This document shows positions 1-64,000 of a stretch of 64,000 nucleotides of DNA, in pieces (the stretch's first letter is position 1; the number at the start of each line of letters is the position of its first letter). The notes under the pieces are model-generated. The model was not told the DNA's origin, searched no databases, and worked only from the letters and a program-made list of their open reading frames with translations. The position numbers and the translations under genes were made by a program. Source of the stretch: Brachycybe producta (Eukaryota > Arthropoda > Diplopoda > Playtdesmida > Andrognathidae); assembly GCA_036925085.1 (NCBI GenBank), contig JAUPFP010000013.1, positions 4,270,655 through 4,334,654 on the forward strand, read 5' to 3'.

Positions 1-720
1 TTTACAAGCATAGAACTTAGAAATAATTAAGACTACTTCCAAAACATGCTAATGAAAAAAACATAGAAAATAGTAGAATTAAAATTTTTATTATTGTAGC
101 CTTTTGGCTAAAAATAGTAAATGTTGCTCATTTATTGTTTAATTGACTAAAATGTTTACATATAAAACATGAACTTGTACAAATTCAAGAAAGTATTTGA
201 AATGGGGATTGGAAAATTTAAGAATTGAGACAAAGTATTGTAAAAAACTTAGAAAATATAATGTATTTGAAAAACTTAAAACAAAACTTAAGACATTAAT
301 TATAGAAGCTGGACTTAGAAAATAAATTAAACCTTGAAATTTGTGAATGTGATAGTGGAAGACTAGAACTTAGATTTACAAGCATAGAACTTAGAAATAA
401 TTAAGACTACTTCCAAAACATGCTAATGAAAAAAACATAGAAAATAGTAGAATTAAAATTTTTATTATTGTAGCCTTTTGGCTAAAAATAGTAAATGTTG
501 CTCATTTATTGTTTAATTGACTAAAATGTTTACATATAAAACATGAACTTGTACAAATTCAAGAAAGTATTTGAAACTAGGATTGGGAAATTTAAGGATT
601 AAGACAAAGTATCACAAAAAACTTAGAAAATATAAAGTATTTAAAAAACTTAAAAGAAAACTTAAGACATTAACCATAAAACTTAGAAAATATATTAAGA
701 ATTTGGACTTAATAATGATA
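1..720. repeat. Two tandem ~373-bp units at the outer end of the left arm
   Basis: The sequence starting at position 1 recurs from position 374 with few changes, giving a period of 373 bases. The units are rich in the words acttaga and ttaagac and contain no credible coding sequence. The mirror-image pair is at about 8000-8665 in the right arm. A block from this unit (39-120, again at 412-493) also recurs at 1379-1460, so the arm was built by repeated internal duplication. Confidence 0.85.
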
Positions 721-1569
721 ACTTTAGAAGAATTCTCCACATTAAGCTTAAGAAACTGGGTTTAGAACATAGAAATTTAACTTCATGTATAAATTAATTG
801 TAGAAAATATGAAAAAAACAGGACTTAGAATATATTGAAAAAGACAGTACATCCAAAACATACTACTTTGATGCACCTGCCCAAACTTGTTCATAATCCC
901 CATCCCATTCACCCCTTATATGTGTTAATTCAATTTCCTGTCCAAACATACATATTTGTTCTTGGCTCTCACACCTGCCCAAACTTGTTTATGACCTACA
1001 GTTATTTAAAAATAATTTCCATCAGCACAAACTTGTTCAAACTTGTTTTTGACCTACAGTTATTTAAAAATAATTTCCATCAGCACAAACTTGTTCAAAC
1101 TTGTTTTTGATTCAAACCCTCTCCCCCTCCCTGCCTGTGTCAAATTTCCTGTTCACAACTGTTCAAACATGTTTTAACCCCTTCACCCCTATGTGTGAAT
1201 TCAATTTCCTGCCCCAACACCTGTGCACATTTGTTCTTAATCCCAATCCTACCTTCTAGTTAATAGATTAAATGTAGCAAATATATAAAAAAATGGTGGT
1301 ATTAGTAAAAACTTTGAAAATATATAATAAAAATTTGGAAAAAACAGGACTTAGAATATATTGAACAAGACTGTACTTCCAAAACATGCTAATGAAAAAT
1401 ATGTAGACAATAGTAGAATTAAAAAATTTATTATTGTAGCCTTTTGGCTAAAAATAGTAATAGCCATCAAGTTTGATCACGTCTTGCATGACAACATTTA
1501 TTCAGCATAATGTCATAATAGTAATAGCTAAAAATAAACAATATCAGTTTGATAAGGAGTAATGTAAAA
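721..1569. repeat. Non-coding outer half of the left arm with minisatellite-like units
   Basis: From about 835 to 1255 the sequence consists of short related blocks built on aaacttgttc, caatttcctg and cccctatgtgtg. The block at 1000-1052 is directly repeated at 1053-1107. The same words make up the array at 8670-10150, in the opposite orientation. A polyadenylation signal for the neighbouring minus-strand gene (AATAAA on the minus strand) is at 1497-1502. I see no protein-coding gene here; the short open frames are low complexity. Confidence 0.75.
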
Positions 1570-2316
1570 TTATTTCAAAATAGAGTCAATTGCAGCATCC
1601 ACAAAAGGTATAGTTTTCTTTATAATGTCCCACTCTTCAGCAGATAAGCTCACTCCTCGTCTAGTGGCTGTGATCTTTTTTGAAGTTTTGTTGATGACAT
1701 AATCTCTTATATTAACATATAATTTGTTTCTGTATAATCTAACTCCAATATGTCGATTATCTTTGATCTTAAACAACATATCTTTGTCCACTGCTTTTGA
1801 AGAATTATTTAGATCATATTGATTTTTTGAAGCATTGTAGGCATTGGTTTTTTGAATGTTGGTCTCACATGGTGTTGATCCTGTGTTAGATACTTTGTAG
1901 CCATAATCTTGGTATTCACAGGCATATGCTTGAGTGATATTATTTATATCATGATCAGAGCTTTTACCTTCCAGGGTTGGATGCCTATAGTCAATGTAGA
2001 CATCATTTACTGTTTCCAGTGGTGCTATCCCATAGCCTGAATCACTTTCCTGATCAACAATTGGTTGTGTGCATTCTTGGTAGTCATTAATATGTGACAC
2101 CGCTTCATTATTTATTTTATGAGAATCATCAAAGTTTGCTGTTATACATTCTGGAGTAGTATACCTATAGTCACTGTCAACAACATTTGATGTTTCCAGA
2201 GATGCCGTCCCATAGCCGGAATCATTGTCCTTATTCTTGACAGGTGGTTGCATGAAGCCTGTTAAGGCAGCATAAGAACCTTCCTTGTCAAAGTAGACTT
2301 GTTGTGCTTGTTGCAT
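1570..2316 (-). CDS. Protein with C-terminal PC4-like domain (left-arm copy)
   Basis: A 248-residue protein. Residues about 181-246 match the C-terminal single-strand DNA-binding domain of transcription coactivator PC4/p15: an R-x-I-G-V-R-x-Y strand, the V-N-I-R-D-Y strand, a basic turn (TRR) followed by G-V-S-L, then a helix starting E-E-W-D and ending in an acidic/hydrophobic segment. PC4 domains bind and melt DNA and act in transcription or replication. Residues 1-180 are low in hydrophobics and contain two similar blocks (about 31-53 and 91-113) sharing S-G-Y-G and L-E-T followed by D-Y-R. A TATA box lies at 2394-2403, and no intron is needed. This is the intact copy and ends in ...SILK. 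Cellular role is unknown; its place in an inverted arm argues for an element-borne DNA-binding protein. Confidence 0.82.
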   Translation of the reverse strand: MQQAQQVYFDKEGSYAALTGFMQPPVKNKDNDSGYGTASLETSNVVDSDYRYTTPECITANFDDSHKINNEAVSHINDYQECTQPIVDQESDSGYGIAPLETVNDVYIDYRHPTLEGKSSDHDINNITQAYACEYQDYGYKVSNTGSTPCETNIQKTNAYNASKNQYDLNNSSKAVDKDMLFKIKDNRHIGVRLYRNKLYVNIRDYVINKTSKKITATRRGVSLSAEEWDIIKKTIPFVDAAIDSILK

Positions 2317-2393
2317 TTTCAGTTAAAATAATGGTTGAAAGTGTACTTCTTTGGCTAGTAATGTGTGAGTGAAACTGAAACTGCTGACCAGCT

Positions 2394-2403
2394 GTATTTA
2401 TAG
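2394..2403 (-). promoter_or_regulatory. TATA box of the left PC4-like gene
   Basis: The minus strand reads CTATAAATAC about 80-90 bases upstream of the ATG at 2316. It is followed by a pyrimidine-rich stretch containing TCAGTTTCACTC, which resembles an initiator. The same sequence occurs in mirror image at 6029-6038 upstream of the right copy. Confidence 0.65.
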
Positions 2404-2681
2404 TAGCTTTTAAATGAGGGAATTTTAAGGAAATACTGTAGCGACATCTAGAATTACAGAATGTTTTGTATAGTAGGGTATGGAATGTAGGTCCTACGTC
2501 ATGAATCTCATGATCATGTTGTAACACGTACTTATTGAAATGCTAGCAACTCAATGCTTGTTGATAGGGCATTTATTTCTAATTTCTAGAGTATCAGTTT
2601 ATGCTTAAGCCATGAAGGACCTGTCTCTTGATTATAATATTTTAAGGTGGCACCACAGGTAACTAACTCTTCATAAAAAAA

Positions 2682-2693
2682 CCATATAAATAG
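2682..2693 (+). promoter_or_regulatory. Inward-facing TATA box in the left arm
   Basis: The plus strand reads CCATATAAATAG. It points into the central region toward the coding sequence at 3051 and lies about 365 bases from the oppositely oriented first codon of the PC4-like gene at 2316. The mirror copy (5743-5754) points at the minus-strand central gene. So each arm appears to carry a divergent promoter pair. Confidence 0.5.
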
Positions 2694-2769
2694 TTATTTT
2701 TTGTGTAAACTTGGATCAAATCAGTTTTGCAGCTCTGTTAAGTTGGTTCCAATATTAACACATGTTGGC

Positions 2770-2940
2770 TAATTACCCTCACCCCAAACTTGTTTAAACT
2801 TGTTTTACCCTCTCCCCCTGCATGTAGCAATTCAATTTCCTGTCCAACACCTGTTCAAACATGTTTTAACCCCTTCACCCCATGTGTGAATTCTATTTCC
2901 TGGCCAACACCTGCTCAAACTTGTTCAGATCATAGTGTGG
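2770..2940. repeat. Minisatellite-like units in the central region
   Basis: Just inside the left arm, the blocks with caatttcctg, aacttgtt and accccttcaccccatgtgtg recur two to three times. They are the same units as in the arms and in the 8670-10150 array. A second TATA-like word (tttataagg) is present at about 2974, nearer the coding start at 3051. Confidence 0.7.
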
Positions 2941-3050
2941 CATTATAAGTGAAACATCAGCACTTACAAAGTGAATTTATAAGGCAACTTCTTACTATTT
3001 CAATCTCCAATACTTGACTGTATTTTTATCAACAAGTTTAAAAACTTAAG

Positions 3051-3712
3051 ATGGAATATGCAAAAAAGGTTGCCCTAGCACCTGTTAATCAGTTATCAGG
3101 AGAATCTATTTTGGCACCTATGAGCATCAGAAAAAAAGTTTTAAATGAATTGAATCAAGATATACAAGACATTTTGAACAGTAAAAAACTAAATGACTAT
3201 GATAAAGTTAAACTTTATGGTCAAGCTTTCTATCGTTACTTAAATATTTGGAAACAAAACGAGAAACAAGAACCTATAATTGTGAAGTTTGAAAACAGTA
3301 AGAATAAAGAAAGCAGTTTCCAACAAACAGAAATGGGGAAAGTTAATGAAGAGTACATTCTAATGGATATCCCAGCAAAATATCGTAAAGATGCTCAAGG
3401 AATCTTGAACACAATGTCACGAAGTAGAGGAACTATAGCATGGAATGCAATTTACAACTTCTTCACCATGGACAACCTATTGAAAACTCTAATATTATTG
3501 ACTTACTGAATGATTTGACTTGCAAAAGAAAAAGACTGCTAAATCCTCCAGGATGGCATATTTTTTGGACAGAGTTACAGAGATTCAATATTCCTAAAAA
3601 GTTCATTGGGAATCATGACCGTCTTGCAGCGGCCAACACACCTCAAAAAGCAGCTGGAAAGAAGCGAAAACTACAATGGGAACCTTTTATTCCAAAAAGA
3701 AAAAAACAATAA
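3051..3712 (+). pseudogene. Central plus-strand gene, frameshifted; conserved element-associated family of unknown function
   Basis: The first frame begins at an ATG at 3051 and runs to 3509. A second frame, coding plausibly from about 3460, continues to 3712. The two together read as one protein of about 215 residues with a single frame shift near 3440-3470. Features are an N-terminal MEYAKK start, a helical D-x-x-I-L-x-x-x-x-L-x-D-x-D-K-V-K-L-Y segment, a middle block with Q-G-I-L-N, then after the shift an I-I-D-L-L-N-D motif, N-P-P-G-W, and a basic tail rich in K and R that could be a nuclear-localisation signal. From memory this resembles an uncharacterised family common in invertebrate genomes near mobile or virus-like elements; I have not verified this. 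AATAAA follows at about 3705-3711. The shift suggests decay, though a spliced or programmed shift cannot be excluded. Confidence 0.6.
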
Positions 3713-4228
3713 ATGACAATGTATTTTAATTTAAATGTATCTTATTATAATAAAAAAATTCAGTTTACAAACTTTTTGTGATTTTCTGGTTAGCTTGGTT
3801 AACAAAAAAATGATCAATCACTATTTTTAGTAGTTTATTCAGTTCCCATTTAACAAAATATTCACCCCAAATCTGCTGTACTAGCTACAGTTGCTGTGAA
3901 AAGTAATGGGGACACATACTTTGGTAGATTATTTGTACTGATGTTCAGCAATAAAAAGAATTTAGAAACAAATAAACTTAGTATGTTTAAGTAGCAGCAG
4001 TAGTAACAAATAACAAGATTTTAAATTATAGTAACTAGCTAGAGTAATATGTAGTTATCATAAACTATAAGTTACAAGGCAGTAATATATAAAAAAAATG
4101 TTTATTAGATAGTTATAAATTGTTACAATTGGATATTAGTGTAATTGCATGCTTGTGATTTTTATAATTAATATTAGTCAATAACGACACAGTTAATATA
4201 TACTACAAAACCATTTTATTATAAAATG
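3713..4228. other. Non-coding spacer between convergent central genes
   Basis: AT-rich sequence with AATAAA-like words in both directions (for example 3759-3766) and no open frame of interest. It is consistent with 3' untranslated sequence of the two convergent central genes. Confidence 0.55.
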
Positions 4229-5611
4229 TTATTCACTTTTAATAAACCATGGATTTTCAGGATAAGTACAGCAAACAGGACAATACAGTAGACCCTCTTG
4301 ATTTTCATGAAAATAGGAACAATAATCAAAAGTATTTTTATGTATGAGTGGTATCAGCTCCTCAGTCCAAGTTGGTTGTAAAACACATGATCTTAGTAAG
4401 ATCATTATTTTCATTTTCAGATATTTCTTTAAACAATTCATCAATCACATCCAATGATGATGATTTAGATTTGTTTCTGGCTGCTACTTTATCTGACCAG
4501 TAGATGTTTGGATTGTTGGTAATAATTGTCCTTTGCCATAAACATCTTTAAATTCTTGCCAGTTTACAAGGTTATCACTTAAGAATTAGTTTACGGAATC
4601 CTGCCTGAATTTTTTTGCAACTGTTGAGTAAATGTTTATCATTATGATTATTAATATAATGCAAGGCTATTTTTCTAGATGTATGTATGATGTATGTATT
4701 TGTATGTTGCTAAGATAATCTCATGCCTTGCACCGACTATGATATAATCTATTGAAGTTTTCAAATTGTTTACATGCAGGCAATTTTCAAAAATTATTTC
4801 AGAAAGTTCTATTATTGTTAGTTCTTGAATATTGTTTGTATTTTTAATGTCTGCTGCAACATTTGAATGACCATCATTGTTCAAAAAGCCATACTCTTTT
4901 ATATATGTGATACATATGATGCACAACTCTGATGAGTTTTTGCAAATTTTATGTGCCCTTATGCACAACTCATACACTTTTTTGTGAATTAAATACATGA
5001 GTTCTTCCATCCACTGTGAAAATAGAATACATACAAGTTTGTGGAGTACTTGGTTTTCACCTGCTGAAATGCTTTTAAATAGAAAATAAGTCACATTTGT
5101 TGATTCTTCACAGTGTCCTTTTCCATATACCTCTTTATAATTGTCCCAGGTAGTTTGTGAGTCATGTTTTCAACAGTCTATGAAATTCTTGAATTTCTTT
5201 GTAGCTGTGATATTTTTGAATGTCACAAAATTCATGAAAATATCTTGAAACACAACATGCAAGCCAGTCCTTGTAGCTTGCAAAAATAAACTGTTGACGG
5301 GTACCTTTTAAGATATATTCCATAGCAAGGGTGCAACTTGTTACATGACCACAAGATTTGGCTAATTTTTCAGAAAAGTTCTGAATTGTTGTTTTTGATA
5401 AGTAGGTTGGTGTTTTTTTCTGCAAATGTTGTACTGTGTTTTTCAAAACAGTGTCGTTTAGCAGGTACAGCTGGCATGTCTTTGTCTTCCAATGCTTTGT
5501 ATTCTTCACAGTAATGTCTTTTTCCATAGTTGGCATAACCAGTGGCATAGTGGCATAACCATTCCAAGGTTCACATGGCCCACACCAATGGCTTTCTATC
5601 AAACTGCTCAT
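4229..5611 (-). pseudogene. Central minus-strand gene with repeated domain, broken into frames
   Basis: Three open stretches on the minus strand (5611-5162, about 5161-4675 and about 4570-4229) are in different frames but share sequence. The block Y-I-x-x-G-x-R-x-x-x-I-x-A-x-Y-K occurs at the end of the first and of the second. The block W-x-E-E-L-x-x-L-I-H-K occurs in the second and third. Each is preceded by a Y-K-E-V-Y-G-K-G or F-K-D-V-Y-G-K-G motif. This looks like a protein with two or three tandem copies of a Cys/His-containing domain, now interrupted by stops and shifts. The only convincing ATG is at 5611; the apparent starts of the other pieces are not ATG. The inward TATA box at 5743-5754 is well placed for it. 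I do not recognise the family, and multiple small introns are an alternative to decay. Confidence 0.5.
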
Positions 5612-5742
5612 TGTAATGAAATATTTCGACAATAAAATTCACTAGATTTGAAGACTGAAACTCACTGCCAACATGTGTTAATATTGGAACCAACTTAACA
5701 GAGCTGCAAAACTGATTTGATCCAAGTTTACACAAAAAATAA

Positions 5743-5754
5743 CTATTTATATGG
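5743..5754 (-). promoter_or_regulatory. Inward-facing TATA box in the right arm
   Basis: Mirror copy of 2682-2693 (minus strand CCATATAAATAG). It is about 130 bases upstream of the ATG at 5611 of the central minus-strand gene. Confidence 0.5.
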
Positions 5755-6028
5755 TTTTTTTATGAAGAGTTACCTGTGGTGCCACCTTAAAATATTATAA
5801 TCAAGATACAGGTCCTTCATGGCTTAAGCATAAACTGATACTCTAGAAATTAGAAATAAATGCCCTATCAACAAGCATTGAGTTGTTAGCATTTGAATAA
5901 GTACGTGTTACAACATGATCATGAGATTCATGACGTAGGACCTACATTCCATACCCTACTATACAAAACATTCTGTAATTCTAGATGTCGCTACAGTATT
6001 TCCTTAAAATTCTCTCATTTAAAAGCTA

Positions 6029-6038
6029 CTATAAATAC
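6029..6038 (+). promoter_or_regulatory. TATA box of the right PC4-like gene
   Basis: CTATAAATAC on the plus strand, about 78 bases before the ATG at 6116. It is the mirror of 2394-2403, with the same initiator-like TCAGTTTCACTC downstream. Confidence 0.65.
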
Positions 6039-6115
6039 AGCTGGTCAGCAGTTTCAGTTTCACTCACACATTACTAGCCAAAGAAGTACACTTTCAACCA
6101 TTATTTTAACTGAAA

Positions 6116-6886
6116 ATGCAACAAGCACAACAAGTCTACTTTGACAAGGAAGGTTCTTATGCTGCCTTAACAGGCTTCATGCAACCACCTGTCAAGAATC
6201 AGGACAATGATTCCGGCTATGGGACGGCATCTCTGGAAACATCAAATGTTGTTGACAGTGACTATAGGTATACTACTCCAGAATGTATAACAGCAAACTT
6301 TGATGATTCTCATAAAATAAATAATGAAGCGGTGTCACATATTAATGACTACCAAGAATGCACACAACCAATTGTTGATCAGGAAAGTGATTTAGGCTAT
6401 GGGATAGCACCACTGGAAACAGTAAATGATGTCTACATTGACTATAGGCATCCAACCCTGGAAGGTAAAAGCTCTGATCATGATATAAATAATATCACTC
6501 AAGCATATGCCTGTGAATACCAAGATTATGGCTACAAAGTATCTAACACAGGATCAACACCATGTGAGACCAACATTCAAAAAACCAATGCCTACAATGC
6601 TTCAAAAAATCAATATGATCTAAATAGTTCTTCAAAAGCAGTGGACAAAGATATGTTGTTTAAGATCAAAGATAATCGACATATTGGAGTTAGATTATAC
6701 AGAAACAAATTATATGTTAATATAAGAGATTATGTCATCAACAAAACTTCAAAAAAGATCACAGCCACTAGACGAGGAGTGAGCTTATCTGCTGAAGAGT
6801 GGGACATTATAAAGAAAACTATACCTTTTGTGGATGCTGCAATTGACTATTTTGAAATAATTTTACATTACTCCTTATCAAACTGA
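6116..6886 (+). CDS. Protein with PC4-like domain (right-arm copy, altered C-terminus)
   Basis: A copy of the protein at 1570-2316 with only three substitutions visible (K29Q, S93L, N171S), then a 2-base deletion just after the A-A-I-D of the last helix. This replaces the last four residues with a 12-residue tail (256 residues in all). The PC4-like core at about 181-244 is unchanged, so the product may still fold. AATAAA is at 6928-6933. Near identity of the two arms implies recent origin or ongoing homogenisation. If the protein works in replication or transcription of the element, two dosage copies in the arms may matter; that is inference. Confidence 0.78.
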   Translation: MQQAQQVYFDKEGSYAALTGFMQPPVKNQDNDSGYGTASLETSNVVDSDYRYTTPECITANFDDSHKINNEAVSHINDYQECTQPIVDQESDLGYGIAPLETVNDVYIDYRHPTLEGKSSDHDINNITQAYACEYQDYGYKVSNTGSTPCETNIQKTNAYNASKNQYDLNSSSKAVDKDMLFKIKDNRHIGVRLYRNKLYVNIRDYVINKTSKKITATRRGVSLSAEEWDIIKKTIPFVDAAIDYFEIILHYSLSN

Positions 6887-6959
6887 TATTGTTTATTTTT
6901 AGCTATTACTATTATGACATTATGCTGAATAAATGTTGTCATGCAAGATGTGATCAAAC

Positions 6960-8000
6960 TTGATGGCTATTACTATTTTTAGCCAAAAGGCTACAATAAT
7001 AAATTTTTTAATTCTACTATTGTCTACATATTTTTCATTAGCATGTTTTGGAAGTACAGTCTTGTTCAATATATTCAAAGTCCTGTTTTTTCCAAATTTT
7101 TATTATATATTTTCAAAGTTTTTACTAATACCACCATTTTTTTATATATTTGCTACATTTAATCTATTAACTAGAAGGTAGGATTGGGATTAAGAACAAA
7201 TGTGCACAGGTGTTGGGGCAGGAAATTGAACTCACACATAGGGGTGAGAGCCAAGAACAAATATGTATGTTTGGACAGGAAATTGAATTAACACATGTAA
7301 GGGGTGAGTGGGATGGGGATTATGAACAAGTTTGGGCAGGTGCATCAAAGTAGTATGTGTTGGAAGTACAGTCTTGTTCAATATATTCTAAGTCCTGTTT
7401 TTTCCAAATTTTTATTATATATTTTTAAAGTTTTTACTAATACCATCATTTTTTATATATTTGCTACATTTAATCTATTAACTAGAAGGTAGGATTGGGA
7501 TTAAGAACAAATGTGCACAGGTGTTGGGGCAGGAAATTGAATTCACACATAGGGGTGAAGGGGTTAAAACATGTTTGAACAGTTGTGAACAGGAAATTTG
7601 ACACAGGCAGGGAGGGGGAGAGGGTTTGAATCAAAAACAAGTTTGAACAAGTTTGTGCTGATGGAAATTATTTTTAAATAACTGTAGGTCAAAAACAAGT
7701 TTGAACAAGTTTGTGCTGATGGAAATTATTTTTAAATAACTGTAGGTCATAAACAAGTTTGGGCAGGTGTGAGAGCCAAGAACAAATATGTATGTTTGGA
7801 CAGGAAATTGAATTAACACATGTAAGGGGTGAATGGGATGGGGATTATGAACAAGTTTGGGCAGGTGCATCAAAGTAGTATATTTTGGATGTACTGTCTT
7901 TTTCAATATATTCTAAGTCCTGTTTTTTTCATATTTTCTACAATTAATTTATACATGAAGTTAAATTTCTATGTTCTAAACCCAGTTTCTTAAGCTTAAT
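6960..8000. repeat. Right-arm non-coding half with an extra ~310-bp tandem duplication
   Basis: The segment from about 7053 to 7365 (from cagtcttgttcaatatattc to the gtgcatcaaagtagtatgtg region) is repeated from 7366 with small changes. The left arm has one copy only. At 7640-7745 two 53-bp copies with caaacaagtttgaacaagtttg repeat, mirroring 1000-1107. No credible gene is seen. Confidence 0.8.
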
Positions 8001-8669
8001 GTGGAGAATTCTTCTAAAGTTATCATTATTAAGTCCAAATTCTTAATATATTTTCTAAGTTTTATGGTTAATGTCTTAAGTTTTCTTTTAAGTTTTTTAA
8101 ATACTTTATATTTTCTAAGTTTTTTGTGATACTTTGTCTTAATCCTTAAATTTCCCAATCCCAGTTTCAAATACTTTCTTGAATTTGTACAAGTTCATGT
8201 TTTATATGTAAACATTTTAGTCAATTAAACAATAAATGAGCAACATTTACTATTTTTAGCCAAAAGGCTACAATAATAAAAATTTTAATTCTATTATTTT
8301 CTATGTTTTTTTCATTAGCATGTTTTGGAAGTAGTCTTAATTATTTCTAAGTTCTATGCTTGTAAATCTAAGTTCTAGTCTTCCACTATCACATTCACAA
8401 ATTTCAAGGTTTAATTTATTTTCTAAGTCCAGCTTCTATAATTAATGTCTTAAGTTTTGTTTTAAGTTTTTCAAATACGTTATATTTTCTAAGTTTTTTA
8501 CAATACTTTGTCTCAATTCTTAAATTTTCCATTCCCCATTTCAAATACTTTCTTGAATTTGTACAAGTTCATGTTTTATATGTAAACATTTAGACAATTA
8601 AACAATAAATGACTATTTTTAGCTAAAAGGCTACAATAATAATTATTTTTAATTCTACTATTTTCTATG

Positions 8670-9367
8670 TCACAAACAAATTTAGGCAGGTGTTGGCCAG
8701 GAAATTGAATTCACACATAAGAGTGAGTGTTAAAACAAGTTTGGGCAGGTGTTGGACAGGAAATTGAATTGATACATGCAGGGGGAGAGGGTAAAACAAG
8801 TTTAAACAAGTTTGGGGGTGAGGGTAATTAATTTTAATTAAATGTAGGTCAAACAGGTGTTGGACAGAAAATTGAATTCACACATAGGGGTGAGGGTGTT
8901 AAAACAAGATTGAACAAGTTTGGGGGTGTGGGAAATTAATTTAATTAAATGCAGGCCAGACAGGTGTGGACATGCAGGTGTGGACAGGAAATTGAATTCA
9001 CACATAGGGGTAAGGGTGTTAAAACAAGTTTGAACAAGTTTGGGGTGTGGGAAATTAATGTTAATTAAATGTAGGTCAAACAGGTGTTGGACAGAAAATT
9101 GAATTCACACCTGGGGTTAGGGGAAATCATGAACAAGTTTGGGCATGTGTTGGAAAGGAAATTGAATTGACACATAGGGGGAATGAAAAGGTTCACAATT
9201 AGTTTTGAATAAATTCAGGTCAAACAGGTGTGGAGAAGCAGGTGTGGAGATGAGTTTTTCCACTTTGAGTGCCCCCACATACCAAACATGTAAAAGGGTG
9301 TTGTAAAGACAAATCAAAATCTAATAGTGTTCATGGTGGCTCAACTAAATCACAAATGATGAATGCA

Positions 9368-9407
<40 letters not shown>

Positions 9408-10150
9408 CTGAAAATGAAATATTATGATAAGGGACGGGGGATTATGAACAAGTTTGGGCATGTGTGGACAGGAAAATGAATTCACACATAGGGGTGAGGA
9501 TGTTAAAACAAATTAGAACAAGTTGGGGGTGTGGGAAATTATTTTTAATTAAATGTAGGTCAAACAGGTGTGGGACAGTAAATTGAATTCACACATAGGG
9601 GTGAGGGTGTTAAAACAAGTTTTAAGAAGTTTGGGGTGAGGGAAATTAATTTCAATCAAATGTAGGTCAACAGGTGTGGACATGAAGGTGTGGACAGGAC
9701 ATTGAATTGACACATAGGTGTGAGGGTGTTAAAACAAGTTTGAACAAGTTTGGGGTGATGGAAATTAATTTTAATCAAATGTAGGTCAAACAGGTGTGGA
9801 CATGCAGGTGTGGACAGGAAATTGAATTCACACATAGGGGTGAGGGGGAGGGTGGAGTTAAAGAACAAATCTGGACAAGTTTATAGACCGGAAATTGAAA
9901 TGTGATGAAATTAGGTCAAACAGGTGTGGTTGGACAGGAAATTGAATTCACACTTAGGGGTGAGGGTATTAAAACAAGTTTGAACAAGTTTAGGGTATGG
10001 GAAATTAATTTTAATTAAATGTAGGTCAAACAGGTGTGGACAAGCAGGTGTGGAGAGGAAATTGAATTTACACATAGGGGAGAGGGGTGGAGTTAAAGAA
10101 CAAACTTGGACAAGTTTATAGACCGGAAATTGAAATGTGATGAAATTAGG
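8670..10150. repeat. Minisatellite array, ~100-130 bp units
   Basis: At least ten imperfect units occur in the same orientation. Each contains gtaggtcaaacaggtgt, ggaaattgaattcacacat, aggggtgagggtgttaaaac and aagtttgaacaagtttggg, followed by ggaaattaattttaatta. Units vary by internal loss and by duplication of the short gtgtggacatgcag word. The same words occur inside the palindromic element, so the array probably grew from its end. A GT/AT microsatellite interrupts it at 9368-9407. Confidence 0.88.
9368..9407. repeat. (GT)n(AT)n microsatellite
   Basis: A run of gt dinucleotides followed directly by at dinucleotides inside the minisatellite array. Confidence 0.95.
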
Positions 10151-11016
10151 TCATGAGCAGTGCCCTCTGCCTTTAGAAATATAAGGCAATCATTAGTTAA
10201 TGAAATTTTAACTAAGCAACATAGTGCTCCATAAGTGATGTAGTTTGTGAAAAAAGTTTACCAGTGTTTAGATTGTGATAAGCCGGGAAGTGCATCGAAA
10301 CGCCCTACACATAACAGCACCTTCAGAGAGAAGCAGTAAAGTCAGCACAAAAGGATTCAGGTAAAAAAAGTTCTTTTTTACACACAATACACACACACAC
10401 ACATGCATTAGTGCACTTAATTTGCCGCCATCTTCTTTTCTTTAAACAAAATAATTTCAAAAAAATAATTCATAACTTTTCTACGAAAAAAATAATTTCA
10501 TATAACTTCAAATTCCACCTCACTTCACCCCCTTTTTTCACAGATAATGACAAATTCCAAAAAAAAAAAAAAAACAGCTCGTGGGCCACATTTTGTGGCT
10601 CGCGGGCCGCAAGCGTAATTCAACCCAACCACCCACTGCAAAAAAACAATAATATTATGCCTCACTTCACCCCCTTTTTACAATCCACATAGCACCACCC
10701 CATCGCCGCCATCTTGTTTTTGCTTTAATAAGAAATTCCCAAAAAAACACTCATAACAGCTCGCGGGCCGCATTTGTGGCTCGCGGGCCGTAAGCGTAAT
10801 TCAACCCAACCACCCACTACAAAAACCAATAATATTCCGCCTCACTTCACCCCTTTTTACATTCCACCTAGCACCACCCCATCGCCGCCATCTTGTTTTT
10901 GCTTTCTCACCCCTTTAACACCAGTATGGACCGGAAGTGACATCAGGGGTGGCTCGCGGGCCGCACGTTGCCCACCCCTACGCCACTTCCGGTCTATACG
11001 GGTGTTATATACTACT
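10151..11016. repeat. Unassigned spacer, then GC-rich hAT-like repeat units
   Basis: 10151-10410 shows nothing recognisable. From 10411, two related units (about 10577-10730 and 10757-10905) each carry the words ctcgcgggccgc, gtaattcaacccaacc, ctcacttcacccc and atcgccgccatcttg. At 10943-10980, caggggtggctcgcgggccgca and tgcccacccct form inverted ends typical of hAT-type MITEs. They are themselves flanked by an inverted pair (gaccggaagtg near 10929, cacttccggtc near 10984). This is a nest of small non-autonomous transposons; no gene is seen. Confidence 0.6.
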
Positions 11017-11683
11017 CCAGTATTGGGATGTTTTCTTGCAAATTGTCAGTTTCATTATATTAACAACTGGCATTGTTAGGCTATGCTGTGTGATATAGCG
11101 TAGTCGCCATGTTGTTTGTACATTGTTAGGGAAAGCTTATGTAGTTCCCAGTTGTTAGATCAGTGCGCAGGTGCGATAAAATAGTGGAAAAGCAATTGTT
11201 ATGATTATGTATTATGCCTTTTTAGAAAAAAAAAATCGTTATGAATGCGATTGCATGGGTCCCCAAGAGTGAATGGCCCTTAGGCTTCAGCCTACTTAGC
11301 CTAATGGATAATATGGCCAATGGTTACACCTCAATTACAATGCTTGTACATTGTTTTGCAATTGTTAAGGAATTAGTTCTGAGTTAGATTAATATTAAAG
11401 TAATTAAAAAAAACTATTGATATTTAAAAGCAATTGGATTTTTTTTTATATAGAAAACTTAATTAACTGCTATTACAAATTCCAAGTTTAAAAGTAATGT
11501 GATGAATTACTAATTACCTTGAAAAAGTTATCTAATTACAGTAATTTTAGCAAATAGCTTTTCTAACAATGTTAAAAAATGTCACATTTTTATTGTAAAA
11601 TATTCGTTTATTTTCAATTAAATAGAATATTGTACACACAAAAAATAGTAATCAATTTGAATGTAAATCAATAACCAATAACT

Positions 11684-12068
11684 TTAATTTTGTTTGTTGC
11701 CATTTGCGTCATAGCAACTTGTCCTGTCGCACCATCCGCCATTGAAACAGTAATAGCCATACGTACCACTGCACCATAAAGAAGGGTTACACGATTTTTC
11801 ATGAAAAGGTGATACATGGCCAGAGCATTCTGTAATTGATTAAGTAACAGTGTGTAAGATTGATTGCAAATTACTTGGTTACGCAAGATGAGAAAAGGTA
11901 ATAAAATGTCGACTAAAAAGTTTTTTTTCGTCTCCAGAAATGTATTTTAAATAGTAGAGCATTTTAAAATTGTTTCTACTCACTTCCAATTGATGCATTA
12001 ATTGATGTTGCCAATGCCACGATAAGAACGGTAACGAAAATTAGCATCTTGATAATGGAACGACTCAT
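11684..12068 (-). CDS. Secreted six-cysteine peptide, gene 1 (segmental copy A)
   Basis: Exon 1 is 12068-11984 and exon 2 is 11829-11684, with a phase-1 intron of 154 bases (GTGAGT donor, TTACAG acceptor). The product is 76 residues. Residues 1-25 form a signal peptide (MSRSIIKM start, hydrophobic stretch at about 8-21, likely cleavage after S-I-N-A). The mature part has six cysteines spaced C-11-C-5-C-7-C-5-C-4-C, with Y-Y before the fourth and C-Y-D after the last. A TATTTAAA-type box is at about 12111-12121 and AATAAA at 11607-11612. Unlike its relatives it lacks the 5' UTR intron; a deletion joins the leader close to the ATG. The scaffold suits a defence peptide, toxin or signalling peptide; no known family is assigned and function is unknown. 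Confidence 0.85.
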
Positions 12069-12960
12069 CTTGAATAATTGTTCAGAATAAAAAAAATGTT
12101 GGCTATTGCTGGTTTAAATACCTTCGCTGTTTTGCATTGTTGAGTGATTACAATACCATTGTGTGTATAGTTAGTGACAGGTCCTAATGTTTGAATAAAT
12201 TATAAATTTTTAAGTTGTCACTAATTGCAAACAATTGTAATTGTATAAATTGGCAGCTGTACATGCAAACTTGTTAATTTAACTACAATGTTTTAACATC
12301 TGGTGTTGATAGGTACGCAGTAACCATTCCGTATATAAATATATGAGCTAGCACAGCACGTGTACCATTTTGATGTTAAGAGCAGATGCGCATCTCTATT
12401 TTTAATATTAGATTTTAGCTGTTTCTTCGAAAAAATAAAATAACTTAATAAGAGACTTTAAAAGCGCCATGGACGTCAATGAGGCGATATATAGGCGCTG
12501 TGAGGGCGATATAGAGGCGCTGACATCGTTAATACCATTATTGTTAGAGGAAAAACCGTTTTTTAAAAATATTTCTAATTTCTTAATTAAAATAGAAAAG
12601 GTGTGTCATGAATAAGAAAAATCGGCAATACAGTGTTACGGAACCGTTAATACAGGTAAATTTCGGTAATAAAGCTAAAAATTCAAAAAGTGCTGTAAAA
12701 AAAAACTCAAAAATTGCAAAAAAAAATTTTCCATGTTAAAAAAAATTAAAATAAATATAAATTCATAACTAATAATAAAAAATAATCATGTTAAATAAAA
12801 TAGGTGGGTTTTTATTTCATCTGGATGCAAATTCCAATTTTTTGTTTAGTTTTTTTTTGTTTCTTCTGAATATCACTTTTTTTTAATATTTTTATATATA
12901 ATTGTTTTATATATCACAAGCGTAACAAATGAAGATGTTGGGTTAATTTAGTACCTAAGT
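12069..12960. other. Upstream region of peptide gene 1
   Basis: Holds the TATTTAAA-type promoter (about 12111-12121, minus strand) and a conserved block at 12466-12560 with aagcgccatggacgtcaatgag and gatatagaggcgctgac. Related blocks recur upstream of other family members (18526-18620, 21100-21185 inverted, 26066-26140 diverged). The rest is A/T-rich with A-runs and no gene. Confidence 0.6.
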
Positions 12961-13185
12961 ATGTGTCACGTGACTGGCCCTCTTGCACCGCCCGGTTGGG
13001 GTGGAGCGGGCTGCAAATCAGCCACCGTTGTCGTCGATTTTACCGCTCGCAACATGTCTGCACTCTTACAGTCCTGTCGTGAGTGGGTTCATCCACTCTT
13101 TAAGTCCACAAAAAGACTTCTCTTATTCTCAGGAACCTTCGGTATAGGGTGTGACGACTCCGACAGCACTCTCACTGTGTTTTGA
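12961..13185 (+). other. GC-rich block with 74-codon open frame (copy A)
   Basis: A compact GC-rich stretch in AT-rich DNA. It is identical, as far as I can compare by eye, to 19019-19243. It has an ATG-to-TGA frame of 74 codons, but there is no recognisable domain, signal peptide or splice context. It could be part of another transposon or a promoter/CpG-like segment. I would not call it a gene without transcript evidence. Confidence 0.3.
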
Positions 13186-13481
13186 GCATGCGGAGTGTTA
13201 TATGTGATATTCAATAACATGTTTTAAATGTATTATAGTTTGATTTGTACTAAAACAGCCCCATAATAAAACAAAAAACAGATAGGCCTATTTCCTTAAA
13301 AATCAGGAAGTAGAAATGACTACCACCCCTCCCTCCAAAAACCTTTTAAGTGTCTTTAAGACCTCAGGGGTCTAAACCACTTACTAATGAAAAAGATAAT
13401 TCATCACACCTTCCTCTCATGAATCCTCCTCTTACCACCCATAATCCCCTCCCCTTTTCTTAACAAAAACACTAGTTAGGC

Positions 13482-13701
13482 TAGGAATTGCTCGAATGTC
13501 GGTCCCCTTCAAAGAAAGCCAATAATGGGGACGTACCAACCACTGGCATCACGCGGCTTCACGCTTCAGTTGTGATTCAGACGCCGATGTGATAGAGACA
13601 TGCCAACACAGATGTGGACGTTTTTACAACTACTGGCTTTGCCAATTTGGCTTTGCCAACTGGCAAACAGCGGCATAGTGGGGACACGTCTTTATACCTT
13701 G

Positions 13702-13765
<64 letters not shown>

Positions 13766-14830
13766 AAAAATTAACTGCAGTTACATAACCGAGGTTAATA
13801 GTTAACTGCAGATAACCTAGACGCGGTACACTTGTGTTTCCATTTTTAAAACACCTGTAGTTAAATGATTTTGTCACTTCAGTTCGGTTTCATTTCTTTT
13901 TTAAAACAGTTGTACATTTTGTTGACATTTTCATTCCTTACTATCCGACATGTTGTTTGTAGGCTAAATTTGTTTAAACACAGAAAGTAATGTTATTTAA
14001 CCATTCAATAATGTGGTTTTAACTACATTGTGTCAATGCAGTTGAGTTAACTTCATTGTTCAGAAATTTAAATGTGGTTAACTTTTTAACTGTAGTTAAT
14101 TTTTTGTAATTTAAATGAGGTATTAGTGTTGGACACTTTGGCAGTATTTAAAAATCTCAGTTTAATGTTTCAATTTAATATTTTTATTTTCACTTCAAAA
14201 ATGGAATGTTCGATTGGCAAAAAAAAAAAGTTCCCACCAATGTGGAAAACAGACTAATCGTAGGTGACTAGGTGACCTACACTTTAAAACTGTAGGTCAC
14301 TCAATGACCTACTCTTTCAAACTTTTTTTTATCTAGGTGATTAGGTGGAGTTATCTTAAACTAAGCTTGTTGCAGAGGGGATACATTAATAACTAAGTTA
14401 TATATAAAAAGGAATTAATTATAAATGTTGATTTTTCTCTTAAGTACAGTATTTTAATTAATTTTTAATTAAAAAAAATCAGATGGAAGATACAAAAAAA
14501 AGTTTCTATTATATCCAATGCAAAAACCTTGATAGAACTTAGTTGTAGTAAATTGTTTTAGTGGTAAATATATAAGTAATTTAAAAAAATAATAAAAATC
14601 TACTTGTAATTTAAATTGGATTTTGTTTATGAAAAAGTTAATTAATTACAAGTATGAATTACACACGTTTAAAAAGTTACGTAGTGAATTACTAATTATC
14701 TTGATAAAAAGTATTTAATTACTGTAATTTTAGCAAAAATGGCTTAAAAAATGCAAAAATGATTCAATTTCATTGCGAAGTAATTATTTATTTCCAATTA
14801 AAATACAAGAAGAATGCCTTAATTATTGGA
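13482..14830. other. AT-rich spacer with (TC)n tract and half a MITE
   Basis: A (TC)n microsatellite lies at about 13709-13761. At 14249-14384 there is half of the MITE seen complete at 44786-45040, recognisable by cagactaatcgtaggtgac and paired gtaggtcac/gtgacctac words. The remainder is the 3' flank of peptide gene 2. Short open frames across the TC tract are artefacts. Confidence 0.6.
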
Positions 14831-15164
14831 TTATGGTTTTTGATTGCCATTTTGGTCGTAGCATTGAGTGTAGCAAGTAGAGTCTCGTCCATGTAATAGA
14901 TACACGCAATATAGTGGATAATCACCACTGCACATAGTTTGTCCACAGTTTCCTTTTCTGTAATCGTATAAATCGCCTTTGCATTCTGTAATTGATTAAG
15001 TAACAGTGTGTAAGATTGTTTGCAAATTAGATGATTAGGCAAAATGACAAATGATAATAAATGATAATTTTTTTTTACTCACGTCCAATTGCATTAATTG
15101 ATGTTGCCAATGTCACGATAAGAACGGTAACGAGAATTATCATCTTGATAATGGAACGACTCAT
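14831..15164 (-). CDS. Secreted six-cysteine peptide, gene 2
   Basis: Exon 1 is 15164-15083 and exon 2 is 14985-14831, giving 78 residues. A 5' UTR exon ends at 15309 (GTAAGT donor) and its intron ends at 15186 (CAG acceptor), so the gene has three exons. A TATTTAAA-type box is at about 15371-15379. The signal peptide is nearly that of gene 1. The mature peptide is strongly diverged, with cysteines spaced C-11-C-4-C-7-C-10-C-3-C. The first and third spacings and the C-Y-D after the last cysteine are kept. All splice sites and the frame are intact, so it looks functional. Its role is unknown; it is a paralogue that has moved far from genes 1, 4 and 5. Confidence 0.82.
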
Positions 15165-15309
15165 CTTAAAATAATATCTTCTTGTCTGCTTTACAAACTT
15201 AATTTTTTTTACTTATAATAAGGTATCATGTAATAGTAATATCTAATGCATATAATTTCATTGTATTAAATATTAAAATTAGTTCGTTTTCATTTGCTTT
15301 TAACTTACC

Positions 15310-16150
15310 AAATTGTATAAGAAGAGGTAGGAGAAATTGTTCAGAATAAAAAAAATGATGGATATTGCTGATTTAAATAGGTTTCTGTTTGGCATTGTTT
15401 AGTCATTAGAATATAGCATTGCGTGTATAGTATATATTGGCAGGTTCTATATGTTTGAAGGGAATATAATAAATCTTAAGTTCTTGCTAATTTGCAAACA
15501 ATTGTAATTGTATAAATTGGCAGCTGTACATGCAAACATGTTTCTCGGAACTACAATGTATTAACAACTGGTATTGACAGGTATACCGTGACGCAATAGC
15601 CATAAATGTACATGTATGTCTACACCAGTCGACATAAGAGGCGGTCTGGACTGCCGTCCTTTTTCACCTAAATTGTGCAGCATTTTTTTATGGCTAAAAT
15701 ACTTACTAAAACGATCACTTCGGTTACACTGGAGTGATATAATTTTATCATAGTTAACGCACCCGTTTACTTACTGTAACTGGTATTTGGATGTTTTCTT
15801 GCAAAATTGAATCAAGTTTTTAGCGATCCACTTTTGTTCCCATAGCCTTGTAACAAGGATTTAAGCAAGGCATTGATTCGAACTGTTTTGCAGAGCCCCC
15901 TAAGTGCTTTGCTTTTCTGCTTCGTTTCTGATTTTATGTAATTTTAATTTCAAATTTGCAACTTTTAGCAGTAACTTTTACAATAATTTGTAAATTCTAA
16001 AATGTTAAAATAATTATATAATTGTTTATTATAGTTTTTTTTATTGTATTATTATTGTATGGTTGTTATTTTGGGCCCTCTTGAAGAAAAAGGTACTGGT
16101 TTAGAGGATTAGTGAAGCCCACTGTGGGACCTGTTTGTATAGCCCTGCTT
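15310..16150. other. Upstream flank of peptide gene 2
   Basis: Shares sequence with 16640-17095 upstream of the next family member (for example the aagaggcggtctgga and aaacgatcact words), showing tandem duplication of whole gene units. 15820-16150 shows no recognised feature. Confidence 0.5.
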
Positions 16151-16472
16151 GTTCCTCTATGGAGGGCTATTTTCAGAACCATCGCACACGATATTGTTAC
16201 AGGTTATTTCCTGGTTACTGTATACTTTGCCTTTGCAATCTATAATTGAATAAGTAACATTGAGTGTGTTAGATTGATTACATATTATTTGCTTAAGCAA
16301 GATGAAAAGGTAATAAAAAAATGTACCATTTAAAACTTTGTTTTAAATGTGTTTTTTTTAATGGTAAAGTATTCTTATTGTTTTTAGCTCACCTGATGCA
16401 TTAATTGATGTTGTCAATGTTGCGATTAGAACGGTAACGAAAATGATCAACTTGATAATGGAACGACTCATC
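16151..16472 (-). pseudogene. Secreted cysteine-rich peptide, gene 3, truncated
   Basis: Exon 1 (ATG at 16472) codes an intact family signal peptide and ends in a GTGAGC donor. Exon 2, after a TTATAG acceptor near 16236, keeps only the first three cysteines (C-11-C-4-C). It then enters unrelated sequence and reaches a stop at about 16160. The 3' half of the exon is missing, so this is a pseudogene or a drastically shortened variant. The 5' UTR exon donor (near 16590) is preserved. Confidence 0.72.
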
Positions 16473-17745
16473 TTAAAATAATATCTTCTTGTCTGTTTTA
16501 CAAATTTAAAATGTTTCACTTGTAAGGTCTGATGTAATAGTAATATCTAATACATTTAATATCAATTAAAATTAGTTTGTTTAGTTCGATTTAACTTACT
16601 AAATTGTATAAGACGAGTGAGGAGAGTAATTAGAGTTTAAAAAAATTCAGAAAAAAAAATATTTGATGTTGCTGATTTAAATTAAATGCCTTCTGTTTAG
16701 CATTGTTGAGTCATTGGAATAGAATTGCGTGTATGGTATAGTGGCAGGTCCTATATATTTGAAGGAAATATAATAAATCTTAAAATCTTGCTGATTGCAA
16801 ACATAATTGTATAATTGTATAAATTGGCAGCTGTACATGCAAACATGTTTCTCGGAACTACAATTTATTAACAACTGGTATTGACAGGTAGACTGTGACG
16901 TAATAACCATACATGTACATGTATGTGTACACAAGTAGACGTAAGAGGCGGTCTGGATTGCCGTCTTTTTCACCTCAATTGTGGCCAAAAAAGTTATTAA
17001 AACGATCACTTTGGTTACAACGGATTGATATAATTTTATTAGTGGATGTCAAACATAGTTAATGCACCCGTTTAGTGTAACCAGTATTGGGATGTTTTCT
17101 TGCAAATTGTCAGTTTCATTATATTAACAACTGGCATTGTTAGGCTATGCTGTGTGATATAGCGTAGTCGCCATGTTGTCTGTACATTGTTAGGGAAAGT
17201 TTATGTAGTTCCCAGTTGTTAGATCAGTGCGCAGGTGCGATAAAATAGTGGAAAAGCAATTGTTATGATTATGTATTATGCCTTTTTAGAAAAAAAAATC
17301 GTTATGAATGCGATTGCATGGGTCCCCAAGAGTGAATGGCCCTTAGGCTTCAGCCTACTTAGCCTAATGGATAATATGGCCAATGGTTACACCTCAATTA
17401 CAATGCTTGTACATTGTTTTGCAATTGTTAAGGAATTAGTTCTGAGTTAGATTAATATTAAAGTAATTAAAAAAAACTATTGATATTTAAAAGCAATTGG
17501 ATTTTTTTTATATAGAAAACTTAATTAACTGCTATTACAAATTCCAAGTTTAAAAGTAATGTGATGAATTACTAATTACCTTGAAAAAGTTATCTAATTA
17601 CAGTAATTTTAGCAAATAGCTTTTCTAACAATGTTAAAAAATGTCACATTTTTATTGTAAAATATTCGTTTATTTTCAATTAAATAGAATATTGTACACA
17701 CAAAAAATAGTAATCAATTTGAATGTAAATCAATAACCAATAACT

Positions 17746-18130
17746 TTAATTTTGTTTGTTGCCATTTACGTCATAGCAACTTGTCTTGTCGCACCATCCG
17801 CCATTGTAACAGTAATAGCCATACGTACCACTGCACCCTGAAAAAGGGATACACGTTTTTTCATGAACAGGTGATACATGGCCAGGGCATTCTGTAATTG
17901 ATTAAGTAACAGTGTGTAAGATTGATTGCAAATTACTTGGTTACGCAAGATGAGAAAAGGTAATAAAATGTCGACTAAAAAGTTTTTTTTCGTCTCCAGA
18001 AATGTATTTTAAATAGTAGAGCATTTTAAAATTGTTTCTACTCACGTCCATCTGATGCATTAATTGATGTTGCCAATGCCACGATAAGAACGGTAACGAA
18101 AATTAGCATCTTGATAATGGAACGACTCAT
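17746..18130 (-). CDS. Secreted six-cysteine peptide, gene 4 (segmental copy B)
   Basis: Exon 1 is 18130-18046 and exon 2 is 17891-17746, giving 76 residues with the same layout as gene 1: signal peptide, then C-11-C-5-C-7-C-5-C-4-C. Against gene 1 the signal-peptide codons are unchanged and the 154-base intron is identical. Thirteen bases differ at the end of exon 1 and in exon 2, and each changes an amino acid (for example S to P, F to V, N to I, W to G). All cysteines are kept. The TATTTAAA-type box is at about 18172-18182. Like gene 1 it lacks the 5' UTR intron. Function unknown. Confidence 0.85.
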
Positions 18131-19018
18131 CTTGAATAATTGTTCAGAATAAAAAAAATGTTGGCTATTGCTGGTTTAAATACCTTTGCTGTTTTGCATT
18201 GTTGAGTGATTACAATACCATTGCGTGTATAGTTAGTGACAGGTCCTAATGTTTGAATAAATTATAAATTTTGAAGTTGTCACTAATTGCAAACAATTGT
18301 AATTGTATAAATTGGCAGCTGTACATGCAAACTTGTTAATTTAACTACAATGTTTTAACATCTGGTGTATATAGGTACGCAGTAACCATTCCGTATATAA
18401 ATATATGAGCTAGCACGTGTACCGTTTTGATTGTAAGAACAGATGCGCATCTCTATTTTTAATATTAGATTTTAGCTGTTTCTTCGAAAAAATAAAATAA
18501 CTTAATAAGAGACTTTAAAAGCGCCATGGACGTCAATGAGGCGATATATAGGCGCTGTGAGGGCGATATAGAGGCGCTGACATCGTTAATACCATTATTG
18601 TTAGAGGAAAAACCGTTTTTTAAAAATATTTCTAATTTCTTAATTAAAATAGAAAAGGTATGTCATGAATAAGAAAAATCGGCAATACAGTGTTACCGAA
18701 CCGTTAATACAGGTAAATTTCGGTAATAAAGCTAAAAATTCAAAAAGTGCTGTAAAAAAAAACTCAAAAATTGCAAAAAAAAATTTTCCATGTTAAAAAA
18801 AATTAAAACAAATATAAATTCATAACTAATAATAAAAAATAATCATGTTAAATAAAATAGGTGGGTTTTTATTTCATCTGGATGCAAATTCCAATTTTTT
18901 GTTTAGTTTTTTTTTTGTTTCTTCTGAATATCACTTTTTTTTAATATTTTTATATATAATTGTTTTATATATCACAAGCGTAACAAATGAAGATGTTGGG
19001 TTAATTTAGTACCTAAGT
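18131..19018. other. Upstream region of peptide gene 4
   Basis: Near-copy of 12069-12960: promoter, the conserved aagcgccatggacgtcaatgag block at 18526-18620, then A/T-rich sequence. No gene. Confidence 0.6.
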
Positions 19019-19243
19019 ATGTGTCACGTGACTGGCCCTCTTGCACCGCCCGGTTGGGGTGGAGCGGGCTGCAAATCAGCCACCGTTGTCGTCGATTTTA
19101 CCGCTCGCAACATGTCTGCACTCTTACAGTCCTGTCGTGAGTGGGTTCATCCACTCTTTAAGTCCACAAAAAGACTTCTCTTATTCTCAGGAACCTTCGG
19201 TATAGGGTGTGACGACTCCGACAGCACTCTCACTGTGTTTTGA
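19019..19243 (+). other. GC-rich block with 74-codon open frame (copy B)
   Basis: Identical to 12961-13185 by eye. No recognisable domain; probably not a gene. Confidence 0.3.
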
Positions 19244-19506
19244 GCATGCGGAGTGTTATATGTGATATTCAATAACATGTTTTAAATGTATTATAGTTTG
19301 ATTTGTACTAAAACAGCCCCATAATAAAACAAAAAAACAGATAGGCCTATTTCCTTAAAAATCAGGAAGTAGAAATGACTACCACCCCTCCCTCCAAAAA
19401 CCTTTTAAGTGTCTTTAAGACCTCAGGGGTCTAAACCACTTACTAATGAAAAAGATAATTCATCACACCTTCCTCTCATGAATCCTCCTCTTACCACCCA
19501 TAATCC

Positions 19507-19774
19507 TTTATGTTGTAGGGCTGGAGTTACTGTTAAAGTTAGTGCTATTCCTGAGAGGTGGGATAGGGGTGATATAGTTACTCGTAAGGCACGTTATGTA
19601 AATGATGGATTAATTGAAGCATGTAGTAAGGTGGGGGCCCAGGTAATAGACTGGAGGGCAACTATGCTCAATTTTGGGGGTTCCTGGAGTAGGGATGGGG
19701 TTCATTTTAATTACAGGGCTGGTAGGATTGTGGGTAAAAAGATAGGTGATTTTGTTAAGCATTTTTTAGGGTAA
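19507..19774 (+). pseudogene. LINE ORF1 3' part, SGNH-hydrolase-like
   Basis: Starts inside the domain at the insertion boundary and ends at a TAA at 19772-19774. It shows W-D-R-G-D, G-A-Q-V-I-D-W-R and the D-G-V-H-F-N motif near the end, which contains the catalytic Asp-His pair of SGNH/GDSL esterases. Such a domain is known from ORF1 proteins of CR1-clade elements. The N-terminal part is missing through 5' truncation, so it cannot be translated from its own start. Confidence 0.78.
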
Positions 19775-19820
19775 GGTTTTGGGGTTTAGGTGCAAATGCT
19801 TTAGGGGGGTTGATACTAAT

Positions 19821-21011
19821 ATGAATGCTCCACAGCTTGTTGCTGAGAGCAATAGTTCCTTTGTTTCAGGTATTATTTCTTCAAACACTGTCCAGGAAGG
19901 AAATCATTTAGGAAAACACACTTCAGCTATACCTTCACATGTAAAGGTTATGGTAGTTAACTGTAGGAGTCTACGAAACAAAGTTCCTGAGTTCATTGCG
20001 GCAGTTGAGGAGACTGGTTGCAATATAATTCTTGGTACAGAGTCATGGCTTGATGATACTGTTAATAATGGCGAAATATTTCCAGATGGTTTCACAGTGT
20101 ACCGTAGAGACAGGGTTGGTTGTTCTGGAGGTGGGGTTTTCATAGCTATTTCACAAATATTTCATAGTTGCAGGGAAACAAGTTTTGAAACAGACTGTGA
20201 AATAGTATGTTGTAGTTTAAGGCTAAAGAATGGTAAAAAGGTGTTTTTATATTCTTTCTATCGGCCACCGGGATCCTCCATAGCAGATGTCACTAGTGTA
20301 AGAACTTCTTTGGACACTCTTCATCGTAAATACCATAGCCCAATCATTATTTTAGGAGGTGATGTAAATTTTCCAAACATCAACTGGGAAATGCATACGG
20401 TGATCAGTGGCAGTGACAAGCCATTAGCAGTTTCATTTTTAGATAGTATGAATACTTATTCTATGGAACAGGTTGTAACTAAACCAACCAGAAATGACAA
20501 AATTCTTGATGTAGTACTGACTAATAGTCCGGAGTTATTATCCAATGTTAGGGTATCAGGGGGAATTAGTGATCATCAGATTGTCTTATGTGATGTTAAT
20601 GCATGTGTGGAAAAAATTTCTAAGGTTAAAAGAGTAGTGTTTCTTTTTAACAAATGTAATTGGGATGGTTTTAAGTCACATTTGATAGATAATTTTCATA
20701 AATTTAAAGAATGTTTTCATCCTCAAAATGTGCATTTGAATTGGTCACGATTTCATAGTTTAATTTTAAATGGGTCTTCCTCCTTTATTCCAACCAAGGT
20801 AGTTAGAGACTGTGCCACACCAGAATGGTACACTAGCAAAGTTAAAAGGGCTCTTCGTAAGCAACGCTTATGGAGGAATAGGGCTAGAAATCACCCAAAA
20901 TTAGTGAATTGCAATGAATTCCGTATTGCACGCACAGCAGCGAAACGGGAGATCTTGTTAGCTCACGATAATTTTAAAACAGAAACGCTTGGAGAATGGT
21001 TAAAAACGGAC
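19821..21011 (+). pseudogene. LINE ORF2, apurinic-type endonuclease part
   Basis: An open frame from an ATG at 19821 (47 bases after the end of ORF1). It contains the endonuclease/exonuclease/phosphatase signature: N-C-R-S-L-R-N-K at the start, G-T-E-S-W-L with the catalytic Glu, Y-R-P-P-G, G-D-V-N-F-P-N-I-N-W, and S-D-H-Q near the end. A linker of about 110 residues follows. The LINE reading ends at 21011, where a foreign segment begins; the frame continues into it by chance to 21056. Confidence 0.85.
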
Positions 21012-21521
21012 TTAGACAGAATTTTTCTTATTCATGACATACCTTTTCTATTTTAATTAAGAAATTAGAAATATTTTTAAAAAATGGTTTTTCCTCTAAC
21101 AATAATGGTATTAACGATGTCAGCGCCTCTATATCGCCCTCACAGCGCCTATATATCGCCTCATTGACGTCCATGGCGCTTTTAAAGTCTCTTATTAAGT
21201 TATTTTATTTTTTCGAAGAAACAGCTAAAATCTAATATTAAAGACAGGGATGCGCATCTGCTCTTAACATCAAAATGGTACACGTGCTGTGCTAGCTCAT
21301 ATATTTATATACGGAATGGTTACTGCGTACCTATATACACCAGATGTTAAAACATTGTAGTTAAATTAACAAGTTTGCATGTACAGCTGCCAATTTATAC
21401 AATTACAATTGTTTGCAATTAGTGACAACTTCAAAATTTATAATTTATTCAAACATTAGGACCTGTCACTAACTATACACGCAATGGTATTGTAATCACT
21501 CAACAATGCAAAACAGCGAAG

Positions 21522-21614
21522 GTATTTAAACCAGCAATAGCCAACATTTTTTTTATTCTGAACAATTTTGTTAAATTGTAATTACATCACTCCTACCTCT
21601 TCTTATACAATTTG
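21522..21614 (+). promoter_or_regulatory. Promoter and 5' UTR exon of peptide gene 5
   Basis: GGTATTTAAACC (TATA-like) is at about 21522-21533, followed by a leader that ends at 21614 with a GTAAGT donor. The matching acceptor is at 21704-21705 (AACAG), 20 bases before the ATG. The TTTAAA box and the splice sites are conserved at genes 2, 7 and 9. Confidence 0.6.
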
Positions 21615-21725
21615 GTAAGTTAAATCAAACCAAACGAATTAATTCTAATTAACAATGAAATTCTATTAGATATTACAAGTGAAAATTTTTAAATTTGTAA
21701 AACAGACAAGACGATATTATTCAAG

Positions 21726-22106
21726 ATGAGTCGTTCCTTTATCAAGATGCTAATTTTCGTTACCGTTCTTATCGTGACATTGGCAACATCCATTAATGCA
21801 ATTGGACGTGAGTAAAAACAATTTTAAAATGCTCTACTATTTAAAATACATTTCTGGAGACGAAAAAAACTTTTTAGTCGACATTTTATTACCTTTTCTC
21901 ATCTTGCGTAACCAAGTAATTTGCAATCAATCTTACACACTGTTACTTAATCAATTACAGAATGCAGCGGCATTTTAGATCCTTTTCCAGAAAAAACGTG
22001 TTTCCCTTTTGAACAGTGCCATGGTACGTATAAGTATTACTGTTACCATGGCGCACGGTGCGACAAGACAAGTTGCTATGACGTAAATGGCAACAAACAA
22101 AATTAA
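21726..22106 (+). CDS. Secreted six-cysteine peptide, gene 5 (inside the LINE)
   Basis: Exon 1 is 21726-21807 and exon 2 is 21961-22106, giving 75 residues. The signal peptide matches the family (MSRSFIKM start; cleavage probably after S-I-N-A). The mature region keeps the C-11-C-5-C-7-C-5-C-4-C spacing of genes 1 and 4 with many residue changes between cysteines. The intron is almost identical to theirs (about one substitution and one indel in 153 bases). The frame, splice sites, promoter, 5' UTR intron and 3' AATAAA are intact although the gene sits in a dead LINE, so it may be expressed. Function unknown. Confidence 0.83.
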
Positions 22107-22483
22107 AGTTATTGGTTATTGATTTACATTCAAATTGATTACTATTTTTTGTGTGTACAATATTCTATTTAATTGAAAATAAACGAATATTTTACAATAA
22201 AAATGTGACATTTTTTAACATTGTTAGAAAAGCTATTTGCTAAAATTACTGTAATTAGATAACTTTTTCAAGGTAATTAGTAATTCACCACATTACTTTT
22301 AAACTTGGAATTTGTAATAGCAGTTAATTAAGTTTTCTATATAAAAAAAATCCAATTGCTTTTAAATATCAATAGTTTTTTTTAATTACTTTAATATTAA
22401 TCTAACTCAGAACTAATTCCTTAACAATTGCAAAACAATGTACAAGCATTGTAATTGAGGTGTAACCATTGGCCATATTGGAC

Positions 22484-23499
22484 CCAAAATTATTTTGGCG
22501 TTACATCAAGAACTCTAGGCGAAGTAGAGAATCTATTCCTTCTCTGGTTGACACAAATGGGAAGCTTGTTTCAGATCCAGTAGGGAAAGCTACCTTATTA
22601 AATGAACAATACAAGAAGGTCTTCACAATTGATGATGGCATACCACATGAGGGTTTTCCTTCAACATCTCTTTTTATGGATCAAATTGTAATAACTGCAG
22701 ATGGGATAGTCAAGCAACTTCTAAAATTAGACTCAAATAAAACCTGTGGTCCAGATGGGATGTATGCTATCATTTTAAAAAATCTTGCACAAGAGTTGGG
22801 TCCATACCTTCAGTTAATTTTTCAACAGAGTTTAGATGTAGGTATTGTACCAGATATGTGGAAATTAGCTAATGTTAGTCCAATTTTTAAATCAGGAGAC
22901 AAGTCTCAGGTAACTAATTACAGACCCGTGTCTTTAACCTCGATAGTTTGCAAGGTCCTTGAACATATTATATATTCCTCCTCAATGAATTTTCTTATGG
23001 AAAACAATCTTTTGTGTGATAACCAGCATGGGTTTCTTAGGGGGCGTTCATGTGAAACCCAGCTTATTCTTTTAGTTGATGACCTTCAGAAAATTTTAGA
23101 CAAAGGCAGTCAGATAGATTTGGTTTTTCTTGATCTCTGCAAGGCATTTGACATAGTTTCTCACTCAAAACTAATGACAAAAATTAGTGGGTATGGATTG
23201 GGTGAACAGGTGTATAAATGGGTGCATTCTTTTTTGAGTGATAGGAAACAAAGGGTTGTTGCAGGTGGGTCTGAATCTGACTGGATAGGGGTTACATCAG
23301 GGGTTCCTCAGGGTAGTGTGTTGGGTCCACTTCTGTTTCTTTTGTATATCAATGACCTCAGCAGTCAAGTTAGCAGCAATTGCCGGCTATTTGCAGATGA
23401 TACAATAATTTATCGTGAGGTTACCTCTGACAATGATTGCAATATTATTGATAGTGACTTGAAAGCAATAGAGGCATGGTGTTCTTCAACTTCAACTTA
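22484..23499 (+). pseudogene. LINE ORF2, reverse transcriptase core
   Basis: Resumes right after the nested insertion. It shows the order expected of a non-LTR reverse transcriptase: S-N-K-T-C-G-P-D-G, N-Y-R-P-V-S-L-T-S, Q-H-G-F-L-R-G-R-S, F-L-D-L-C-K-A-F-D (catalytic Asp), G-V-P-Q-G-S-V-L-G-P-L-L-F, and the catalytic F-A-D-D-T. It ends at an in-frame stop caused by a shift near 23490. Normally this would be continuous with the upstream endonuclease and the downstream thumb region. Confidence 0.9.
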
Positions 23500-24167
23500 A
23501 TAAGGAAAAATGTTGTGTAATGAGGGTAGCTAGGGGAAAGAATCCAATAATATTTCCATATAGAATAGGGGCCATTCCACTTAATAACATAAATTCTTAT
23601 AAATATTTGGGGGTAACGATTACAGCTAAATTTTCTTGGAAGCTGCATGTCGAACAGATTATTTCCAAGTCTATGCAGATGCTTAGGTTTAGTCAACGCG
23701 TTCTAAGAAGGTGTCCCAGGGAGGTAAAATGTATAGCATATCAATCATTAGTACGTCCCCATCTAGAATACTGCAGCTCCGTGTGGAATCCCCACACTGA
23801 GGACTTAGCTCACTCTATAGAAATGATCCAACGCAGGGCTGCTAGGTTTGTTTGTGGTAAATATGGATATGCCGACAGTGTAACTAAAATGCTTTCAGAG
23901 CTTGGTTGGGATAGTTTACTTGCAAGACGTTCAGATTTTAATCTTAATATCTTTAATCGAATGCTAGAAGGCTCTTGCCCTAAACCTACTTCAAGTAAAC
24001 TTTGCAGGGCATTATATTTGGGTAGGGGTGACCACTCTAACAAAGTTGGAGAGATTTTTGCACGAACAGATTTTTATTACTGGTCATTTGTCCCGAGGGC
24101 GATTCGACAATGGAACTCGCTTGCTGGGGATTTTGTGCAGGAAAAACGTATTTTATGGGAGTCATAA
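23490..24167 (+). pseudogene. LINE ORF2, C-terminal part in a shifted frame
   Basis: Continues the protein in another frame from the Q-L-N-K-E-K-C-C words at about 23490. It contains Y-K-Y-L-G-V-T, the R-P-H-L-E-Y-C-S-S-V-W-N-P block and R-A-I-R-Q-W-N-S-L at the end, all typical of the CR1 ORF2 tail. Related, more decayed sequence is present on the minus strand at 57918-58255. Confidence 0.85.
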
Positions 24168-24402
24168 TTTTGTTTTGTTTTGACAATGCATATATTTGCA
24201 GCATTAAAAAATATTGAAATTGTTGTTGGGTTTATATCATTAGGGTTTTATATTTTCTGGTTTTGACAATGCATTTTCTATGCTGCACTTGGACTCTTGT
24301 CCCTCTGCCATAGGCCTTTATGGCTGCTTGCAGAGTAATTTTTCAAATTCAAATTCAAATTCAAATCCCCTCCCCTCTTCTTAACAAAAACACTAGTTAG
24401 GC

Positions 24403-26040
24403 CTAATAGAAACTTTTTTGATTTTTTCTTAAATTCATGGTTTTTTATATATATATTAAAATATATATATAAAAAAATCAGGTTAATTAAAAAACTAACC
24501 AATAGGAGGTGTTCAGTGATTTTCAATACAGGTAAAATTATATAAAAGGCCAGCATTTGGCAATAGCAAGCAATGGGATTTTGGTATCCAAAGAGCCTAC
24601 ATTGGAAGACTACTGGACCTCTCCACTAAGGACTTAACTCTGAAAGAAACCACAGAAACATAACAAAAAGCAATGGCAAATATACCAATGTTGTGGCTGG
24701 TGTTTGGATAAAGGAGCTGAAAAACAACAAGAGCACCTGTTAAACAAGGAGTTCAGTTGGAGTTTTGGTTCCTGCATTAAAAGCACAAGCAGCATTGGGG
24801 TAAGTCCATGTGTTTATGTTGGTGTTTAGTGAGTTTAGACAAAGTTAAGTTGCTTAGAGATGAAATTCCTGTTTATGTAAGAAATTATTTCGTTATTTTT
24901 ATATTATTACTTTATTACTTTAATTTTTATTATCTATATTATGGTTTGGGATACTTGTTATAAAACAGAATGATTCATATGTAAAAACAAATAAATTAAA
25001 ATTTTGTAAACCGAAATTACTCTCTTTATTTATATGGTCTTCATTGGCCAAATCAACGAACCTTAAAAGGAAAAAACTAGTTAGTCCTTCTCTCAAATAA
25101 AGTCTTAAGACACCCTCAGAGAAAGAGTAACAAGAGGGACTCAGATAGTACCTGAGTACCGCCGTTGGGAGTTCCGTTACTGTTCGGAATTGCAAACTCA
25201 AAATCACAATACACAACACTGTATAGATCAAATCCAGGTAGATTGAATAAAAACTCTTTACTCTTTTTAGATTACATTGTTGTATATATCGGTACTTTTA
25301 CATTCTCTTTTTAACAACTCTCTACTCTTCGATCGCTATTCTCTCACTGTCCCCACACATAAGTCCCATCGTACTCTCGTCCGGTCTCCTGGGAGGGGCG
25401 ACTGTCACCTCAGGGCTCAATGATTGACCAACTGGGCCAATCATTGCCCTGGGCTGAGAATGCTACCTTATAACGGATGGTATTTTTAGGTCTCTTTTCT
25501 CAATTCTCACGGTTCGACTGGGTTCCATGAATTCACACAGAATTCGGGCCACCCAAGACTGGACATCTGTGCATCGAGGGGTGCCATGCTGACAGATAGG
25601 ATTTTCTACGGGGTGTTCCACCATTCTGTTGCTACAGGATGTCACATATATATGTTATATATAATGCTCGGAAAGGATTTTAACTGTACGAACATTTACA
25701 TTAGGACCGTCCTGCAACTTTCGTAAACGGTTACAAGTGCATATGAATACCATTTGTTTGACTTCAGTCTTTGAAAAAAACCCTTGGTTTCTATGCATAT
25801 GTTTAATTTTAATTTTAAAATTAGTGGTGGTTCTTAAATATTGGTCAATTCTTTTAGCCAAATTAATATAAAACTTTTTACCTTTTTATCTTTAAAACTA
25901 TTATCATTTGTGAAAAAAAATATTTCTAATGACTTATATAAAAGGAATGCTACAAATTATCAATCTAAGTTAATTTCTTCTAATTAAGAATGACATACCT
26001 TTCATATTTTTTTAAGTCATTAGAAATATTTTTAAAAACG
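24403..26040. other. Unassigned AT-rich region; possible promoter and leader exon
   Basis: At 24538-24549, attatataaaaggcc is a good TATA box. About 230 bases downstream a GTAAGT donor follows gcattgggg at 24806, so an untranslated first exon on the plus strand is conceivable. 25080-25650 is less AT-rich and may be an old transposon, but I recognise no domain or terminal repeats. Confidence 0.3.
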
Positions 26041-26064
26041 TCCCTCCCCCCCCCCCCCCCCCCC
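26041..26064. repeat. Poly-C tract
   Basis: An uninterrupted run of 19 cytosines from 26046. It lies just upstream of a diverged copy of the conserved family block (aataatagtattaacgatgtcatcgcc). The other copies have a T-rich stretch here. Confidence 0.95.
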
Positions 26065-26704
26065 GGCAATAATAGTATTAACGATGTCATCGCCCCTATA
26101 TCGGTGTTCATATCGCCCTATTGACGGTGTGTGGTGCCTTTTGGACCATCAGTCATCTTAAAAGTAATTTTTTATAAACCTGTTTTTAAGGATTGCAGTA
26201 AGGTTTACAGTAATCAGTCCAGGTACATTTTTGCATTTTCACTACAGCATGTTGCAGCAATAAACAAAGGCTTATTTTCGGTCTGCTTTACTCTGGGAGC
26301 GGGTGCATGCAACATACGAGCTCAGCAACATTTCATTTTTTTAAAACATTAGAGTATGTAAACAAAGTTTTAGTTGCCAGGGTGACGTTGCAGTCTCGTG
26401 AATTTAAAGCCCAGTACAGACTGGGCAGAAACTGTCAGAAACACCGGAAACTTACATCTCAATTACAATGCTTGAACACTCTTTTGCAGTTGTTAGGGAA
26501 TGTTCACTTAGTTCTGATTTGTTTGATTTACTGTATAGAAAAATAATTAAAAAACCACTGATAATTATTTCAAGTAATTGGATTGCTTTATAAGAAACTG
26601 AATTCACTGCTATTACAAATTGTGAGTTCGAAAGTAACGTGGTAAATTCCTAATTGACTTGAAAGAGTTATCTACTTACAGTAATTTTAACAAAAATGCC
26701 TTCC
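26065..26704. other. Diverged family flank sequence
   Basis: 26066-26140 resembles the conserved upstream block of the peptide units. 26455-26704 resembles their 3' flank (tcaattacaatgcttg, gttctgagtt-like words). Between them nothing is recognised. No gene. Confidence 0.5.
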
Positions 26705-27015
26705 CAAGAAAGTTAAAAAATGTCCCATTTTATTGCAAAATATTAATTTATTTTCAATTAAATAGCATATACAATAGAGACTTAGCGAAATTTCGTACGA
26801 AATAAATTTATTTACGAAATCCATTCTTTTGACGTCATAAATAAAATTTCACCAATTAATCTCGTTAAATATAACGAAATCAGCCGGAAATGACGTCAAA
26901 ATAATAGATTTCGTAAATAAATTTATTTCGTACGAAATTTCGCTAAGTCCCCAATATATGCTATTTAATTGAAAATAAATTAATATTTTGCAATAAAATG
27001 GGACATTTTTTAACT
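26705..27015. mobile_element. MITE in the middle of a larger palindrome
   Basis: 26779-26949 is a fold-back element with ~43-bp inverted ends (gacttagcgaaatttcgtac ... reverse). On both sides about 60-70 bases of the peptide-gene 3' flank (tgtcccattttattgcaaaat ... ttcaattaaatagcatat) are present in inverted orientation. So the target flank was itself duplicated in reverse around the element. Confidence 0.85.
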
Positions 27016-27088
27016 TTTTTTTTAAGTTTTTAAGTTTTTAAGTTTTTTAAATTTTTTAACACACAAAAAAGTAATCAGTTTGACTAAA

Positions 27089-27388
27089 TTAAGAACCAAT
27101 AACTTTAATTTCGTTGCCATTTACGTTGTAGCAAGGACGGATGCAAGTTCCGTCATCATTGACACAGTAATATTTAAACAGACCATCGCACACAAGAGGT
27201 TAACAGTTTCCTTCGTAGTTACTGAATAAAGAAGTTTTACAATCTATAATTGAGTAAATAACAGTGTGCATATTATTAGTTGAAGCATGTATTTTAAATT
27301 CTGAAGTATTTTGATTGTTTTTTTTTTGCTCACCTCCAATTGATGCATTAATTGATGTTGCCAATGTTACGATAATGCAACGACTCAT
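27089..27388 (-). pseudogene. Secreted cysteine-rich peptide, gene 6, broken
   Basis: Exon 1 (27388-27334) has lost about nine codons from the middle of the signal peptide. Exon 2 (27243-27089) is homologous to gene 7 but has an in-frame TAA at 27202-27200 right after the second cysteine. The rest of the exon, including the remaining four cysteines, still reads in frame to 27089. With both a damaged leader and a nonsense codon it is most likely dead. Read-through or a functional short product is unlikely. Confidence 0.8.
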
Positions 27389-27550
27389 CTTAAAGATTGT
27401 TGAATATCGTGAAGACTTACCCAACGATTGCTAAAATAATTTTTAAAATTAAAAATAAGGCATTAAAATTATTAAAAAAACTTAAAATTGAACAACGCCA
27501 TTTTAAATTTCTAAAAGCGAAAGGCTCACTCCTCAATTTAGTGGCAAATG

Positions 27551-27749
27551 TTGTCACCTCACATTTTCATAATTCTTTAATCAATTACATGTATTTCCTA
27601 GTCATATAAAATTAGATACAACTTTCACATCAACTCGAGAGCCACGTGGGCAGGTGGGATAATTCCAATATTAAATCCATAGTAATTTGAAAAGTAATAA
27701 GGAAATACATGTATTTGAATAGTGAATTAAAAGTAACGTGAGGTGACAA
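27551..27749. mobile_element. MITE with TTGTCACCTCAC ends
   Basis: A 199-base element whose ends are ttgtcacctcac and gtgaggtgacaa. Extended imperfect inverted similarity (tacatgtatttcc / ggaaatacatgta) lies inside. No coding content. Confidence 0.75.
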
Positions 27750-28667
27750 TACATGCAAAAGGCTTAAATACCGATATATCGATATTTTTCGAGTAGATGA
27801 GTATACTTTTTATTGCTTTAGTTCCGATTCATGTTGTTTGGTGGCGCATCTATCTGAAATTGTAAGTTTCTATCAAAAACCAATTCATTTTGAAGTTTTT
27901 TTATTAAGCAGATACTTAAAAAAAAAAGCCAAAATTTTTATAGGTAATCGTCTCTTTAAATAATATCTTGTTGTCTGTTTACATGTTTAAAAATTTTCAC
28001 TTGTAAGGTCTGATGATACAGTATTACTATCTAATACATATATACATAATTTCATTGTATTAAATATTAAAATTAGCGAAAAGGGATAATTTAAAAAAAA
28101 AAAACTATCCAGACAAAAAAATGTTAGATATTGCTGGTTTTTAAATACCTTCTATGTTTTGCATTGTTGAGTCATTAAAATAGCATTTCGTGTATAGTAT
28201 AGTGACGGGTCCTATGTTTAAATAAATTAAATATTATAAATTGTTGTCGCTAATTGCAGACATTGTAATTGTATCAATTGGCAGTTTCGTTGTATGAACA
28301 ACTGGCATTGGCATGCTATGTTGTGTTTTGTGTACCCGCAGTCGCCGTCTTGTTTGTAAATTGTTTGGGAAAGTTTATTTAGTTCTGAGTTGTTAGATTT
28401 ATATAAAAGTAATTAAAAAAAACTATTAATATTAGTAATTGGATTTTTTAATATAGAAAACTTAATTAACTGCTATTACAGATGGCAAGTTTAAAAGTAA
28501 TGTGGTGAATTACTAATAACCTCGAAAAGGTTATCTACAGTAATTTTTTAGCAAAACTGGCTTCACAAGAATGTTAGAAATGCATCATATTATTTGAAAG
28601 TTTATTCATTTATTCTCAATTAAATAGAATATTGTACAGAAAAAGATTGGGTCGATTTGAATGTAAA
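27750..28667. other. Upstream flank of gene 6 and 3' flank of gene 7
   Basis: 28000-28560 has the family flank words (ttgcattgttgagtcat, tttggcagtttcg-like, aactgctattacaga). This shows another duplicated gene unit, more diverged than copies A and B. No gene. Confidence 0.55.
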
Positions 28668-29053
28668 TTAACCACCAATAACTTGAATTTTGTTGCCACT
28701 TTCGTTGTAGCAAACATCGTCGCAAAATCCATCATCATCGACACAGTAATATTTAAACAGACCATCGCACACAAGAGGGTAACAGTCTCCTTGGTAGTCA
28801 CTGAATAAATTAGTGTCGCAATCTATAATTAAGTAACAATGAGTGTGTTAGATTGATTGCACATTATTTGCTGAAGAAAGATGAAAATCGAATAAAACTG
28901 TACCATTTAAAACTTTGTTTTAAATGTATTTTAAATAGTAAAATGTATTTTAAATTGTTTTTACTCACGATCATTAGCTGCATTAATTGATGATGCCAAT
29001 GTCACAATAAGAACGGTAACGAAAATTATCATCTTGATAATGAAACGACTCAT
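28668..29053 (-). CDS. Secreted six-cysteine peptide, gene 7
   Basis: Exon 1 is 29053-28969 and exon 2 is 28822-28668, giving 79 residues. The 5' UTR exon ends at 29167 with a GTAAGT donor, and its acceptor is at about 29074. A TTTAAA box is near 29241-29250. After the signal peptide (MSRFIIKM start) the six cysteines are spaced C-11-C-4-C-7-C-6-C-3-C. The mature part is unusually acidic (several D residues around the fourth and fifth cysteines), and the tail ends in a K-I-Q-V-I-G-G stretch. It is intact and closest to broken gene 6. Function unknown. Confidence 0.82.
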
Positions 29054-29493
29054 CTTAAATAATATCGTCTTGTCTGTGTTTTACAAATTTAAAAATTTTC
29101 ACTTGTAATATCTAATATAATTTCATTGTTAATTAGAATTAACTCGTTTGGTTTGAATTAACTTACCAAATTGTGTAAAAAAAGAGTGAGGAGTGTTAAT
29201 TATATTGTTCAGAATATAAAAAAAATGTTGGATATTGCTGGTTTAAATACCTTCTGTTAAGCATTGTTAAGTGATTAAAACAGCATTGCGTGTATAGTGT
29301 AGTGAGAGCCTGACAGTTCCTACAATGTATGCTTGAATACAATATTATAAATTTGAAGTTGTCACTAATTGCAAACAATTGTAATTATATAAATTGGCAG
29401 CTGTGCATACAAACTTGTTAGGAACTACAGTGTATTAACAAATGGTATTGACAGGTATGCTGTGACGTAATAACTAACTATTCATAAGGGCCC

Positions 29494-29495
<2 letters not shown>

Positions 29496-29575
<80 letters not shown>
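29496..29575. repeat. (TA)n microsatellite
   Basis: About 40 perfect TA units just upstream of the gene 7 promoter region. Confidence 0.97.
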
Positions 29576-29579
<4 letters not shown>

Positions 29580-31357
29580 AATATAGGTGAAAAATAGGTG
29601 AAAAAAAAAACTAAAATTTCGAAAATGTACTTGATGCAAACCCCTAATCACGCTCATTAACAACAAGCAACACATGTCTTAAACCTTTGGGCCACATATC
29701 AACAGTCAATTGTTCCCATTGTTTAGATATCAAATGAGGCTTATGAAAATTGTCAATGTATATGTGAACCTGCAATCATTGCTGACTTTTTTTTAGTTGT
29801 AAAGCTCAGATTATCTTCAAGCAATTAAGCTACTACTGCATGCGACATTGCAGAATAACGAATTCAAAAAGGACATTGCATTATATAAAGCGTTGCATTG
29901 TGATACAATGTACCGGCTGTGACGTCATTTTGACTTCCCTATTCTGCAATGCTGTATGCTGTGGATTAACTTGATGCAGATTATGATAGCTTAATTCACA
30001 TGTGCAGAATAAAATGCAAGTGAGAGAGTTAGCTGATGCTTGTCATTTGTTTCCCTATAAGATAGAAACTGTAACCTTGAGGATGGTTGTGATGTTTTTG
30101 TCACCATTATACAATAAAGACAGTGCGCAGCACACAGCAAAATATATGGCAAAACAGATAAGAGATGTATGCCTGTTTATGACAAGGGCTGAAAGGCGGA
30201 AAGCCGACTAGTATCATAAAAATGCACACATGGTAACTTGAGTGCTGTATTTTGTACACAGCACACTGTCCCGAACTTCAATTTTGGAAGTTCAAAGTGT
30301 GTATGAGAACCTACCTTTACATCCCTGAATAATGCACTAATGAAGGAAATAGAAAATATGAATTTTTCTTATGGTGCTGGACGTATGGAACACCCTGTAT
30401 AATATCATACAGCTGATTATATTTTTTTGAAGTTTCTTCCGGTTGGTTCTATCGGTAAACTTGTGAGATTATTGGGATGTATTGTAATATGTTTGGTGTG
30501 GCTATTGTATGACAAAATATAAGGTTTGGTCTATTGAACATGAGAAAGAAAGGAAGAAAAATAGAAAACATTGAAAAAAGAGAATAGAAATCGTGAATAA
30601 AAATGTAAAGAAAGGCGAATATCTAAAGGGATATTCAAGTATACAGGTTTATTCTCAGATTTTTTTATATAAGCTTTTATTTATTTAGGGAAATGATGAA
30701 AGGGGTGGGAGAGGGAGGGGGGAAGTCATAGAATAGAAATGTTCCACATTCTAAAATGTCCTTTGTGTGTAAAAGTCTCTTTATTTTATTTTCTTTTTTT
30801 GGGGGGGGGAGGGGGGGGAATCACTAATGATTTTGTGATAAAGATAAAAAGATAAACGTTTGGTGTTCTTAAACAGTTGCGATTGATTGAAATATAAATA
30901 CTTTAAGAGGTGAAATAACAAGATAAATTAGTTTTTGATGGACTCGGTTTGAAAGAAAAGTTGTAGCATGTTTTTTAGGGAAGGGGAATTTGTACAGACA
31001 TTATAGGAAGAAATTTTTATTTTATTTTGCCTCTTGAGTATATATTTTACTCATTTTGAACCACTTTTGTCATAAAAAGAAATTTTGAGTCTATATAACG
31101 GAACAAAAGATATTGATAAAGAGTCTGGAACAACCCTTAGTTTGTTCAATCTCTTTTGTAACATGAGCAATTAATTGAATATACGAGTACAGTAAATTGT
31201 TTCTCAACTTAAAGTTATTGGTTGAGCAATTTAAATGAGGAACTCATGACGCTCCTAATGGCCAATCATAGAGATGTATAGGAAAATGCGGCTCATTGAA
31301 ACATCGCAACACAGTATAATGGAAAACCGTTTAAAAACTGAACAGGAGCAATACTAA
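29580..31357. other. Unassigned region, probably decayed transposon sequence
   Basis: Around 29600-30400 the sequence is more balanced in composition and ends in tggaacaccctgtata, a word common at ends of mariner-like elements. The 69-codon frame at 30002-30211 has no recognisable motif. 30400-31357 is purine-rich with G-runs near 30800 and shows no gene. Confidence 0.35.
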
Positions 31358-31592
31358 TGGTGGTGCCACACTAACGTTAACGTCTAACGTCCATTATCGC
31401 AATAATTGAGGCGTTAAACTGCGCGGTAAGTCGCTTTGATGTGTCAAAAAAGACAGCCACCCGAGCTATCGCCTAACGTCTAACTCCATTAATAATGACG
31501 ATAATAAATTAGCGCGTTAAGTCGTGGCTACACCTGTGTTTAATGTCAAATAACGCGACAATTAACTGCATTAGACGTGAATGTGGCCCCAG
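31358..31592. mobile_element. MITE with inverted ends (ggccacattcacgtctaa type)
   Basis: Left end tggtgccacactaacgttaacgtctaa and right end ttagacgtgaatgtggcccca are imperfect inverted repeats. Internal words taacgtctaac recur. No coding content. Confidence 0.65.
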
Positions 31593-32062
31593 CATAAGGA
31601 GAAAGTGTCTTAGGCCAGTCACAGACCAAAAAGACAAGGGGATAAGTGTCAAACGACAAAAATCATCTCTTGTGTTGTACTATTGAGTGTATTTATACAA
31701 AAGCATCACCAAATTTTGTGTCATTTTTATGTTTTTAGACTTGCTGTTTGAAATCGAACACGTATGTTGTTTGGGGGTTCTTCTGTTTGCTTTTTGAGTC
31801 ATGAAAGTGGGCTAGAAATTAAAATAAGTCACCTTGATCCAGACTAACTGGCACCTTTGATGTAATCACCAGCAAAATGTATGTTAGGGTGGAGTGATGA
31901 GACGTACCTGAATAGACGAAGAAACAAGACTTAATGATTTGTCCCTACCGTACTTACTACCTGATGGCTGTTGTACACACACAAACTAAAAAATAGTGCA
32001 TTCTCAGGCAGCACACCAACAAGGAACCAATGTAACGCCAACTGTTGGCGTTTATATAAAGA
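31593..32062. other. Spacer without recognised features
   Basis: No gene is seen. From about 32010 to the hAT insertion, and again after it to about 33563, the sequence (ggaaccaatgtaacgccaac, ccaacatgttgtgct) may be two halves of an older MITE into which the hAT element jumped. Confidence 0.35.
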
Positions 32063-32187
32063 TGTTGGTCCAGGGCCGGATTTAGACTTTGTGTGGCCCT
32101 AAGCTATAACATTTAAGATGCCCTTTGCCCTCCACCAAAAATTTATCACACAATTTTTTTAACATTTTAATTCTTTTAACATTTGTG

Positions 32188-32792
32188 TAGTGGTGTGCCA
32201 GTGAAATATATCAAATGAAATTTCAATGAAATATTTCATTTCATTGAAAAATTTTCACATAATTTATTTGGAAAACTTGTATTCAAGTACCAAAACCCAA
32301 AAAAAAGAAACACTGGTGCATATAATTCATTCATAAGAGTATTTTAAGCTTGTTTGCAATCAAAAACATGTCATAACCCTCAAGTGGACCCTCAAATTCC
32401 ATTTTAATGGAATAGGTGATGTCGTAATGATGCTACATCTGATTCTAAAGATGACCTTTCTAAATCTAAACACTGATGATTAAACTTTTTGTTCATTTTA
32501 ATTAGGGAGTGCAATCCGGGACGTATCGACAAATCCGATCGACCAATTTAGGGAATGCAATCCTAGGATTTCAGATCTCAGGATCGCATTCAATAGATTG
32601 GCCGATACGTCCTGGATTGCTCTGGATGCACTAATATGTATAGATAGCATAATGCCGCTTGTGCATGCTCCTAATATCTCATATTCTTATGTGTGTTTAT
32701 TTGTCAATAAATTTCACAACTTTTCATAAATTTCATAAAATATTTCACGAAATATTTCAACAAAATAAATTTCATGAAATTGCCCATCACTA
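32188..32792. mobile_element. MITE nested inside the hAT element
   Basis: Flanked by CATTTGTG at 32180-32187 and 32793-32800 (8-base duplication). The imperfect inverted ends are tagtggtgtgcca and ttgcccatcacta. AT-rich gaaatatttca palindromes lie near both ends. It contains a further fold-back at about 32505-32635. Confidence 0.88.
32505..32635. repeat. Fold-back element nested inside the nested MITE
   Basis: The arms agtgcaatccgggacgtatcg and cgatacgtcctggattgctc are inverted. One arm carries an extra few bases. Third level of nesting at this locus. Confidence 0.7.
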
Positions 32793-32864
32793 CATTTGTG
32801 GTATGAAACAATATGAGAAATACAAAATATAAAATAGAAAACGAAAATTTCAGAACATTTTCTT

Positions 32865-33056
32865 TCACGACTTAATCATAGAAAAGTTGGTTATTATATC
32901 ATCAAAGAATAGGCTTCGAAGCTTGTCATTTCCGATGCACAAAATACCCAGTGAGGAGAGTTTACTTTGGTGCATTGTAGTTCTGTACTCATTTTTTATC
33001 CTCTTTAGCCTGCTAAAAGATCTCTCCCCTGAACAATTTGTTATCATGAGACTCAA
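32865..33056 (-). pseudogene. hAT transposase C-terminal fragment (hATC dimerisation domain)
   Basis: The frame contains N-C-S-G-E-R-S-F-S-R-L-K-R-I-K followed by R-T-T-M and L-S-S-L, the hallmark of the hAT C-terminal dimerisation region of ZMYM/TTF-type transposases. There is no ATG (the frame opens upstream), and the catalytic part is gone through deletion. It is a remnant inside 32071-33300. Confidence 0.85.
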
Positions 33057-33136
33057 AAAAATTCGGAATATCCTCTTTCATTATTTTATCTTAACTTTGT
33101 AAGATGGAAATTTTTTATTAATTATTTTATTTATTA

Positions 33137-33191
<55 letters not shown>

Positions 33192-33966
33192 TATTAATTA
33201 TTAATTATTTTTTAGGAATTATTTTTTTATGAAGTGAGGCCCCTTGTATTGTGAGGCCCTAAGCTGCAGCTTTTTTAGCTTATAGGTAAATTCGGCCCTG
33301 TGTTGGTCCTAATGATCCGGCCAACATTGTGTTTGGCCATTGGTACCACTATTGGCTGTACTGATCGATGGCCCAGTGATAGCAATGATAGCTAAACCTG
33401 TCCTCAATGACTGATATTATGATTTTTAGAGACAACAGTTAGTGGGCCATATGTATTTTTTGTAATATTGGGTAAACACTGAATGACCCAAGTCCCAGGC
33501 CAAAAGGTTGTCGCCAACTACCAACATTAATTTGTACATTGGGCCAACATGTTGTGCTACTTGAGTTTTTATTTTCTTACTTGCTGCTTTTTGTTATGTA
33601 GTTTTCGTTGTTGTCGTACAATAATTATTAGCACCAAACAAAAAGACATTTCTTATTGGTGTCCAGTTTCTTTTTTTTTTGGAATATGACTAGCCTTAGA
33701 AACTTTGGAACAGTAGTTGAATCACTTCATAGTATTTCGATGTTTAATCATATATATGGTTAAAACTTGGTCATTTTCAAACTGACGAAAATTTAATTTA
33801 AAAGACGTCAACATAGTGATACTCTTAAGTGATTAACCCTTTCAGTCACAAATTATGTTGCAGTTATCAGAAAATTCTAAAAATTTATGTATTGATTATA
33901 AATGATAATACTATGACACTGAATTTTTTTTAGAATTTTTATTTGCATATTTAATGAGTTACAAAT

Positions 33967-33984
33967 TGTCCACACATGTGGACA
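33967..33984. promoter_or_regulatory. Subterminal palindrome of piggyBac, left end
   Basis: TGTCCACACATGTGGACA, a near-perfect palindrome about 120 bases from the left tip. The right end has ttgtccacagctgtggacaa at 36400-36419. Such paired sites are candidate transposase-binding sites. Confidence 0.6.
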
Positions 33985-34074
33985 CAGTGACGTCGTCATC
34001 ATAAAACATTCTTAAATTTTATTTATTGAAAATTAAAAACATTTTCTTATTGTGAATTGAAATGAAGTAAAAAC

Positions 34075-36026
34075 TTACACAGTGTGAAATGCTTTGAAAC
34101 ATGAAAAATCTCGTTGAATGCACAGATAAACTGCACATTTTTCACAATACATACGTGTTTTACGCATGCATTTTGCATACTTGCAGCGGCTCGCATTTCG
34201 ATCATCCATCATAATTGGCCAATGTCCCACAGCATCAAATCTAACATCGTTTCCGGGAGTAGAAACTTTTGGACCCCTTTTTGCTTTAGGTTCCAACACA
34301 TCAATGCTAGTAGGCCTGCCTCTTTTCTTTTGTTTGTCAATTCCATGTTTGACTAAAGCTTCAGCAATTTCCATTCGAAAATGCATGAGATCTAGTTGTT
34401 GCTTTTTTGGAATTCGTTCTTCATGCGATTGCTTTTTATATTGTATCCAGCTATTTGTTATAGCTGCATCAACTACATGAAATATCATTCTAAGGGTCCA
34501 TTTCTTCGATCGAACATGTATTCTGTACAGCGAAATAAGAAAATCAAGCTTGTCCACTCCTCCCATTGAGCTGTTGTATAATTTGACAACTTCAGGCCTT
34601 GGAACTTCAATGTATTTTTTCTCTTGCTTACTCCAACGCTTTGCAATGTCTTCATTCCCTTTACCAACAAAATTAGAAGCTAATGTCACACACTTGTTGT
34701 CAAGCCACCTAGTGACAACAATGTTTCCATCCATCGTTACAATGTCTTCACTGAACCCACGATCTTTTTTTCTTAGTTGAACATCACTTAGAATTGGCGG
34801 TTTTCCTAAACGATTAGTACGCACTGTACCTGCACACAGTATTCCCTTCTGCTTCAGTTCCAATAACAGTGGTACTGATGTAAAAAAATTGTCAATGAAC
34901 AGTTGAAAATTTTTCTGTTGTGGGACATCCTTGCATAAATGTAACACAACTCCAGCACCTAAACCAAATGCTTTCATTACATCCTCTTCAATTTCTGTTG
35001 TTTTCCCCTGATAAACAAGTAGATTGTATGTAAGCCCACTCTCACCACACAACATAAAAATTTTAATCCCCCATGGTGTGGGTTTCCCTCTAATATATTG
35101 TTTTATATCTAGTTTTCCCTTGAAAGGGACCATCTGCTCGTCAATAGATAAATGTTGCTCCAATGGAAGACTTTTACTTTTATTCAAAAATGAATCTAAA
35201 ATTGGACGCACTTTCCATAGTCTGTCCTTCTTTTGTGTGTTTGGTTCGTCATTTATCAAATGCAAAGCATTGCGAAGCAGAAAAAACCGGTTACTCGTCA
35301 TTAGGTCGGCAACAAACGAAATTCGTGTAATTGGCTCCCAATATTGTCGAACACGTGGAAACGAAAGAGTTCCCATAACAATATGAATTGCAAACAGTGC
35401 TCGAAGTTCAGTGGCTGTAGTATTTAGCTCAGTTCCATTTGATTTTAGGAAGTAGATGTTTGTCTCTTCTGCCATTTTTTCAAACAGTTCCAGAGGAAGG
35501 TATTCAAAAAAGAATTGAAGTGGATTTTTTACCTCGTCAATTACATCAGTACTTTGTTCTTCCCATGTTACATCTGGTGGAATAAATTCTCGATGGCGCC
35601 ATTTTATTTGTTGTTTTTTTCCTGATTTTTGTTGTGTAGGGGGTTCAACCTCATCATCTTCAGAATCAGATGCAACAGCTGTTGGTGACACTGATGATTG
35701 AATAGTTCCATTATCTATGTGCAACTCTTCATTCAACTCTTGCTCATCACTATCTTCAATCTCATCACAATCAGAAACATCACCATTCATAATTCTAGCA
35801 AACAGTTTTTCTGCCTCAGATGGTTTTGTAGAATATTGAATTTCTCTTTGTGCCCGGTTTCCATAAAAAGATTTCACCCTTATCTCAGCATAACTGCAAC
35901 CTAATTTATTACAAAATAGTTTTATCAAATAATTCACAACAAAAAAATACTAAATAAGTAGAATATAAATCATAAAAACTAAAACCACATAGTCTTACTT
36001 GGTTCATGCTCTTCATTGTTTGCCAT
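34075..36026 (-). CDS. piggyBac transposase (DDD/E type), one small 5' intron
   Basis: The main open frame runs 35937-34075 (620 codons), but its first codon is GTG. A better model starts at an ATG at 36026: exon 1 36026-35999, a 98-base intron (GTAAGA donor, ATTAG acceptor), then exon 2 35900-34075, in frame, 617 residues. Numbered on the 620-codon frame, the acidic N-terminal region is at about 40-100. The DDE_Tnp_1_7 core has Asp at about 266 (S-I-D-E-Q-M), 349 (F-I-D-N-F-F), and 462 and 465 (G-G-V-D-K-L-D). The C-terminal Cys-rich zinc-binding segment is at about 585-613. Length and all motifs match full-length piggyBac transposases. It cuts and pastes at TTAA in the nucleus. Confidence 0.92.
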
Positions 36027-36399
36027 GTTTATGACCACTTAGTCACTGTGTCCACAAATGAGGACGTCTCAAATAATACACTTGATGCAGCTAAATTATG
36101 GACACAAATTTCAAGCAAACTTCACTAAACAGTCAATTTACCACTTATAATGAAGTTCTGTACCTTATTTGCTAAAAAACACGCCAATATATCGAAAATA
36201 AACGAATTTACAAGATGCTGAAACTGCAAAAAAATAAGCCTAATGACTACACAAAGAAAAATACACTTTATTTACTAAAATATGCAATATATGGCGCCAC
36301 TGCCTGTATACTACACTTCAATTAGTCCCTATGTGTGGACTTATATATATAGAAGTAAAAAAAAATATTTAAAGAAGCTTCAGCTAATGGACAAACTTA

Positions 36400-36419
36400 T
36401 TGTCCACAGCTGTGGACAA
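36400..36419. promoter_or_regulatory. Subterminal palindrome of piggyBac, right end
   Basis: A perfect 20-base palindrome built on TTGTCCACAG and its complement, immediately inside the right terminal repeat. It is related to the left-end palindrome at 33967-33984. Confidence 0.7.
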
Positions 36420-36436
36420 ATGACTGAAAGGGTTAA

Positions 36437-38070
36437 GCTACTCTTCTTGTTTCTCTTCTTGTTTCTAAAACAATTTAAAGTTCCTCCTCTTAAGCTTTGC
36501 TTCTGAAAGACAGCATAAACAAGAGTTTCAGGACCGTTTACTCTTTAAAAACCACCTTATAAAGTTTATAAATTTGTATACTTACTGGTATTTATAAAGC
36601 ATTGAATACATATATGAGAGTCTAAACTTTTTTTGAGTGACATGTTTTACCCTTGTCAATGTAAAATTTGTCTATGGCTTATTTTTTTTTTCTGTAGACT
36701 AGTTTGAACATTTGAAAGAGGCAAAAAAAAAACTTATTAAGTCTAGTGACAAAGCAGCTTCTTTCTTTTTTGGGAGAGCCTTAAGGTCCATAGGGGCCAG
36801 ACATAAGGCTTTGTTTACAAATAAGATGGTAAGGAAAGAAAAGTTAGGTTGAGTTATATAAGAAGGAATGAAGGAAGAAGGGTATGGGGTGAGGTGGTTG
36901 GTTATATATGGAAGTCACTTTATGTTGTCTTTCATATTGAATGCTTTGACAGGCGTAGAATTTTCTAATAAGCATTTCTCAGATCTCACTTGTCATTTTT
37001 CTAACTGAAAAGAGGCTAAAGAGCTAGACCCCTATATTGGACATACTTTTTAGCTTCTTTAGTGGTCAACGGAAGAAAAGGGGCAATTGAAAGAATAATA
37101 AATGTGACCATTATATTTTTTTCGTGTGTCACTTAGGCCTATTACCAAAGTTATAAACGTTTTTTTTTTTTTTTCTTATCAGAAATTTAAAAAAACTCAA
37201 CATTTTTCTTATATATTTAGTTTTTTCTTTGCTGTAAACAAATCTTATTAACAATTTAATAGACTTGTTTTTAAGGGGTTTTTGTTTTCAAATTTATTTT
37301 AATGGTATTATATAAAACCTTGTTAATGGTTTTTATAAAAAGCTTTTTATCATTGAAAATTAATTTGACACAACAAGCATTGGCGGCACCACCACCATCA
37401 CCACCTTGGTTCTTTCTTAACTTATTTTTCTTCTCTTTTTTTCTTATGCAAATCGGCTTATAAATTATTTTCTATGGTCAATAAGTAAGCTTTTTATCAG
37501 TTTAGTTTTCCATCAGCTGTCATGTACAATTAATTTCATGGAGCCCATTTAGAATAATAAGATTCCCAACCCTTTTTTTTTTTTTTCTTTTTTCTTTTCA
37601 ATCTTTTATCAGACTTTGATGAATATAAGTAGGAGCTTTTATTATGTTTATCACTTAAAAGTGGGGATGAAAAATTTTTTTCTGTGCAATTAAGTACTAG
37701 ATAATGTTTGAAACGAATAATTCGGTAGTAAAATGTATGATATTTATAGCATTTTAGTGTACTAGTATTTGTAGGTATTTGAATAATTAATTACTCTGTA
37801 AAAGTAGCTCAGAAAGAGAGAGAGAGCCTATAAAAGAGGGTCAGTTTAGTCCAAAAACAGCATAAATACATTTTCAGAATAACCTGTTGACTCATAAAAT
37901 CCTAAATTTTTTTAGCCTGAACCCCTCTGACGTCACAAGCTTCATCTCACGGTGAGACAACTATACATCCTTTCTGTATCGCGATGTGGATTTATTTTCA
38001 TCTGTTTTTAGAAAATTGTCAAACGATATTTGTATTTCCCTTTTTCAATGGATTTTTCTAGTACTTGTCA
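36437..38070. other. AT-rich spacer, no gene recognised
   Basis: Long T-runs (37159-37174, 37570-37585) and no credible coding sequence. It could be intronic sequence of the host gene whose exons appear at 43969 and 53584. Confidence 0.4.
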
Positions 38071-38079
38071 CCTTTCTCT

Positions 38080-38286
38080 ACAGGCAATTAGAAATCGGGG
38101 AGAACTTCAGTTGGTTCCACCCTTGTTATGATGACCGGCAACTTCTAATTGGTTTGTTGTGTGGTTTCGACGTTGAAAAGGGCGGAGCAATCTGACGTGA
38201 GACTACATAACCAACCAATTAGAAGTTGCCATCGTCATAACAAGGGCGGAGCCAACTAAAGTTCTCCCCGATTTCTAACTGCCTGT
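38080..38286. mobile_element. Fold-back MITE, family F1, with 9-bp target duplication
   Basis: The ends acaggcaattagaaatcggg and cccgatttctaactgcctgt are inverted, and the inverted similarity runs through most of the element (gcaacttctaattggtt and reverse). CCTTTCTCT flanks it at 38071-38079 and 38287-38295. A 9-base duplication fits the Mutator-like superfamily. Relatives are at 39216, 44093, 50063 and 52600. Confidence 0.88.
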
Positions 38287-38776
38287 CCTTTCTCTTAGCC
38301 AGACGTCATACAAATTTATCATGGTTTTTCTCCTATTGTAGTTTACATGAATTCTGGTTAAATATGCAATTTTCATTAATATAATTTTTTTTATATATTC
38401 AATGAACTCTTGACACTGACGCCGCTTCCATTTGAAAAGCATGCGTGACCTTAAGTGTGGCTACCACTAAGGCGGCGCTTCATGTAAAGAGGGCTAAAAT
38501 TACAAGACAGCCTATGGGAATAACATAGGTTTTGCCTAAATAATTTTTCTTTTCACTCGTGATAATTACAGTACTAATCATATGCTTACTAACATAAATA
38601 TATTAAAGAGCAAAATGAGGGCTTAATATGCGCTCTAGGTTACATGAGGGTTAAAGCCAGAAATAATAAAGCAAAAGAGAGGGCGACGACCGTTATCAAT
38701 TTTGAAATCATGTTTCAACCATTAAAACTAAACAAATCACAAGTGTCAGTGCAAGGTTTTCGAATAATACAAGGCA

Positions 38777-38861
38777 TTATATGAAACTATATTTTTTGTT
38801 GTGTTTTCGTCACTTCTTGTCGAAGTGACGAAAACACAACAAAAAATATAGTTTCATATAA
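38777..38861. repeat. Perfect 40-bp hairpin with 5-base loop
   Basis: 38777-38816 is exactly complementary to 38822-38861, with the loop TTGTC. No mismatch is visible. The stem is AT-rich outside and contains tcgtcacttc next to the loop. It is not part of the F1 MITEs. Confidence 0.93.
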
Positions 38862-39215
38862 GTTTACAGTGTAGACACAAAAACAGCTCCCATGATATAA
38901 TATTATGCAGCTCTATTCGATTGACAATCCGGAAATAGACCAGCTAAGGGCGTTAGCAAATGAGGCAGCAATTGTCTGCATCGGTTGAACGTGAAACGTC
39001 ATTTTGACGTCACATTCAACCAGCCAGCAATTTGTATTTGACATGTTGCTTATTGAACTATGAGCAAATATGACTTAGTTACTTGTAGCTCTTGTTCCTT
39101 TAGGTCTGTAGCAAACGAGGCAGCCAGCCGCCTTCCCCAAATTGCTGCTTGCAACGGCTGAAAGTGACGTTCACTTTTGCTAGCAGCACATGAGCAGCAG
39201 TTGAAAGTACATGCA

Positions 39216-39407
39216 TTTAGAAATCGGGACGAACACAAGTTGGCTCCGCCCTTTTTATGACGACCGGCAACTTCTAATAGGTTTGTTACGTGGTTCGACG
39301 TTAAAAAAGGAGTGGAGCATGTAACATCAGACTACATAACCAACCAATTAGATGTTGCGTTCGTCATAAAAAGGGCGGAGCCAACTTGTGTTCGTCCCGA
39401 TTTCTAA
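39216..39407. mobile_element. Fold-back MITE, family F1 variant
   Basis: The inverted ends tttagaaatcgggacgaac and gttcgtcccgatttctaaa enclose the same ggcaacttctaat / agatgttgc arms as 38080-38286. The outer acaggca tips are lost. The sequence before it (38930-39190) has other short inverted words (ctgcttgc, gtgacgttcac) but no clear element. Confidence 0.8.
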
Positions 39408-39485
39408 AGCAACCAATTTCAAGCAGCAAATCCTGTGTTGCCCGGATCCACCAGAGATCGGACTCAGGAAGCAATTGAAAGACAG

Positions 39486-39630
39486 GCAGTTGGGCGCAGC
39501 CAGAATAATTATGTTAGCCCCGCCCTTTTATGAGCATCAGACCAATAACAAACACCTAACAAACGGAATCAAGCGCGTAACAAAACTAAATAACCAATCA
39601 GAACGAACTTTTTTGGCTGCGCCCAACTGC
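39486..39630. mobile_element. Small MITE with gcagttgggcgcagcca ends
   Basis: 145 bases with 17-base perfect inverted ends. AT-rich flanks, no coding content. Confidence 0.82.
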
Positions 39631-40130
39631 TTCTATTGAATTAAGTAAAAAAAACAATGACCTTCACCTGCGCATATAATTAAAATTCTTTTTGGTCGTC
39701 TTCCAAAATGAGGGAAATAAATAATAAAATGTTTCTTGATAGTAAGCTTCAGCACCTTTCTTTATAATATATATTATTATACCGTGCCCGCGCACGTACA
39801 TAAAGTGACCATGCGCAAACGACTTCTACATTTATACATGTATACGGTAGCAATTAATGAATTAGTTTAGGTAATATTAAAAAAAATATATTGCGACCAC
39901 CAATGAGAGAGTACACGTTAATTTGATTGCATTGCAAATAAATATTTATTTTCAATTAGCTTGTATTATTAATTCATTACATGTGTAGTTTGTTCGATAG
40001 TAATTTTAAACAGACAAAATGTATCAAATGAAAATGTGCATTAAAATACAATAAATAATTTAATGAAATGGATATTGAAGTGCACATATTTTTTTTTTTT
40101 GCTGACTTAAAGTAATCAGTTTCAGGTGAT

Positions 40131-40282
40131 TTAGTGTGGTGGTAGGTCACCTCTGTAGTCGTAGCAATTACCATCGCAAGTTCGTTGGCCGTTTACTGTT
40201 TGTACGCAATAAGTGTAGTACTGACCAGAACAAGTTACGGGACAGTTTGCGGGGTGATCTTTTGTACTGGTGTGACGACAAT
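40131..40282 (-). CDS. Diverged second exon of the cysteine-rich peptide family (gene 8)
   Basis: After a TATAG acceptor (plus strand, just above 40282) the exon opens in the family's phase and codes 49 residues before a TAA. It has six cysteines spaced C-11-C-3-C-7-C-9-C-3-C, S-G-x-Y-Y-T-Y before the fourth cysteine and C-Y-D-Y after the sixth. The constant features (11, 7, terminal C-Y) place it in the family, but the noncoding flanks do not match. No signal-peptide exon was found within about 1.3 kb upstream on the minus strand. A GTAAGT donor is present at 41296-41291 that could belong to an earlier exon. It is either a gene with a distant first exon or an orphan exon. Confidence 0.6.
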
Positions 40283-40477
40283 CTATATTTATAATAGAAT
40301 ATAAGATATATAATTTAAATTACAAGAATGTAAGGAAAGAATCACACACGAAACGCCATATTTCTTTGTGTACAAAAAGAACACCTAGAATATTTTTATT
40401 TCTATTTTATGATTGTTTTTTTTTTAGCGTGGTTTGATTCTTCCCTTAGTTATTAAAACTATAAAACTATTGCTGTC

Positions 40478-40786
40478 ATTAAGGTGTACCCCAAAGTGAT
40501 TGGGACAAACTTCTTTGTAAATGGGACAACATCTACTGGCAATGGACAACTTGGGACAACACTTTAAATTTTTTGGACAGCTTTTATTTTTGAGAAAAGT
40601 TGCATACCAAAATTGGGGTACACCTTAATGCCATACCCCAAAGTGTTTGGGACAACTAAAACAACAACTGAAATAGAATATATAGCCAATGGACTGATTG
40701 GGAGAAGTGACATTTTTTTTTGGACAGTTACCATTTTTGAGGAATATAAGTGTAAACATTTGGGGTATACCTTAATGCCATACCCC
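40478..40786. mobile_element. Two tandem fold-back elements (accccaaag ... ttggggt)
   Basis: 40478-40630 has inverted ends cattaaggtgtaccccaaa and ttggggtacaccttaatg. A second, similar unit with ends ataccccaaagtgtttggg / atttggggtataccttaatg follows directly and shares the boundary. Confidence 0.8.
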
Positions 40787-40799
40787 ACATGAAGATATT

Positions 40800-42290
40800 T
40801 CTGTAACCATTAATAGTAGAAGCATGGAAACTTTTCCATTGGCTACTTTTGACTAGATAAAATCACTAGTTTCAACTGGGTTTCTTCCATGGTTAAAACC
40901 CAAATTTTTTTTTGTTTAATTTTGTGTTTATAATGCAAACTTTACGCCCAAATTCGAAAAGAAAACTTGGCAGTTTTGAACTTTTAACTTGAACCCTCTT
41001 TGAACAAGGTTCGAACACAGAAAAAAAAATATTATAAGTTACTCATTTAAACAGTAATTTTTTTGTTGAAATGTTTCAAGTTGAAAGTTCAAAAAGTTGG
41101 TTCTCTTGTTGAATTTTGGGTTAAATTTTATTCTGATAAAGCATGAAAATATTACTGTAGTCAAATGTGCCATAATATAAATAAATATTGTTAACAGGTG
41201 TGGTATATCCTTTATTACTTATATACCAATTAAAATAATTCTGCTCAATTATTTTTTAAACAAAGTTAAAACTCATTGGTTTAATTATATACTTACAACT
41301 GTGTGTAAAGCTGGAAGATTACTGTCCAAGTTTTCTGATCAAAGGAATAAGCTGATGTTGGACATTGTAGGTGATTTATTTGGCTTAAATACTTGTTCGA
41401 ATGATATGTACAAGAATATGTTAAACGTCCTTGTCATTCATGTTGATTAATATTATCTGGAATTAGTTTTATTTTTTCCTTGTTGATTGTCAATATTAGC
41501 ATCATAATATAGAAAGGGGGAAAGTAGAAATAACTTCAATAAACAATCGAGTGTCATGTGTATTAACTTCAGTTATTGAAATAGTTGTCTATGTAAAGAA
41601 TGAAGCTCAAATAAGGCTTTTTGTGATTAGCTCTAAGTTGCAACGGCTCTACCTATTGGCCGCACTCCACTAGTGTAAGGTGAGGTCAAGGGTGAGGTCA
41701 GCCACTCTGATTAAAGGGTTGGAAAGCTGTTTTTTAAAGGCAATAATCACTCCTTGACAAGTTGCCCCACGGAGGTTGTGACACCCACAACACCCCTCTC
41801 TTGGCTACGCCACTGCCACACTCAGACATTGAACCAGAAGCTTATTGTTTGCTGTGCCCTCTTTCCCCTTTCTATGTCGTAATGAGGAATGGTTCTCAGT
41901 TGCTCCAAGAATAGTCACCCATGTTTGCTTAGATAAATTTAATACGAATTCGCGGTATTGTCTTCAATTGTAGTTATAGTGATTCTAATAATATTACAGC
42001 TGCGATTTTCATGAATATTTTTTATGTTCAAATAACTCTGACCTTGTTGAGGTATTCGAATGTAAATGTATTGGCAAGATTTAAAAAAATGTGTTTCAAA
42101 AACAGTATGGAACATACATGTCATGTTCTAATTTGGTGAAACTCAAAGAATATTCTAATTTCATTGTACACATTTGCGTGCATTTCATTCACATTTTTTA
42201 ATGGCTCGTAGATTATGGCAATTGCCATTACACGTTTTTTTTAGATGAAAGCTGTATGTGTTAAAAATATTTTTCTGAGTAATTTTTGTT
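40800..42290. other. Spacer, no gene recognised
   Basis: AT-rich. 41640-41820 is a less AT-rich patch with repeated ggtgaggtca words. No coding signal beyond short frames. Confidence 0.4.
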
Positions 42291-42293
42291 ATG

Positions 42294-43129
42294 GCACATT
42301 CACACTAGGCTGGTTGTAGCCCTCTAGCAGCATAGTGTGAACTGCTACCAGCAGCTGCTTTCCCCAACAGGCCCGGCATTTTAACAGTGGCTGGTGAAGT
42401 TGAATATGTCCAACTTTAGCAGCTACAAGCTGGTCATGTGACTCCCTTCTTGCTATTACCAGTGTGCTACCAGCCAGTGTCCCTGGTAGTTGCACTAGTG
42501 GGTAGTTGAAACTCCACTGCTTGGGTTGGTTGGTTGTTAGTTTTGTGTTTTTGCACGATGGTGATTGGATGACTTGCACTGCTAATACCAGCAGTGACTG
42601 GATAAGTGTGAACCCAAAGCAGCTGCTGCTTGCTGTTGCCACTAAAGCGGCAGTCACACTAGGCTGGTTTACAAGCCGCTGGTTGCTGCTGGCTATTAGC
42701 AGCAACAGCAAGCAACAGCAAGCAGCAGCTGCTTTGGGTTCACACTTGTCCAGTCACTGCTGGTATTAGCAGTGCAAGTCATCCAATCACCATCTTGCAA
42801 AAACACAAACTCTAACAACAACCAACCCAAGCAGTGGAGTTTCAACTACCACTAGTGCCACTACTAGCAACAAAAAGTTCACACTAGATGGCAGCAGCAG
42901 GAAGGGAGTCACATGACCAGCTGGTAGCTGCTAAAGTTGGACATGTCCAACTTCACCAGCCGCTGTTAAAATCATTAGCCCGCTGGAAAAAGCAGCTGCT
43001 AGTAGCAGTTCAGACTATGCTGCTAGAGCGCTACAACCAGCCAGCAGCAACCAGCGGCTGGGAAACCAGCCTAGTGTGACTGCGGCATAATAACCAGCGG
43101 CTTGTAAACCAGCCTAGTGTGAATGCGCC
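42294..43129. mobile_element. Nested pair of CAG-rich MITEs in opposite orientation
   Basis: The outer element has ends ggcacattcacactaggctgg and ccagcctagtgtgaatgcgcc. A second copy of the same family, inverted, is inserted at 42647-43086 with ends gcggcagtcacactaggctgg and its reverse. The body is rich in CAGC/GCTG words. A further copy is at 51418-51828. The short open frames across it are artefacts of the repeat. Confidence 0.85.
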
Positions 43130-43968
43130 TTAGATATTAAGATATTAAGATGCATCAGTCACTTGCAAAAATACGATATCATAATTCAGTGACATAAAAT
43201 ATGAGTGTCGACATTTTATTAAAATTAGTCACAGTTGCGAAAATTAAGTTTACTGTATTATTTTTAAACGATATGGCAGTTTTTTTAAATGAATAACAAC
43301 GATTTATGGAACAATGTGTGACCCCGGCTTTAAATCTATTGTATAAATGATTTGAGTTTTCTAGTTTTTCTTATAGTTTTTTTTTGTCTCTCCACTTCAA
43401 TTTTTTTTGTCTTTTATTTCTCCTGACTGATACCATCATTGACATTCTTAACATGATGTCATTTTTGCTTCATTAACCTTCCATCGTTCATTTTCTCTAT
43501 CTTTAATGTTTATAAAGGTTTTTTTTTCGTTGCTTTTAGATGAGTGGCTCTGTGTGTGTGCTTTAGGTTTTTTTTTTTTGGTCTTCTTCCCGTAAGGATG
43601 TTTTAGAATGAACAAAAAAAGCCACTTGCACGCTTCCATTCTTTTGTTTTTATTGCTAAATTACACACTTAATACTTGTTTTTTTTTTGTTATTTCTTTA
43701 AAGAGATTGAAGTCTCCCGAAAATAACTACAGTGATATCTTTTTTATATAATGTGTGTATATATATATATAGGCTTCAATATATCTGACCAGTGGCCAGC
43801 CTCATAAATGTCGTCATCAATACTTTTAATTTTTTTTTGTTGCTAGAAATGTTCTTTTCTATTTTCTTTCGTCAGTTTTTTTTTGGGTGATACTTGTAGT
43901 TTTTTTTTTTTCTTTACTGACTTCAAATAGTAATTCTATTTTTGGTCTCATTTCTTTTATACCTTCAG
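43130..43968. other. T-rich sequence, probably intron
   Basis: Pyrimidine-rich with many T-runs, leading into a good 3' splice site (ttataccttcag) at 43968. No other gene seen. Confidence 0.45.
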
Positions 43969-44030
43969 GTTCCACACTGATGCAATTTGCTGATGTCTAT
44001 AGAGAGATTCAAGAGAAACACCTTACTATA
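43969..44030 (+). CDS. Host-gene internal exon, possibly I-BAR/BAR domain
   Basis: A 62-base open segment between a strong acceptor (polypyrimidine, cttcag) and a perfect GTAAGT donor. It reads in phase as S-T-L-M-Q-F-A-D-V-Y-R-E-I-Q-E-K-H-L-T-I. With the exon at 53584-53655 (phase 0 junction) it forms a charged helical segment that resembles, from memory, the A-E-V-H-R-Q-I-Q region of the I-BAR (IMD) domain of BAIAP2/IRSp53-like proteins. Those domains bend membranes at actin-rich protrusions. The stretch is short, so the family call is tentative; that it is a real exon is more likely. Confidence 0.5.
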
Positions 44031-44092
44031 GTAAGTATACACATTCCTAAACCTATTCGTTATTATAGTCCTGTTTAGCAGTAGTAGTAGAT

Positions 44093-44230
44093 AGGCATTT
44101 AAAAATCGGGACGAACACAAGTTGGCTCCGCCCTTTTTATGACGACCGGCAACTTCTAATTGGTTTGTTGTGTGGTTCGACGTTGTAAAGGGCGGAGCCA
44201 ACTTGTGTTCGCCCCGATTTCTAAATGCTT
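44093..44230. mobile_element. Fold-back MITE, family F1, short form
   Basis: Ends ggcatttaaaaatcggg and cccgatttctaaatgc, with the F1 arm gcaacttctaattggtttgt present once. Internally deleted relative to 38080-38286. Lies just downstream of the exon at 43969-44030, within the intron. Confidence 0.8.
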
Positions 44231-44785
44231 GTGTACTACGTGTACCAATGGAAATGTATTTCCAAAATGTTTTCTTTACACATTTTTTACATAATGTGCT
44301 TTTATGTAATCTACAATTTTCATAATGTTTTTTTGCAAAATATATGCAAATGAACGAACAATGAAATACAGTTCTGGTTATTCTGCGTTTCAGAAGCAGC
44401 TTTAAGGTGGCTTTATAGATATTCAATTTGCTTTTGTCCCTCCGGATGGCGTTACTGCAGTGGCCAATGCTATGCTCTATAGACGTTTTTGGAAAATTTG
44501 GACGCAAAGACGTCAAGCGAACGTTTTTTTTTAGAAACAACATTACGAAAAAAAAATTCAAATTGTTTTCAAAACTAGAATGGTAAAAGATTATGCTAAA
44601 AAAAATTTCATCGCAATAATATCTTTAAAAAATAAACATTTTATTGTCGTTTGAAAATAACCAGTTTTGGGTTTTTTTTTAAATTGACAATTCATGAAAA
44701 AATGTTTTGGTATTTTTTCAACCCTACATCAATATTTCTTTGTCTAGTTTATAAAACACATTAAATTTCTTTTTTAGTGTTGTGC
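44231..44785. other. Intron-like AT-rich sequence
   Basis: No gene or repeat recognised. Long A and T runs. Confidence 0.4.
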
Positions 44786-45040
44786 GGGACAAACTAATCG
44801 TAGGTCACGAGGTGACCTACAATTTCAGTAAGCTATTTTGGAGAAGAACTGTGGGTCACTCAGTGACCTACACTTTTTTACATTCTGGAAGTTCCGCCCC
44901 GAAGACGCCCTTCTGCAACAAGCTTAATTTAACGTAACCCCACCTAATCACTGATATAAAAAAGTTACAAAGTGTAGGTCTCTGAGTGACCTACAGTTAT
45001 GAATTGTAGGTCACCTAGTTTACTTATGATTAGTCTGTTT
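44786..45040. mobile_element. MITE with gtaggtcac palindromes
   Basis: The inverted ends (g)acaaactaatcgtaggtcac and gtaggtcacc...gattagtctgtt enclose two further gtaggtcac/gtgacctac pairs. A half copy is at 14249-14384. Confidence 0.8.
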
Positions 45041-45933
45041 CGATTAACCTGAGTTCGACATTCACTGGCTCATAAAACATCTTAAGGTGTTTATTCATGT
45101 TCTTACTTTTAAGAATTAACTTTTATAGACCAATAATGTCAAATAAATTGGTTTGTTCTAGTCAGAAAACCATAAAATTCGATCATTTTTAAACTATTGA
45201 TATAAAATATAGTTTGAAAGGTATCGTAAAAATGAAAATCTTTTAAGTGATTACATTGAATCTTCTAGTTTGAGAAAAGTATTTCAATTTCTAATTGTAC
45301 CTTTTGGAGGGAATAATTAAAGTTCTTAGGGTCAAAGTTATGATTTCTGTAATTTCCTATTGTGATGAAATTGAAAAATCATGAATTTTTCTTTTTTTTT
45401 TTTTCATAGAAAGGTTTCTTTCTATTAAAAACTTTTTTTTTGTAGCTTATGTTTTTTTTTTTCTTGAGTACCCAACCACTCTGTAATGGTGTTGAAGTTG
45501 GCTTTTGGGCATCTTTGTTTTGTACTTATTTCTTTCTTCTTCATCTTCTTGTTTTCTGATCATTTGCCCATTTTACCAGAAAATCTCAAGGGGTTATCGT
45601 TTCTGGTTGAATGCACTTTTCTTCTTGTTGTTCTGGCCTTAGAAATACTTTCTCATCACCCTGGATTCTCTTTCCATTCATCTCTTTAAGAGAAGCACAC
45701 ACAAAAAAAAGAACTTAAAAGACCACCAACCCCATCCCTTTTTTTGGGGGGGTGGAGGTGGAGGGAGGACTTTTATTTGTTAGCTTCACTTTCCATTTTC
45801 AATGTCTTCTTTCAATTTGAAATCATTCATTACCTACTCTCAATATATATATTTATACATCATTCTTATAGGTTTTTTATCGAGTTACACGTAGAGAGGT
45901 GTATATTTTTTTAACGGAAAAAAACTTAAGTTT
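45041..45933. other. Intron-like T-rich sequence
   Basis: Poly-T runs and a G-rich patch at 45743-45768. No gene recognised. Confidence 0.4.
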
Positions 45934-46315
45934 TTAGGGTTGGTTTATACTCCCTTGCTAAGCGGCAAAGCAGCCTGCGAAGCTTCAAAAATGACGTCAG
46001 AGCTTCAGGTTTTTGCCTTCGCCAGAGCATGAAGCTAGCTTTGAAATTGTTCAACTTTTCAAAGCTTAGCAACTCAAAGCACCAATCAGGAAACGGATAG
46101 ACAAAAGGGGTGAATAAGTCACACCTTTTTTCTTCCAGAAGGGGAAGGGTTCTATTGTTTTGTGTATCTGTTTTATAGGATATAAAGGTCATAATATAGG
46201 GTAAACTTTGCAAGACCACATGTATGTGTGAACAAGCTAAGCTTTGGGGAGCTAATTTTACAGAACTTCAAACCTTGCAAATCTTAGCAAAGTTTGGAGT
46301 ATAAACCAACCCTAA
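45934..46315. mobile_element. MITE with perfect 20-bp ends
   Basis: TTAGGGTTGGTTTATACTCC at 45934-45953 and its exact reverse complement at 46296-46315. The interior has further inverted similarity (gcaaagc / gcttagc words). No coding content. Confidence 0.88.
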
Positions 46316-46391
46316 GAGTTGCATTCTGAATGACTGCTTAAGTCAAAGGCAGTGCTAAACCCATGAACCCGTTTTTATAAAATGTATATTT

Positions 46392-46941
46392 TAGAGGTGG
46401 GTCGAATCCTAGATTATCTTAAATCCGAATCCGAATCCTAAAAGGTTCTCGAATCTCCAGTATTATTCATTAAGAAGATATAAATAAATGAAATAATAAA
46501 ATATTTATTAAGCCAAGTCTGTCTGTGTATGTGTAATGCTGTACAAACAAGGACAAAAATCTTTAAGCAAACACATGTGAAAGTGGTGGGGGAGAGGGGA
46601 GAAGGAAACGTCCTTCATTGAGTAACCTTCAGTACTTGAATAAAATAGTTAAACTAGAATGTCCCATCATGTATGACGGGTTACCCCACTAATATTAAAT
46701 TATTAAAAATAAGAAAAACAGTGTGGCACTCAGGGTCGCCATAAGGTGATATTGGTGATCTGGGTACCACCCAAATTGCAACAGTTGGACGGTTTTTTTT
46801 TTGTTAGTGAACGCTGCTATTGGACGTCATTAAAGTTAAAACTAATTTTACCAAAGTTTTTAACAGGTTTTTTTCGAGTTTTCGAATCTCGAATATTTTT
46901 CAAGATTCGCGGGATTCGAAGATCCAAATGTCCCATTCCTA
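46392..46941. mobile_element. hAT-type MITE (tagaggtggg ends)
   Basis: Ends tagaggtggg and cccattccta. The flanks gtatattt (46384-46391) and gtatattc (46942-46949) are an 8-base duplication with one mismatch. Interior with repeated gaatccgaatcc/ttcgaatctcg. The same family lies in opposite orientation at 52048-52494. A fragment of the gacgggttacccc repeat (see 60720-61685) is nested at about 46650-46690. Confidence 0.85.
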
Positions 46942-46960
46942 GTATATTCAAAAATAGACT

Positions 46961-46995
46961 CTGAAGATGACTACAATTGCAGTCGAAACGTCAGC
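46961..46995 (+). other. Hammerhead-ribozyme-like core motif
   Basis: ctgaaga, then a short stem (gact ... agtc), then gaaacgtc: the order CUGANGA - stem II - GAAA of a hammerhead core. Penelope-like elements and retrozymes carry such motifs, and ...gtcgaaacgtc is a common end of such repeats. I could not identify a complete third stem with a cleavage site, so this may be a decayed copy. Confidence 0.35.
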
Positions 46996-47396
46996 CATTT
47001 GTGTAAAATTTTAAAATTACTTTAATATTAAATTGTTTTAAATACAAAAAGGTGTTCTCATTATTCTTAAACCTAAGAATTTGGAACATTACTGTTAAGA
47101 AGAACTAATTTAATAGGGCTAAGCAATAGTTAAGAAACCGACCCGAAGTTCCCATTCCTGACTCTCTGATTATTCTGGCTTGAAGAGGAACTATTCCACG
47201 GATGCTAACACATCGAGGCATCCAGTGAAGTTGCTTGTTTATCTCAAAGTTTTCTTGGAAAAAAAATATAAGAACGGAACTTTATTTGCTAATTTTGCTA
47301 AATAAACCTTTTTCTGTTTGAAGTGGAGTGGGCAAATTAGCATAATTCAAATTGGTATAAAATAAAAAAAACCTTTTTGAATATTGCAATGAAACG

Positions 47397-47968
47397 ACCT
47401 TAAAAAGTGGCCATTCACAATGGAATGTGGACTGATCGAGATTGCTGATCTCATCTCTCGCATTCCAGATTCGTCCCTTTTTTTTTATTAGTCATTGACA
47501 TCTGGATCCGATCTGACGGATGTCAAGAGGTTTTCTTATGCGAATGCATATGTTTTATCTCTCAGATCTCACGGATCTGATCTTTTTTTCCCCCCCCCCA
47601 TTCATGTTGGCCCTACGTATATACAGATCTTGACTGATGTCAGTCTCAGACCCCTTAATCGACATTTTTTGGTGGATCTAGACTAGTGACCTACATGAAG
47701 CCCATGGGACGGTGGGCTTTTGGGCTGGGCTTGGATCGGCATATTTATGTTAAAGGCCTGTGGGTCTGGGCGTCGTGGGTCTGGTGGGCTTCGTGGGCCT
47801 TGTGGGCTGGGCCCAGCATAAAGTCTCATGGGCTGGGCTGGGCTGGGCTTCAAAATTTTACTCAATGTAGGTCTCTAATCTAGACTCACAGATATGATCT
47901 GATGAGCCGTTCACGATGGGATGAACACCATATCCGGACTGACAGTCCCGATCCCATTGTGAATAACA
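47397..47968. mobile_element. MITE (attcacaatgg ends) hosting a GC-rich hAT MITE
   Basis: ttaaaaagtggccattcacaatgg on the left and cccattgtgaataacacctt on the right form imperfect inverted ends. Internal gatctgac/gtcagatc-like words pair as well. The element at 47684-47877 interrupts it. Confidence 0.6.
47684..47877. mobile_element. GC-rich hAT-type MITE with perfect 8-bp target duplication
   Basis: ATCTAGAC lies on both sides (47676-47683 and 47878-47885). The ends tagtgacctacatgaag and ctcaatgtaggtctcta are inverted. The interior is a degenerate GGGCT/GGGCC repeat, far richer in G+C than the surroundings and asymmetric (G-rich on the plus strand). Confidence 0.9.
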
Positions 47969-48802
47969 CCTTAATACCTGAAAACAACATTCCAGTTGTA
48001 ATTGCAACTTTTAATTATTGAATTTATTGTTCAAAACAAAATTTAAATTAAGAGATTTGTTTGTTAGAATTGAGACCCATGTTTTCAGAAATATCAAATT
48101 TTTCCACTTAATTTTGCGTCTATGGCGTCATGGAGCACGTGCAACTCTTGAGTGTCTTGGCTCTTTTATCTTCATCACGTAATTTTGACATAAACCCAAA
48201 TTTTTATTCACTAACGGATCTTAGGGAGGTTTTTTTTTTGCTTTTAATTTGAAACTAGGCCACATAATAAAAATTGTTGATCGACAACATCTAATATTTT
48301 CATAGCTCTATATATATAATATAACTTCATAACAAAAAATATTCATATATATATATATCCATCCTGTGTGACAATTCATGCATATTTTTTGTTATCTTGA
48401 GTTGTGTTTTTTTATTATAGATGTGTTTTATGCTTGATTCTTTCTAAATTGTGAGATCCTTGTTGTTTCTCCCTTGAAGCAAATGTTTTCGTTTTTTATG
48501 CTGAGAAGATTATATTAATATAACGAAGTGCATTCATCCATGTTATGTTTTTTATAGTATTAGTAATCCAATTTGTCCATGGATGGAGGGCCCCCCAACC
48601 CATCATATTTTCATAAAAGACAATTTTGTGCCACTTGAACAAAGTTCGAAACAATATTCATTCACAAAATTTCACACAGTTAATATTTTGTTTTTTTGAA
48701 AAAAAAAAAGTTAAGATTTGGGGGTGTGAAGAGAAAAGTCTAACGGGTTAAAATACAGTAGAACATCGACTAAAAAGCAGCGACTAAGGTGGAAAATGTA
48801 AT

Positions 48803-48964
48803 GCAGAGGCGAGTCAAGCTGCGAGGTAAGCAGTGCGTATGTATTTCATGTAGATGCATGAAGTGCTGCTACATGAAGCTGATCAATTGAAAAATATATA
48901 CAGTGAATATCTATTACCGTAGCTCGCAGCTTGAATCACAATGTGGATCTTGACTCGCCTCTGC
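48803..48964. mobile_element. MITE with gcagaggcgagtcaag ends
   Basis: gcagaggcgagtcaagctgcgag at the left and its imperfect reverse (ctcgcagcttgaa ... cttgactcgcctctgc) at the right. Related words at 49270-49500 (gcgagtgaagagcc, cttgactcg) mark a second, decayed copy. Confidence 0.75.
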
Positions 48965-49499
48965 CACTATATTTTCAGCCTAATACCTTAAATGTGTTTA
49001 CGTGAATTATACGGAATCCAGTTAAGGACATGAACACCAAATAAAAATCGACTTTTATTATTAATATTTTAAATTGAAATACTAAGTCTATATTTTGTCA
49101 ATAGTTTATATAATTATATTTAAGTATTAACTCAATATTTTCAGATTATTAACCCGAATAAATTGAATTCGACATATGTTTGTTTGCCCTTCACAGGGCT
49201 CTGTAGAAGACGTTTATTATTTAAATGGCATTTAAATTATCAGGGGTGTACTAGGTATAAGGGTAAAATCATAGTGTAGATGCGAGTGAAGAGCCAAGGT
49301 GCGAGTTAAGAAAAAGGTAGATATTTCAATTGATCAACACATAGTGATGCACAATTTCTTTTGAAGCCCAGTTCCATTTCACTTTCTGGCACAGAGTAGT
49401 AAACATGGTATTAAACTTACATATTATTAACCTCAAGAAATTCCTCGAATCCTAAAATCCTTGCATCACCTGCTAGGCTCTTGACTCGACCCTAAGGTG

Positions 49500-49900
49500 T
49501 AGACTGGAGCTGCGACTTTAGAGTCGCATGCAAGAGGCTCTGTTAGTGCTGAAGACATGTGACATGGGGCACTTGTGTCACTAAAGATTCTCATCTTCGA
49601 AAAGCCGCTTTTAAAAATATTTGTAACATCTAAGTACAAAAAAAAAGCATCTTATAAGAAAACATTAGCCTACACCATACTTTTTATTTCCTATTTGAAC
49701 GCTCAGAAAGGGAGAAAAAGCTCGGATGGCAGCCACAACTAGCAAATTGGTTCCTTCAGTTTTATCATTAGCATTGACATAGTACAACTGATTTAATGAT
49801 AACGGGTAAAATGAAGAAACCAAATCGCCAGTTGTGTGTGTGTGCAATCACGGTTTTTTCTAATATTCTTTGCGTTCAAATGGGATACAACAAATCATGG
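49500..49900. repeat. Dispersed ~400-bp repeat, copy 1
   Basis: Similar to 55240-55580: shared order of gctaaagatt-type word, cccgcttttaaaaa, taacatct, aagaaaacattaacct, tttgaacgctcagaaa, attggttcc-type and cgccagttgt words. Unknown element; no coding content. Confidence 0.6.
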
Positions 49901-50062
49901 AGTTAATAAGTTAATGTTTTCTTAATTTATCAGATATGTTTTTATTATAATTAAGACATTTAAAATATTTTAAAAGTGGTTTTTTCTAAGAGACAATAAT
50001 AGGTGCCTCACTATACTCACTTCCACAGTGATAACGGGAGCTTCTTACAAAAAAAACACTTT

Positions 50063-50268
50063 ACAGGTAGTTAGAAATCGGGAAGAACTTCAGTTGGCTC
50101 CGCCCTTGTTATGACGATCAGAAACTTCTAATTGGTTGGTGATGTAGTTTTACGTCACATGCTCCGCCCTTTTCAACGTCGAACCACACAACAAACCAAT
50201 TAGAAGTTGCCGGTCGTCATAACAAGGGTGGAGCCAACTGAAGTTCTCTCCGATTTCTAACTGCCTGT
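50063..50268. mobile_element. Fold-back MITE, family F1
   Basis: Same ends and arms as 38080-38286 (acaggtagttagaaatcggg ... cgatttctaactgcctgt). No clear target duplication, so it may have lost flanking bases. Confidence 0.83.
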
Positions 50269-51334
50269 AAAATTGTCACAATGGTATTCTTAAAATAAGC
50301 TTTTTATTGCAATTTTATATTCTCGAATTTATTTCGTAATTCACTTAAAGTTTGACCATAATCGAAAGAAATTGTGTCAACATACAAAAACTTCGGTCAT
50401 TCGGAAACTACTTTCATCTGTTTATTTTTTAAAAAAGAAATCAACGCGAAAATTGTCTTGCATGATTCAGGTTACTTTTCTAGTTAATAAAATCCTTAGT
50501 TTGTTCTTGATGATGCTTCCAAAATCGCAGAATAACTAGTGTTAAAGGAGACATTTTTACTGAACAACTGAAAACTTAACCATTGAAATTGTGGTTACTT
50601 GAACTCATTTTCGTCTACTAAGTCGACTCTCAATTTATTTCAATTCTTTGGTTTGAAGTTGTGTATCATAAATAATAAAGAAAATGTGGTCGATTTTTAT
50701 TGAATCTGTTTGAAAACTAGTCCTAGATTGACACTTAGCATATTATCGTCTCACACTATTCTTTTCTTATGTTTTCTCTTCTTTTATTAGGTTTCAGGCC
50801 GATTTTGTTCTTTTTTTTTCTCTGGTTTTTATGAAGATTTATAGTTGATTTTATTTTTCAAACTTTTCAACAACCACCAAGTCTTATTTTTTTCTTCTCA
50901 GATGCTATATTGCCATTACAATGGTATTAGTGTTTTTAAAGTGAGACGCGAGGACTTTTTTTTTTCAAAATCTAATCAAATTCATTGAATTCTGTAATAA
51001 GTTTTCTTCCTTGAAAAGCTCTGTAATCGTAATTTTTTGGCCCAAATTCAACCTTTCATTTTAACTTCAACTATGCTGCGTTTGAACTAAATAACTCCTC
51101 TGCTGTAGGCCCTCTGGGCTAACTTGTAATTATATTCAAATTCAATTATAAAAATGTTGTTCATGAATATTAAATAAAACAATTTTTTTATGATTCCCCA
51201 ATAAGGTTTCATTACACATGTGTGGAAAATAAAAAGCAGAAATTGAAACTAAATATTAGAAAAGTTTCTTCTGTGTCGAGTTGATAGTCTTGTACTAATG
51301 ATACGGACTAATTACTAGTAATTAATCAGTATCA
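50269..51334. other. Intron-like AT-rich sequence
   Basis: Long T-runs, no gene recognised. Lies between the two host exons. Confidence 0.4.
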
Positions 51335-51952
51335 CCGTAGAAAAATGAGCCAATTAAAAAGATTCCATACCGATACAAGGGTGGACTTGGTATTCGGCAT
51401 GGAAATTAGTCAATTAAGGCGCATTCACACTAGGCTGGTTTACAAGCCGCTGGTTGCTTCTGGCTATTAGCAGCAACAGCAAGCGGCAGCTGCTTTGGGT
51501 TCACACGTGTCCTGTCACTGCTTGTATGAGCAGCGCACGTCATCCAATCACCGTCTTTGCAAAAACACAAAATCTAAGAACAACCAACCCAAGCAGTGGA
51601 GTTTCAACTACCCACTAGGGTCACTACCAGCGACCCTGGCTGGTAGCAGCAGGAAAAGAGTCACAGGACCAGCTAGTAGCTGCTAAAGTTGGACATGTTC
51701 AACTTCACCAGCCGCTATTAAAATCACGGGCCTGCTGGGGAAAGCAGCTGCTGGTAGCAGTTCACACTAGGCTGCTAGAGGGCTACAACCAGCCAGCAGC
51801 TCGGAAACCAGCCTAGCGTGAATGCGCCATTAGTGAAGTTAATACAGACTGGATGTCCATAGAAAGTGCGCCAATTTAGAATTTTTTTCTTGCGGATACA
51901 GAGTCCACTTTGTATCGGTATGAACATTTCTTAATTGGCACATTTTCTACGG
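51335..51952. mobile_element. MITE (ccgtagaaaaatg ends) interrupted by a second MITE
   Basis: The outer ends ccgtagaaaaatgagccaatt and aattggcacattttctacgg are inverted and continue with ataccgatacaa / ttgtatcggtat. The CAG-rich MITE of the 42294 family (ends ggcgcattcacactaggctgg) is inserted at 51418-51828. Confidence 0.82.
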
Positions 51953-52047
51953 TTATTATTGACTAGTCAGTATCAATCATAAAAACGATTACCCAGACCC
52001 ATTTTTCTTTACAGTTTTTGCTTTTTTTCACGTTCAAGAGTTTTTAC

Positions 52048-52494
52048 TAGAGGTGGGGCATTCGAATGGGCAATTCGAATTCTCGAATCTCGCAAATCTT
52101 GAAAAAATATTCAAGATACGAAAACTCGAATCTTCGCGCTTTTTTCGTCTTTCGAATCCTAACCTAAAAAAAAAAAACTTTTAAAAACTTTGGTAAAATT
52201 AGTTTTAACTCCATTGACGACCAATAGAAGCGTTCATTAACAAAAAAACCCGGCGATTGTTGCAATTTCGGTGGTTATCCGGATCACCAATGGATCACCT
52301 TGTGGTGACCCTGAGTGCCACACTGTGTTTTTTATTATTAATAATTTAATATTAATATTATTTCAATTATTTTTATCTTCTTAATGAATAATATAGGATT
52401 TTAATATGAATGATTCGAGATTTGGGAGATTCCAGGGATTCGAGAACCTTTTAGGATTCGGATTCGAGAAAATTTAGGATTCATCCCATCTCTA
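52048..52494. mobile_element. hAT-type MITE (tagaggtgggg ends)
   Basis: gtttttac (52040-52047) and gttttcac (52495-52502) flank it (8 bases, one mismatch). Same family as 46392-46941, opposite orientation, with the shared acaaaaaaacccggcgattg-like interior. Confidence 0.85.
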
Positions 52495-52599
52495 GTTTTC
52501 ACAAATATACAAAATAGAAAACACTTCAAGGAGATTAATTTTTATGATTTGTAGAAGAGGATAGAAAGAATTGAAAGAATGAGGAGGAGGGAGAGACCG

Positions 52600-52757
52600 A
52601 CAGGCAATTAGAAAACGGAATGAACAGAAGTTGGCTCCGCCCTTTTTATGTAGAATGGCAGCTTCTAATTGGTTGGTTATGTAGTTTTACGTCACATGCT
52701 CCGCCCTTTTCAACGTCGAACCACACAACAAACCAATTAGAAGTTGCCGTTTGTCAG
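52600..52757. mobile_element. Fold-back MITE, family F1, truncated on the right
   Basis: Starts acaggcaattagaaaacgg and reaches the second ccaattagaagttgcc arm, then stops. The right tip is missing. Confidence 0.78.
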
Positions 52758-53583
52758 GAGCAACCTTTGAAGAAAACCATCATACTGTTGACGTCACAAA
52801 CTCTGAAAAGTAAAAAAAAATCAGAATTTTGAGAAAAGAAATAGTTTATTTTTATTAAACGATTGAAAAAATAGTTAGGTAAGAATCACACGCGCTGAAA
52901 ACGGGTAGAAATTAGATATAGAATTTAAAAATCACAATAATTTCCATTGTTATTTGCATTGAAAGATATATGGGACTTCTGCTAAAAATGCCTTACAAAA
53001 TGAAATTCAGTGGGATTTTTATTGTGTGTGTGTGATTCTCCCCTTACAAGTTAATAAGAAATTCTGAAAATAGTTAGAATTTTTGGAATGTGTTAAGAAT
53101 AATGATATAGAAGTCAGTTTATTATTCTTTGTTACCTCGTTTATATCACCCAGAACACATTTTACAAATTGTTATCATAGATTAATATATAATAAATCAT
53201 TAACTGTTTCATATATTGATTTCATTTTTGAGTATGTTCACGTTTATATGTCAACGTAAATACAGTAATACACACAAAAAAAACCCACATCAGAACATCC
53301 ATTGTATTATTCCGTTCTGGAGAAATGTAGCCCGGAACGATTTTGGCATTCATACAGTACATAGACTTCTTTATTGTCGTAGTTTCTAAATGTATCTTAA
53401 TGTTAATTTGTGCTTTTTTTTAGAGCAACAAATATATATATTTGTAAAAAAAAAAGTTTACATCCTAAATGCAAATCTTTAAATTACATATGTGTGTGTG
53501 TTAGTAAATTTATTTTGTGAGCCACTAAGGAAATATTTAATTATATACTATTTCATTTTTTATTTCATTTTGTTTTGTTGCAG
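52758..53583. other. Intron-like sequence before a splice acceptor
   Basis: AT-rich, ending in a pyrimidine-rich tract and ttgcag at 53578-53583. No gene. Confidence 0.45.
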
Positions 53584-53655
53584 CTGAAGGCATTCTATGT
53601 GGATGTGTTATCACCCCTAGAAACGAATTTGGAAAAGGACACAAAAGTAATTCAG
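53584..53655 (+). CDS. Host-gene internal exon, possibly I-BAR/BAR domain
   Basis: 72 bases, 24 codons, phase 0 at both ends, after a TTGCAG acceptor and before CAG/GTAGAT. Reads L-K-A-F-Y-V-D-V-L-S-P-L-E-T-N-L-E-K-D-T-K-V-I-Q, an amphipathic helix-like segment. Its phase matches the end of the exon at 43969-44030, implying a 9.6-kb intron filled with MITEs. The next exon was not found in the window, or lies among short segments I cannot distinguish from noise. Confidence 0.5.
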
Positions 53656-54949
53656 GTAGATTGAAGTTTTTAATTTGATGTCCAACTTTTTCTTATTTTT
53701 ATTCTCTCTCTCTCTCTCTCTCTCCCTCTCTATATCTCTCTTTTCTTTCTTTCTGTACCTCATCTCAAAATACATTTTAGTTTTACATGTAAATCAACCC
53801 AATTCTTATGGAAAGTAGTCATAAATTGGGTCTTGAGTCAGAAAAGTTTCTTCTCAAAGTATAAGTTGTCTCATTTTGTTGTTGTTGTTGTTGGTTGTTG
53901 GTTACACACACACACATATTATTACATCCAATGAGAAAGTTGTTTAGTCAACTTTTTAGTATATAGACAAGACACACTGAATGCAAAACGTGCCTCGATC
54001 ACAATGCAAATTGTATGTATGCAAAATAGAAAGATGAAATTTTATTTTATAGCAGCTAGTTTCAGTTTCCTTAGTGTGTCTTGTCGGTTTCTTTTTTATC
54101 TACTGATATTTTTTGTATAAAAGAGAGGCACTTCTTGAAGTCTCTCTCTTACAAAGTCACTTTCTTCTAAACAATACACTTTAAATGCTTGTTGTAAAGA
54201 AACACCCACATACAACCAAACGGGGTTGTGTGTGTGTGCATTTTCTTAAAGTTGTTATCCAAGAAAAGTGTTTTTCTTGTGTCTTTTAAAGGTGTATCTG
54301 TTTAATGTAAAACAATAGAGGTAAAGAAAATAGTGGGGTTTTTTTAAAATAGGGCAACAAAAGATTTAAAGAGTCTGTAGGTAACTATAGACTTACATAT
54401 AAAAAGCACAAGTGCTCAGTAAAATGTATTTGATAGTAGTCCCAATGCTATTGGCCACTCAACTTATCAGAAGTGATTTTCTTTTAGTTGAAATTCATTG
54501 TTTGTTAGAAACAAGTATAGACTAAAAGAATCACATAAAAGTAATTTCATGATTACACCTTTTCGAAAATAAATTTACATGGCATTAAATTGTCCTAGAC
54601 AAAACAAAGAAACAAATAAAACGTTCTTCGTAAGTTTTGAACTGCAAAGTTAAAAGTTAATTCACTAGGCGCATTTTTAAACTATCATAAAATGATTTTT
54701 TTAAAAAGATATTTGGTTTGAGTTTAGGGCAAATTTAATTTCTAGCTGACGCCTCGGTGGGTAGCACCGTGGAAATTGTCTTTGCTGGGTGGCGGGGGGT
54801 GGGGGGGTGTCCCATGTTAGAATTCCAGTTTTCCAGTTGATGCTTGGTGTTTGTGTTTGTCTTTCGTAATTTCTCCGCAATTGCTAAGTTTAGCGTCAGG
54901 TAGGGCATCCGACTCGTATGCCGCATCTTTCATAATCTCATTTCACTGA
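53656..54949. other. Intron-like sequence with microsatellites
   Basis: (TC)n at 53703-53740, a GTT run near 53878-53893 and a G-rich patch near 54788-54808. No gene recognised. Confidence 0.45.
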
Positions 54950-55140
54950 CCCTTTACAATTACAATTAGTACTCTGCTAGCAGTTAAATAGGGCTATGGC
55001 AGAGGGACATAAAAGTTTACATGCAGCAGTAAGCATTGTCAAGCACATATATATAAAAAAACAAAATGAATATACAATTGTCAATCCCACAAAACAAAAT
55101 TATCCCCATTCACACCTAGAATAAGGGCAAATTTAATTTG
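54950..55140 (-). mobile_element. CR1-type LINE 3' end, 5'-truncated
   Basis: Minus strand. Contains the gtccctctgccatag / gctgctagcagagta block found at the 3' end of the LINE at 19507-24366, ending in attgtaattgtaa repeats instead of ttcaaa repeats. No coding part left. Confidence 0.72.
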
Positions 55141-55229
55141 GACATTATTGTCCATGGCTAAATGATCCTGTTCAAATAGTAACGAAAGGCAATAAATTTT
55201 AAGAACCATCCCAAATCTTTAAGGAATGT

Positions 55230-55680
55230 TAGAGGTGCTGGACTTGAGTAGGGGAGCTTGCATTGCTAAAGATTATTGTCGCGTAGAAAACCCGCTTTTA
55301 AAAAAATGTTTAACATCTTAATTACAATAAAAAAAATCATATCGCCTGATTAAGAAAACATTAACCTATTTATATAAATTGTTGTTTGAACGCTCAGAAA
55401 TGGATAAAAAGCATTGATTGTACTCAAAACTGGCTGAAATTGGTTTCGTCATTTTTCTGTTAGCGTTGGCATAGTAATGAAACGATGACAGCGGGGTTAA
55501 TACTAATGGAAAAAGGAAGTAACCAATTTGCCAGTTGTAGATGCAATTGAGACTTTTCTACTTTTCTGAGCGTGCAAATCTTGCTGGCGATTATTGCTCT
55601 GTCTGTACTAGGCTTTAGAGTGCAATATGTTTTCAATGAACAATTGGAAGGCAATCCTTGTCTTCATTTATGGTGTGTTT
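55230..55680. repeat. Dispersed ~400-bp repeat, copy 2
   Basis: Second copy of the repeat at 49500-49900, more diverged. No coding content. Confidence 0.58.
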
Positions 55681-56429
55681 TCCCCCATTCAAAAGCTATG
55701 TTGATGCAAACTGGACCTCATTGTTTCGAAAGTTGCGAATTATGATAAAATGCAACTTCGAAAATGAATTGTAACTATTTCTTTTTTTACCAAAATACTT
55801 TTTGGCAGACCTGAGCCTTGAACCATTTTTATTTCAATTTTTAAATCAAAAATGGAATTGAAGTTTTGTTTACCTGTTTTTTTTTTGAACAGTTGTTCAG
55901 CTAAAACGTATTGTTTGTCAGTTTTTTCAATCTTATTTTTGTGTAAAATTCAGAAGGAATGTTTTTTTTTTCTTTCTTTTCTAAAAAATCTTTTGTCCTC
56001 TTGTATCTTTTATTGTAGATATGATCTAAACATTACTTTTGTTTGGAAAGCCCCCCCTCCCTTTTTCCCTCATACCCCTCCACCTTCCTCCCTTTATTTC
56101 TCGCTAAAGGTGTCTTATTAAATTTTTTTGGCCCCTCTGGAGATATGTTGGTTTATTTTTTTATGTTTTTTGTTTCCATTAAAAAGTTGAACGTCATGTT
56201 TTGGAAAAAAAAATACTCTTCAAAGTCCCTTTAGGTGTTTTATAAAACTGTTTTTTTATGAGACGAGGTATGTGTTTTTTTTAAAGATCGATAGTTTTTT
56301 GTCAGATTTCTCGCTTTTAACACTGATCCAATTGGATTAATTCTGCTCAAAGTTGCACAAGTAAAAAAATATAGAGAGAAAAGCAAAGGAGAAGAAGACC
56401 TTTTACTATAAATATAACCACCAACTATT
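55681..56429. other. T-rich spacer
   Basis: Poly-T and poly-C patches (56050-56095). The open frames here are low complexity. No gene recognised. Confidence 0.45.
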
Positions 56430-56925
56430 TTAGTAGCAGTAGGAGTAGGAGTAGTAGCAGTAGTAGTAGCAGCAGCAGCAGCAGTAGTAGTAGTAGCATT
56501 AGTAGTAGTAGTAGCAGCAGTAGTAGTAGTAGCATTAGTAGTAGTAGTAGTAGTAGCAATAGAAGTAGTATTTGTAGGCGTAATTGTTGTAGGGGTAGTA
56601 GTATTAGGCGTAGGAGTAGTAGTACTAGGCGTAGGAGTAGTAGTACTAGGCGTAGGAGTGTAGTACTAGGCGTAGGAGTCGTAGTAGTAGCAGTAGTAGG
56701 AGTTGTAGTAGTAGCAGTAGTAGGAGTTGTAGTAGCTGTATGAGTAGTAGGAGTAGGAGTTGTATTAGTAGTTGTAGGAGTAGTAGCTGTAGGAGTAGTA
56801 GCTATAGGAGTAGGAGTTGTATTAGTAGTTGTAGGAGTTGTAGTTGTAGCAGTAGGAGTAGTAGTTGTAGCAGGAGTAGTAGTAGCAGTAGGAGTAGTAG
56901 TAGTTGTAGTAGTAGGGGACCCTAT
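56430..56925. repeat. Degenerate trinucleotide repeat (GTA/TAG/CAG)n
   Basis: About 490 bases of near-continuous trinucleotides (gtagtagcagtagtag, and longer gtactaggcgtaggagta units around 56600-56690). The Ser/Arg-rich open frame over it is an artefact of the repeat. Confidence 0.95.
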
Positions 56926-57917
56926 ATGTCTATCTTTATATTTGTGGGGCTCTCTCTCTCTCTCTCTCCCTCTCTGAGTTAGTTCTATTATCTCAAAGTT
57001 TGAATCCCAATCCTCTCACGTTCACACATGCTCTTCTTATTAACACGGCTCATCGAATACATTTAAAGGCTTCTTCATCTTTTTTCAATGTGAATTTGAA
57101 CGAGAGAGAGAGGGAAAGAGAGAGTGATATGAGAAACTTTACCAATATAAACATTAAATGTATCGAAATAAGAAGAAGAAGAAAAAATAGATAGCAAGAC
57201 TTATTTATTGATACTTGTCATTTGGTTGTTTACTCATGATACACACACCAAGTGAAAAGCATTTGCTTCAGTATTACTCCATTATCAGGAGTGAAACACT
57301 TTTTTTCTTTTTCTTCTCAGGAATTAGGAATCTTGTTTACAACACATTACTGACTTTTACTAGACAGTAAACAAATTTGAAAAGTATCACGAAAAGTTTT
57401 TTTTTTGTTATTGTAAGATGGAATAAGCCTTATATATAGTGTTAGGCACTTGTGTGAGTAACATTCTTTTTATTTTGACAAAAACTTTAAAAATCACACA
57501 TTTTTTTAGACGTGTGTATTGAATTCAGCCCACCAAGCCCACATAAAGTTTATCAGGACCAATGAGGTCCACAAAACCAACAAGACCTATGAAGCCCACA
57601 AGACTTCATATAATTATTAATTACATTGAAAACGTTGAAAGAAATGCAAAATGTGAAACTTCATAACTTTTGATTAGTACGTCACACATTGTAAAATCGA
57701 TTATTTTAAGAAAGAACATTATTTCTTGAATAAAATGCCATTTTCTAATTTGCGTAAGCACACTTATTTAAAATTTTTATGGATTTTTGAAATGTGCGCC
57801 AAACGTAGTTTATTTTTTTTGTTGTTGTTTTTTTTCAATTCTATTGAAAAACATTGCAACTTGAGTGATTCGTGTTTGCAGTGATTGCCTATTTTAAGGG
57901 ATTATTTAAACATAATT
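56926..57917. other. Spacer, no gene recognised
   Basis: Contains (TC)n at 56950-56976, a GA-rich patch at 57100-57125, and at 57527-57606 a stretch rich in cca/aag/ccc words resembling the complement of the G-rich MITE at 47684-47877. A cttctcag splice-like site at 57320 is followed by a very short frame only. Confidence 0.4.
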
Positions 57918-58006
57918 TTACAATTACAATTAGTACTCTGCTAGCAGCCAGATAGGCCTATGGTAGAGGGACATAAAAGTTCAGATGCAGCATAAAGCAT
58001 TGTCAA

Positions 58007-58070
<64 letters not shown>

Positions 58071-58255
58071 TATATAAAAAATTAATATACAATTGTCAAT
58101 CCAACAAAACAAAATTATCCCCATTCACCACTGACTCAGGAAGAGAGTTCCATTGTCTTATAACTCTAGGAAAAAAGACCCAATAATATGAATCTGTCCT
58201 AGCAAAAATCTCCCTTTTGAATTTCTATGACATCATACTATAAGTGTCAATTGTT
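57918..58255 (-). mobile_element. CR1-type LINE 3' fragment with end of ORF2
   Basis: Minus strand. Codes a decayed F-A-R-T-D-S-Y-Y-W ... R-Q-W-N-S-L tail at about 58255-58130, matching the end of the LINE ORF2 at 24167. It is followed by the same 3' block as at 54950. An (AT)n run has expanded inside it at 58013-58077. Confidence 0.8.
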
Positions 58256-59756
58256 TCCTAGAAGTAACTTAAATAATTGTGTAATTTTATTGTATTTTTA
58301 TGTATATTTTTTCTTTTAAATTAGAAAGGAAAAAAAGGCTGACAGTTTTAACATTAATATAAATTATTTTGGTCAGTTTAATCTGCAAGAAAAACCGCAA
58401 AGTGTGTGTGAACTCAGCTCAGCTATTTTTAGCCTTTTTCGTAATTCATTTAGTGGTGTTTGAAATGGTCAGTAAAAAAGGGGGGGACATTTTCTATAGA
58501 AAGGCATTTTCTTTAAAACTGTTGGTTTGTAAAAGACTGAAATATGGAGTTTTCAAAATGAATGGACGCTATTATTATTTCTTGAGTTGGACAGAGGATT
58601 GTTCTTGATGTCAAATGCAAAACTAAGGATGTTAAGGAGGAGGAGGATCTTCAGTAGAAAAATCATATATCTTTTGTGTGGCTTTCAAAAAAATTACTTA
58701 TTTCTCCTTCCCCTTTTCTATTATAGTAGAGAAGACAGAAAAATAAAAGCGAATTGGCAATGATGCGATTTATTCTTTTTTATTATTATTATTATTATTA
58801 CTTATAATGTGAAACCCCTTTTTAACTGAATTGAAGAAAATATTACTTCAAAAACTTGAAATTTCGATGACGAGCTTACTTTTTACTAAACTTGAAATTT
58901 ATTGCTGAAAAAATAATGAGGATAGGAACAGTAATAACTTATATTGAGAAAAATAAATTCCGAGTGTGTTTTTTTTTATTTAAAATGAAATGAAATAAAA
59001 GATGAAGAAAAAAATGAAATTTATTTTATTATTTATTAGGCCATGTTTCCATTTGATGACAAAAAAAGGTAGGTGAAATGTATTTTTAAACTGGAAAAAG
59101 TGCAACTAATTGCAACAAAAATAGGTTCAAATTAAAGTTGAATTTGTTTTCAAGTTCTGAGAGTGATTCTGGTCACTGGTTCACTGGCGAGTGGTTCTGG
59201 CTAGATATATTTTTGGTTTTGGTAATTTTATCATTTTATTCAATTATTTATCATTTCATTTAATGTAATAAAATTGAATTTGATGTAGGTTAGATTTTAT
59301 GAAAGCTTTACTTTCAAAGAACGACATTCTAATGCAAAAATATTAATGATAAATGGCAATTTTTGATTTAATTAAAGTGGTAGTTGATAGGGGTTTTCTC
59401 ACTTTCAATTGTGGCCTGACATAATTTACCAAACCATTATAATGAATGGGAGGGCCACGTTTGTGCTCTCGTGTCGAATTCGTTTTCACCTAATGATGAA
59501 ATTATTTTTTTCTAACTGATGGAAATTCATTAGCTCATTTCATAATAAATATCGTTTTTTTTTTCAGTTGAAATTTTCACAATTTAATAATTTTCATCAA
59601 ATCGAAACAGGTCTTCAAAGTTAATTTCATCAAAATGAAATCATGTCGTCTTCAAAAAGTTGTTGATGTTTTCTGCCAAATAAATTATGCAGCAAAATTC
59701 TTAGATTGACTGACAATTTTGAAATTGGGTTGAAACACACAAATCCTCCTCTCCCC
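58256..59756. other. AT-rich spacer
   Basis: A (TTA)n tract at 58782-58800; otherwise no gene recognised. At 59039-59480 there are mirrored words (ggccatgtttccatttgatga, cacctaatgatga) that may be a decayed MITE. Confidence 0.4.

Positions 59757-59808
<52 letters not shown>
59757..59808. repeat. (TC)n microsatellite
   Basis: About 25 TC units. The Arg/Glu-rich frame on the minus strand is an artefact. Confidence 0.97.
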
Positions 59809-59809
<1 letters not shown>

Positions 59810-59899
59810 CAATTTTTTTTATATAAAAATAGTCGTGTACCAAAATATTGTTTACAAGGGGCAGCACCCCTGCTTTTCACTGAACTGGTCTTATAGCCT

Positions 59900-60397
59900 A
59901 TGATATAGCATAGTAGTGGCAGGTCCCTTGTTTTGTTAAATTGTAATAAATTTTATGTTTTTCCCAATTGCAAACATTGTAATTGTATAAATTGACAGCT
60001 TCATTGTATTAAAAACTTACATTGGCAGGCTATGCTGTGGGGAATATCTTGTTTGGACATTGTTGGCAAAAGTTTATTTAGTTCTGAGTTGACTGATTCA
60101 TATAAAAAGTAATTAAAAAAAAACTATTGATAATTTAAAAGTAATTAGATTTTTTATAGAAAACTTAACTAACTGCTATTACAAATGGCAAGTTTAAAAG
60201 TAGTGTGGTGAATTGCTAATTACCTTGAATTTTATTTAAGTATTGTATTTAAGTAGTTAATTTTAGGAAATGGCTTTCCAAAAAATATTTAAAATGTCCC
60301 ATTTTCATTGCATAATATTCATTTATTTTCAATTAAATAGAATACATTACACACAAAAAGAGTAATCACTTTGAATGTAAATTAATAACCAATGACT
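59900..60397. other. 3' flank of peptide gene 9
   Basis: Shares the family flank order (aaactattgataat, aactgctattacaaatggcaag, cattttcattgcataatattc) seen at 28380-28620 and 17460-17700, with the AATAAA-type signal on the minus strand near 60322-60327. Confidence 0.55.
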
Positions 60398-61783
60398 TTA
60401 ATTTTGTCTGTTGCCATTTACGTCATAGCAAGCATTCCAGTCGCAATCTCCGTCAAAGTCGTAACAGTAATATTTATACCTATCACTGCACGTTAAAGGG
60501 AAACACCCTCTTTGATTGTCATCATTGCACATTAAAGATTCACACCCTCTTCTATAAACAGTATCAACATGGCCAGAGCATTCTGTAATTGATTAAGAAA
60601 CAGTGTGTAAGATTGATTGCAAAACATTTTGTTAAGCAAGATGAGAAAAGGTAATAAAATGTCGACTAAAAAGTTTTTTTTCGTCTCCAGAAATGTATTT
60701 TAAATAGTTGAGTATTTTTAAAATAGTTGGGTAACCCGTCATAAATGACGGGAGCCAAATTCACAGGTAATTGTGCCCAGCATTAGAATTTCTTTTCCTC
60801 CGCCCGTTTATGACGTCAGACCAAGTAACAATTGATGACGATCATAAAAGGGCGGAGCAAAAGAAATTCTAATGCTGGGCACAATTGCCTGTGATAAATT
60901 CTAGTTTAATCTTGCTACTATTATCCCCGCCCCTTTTTATATTTGAAAGAGAAAATAAGCTTTTCATTTTCTCTGGTGTGCGCATGCGCGTTGTTTGTTC
61001 CTTTTTTTACTCCTTTCATTTCAATTTCAGTTTTCCCCTCCCCCTTCCCCTCTCTCCCTACCCTTTCCAACCTTCCCCCCCCCCCGCTCCAATTTAATAG
61101 CATGGGGTTCTTGGATGGGGAGAGTGCAACGTAATCTTGACCTTGAGAAAAAAAAGCGGTTCATTTATTCATTTAAATTTATATAAATTCCGACGTGCTT
61201 CAAGGTTTTTGTCCTTAATTGTTTGTACAGCGTTACTCAGAGAAAGAGAGAAAGAAGGAAACACCGATAGACGGGGCTTAATATATATATATACTAGTGG
61301 GGTAACCCGTCATAAATGACGGGAGCAAAATTAACAGGCAATTGTGCGCATGCGCGTCGTTTTTTCCTTTTTTTTACTCATATCATTTCAATTTTCGTCA
61401 CCCCCTCCCACTTTTCTCTCTCCCCCTCCCACTTTTCTCTCTCCCCTCTACACTTTTCAACCTTCCCCCCCCTCTCTCGAATTTAATATCATAGGGTTCT
61501 TGGATGGGAAGGGTGCAACATATAGTTGACCTTGAGAAAAAAAAACAGTTCATTTATTCAAATCTATATAAATTCTGATGTGCTTCAATGGTTGTACAGC
61601 GTTATCCCAGAAAGAGAGAAAGATATATACATGTAGAAAGACACACAGAGACACAGACCTGGCAAAATATATATATATATAATAATTGTTTTACTCACGT
61701 CCAATTGATGCATTAATTGATGTTGCCAATGTTACAATAAGAAAGGTAACGAAAATTAGCATCTTGATAACGGAACGACTCAT
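60398..61783 (-). CDS. Secreted eight-cysteine peptide, gene 9
   Basis: Exon 1 is 61783-61699 and exon 2 is 60582-60398, giving 89 residues. The phase-1 intron is 1116 bases because a MITE and two repeat units have entered it. The 5' UTR exon ends at 61895 (GTAAGT donor), and a TTTAAA box is near 61978-61987. The signal peptide is the family type. The mature part has eight cysteines spaced C-11-C-4-C-7-C-4-C-7-C-6-C-4-C. A G-C-x4-C module appears twice (separated by N-D-D-N-Q-R), so an extra cysteine pair was added by internal duplication. The tail (C-Y-D-V-N-G-N) is shared with genes 1, 4 and 5. Frame and splice sites are intact. Function unknown. Confidence 0.8.
60720..61685. repeat. Repeat insertions filling the intron of gene 9
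   Basis: Two related units start with gggtaacccgtcataaatgacggg (60729 and 61300). Each continues with a gcgcatgcgcg word, pyrimidine-rich sequence and a ttggatgggnagngtgcaac block (about 60975-61240 and 61342-61620), so one is a duplicate of the other. The same gacgggttacccc word occurs at 46650-46690. No coding content. Confidence 0.8.
60763..60892. mobile_element. Small fold-back MITE in the gene 9 intron
   Basis: Ends acaggtaattgtgcccagc and gctgggcacaattgcctgt with long inverted arms (attagaatttcttt). The flanks gccaaattc and gataaattc may be a 9-base duplication with two mismatches, like the F1 family. Confidence 0.83.
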
Positions 61784-61895
61784 CTTAACTAATATCGTCT
61801 TGTCTGTTTTACAAATTTAAAAAGTTTCACTTGTAATATCTAATATAATTTCGTTGTTAATTAGAATTAATTCTACTGGTTTGGTTTAACTTACC

Positions 61896-62819
61896 AAATT
61901 GTATAAGAAGAGGTAGGAGTGATGTAATTACAATTTAACAAAATTGTTCAGAATAAAAAAAATGTTTGATATTGCTGGTTTAAATACCTTCTCTGATTTG
62001 CATTCTTGAGTCAATAGAATAGCATTGCGTGTATACTTAGTGACAGGTCCTAATGTTTGAATAAAATATTAAAAATTTTAAGTTGTCACTAATTGCAAAC
62101 AATTGTAATTGTATGAATTGGCAGCTGTACATGCAAACTTGTTGTTAGGAACTACAGTGTATTAACTGGTATTAACTGGTATTGACAGGTATGCTATGAT
62201 TCAATAACCATACAAAAGGGCTCCTGTACATACAGTATACGAGCTGACACGTGTGACATTAATTTTGATGGTAAGAGCAGATGCACCTCCAATGGCCCTC
62301 ACAAGGAAAGGGCTGATAGGGCTCTAGCCTGGAGGCCCGGCGTGGCGGATCGGCCAAGTAAGTGAGATGAACAGAAGACAAAAAGCAACTTTATAAAATA
62401 TTGACTTTTGTTTTGTCCATCCAACTAAAATTATTTTATTAGGCACATTACGTTAGCCTCTCATCGTACGAACTTTTTGTTTCGTCTTTGTGATTTATCG
62501 CCATTTATACTTTTTATTTATGACAATGAACAACACGAGCCTGTTTTAATATTTAAAAATAGAAGTGGGGCTGGAAAAATAATTTTTCCCTGGCATTTTG
62601 AAAATATACTGGCCCACATATCTTACCTCAAACTGAGTCAAAAATCTAAACTAATTATTGTGTTTACCACAATTTCTTAAATAATTAATCTATAGTCAAA
62701 AAAAATTGTTACACTTTTTCTCTCTTTCTCTCTCTATCTATCTATCATGGATAAGATTATTATTAGTTTATTACCATACTAGAAGGAAAGCCTGTCTTCG
62801 ACGGGTGTGATAGTGCTAG
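61896..62819. other. Upstream region of gene 9 and unassigned spacer
   Basis: Up to about 62270 the sequence is the family promoter flank (caattggcagctgtacatgcaaac type words shared with 12230-12300 and 18300-18350). 62300-62345 is a short GC-rich patch. 62710-62750 is a (TC)/(TCTA) tract. No gene. Confidence 0.5.
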
Positions 62820-62829
62820 GCTCTGATAG

Positions 62830-63900
62830 CCTTATACAGTGTGATTCATATTTATATAGAAGCACCCCAGAAATTGGTTATAACTCGAGTTACAACTGAT
62901 ATTTTCAACATCAAGAGAGCATCTTATATTATAAATTTTCTGCTAGGCAGAAAAATTTTTCTTTTAAAGGTAAAAATAAAAAAAAAATAAACTGGAAAAT
63001 GTCCATTTTATAATAATAGATAGATGCACTAATGAACTTTTCATTTTTATTAAGTATTGTGACAAAATAACATGCTGAACACAACGGTAACATTAAAATT
63101 AATAAAGTATACGACTGTCCTGATGTTTTATAACTTAAAACTTTGTTTTCTACATACTTTAACCAATATTTTTAAGAAAATTTACAGAAATTTTACCCTG
63201 AAGCAACTAAACTGCTAAAAATGGCACTTTTGAGCTCTGCTAATGTATTATAATCATAGCAATCTGCTTAATAATCCTGTATGACGATGTCCCAAATGTT
63301 CTCGATAGGATTTAAGTTTGGGGAACACTTCAACTATTTGAGTGGTGATATATTGGTTTCGTAACCATTCCTTCATTAGGTTACTGGAGCAAACTGGTGC
63401 ACTTTCTTGCTGGAGTAATAAGCTAATGCTAGGGAGTTGATGTTTTATGGCAGTACATACCCTCCTAACATTGTGTGATGATCAATGGTATTTGTTTTGA
63501 TTGAAATAAATCCTAAGGTATGCATTTCATTCCAAATCCACTAAATGTTTCCCTTATCATTGAGCTCACTCACTGCCAAAATTTTGTTTAGAATAATATT
63601 GTGGTTTTTTCCTCACATCCTTCCAATATGAAGAAAAAAAGAAAAACCGTCAAGATCATCGAGATTGAATTTTTTTCCCTTCAGAAATTTTGGTGGTGGG
63701 AGCCTAACAATATGTGAAGTGTTTAGTGCCTTTTGCAATGAGTAGCTTTGCCTTCTTGTAACCCACGTGGGTTAATTTATTCATTGAACAAAAGTATGAT
63801 GCAATCATGCAAGCTTTCCTGGCTGCCAACTTTTGTGCTAGGGGTTTTGGTGAAAATCTGATGATTTTTCACAAACATCAGGTAAACAGAAGAAAATTGA
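62830..63900 (-). pseudogene. Tc1/mariner-type transposase remnant
   Basis: Minus strand. About 63425-63340 reads A-P-V-C-S-S-N-L-M-K-E-W-L; after a shift, P-N-L-N-P-I-E-N-I-W-D follows at 63321-63289. This is the N-P-I-E-N-x-W block with the third catalytic residue of Tc1-like enzymes. An in-frame TAA follows shortly, and the tail ends at 63193. Frame shifts and stops make it inactive. The N-terminal half up to the window end is too decayed to read, and terminal repeats were not found. Confidence 0.78.
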
Positions 63901-64000
63901 AAATTCTAATGTAGCTTACGAAGAAGTCCATCTAAAGATGTGTATACTGGTTAATTTTCACGATTTTAGTGTCTAGTTTCTGAGAACATTTGTGCACAAA

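What the first reader, a model, noticed from the sequence alone, without database searches (positions are those of the whole stretch)
11684..18130. Between two segmental duplicates only the mature peptide has changed: 13 of 13 base changes alter an amino acid
Genes 1 and 4 lie in the same 2.5-kb duplication. The 154-base coding intron is identical, the signal-peptide codons are unchanged and the flanks differ only here and there. Yet exon 2 has 10 base differences in 146 and the end of exon 1 has 3, and all 13 are non-synonymous. None hits a cysteine. Under neutral drift a good share should be synonymous and the intron should differ too. This is what diversifying selection looks like in defence or venom peptides. 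The alternative is exchange of exon 2 with another paralogue.
Basis: seen in the sequence. Interest (0 to 1): 0.9.

Follow-up and report, generated by a model that had tools for sequence, protein, structure and literature searches.

The report
Peptide genes diverging under positive selection
A cluster of small secreted cysteine-rich peptide genes keeps its introns and flanks almost unchanged while the working part of the peptide changes very fast, as in venom and defence peptides; the pattern is strong, but its kind is known.

Summary
Genes 1 and 4 lie in a 2.43-kb duplication and differ at 13 of 156 mature-peptide bases, 0 of 75 signal bases, 0 of 154 intron bases and 14 of 2039 flank bases (P = 2.7e-9). 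All 13 are replacements (12 residues); no cysteine is hit. A third unit (21021-22479, inside a LINE) differs from gene 4 at 25 of 146 exon-2 bases and 11 of 1071 non-coding. A pair near C13:4.9 Mb has 10 replacements, 0 silent, intron 1 of 151. Site models on four sets of 7-12 copies put 37-51% of codons at omega 6-13; 0 of 40 neutral simulations reach the observed omega. A frameshifted copy has lower omega (0.59 against 2.45, P = 0.025). None of 11 other copies is a donor for the 13 sites; a small exchange in the third unit is not excluded. The six-cysteine peptide has no Pfam or solved-structure match. The organism was not identified. Unnamed family, known evolutionary mode.

The parts
11017..13447 (.). 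duplication unit A, carries gene 1
   Evidence: 98.5% identical to unit B
17081..19506 (.). duplication unit B, carries gene 4
11984..12068 (-). gene 1 exon 1 (signal peptide plus first 3 mature residues and 1 nt)
   Evidence: signal cleavage read from the sequence, not predicted
11830..11983 (-). gene 1 intron, 154 nt, identical to that of gene 4
11684..11829 (-). gene 1 exon 2, six-cysteine mature peptide
   Evidence: 10 of 146 bases differ from gene 4
18046..18130 (-). gene 4 exon 1
17892..18045 (-). gene 4 intron
17746..17891 (-). gene 4 exon 2
21021..22479 (+). third, inverted unit (gene 5), lying between two parts of a LINE
   Evidence: endonuclease ORF 19770-21056 before it, reverse transcriptase ORF 22466-23500 after it
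21726..21807 (+). gene 5 exon 1
21961..22106 (+). gene 5 exon 2: 25 of 146 bases differ from gene 4; intron 1/153, 3' flank 1/371
15083..15164 (-). gene 2 exon 1, more distant paralogue
14831..14985 (-). gene 2 exon 2
16393..16471 (-). gene 3 exon 1; exon 2 downstream is cut short by a stop (defective copy)
28969..29053 (-). paralogue o4299 exon 1; its exon 2 is 28668-28822
60398..60582 (-). paralogue p4332 exon 2, eight cysteines; its exon 1 is 61699-61783

Best explanation
Genes 1 and 4 are recent duplicates in a birth-and-death cluster of small secreted six-cysteine peptide genes. After duplication, point-by-point positive (diversifying) selection fixed amino-acid changes in the mature peptide, above all between cysteines, while the cysteine scaffold and the CYDxNGN end stayed nearly fixed and the rest of the locus drifted slowly. 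Shown: the divergence pattern, the replacement excess, the absence of a donor among the copies compared and its repetition in other copies. Inferred: the loops are a binding surface whose target (microbe, prey, predator or partner molecule) keeps changing, so that new duplicates are favoured when their loops differ. The exact role, venom or immune effector or recognition peptide, is not determined.
For:: mature 13/156 against non-coding 14/2193 for genes 1-4 (P = 2.7e-9); gene 4-gene 5 exon 2 25/146 against non-coding 11/1071 (P = 2.7e-16)., exon 2: q4896-t4934 0 silent and 10 replacement with intron 1/151; f4263-g2 0 and 2; d4219-p4332 3.2 and 33.8; four sister pairs pooled 58.8:3.2 against a silent-site share of 0.226, P 1.5e-4 (at most 3 silent of 62) or 6.7e-4 (at most 4). 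M1a against M2a 2dlnL 56-74 in four taxon sets; M0 omega 1.9-3.4, above 1 with P 0.006 to 9e-5; on the 8-copy tree 5 silent changes against 122 base changes in replaced codons; on the gene 1 branch 10:0 in exon 2; the gene 1/4/5 clade has omega 6.5, against omega fixed at 1 P = 0.007; frameshifted e4237 has 0.59 against 2.45 elsewhere (P = 0.025); 0 of 40 neutral simulations (8 copies, one-ratio model) reach omega 3.44 (maximum 1.70), and the fit is the same on the exon-2 tree; none of 11 other copies carries the gene 1 or gene 4 states as a block.
Against: Taken alone, 13:0 is borderline against the silent-site share (P about 0.05). In gene 4-gene 5 the Nei-Gojobori count gives 2.6 silent differences in 30.8 sites against 11/1071 non-coding; I did not test this excess, and 9 of 15 columns near the start of that exon differ, so a small segment exchange is possible in gene 5. 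The codon models are my own implementation, with site-model branch lengths scaled from M0; simulations calibrate only the one-ratio model; the tree has weak deep support (24-48%). That e4237's omega of 0.59 equals neutrality was not tested, only that it differs from the rest. Single genome: no polymorphism, no reads, no transcripts. The whole-genome DNA search scored 40 of 557 candidates; the protein search scored 33 of 33. A 5000-base run of N at C13:4203655-4208654 could hide a copy.
Confidence: 0.82

Rival explanations
1. Exon 2 of one copy was replaced by gene conversion or exon exchange with another paralogue.
For: Many similar copies lie on the same contig. In gene 5 exon 2 has dense differences and some silent ones, and 97 nt of its 5' leader are 100% identical to the copies near 4.9 Mb, so exchange may occur in the family.
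Against: At the 13 sites the best of 11 other copies matches gene 4 at 8 and gene 1 at 6, scattered and not as a block. Six gene 1 residues in exon 2 occur in no other of the 13 copies aligned. The intron between the two changed stretches is identical. Silent sites did not come along (0 in exon 2).
Confidence: 0.08
2. Genes 1 and 4 are old duplicates whose flanks and intron are kept alike by ongoing gene conversion while selection keeps exon 2 different (an island of old divergence).
For: Sharp edges of the divergent island in gene 4 against gene 5: windows in the intron and 3' flank are 99-100% identical, those in exon 2 81-87%; silent differences in gene 5.
Against: Silent sites of exon 2 should then be old too: 0 of 31 differ between genes 1 and 4, and 0 of 36.6 in the q-t pair. 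This still needs selection on exon 2, so it changes the history and not the cause.
Confidence: 0.12
3. Exon 2 mutates faster than the rest of the locus (targeted hypermutation).
For: The excess is confined to the mature codons.
Against: Silent sites in exon 2 are not fast: 5 silent changes on the 8-copy tree, 0 in three sister pairs. The 13 changes are of mixed type (6 transitions, 7 transversions, counted from the list).
Confidence: 0.03
4. Assembly or base-calling artefact, or two haplotypes placed in tandem.
For: Some copies in the assembly look identical, and no reads could be checked.
Against: The two units have different sequence on both outer sides and are separated by about 3.6 kb with genes 2 and 3. 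Substitution errors would not be all replacements that spare every cysteine. The same pattern is found in other copies.
Confidence: 0.03

Closest known systems
Conotoxin gene superfamilies of cone snails (PMC3862624, passages read)
   Same: Conserved signal exon, introns conserved within a superfamily (98-99% for two pairs within a species), variable mature exon; phase-1 first intron in most superfamilies, as far as the passage shown goes.
   Different: One intron and two exons here (as only in their A superfamily), no propeptide seen, another cysteine spacing (recalled). None of 4 peptides scanned reaches a Pfam cut-off. In five superfamilies of that paper both Dn and Ds rise towards the mature exon; here silent sites stay slow.
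Snake venom toxin genes with accelerated or segment-switched exons (PMC2711939, PMC2474615, passages read)
   Same: Replacement divergence exceeds silent and intron divergence; cysteines kept; introns alike.
   Different: Other proteins (no Pfam match here). Genes 1-4 show single spaced changes rather than switched segments; only gene 5 looks a little segment-like.
Mussel myticin-C (PMC3164099, passages read)
   Same: Cysteine-rich secreted peptide; positive selection in the mature part (M8-M8a), recombination invoked.
   Different: There the introns are highly variable, exon 2 close to them; myticin-C has a C-terminal region; no sequence relation was tested.
Six-cysteine defensins and EGF-like domains (features recalled)
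   Same: Small secreted disulfide peptide.
   Different: Spacing in gene 1 is C-x11-C-x5-C-x7-C-x5-C-x4-C, without a CxC; no Pfam match.

Membership tests
Rapidly diversifying toxin/defence peptide genes (mode of evolution, not homology) | Replacement divergence above silent and non-coding divergence in the mature peptide | tested here: met
Rapidly diversifying toxin/defence peptide genes (mode of evolution, not homology) | Cysteine scaffold conserved, loops variable | tested here: met
   8 copies, naive posteriors: 0.0 at the six cysteines; 0.9 or more at 21 of 33 codons between them (only 2 of 7 in the loop between the third and fourth)
Rapidly diversifying toxin/defence peptide genes (mode of evolution, not homology) | Multigene cluster with birth and death | tested here: met
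   20 loci of the main family, all on contig C13; by my reading 13 of 20 with intact ORF, 7 defective
Venom or immune effector | Expression in venom gland, sting cell, haemocyte or epithelium; activity | not testable with these tools
   no transcripts, organism unidentified
Classical cationic antimicrobial peptide | Net positive mature peptide | tested here: not met
   exon-2 net charge (K+R minus D+E) -8 to +3 in 13 copies, 11 of 13 at or below 0; whole mature gene 1 is +1, gene 4 -1
Conotoxins, three-finger toxins, defensins, EGF-like domains | Match to the family's Pfam profile | tested here: not met
   4 peptides against all of Pfam-A, none reached a curated cut-off; weak hits to COA2 and YxzE are below theirs; two of the four typed strings had slips
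Known fold | Match to a solved structure | tested here: inconclusive
   no convincing hit, but the model (exon 2, 7 sequences) has mean pLDDT 76, pTM 0.56

The most novel reading that the evidence does not exclude
An undescribed family of hypervariable six-cysteine secreted peptides, with no known domain, whose mature codons diverge about 13 to 17 times faster per base than their own flanks. New copies spread along one chromosome (one into a LINE), cysteines are added by internal repetition, and a frameshifted copy falls back to a lower omega, so selection on each new copy can be measured against its own flanks. It may be an arms-race peptide, or a recognition ligand rather than an antimicrobial.
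Probability: 0.45. Interest if true: 0.6.

Novelty: new member of a known kind. Interest (0 to 1): 0.5.

Why it matters
The cluster gives a clean within-genome measure of positive selection: near-identical duplicated flanks set the neutral clock, and several independent copies and a frameshifted copy serve as replicates and control. It adds a peptide family without a known domain to the gene families where replacement change outruns neutral change, and points to loops worth testing for function.

Tried and rejected
Tried without result: Pfam scan of four peptides, sequence search of solved structures with gene 1, AlphaFold2 model and fold search. Identification of the organism through SSU rRNA or COX1 was not possible because the genome search machine did not answer. 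Rfam scan of the window: 0 matches. Four paper searches were by words only; of their listings four papers were read in passages, none whole.

Considered and rejected: single-tract conversion from a held paralogue; hypermutation of exon 2 (few silent changes); haplotype artefact (outer flanks differ). Gene 5's lack of codon 26 and its extra 5' leader first looked like conversion of exon 1. One search shows that this leader is also found at 8 or more other loci (top-five lists only) and that genes 1 and 5 differ there by about 150 bases, so a shared deletion in genes 1 and 4 is enough; this was not tested further.

Dropped before counts: c4199 (no exon 1 start, frameshift in exon 2), g4265, h4267, g3 and n4298 (defective) were left out of the codon analyses; r4900 and s4907 (like q4896) and b3554 (exons like a2546) were represented by one copy; v4256 was in pairwise tables and but not in the codon models; u4252 and w4311 were not analysed in codons (w4311 is in the protein alignment).
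Full report
What is there. On the minus strand of the window lie two-exon genes for a 76-residue secreted peptide. Gene 1 has exon 1 at 12068-11984, a 154-base GT-AG phase-1 intron and exon 2 at 11829-11684; gene 4 has the same layout at 18130-17746. Codons 1-25 look like a signal peptide (read from the sequence, not predicted by a tool). The mature peptide of 51 residues has six cysteines, spaced in gene 1 C-x11-C-x5-C-x7-C-x5-C-x4-C. A TATTTAA box lies 52 bases before the start codon, and AATAAA signals 71 and 89 bases after the stop, in both genes.

The pair. The two genes sit in a 2.43-kb duplication (11017-13447 and 17081-19506). One search gives the substitutions: 5' flank 12/1374, signal codons 0/75, last 10 bases of exon 1 3/10, intron 0/154, exon 2 10/146, 3' flank 2/665. 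Mature codons against non-coding: 13/156 and 14/2193, P = 2.7e-9. All 13 are replacements. They alter 12 residues, none a cysteine, because two fall in one codon. On silent sites alone the pair is borderline, P about 0.05.

The family. A whole-genome search with the gene 1 protein gave 33 exon matches, all on the same contig C13. From these and the fetched stretches I read 20 loci of the main family and 3 distant ones. By my reading 13 of the 20 have intact frames and 7 are defective. Two copies (d4219, p4332) have eight cysteines in exon 2, seemingly by internal repetition.

Replication. An independent pair near C13:4.9 Mb (q4896, t4934) has 10 replacement and 0 silent differences in exon 2 and 1/151 in the intron; f4263-g2 has 2 and 0; d4219-p4332 has 33.8 and 3.2. 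Pooled with genes 1-4 over these four sister pairs the ratio is 58.8:3.2 where silent sites are 22.6% of all. In the q-t pair 8 of 10 changes are placed on the branch to q, a copy with an intact frame, and 2 on t, whose exon 1 is frameshifted.

Third unit. An inverted copy (gene 5, 21021-22479) lies between the two parts of a LINE. Against gene 4 its exon 2 has 25/146 differences while intron, 3' and 5' flanks together have 11/1071 (P = 2.7e-16). In sliding windows against gene 4, intron and 3' flank are 99-100% identical, windows in exon 2 81-87%, and the 5' flank 99-100% except two windows of 90-93%. This copy shows some silent differences (2.6 in 30.8 by Nei-Gojobori) and a dense run of changes near the start of exon 2, so a small exchange in addition to point selection is possible there.

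Models. With my own codon-model code, M0 omega for exon 2 is 1.92 with 12 copies, 2.25 with the 10 intact ones and 3.2-3.4 with 7-8 close copies, each above 1 (P 0.006 to 9e-5). M1a against M2a gives 2dlnL 56-74 in four taxon sets, with 37-51% of codons at omega 6-13. The six cysteines have posterior 0.0 for selection; 21 of the 33 codons between them have 0.9 or more. The result is the same on the exon-2 tree, and 0 of 40 neutral simulations reached the observed one-ratio omega. Exon 1 gives omega 0.69, not different from 1 (10 copies). A copy with a frameshifted exon 1 (e4237) has its own omega of 0.59 against 2.45 elsewhere (P = 0.025), in the direction expected once selection is lifted. 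Deep nodes of the non-coding tree are weak (24-48%).

Exchange. At the 13 sites, the 11 other copies match gene 1 at 3-6 and gene 4 at 2-8, scattered; six gene 1 residues in exon 2 occur in no other of the copies aligned. A donor in the 5000-base N run at C13:4203655-4208654, or lost from the genome, cannot be excluded.

What it is. None of 4 peptides scanned reaches a Pfam cut-off. Gene 1 has no convincing match among solved structures, and a modest model of exon 2 (pLDDT 76) has no fold match. Exon-2 net charge is -8 to +3 over 13 copies, zero or below in 11, which does not fit a classical cationic antimicrobial. The best reading is a disulfide-braced ligand with variable loops under an arms race. 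Whether venom, defence or recognition is open.

Known background. Conserved introns with a variable mature exon are described for conotoxins (PMC3862624, passages) and accelerated exons with conserved introns for snake venom genes (PMC2711939, PMC2474615, passages); positive selection in the mature part of a mussel peptide is described in PMC3164099 (passages). So the mode is known. The family has no name in the libraries searched here (Pfam and PDB only).

Noticed in passing
21021-22479 inside 19770-24167: A peptide-gene unit lies between the endonuclease part and the reverse transcriptase part of a LINE. The edges were read, but no intact LINE copy was compared, so the empty site and any target duplication or microhomology are unknown.
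   Followed up: partly
1-8591: Large inverted repeat, arms of 1.1 kb, 1.1 kb and 0.4 kb at 99% around 2664-5768; matching ORFs on both sides, a PC4 domain found in the one scanned. Mobile or virus-like element, only described.
   Followed up: no
C13:4219924 (L011/L012) and 60398-61783: Two paralogues carry eight cysteines in exon 2, seemingly by repetition of a loop, and have introns of about 0.7 and 1.1 kb.
   Followed up: partly
21568-21715 against genes 1 and 4: About 150 bases of 5' leader present in gene 5 and at least 8 other loci are missing from genes 1 and 4; in gene 5, 97 bases there are 100% identical to the copies near C13:4.9 Mb.
   Followed up: partly
34075-35949: Long transposase ORF (Pfam DDE_Tnp_1_7, E = 2e-73; piggyBac type, recalled).
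   Followed up: no
12449-12620: A roughly 170-base repeat in the 5' flank of genes 1, 4 and 5 matches on a dozen other contigs.
   Followed up: no
C13:4896406, 4900092, 4907502: Three copies that look identical, by eye, over the stretch printed; recent duplication or assembly artefact.
   Followed up: no
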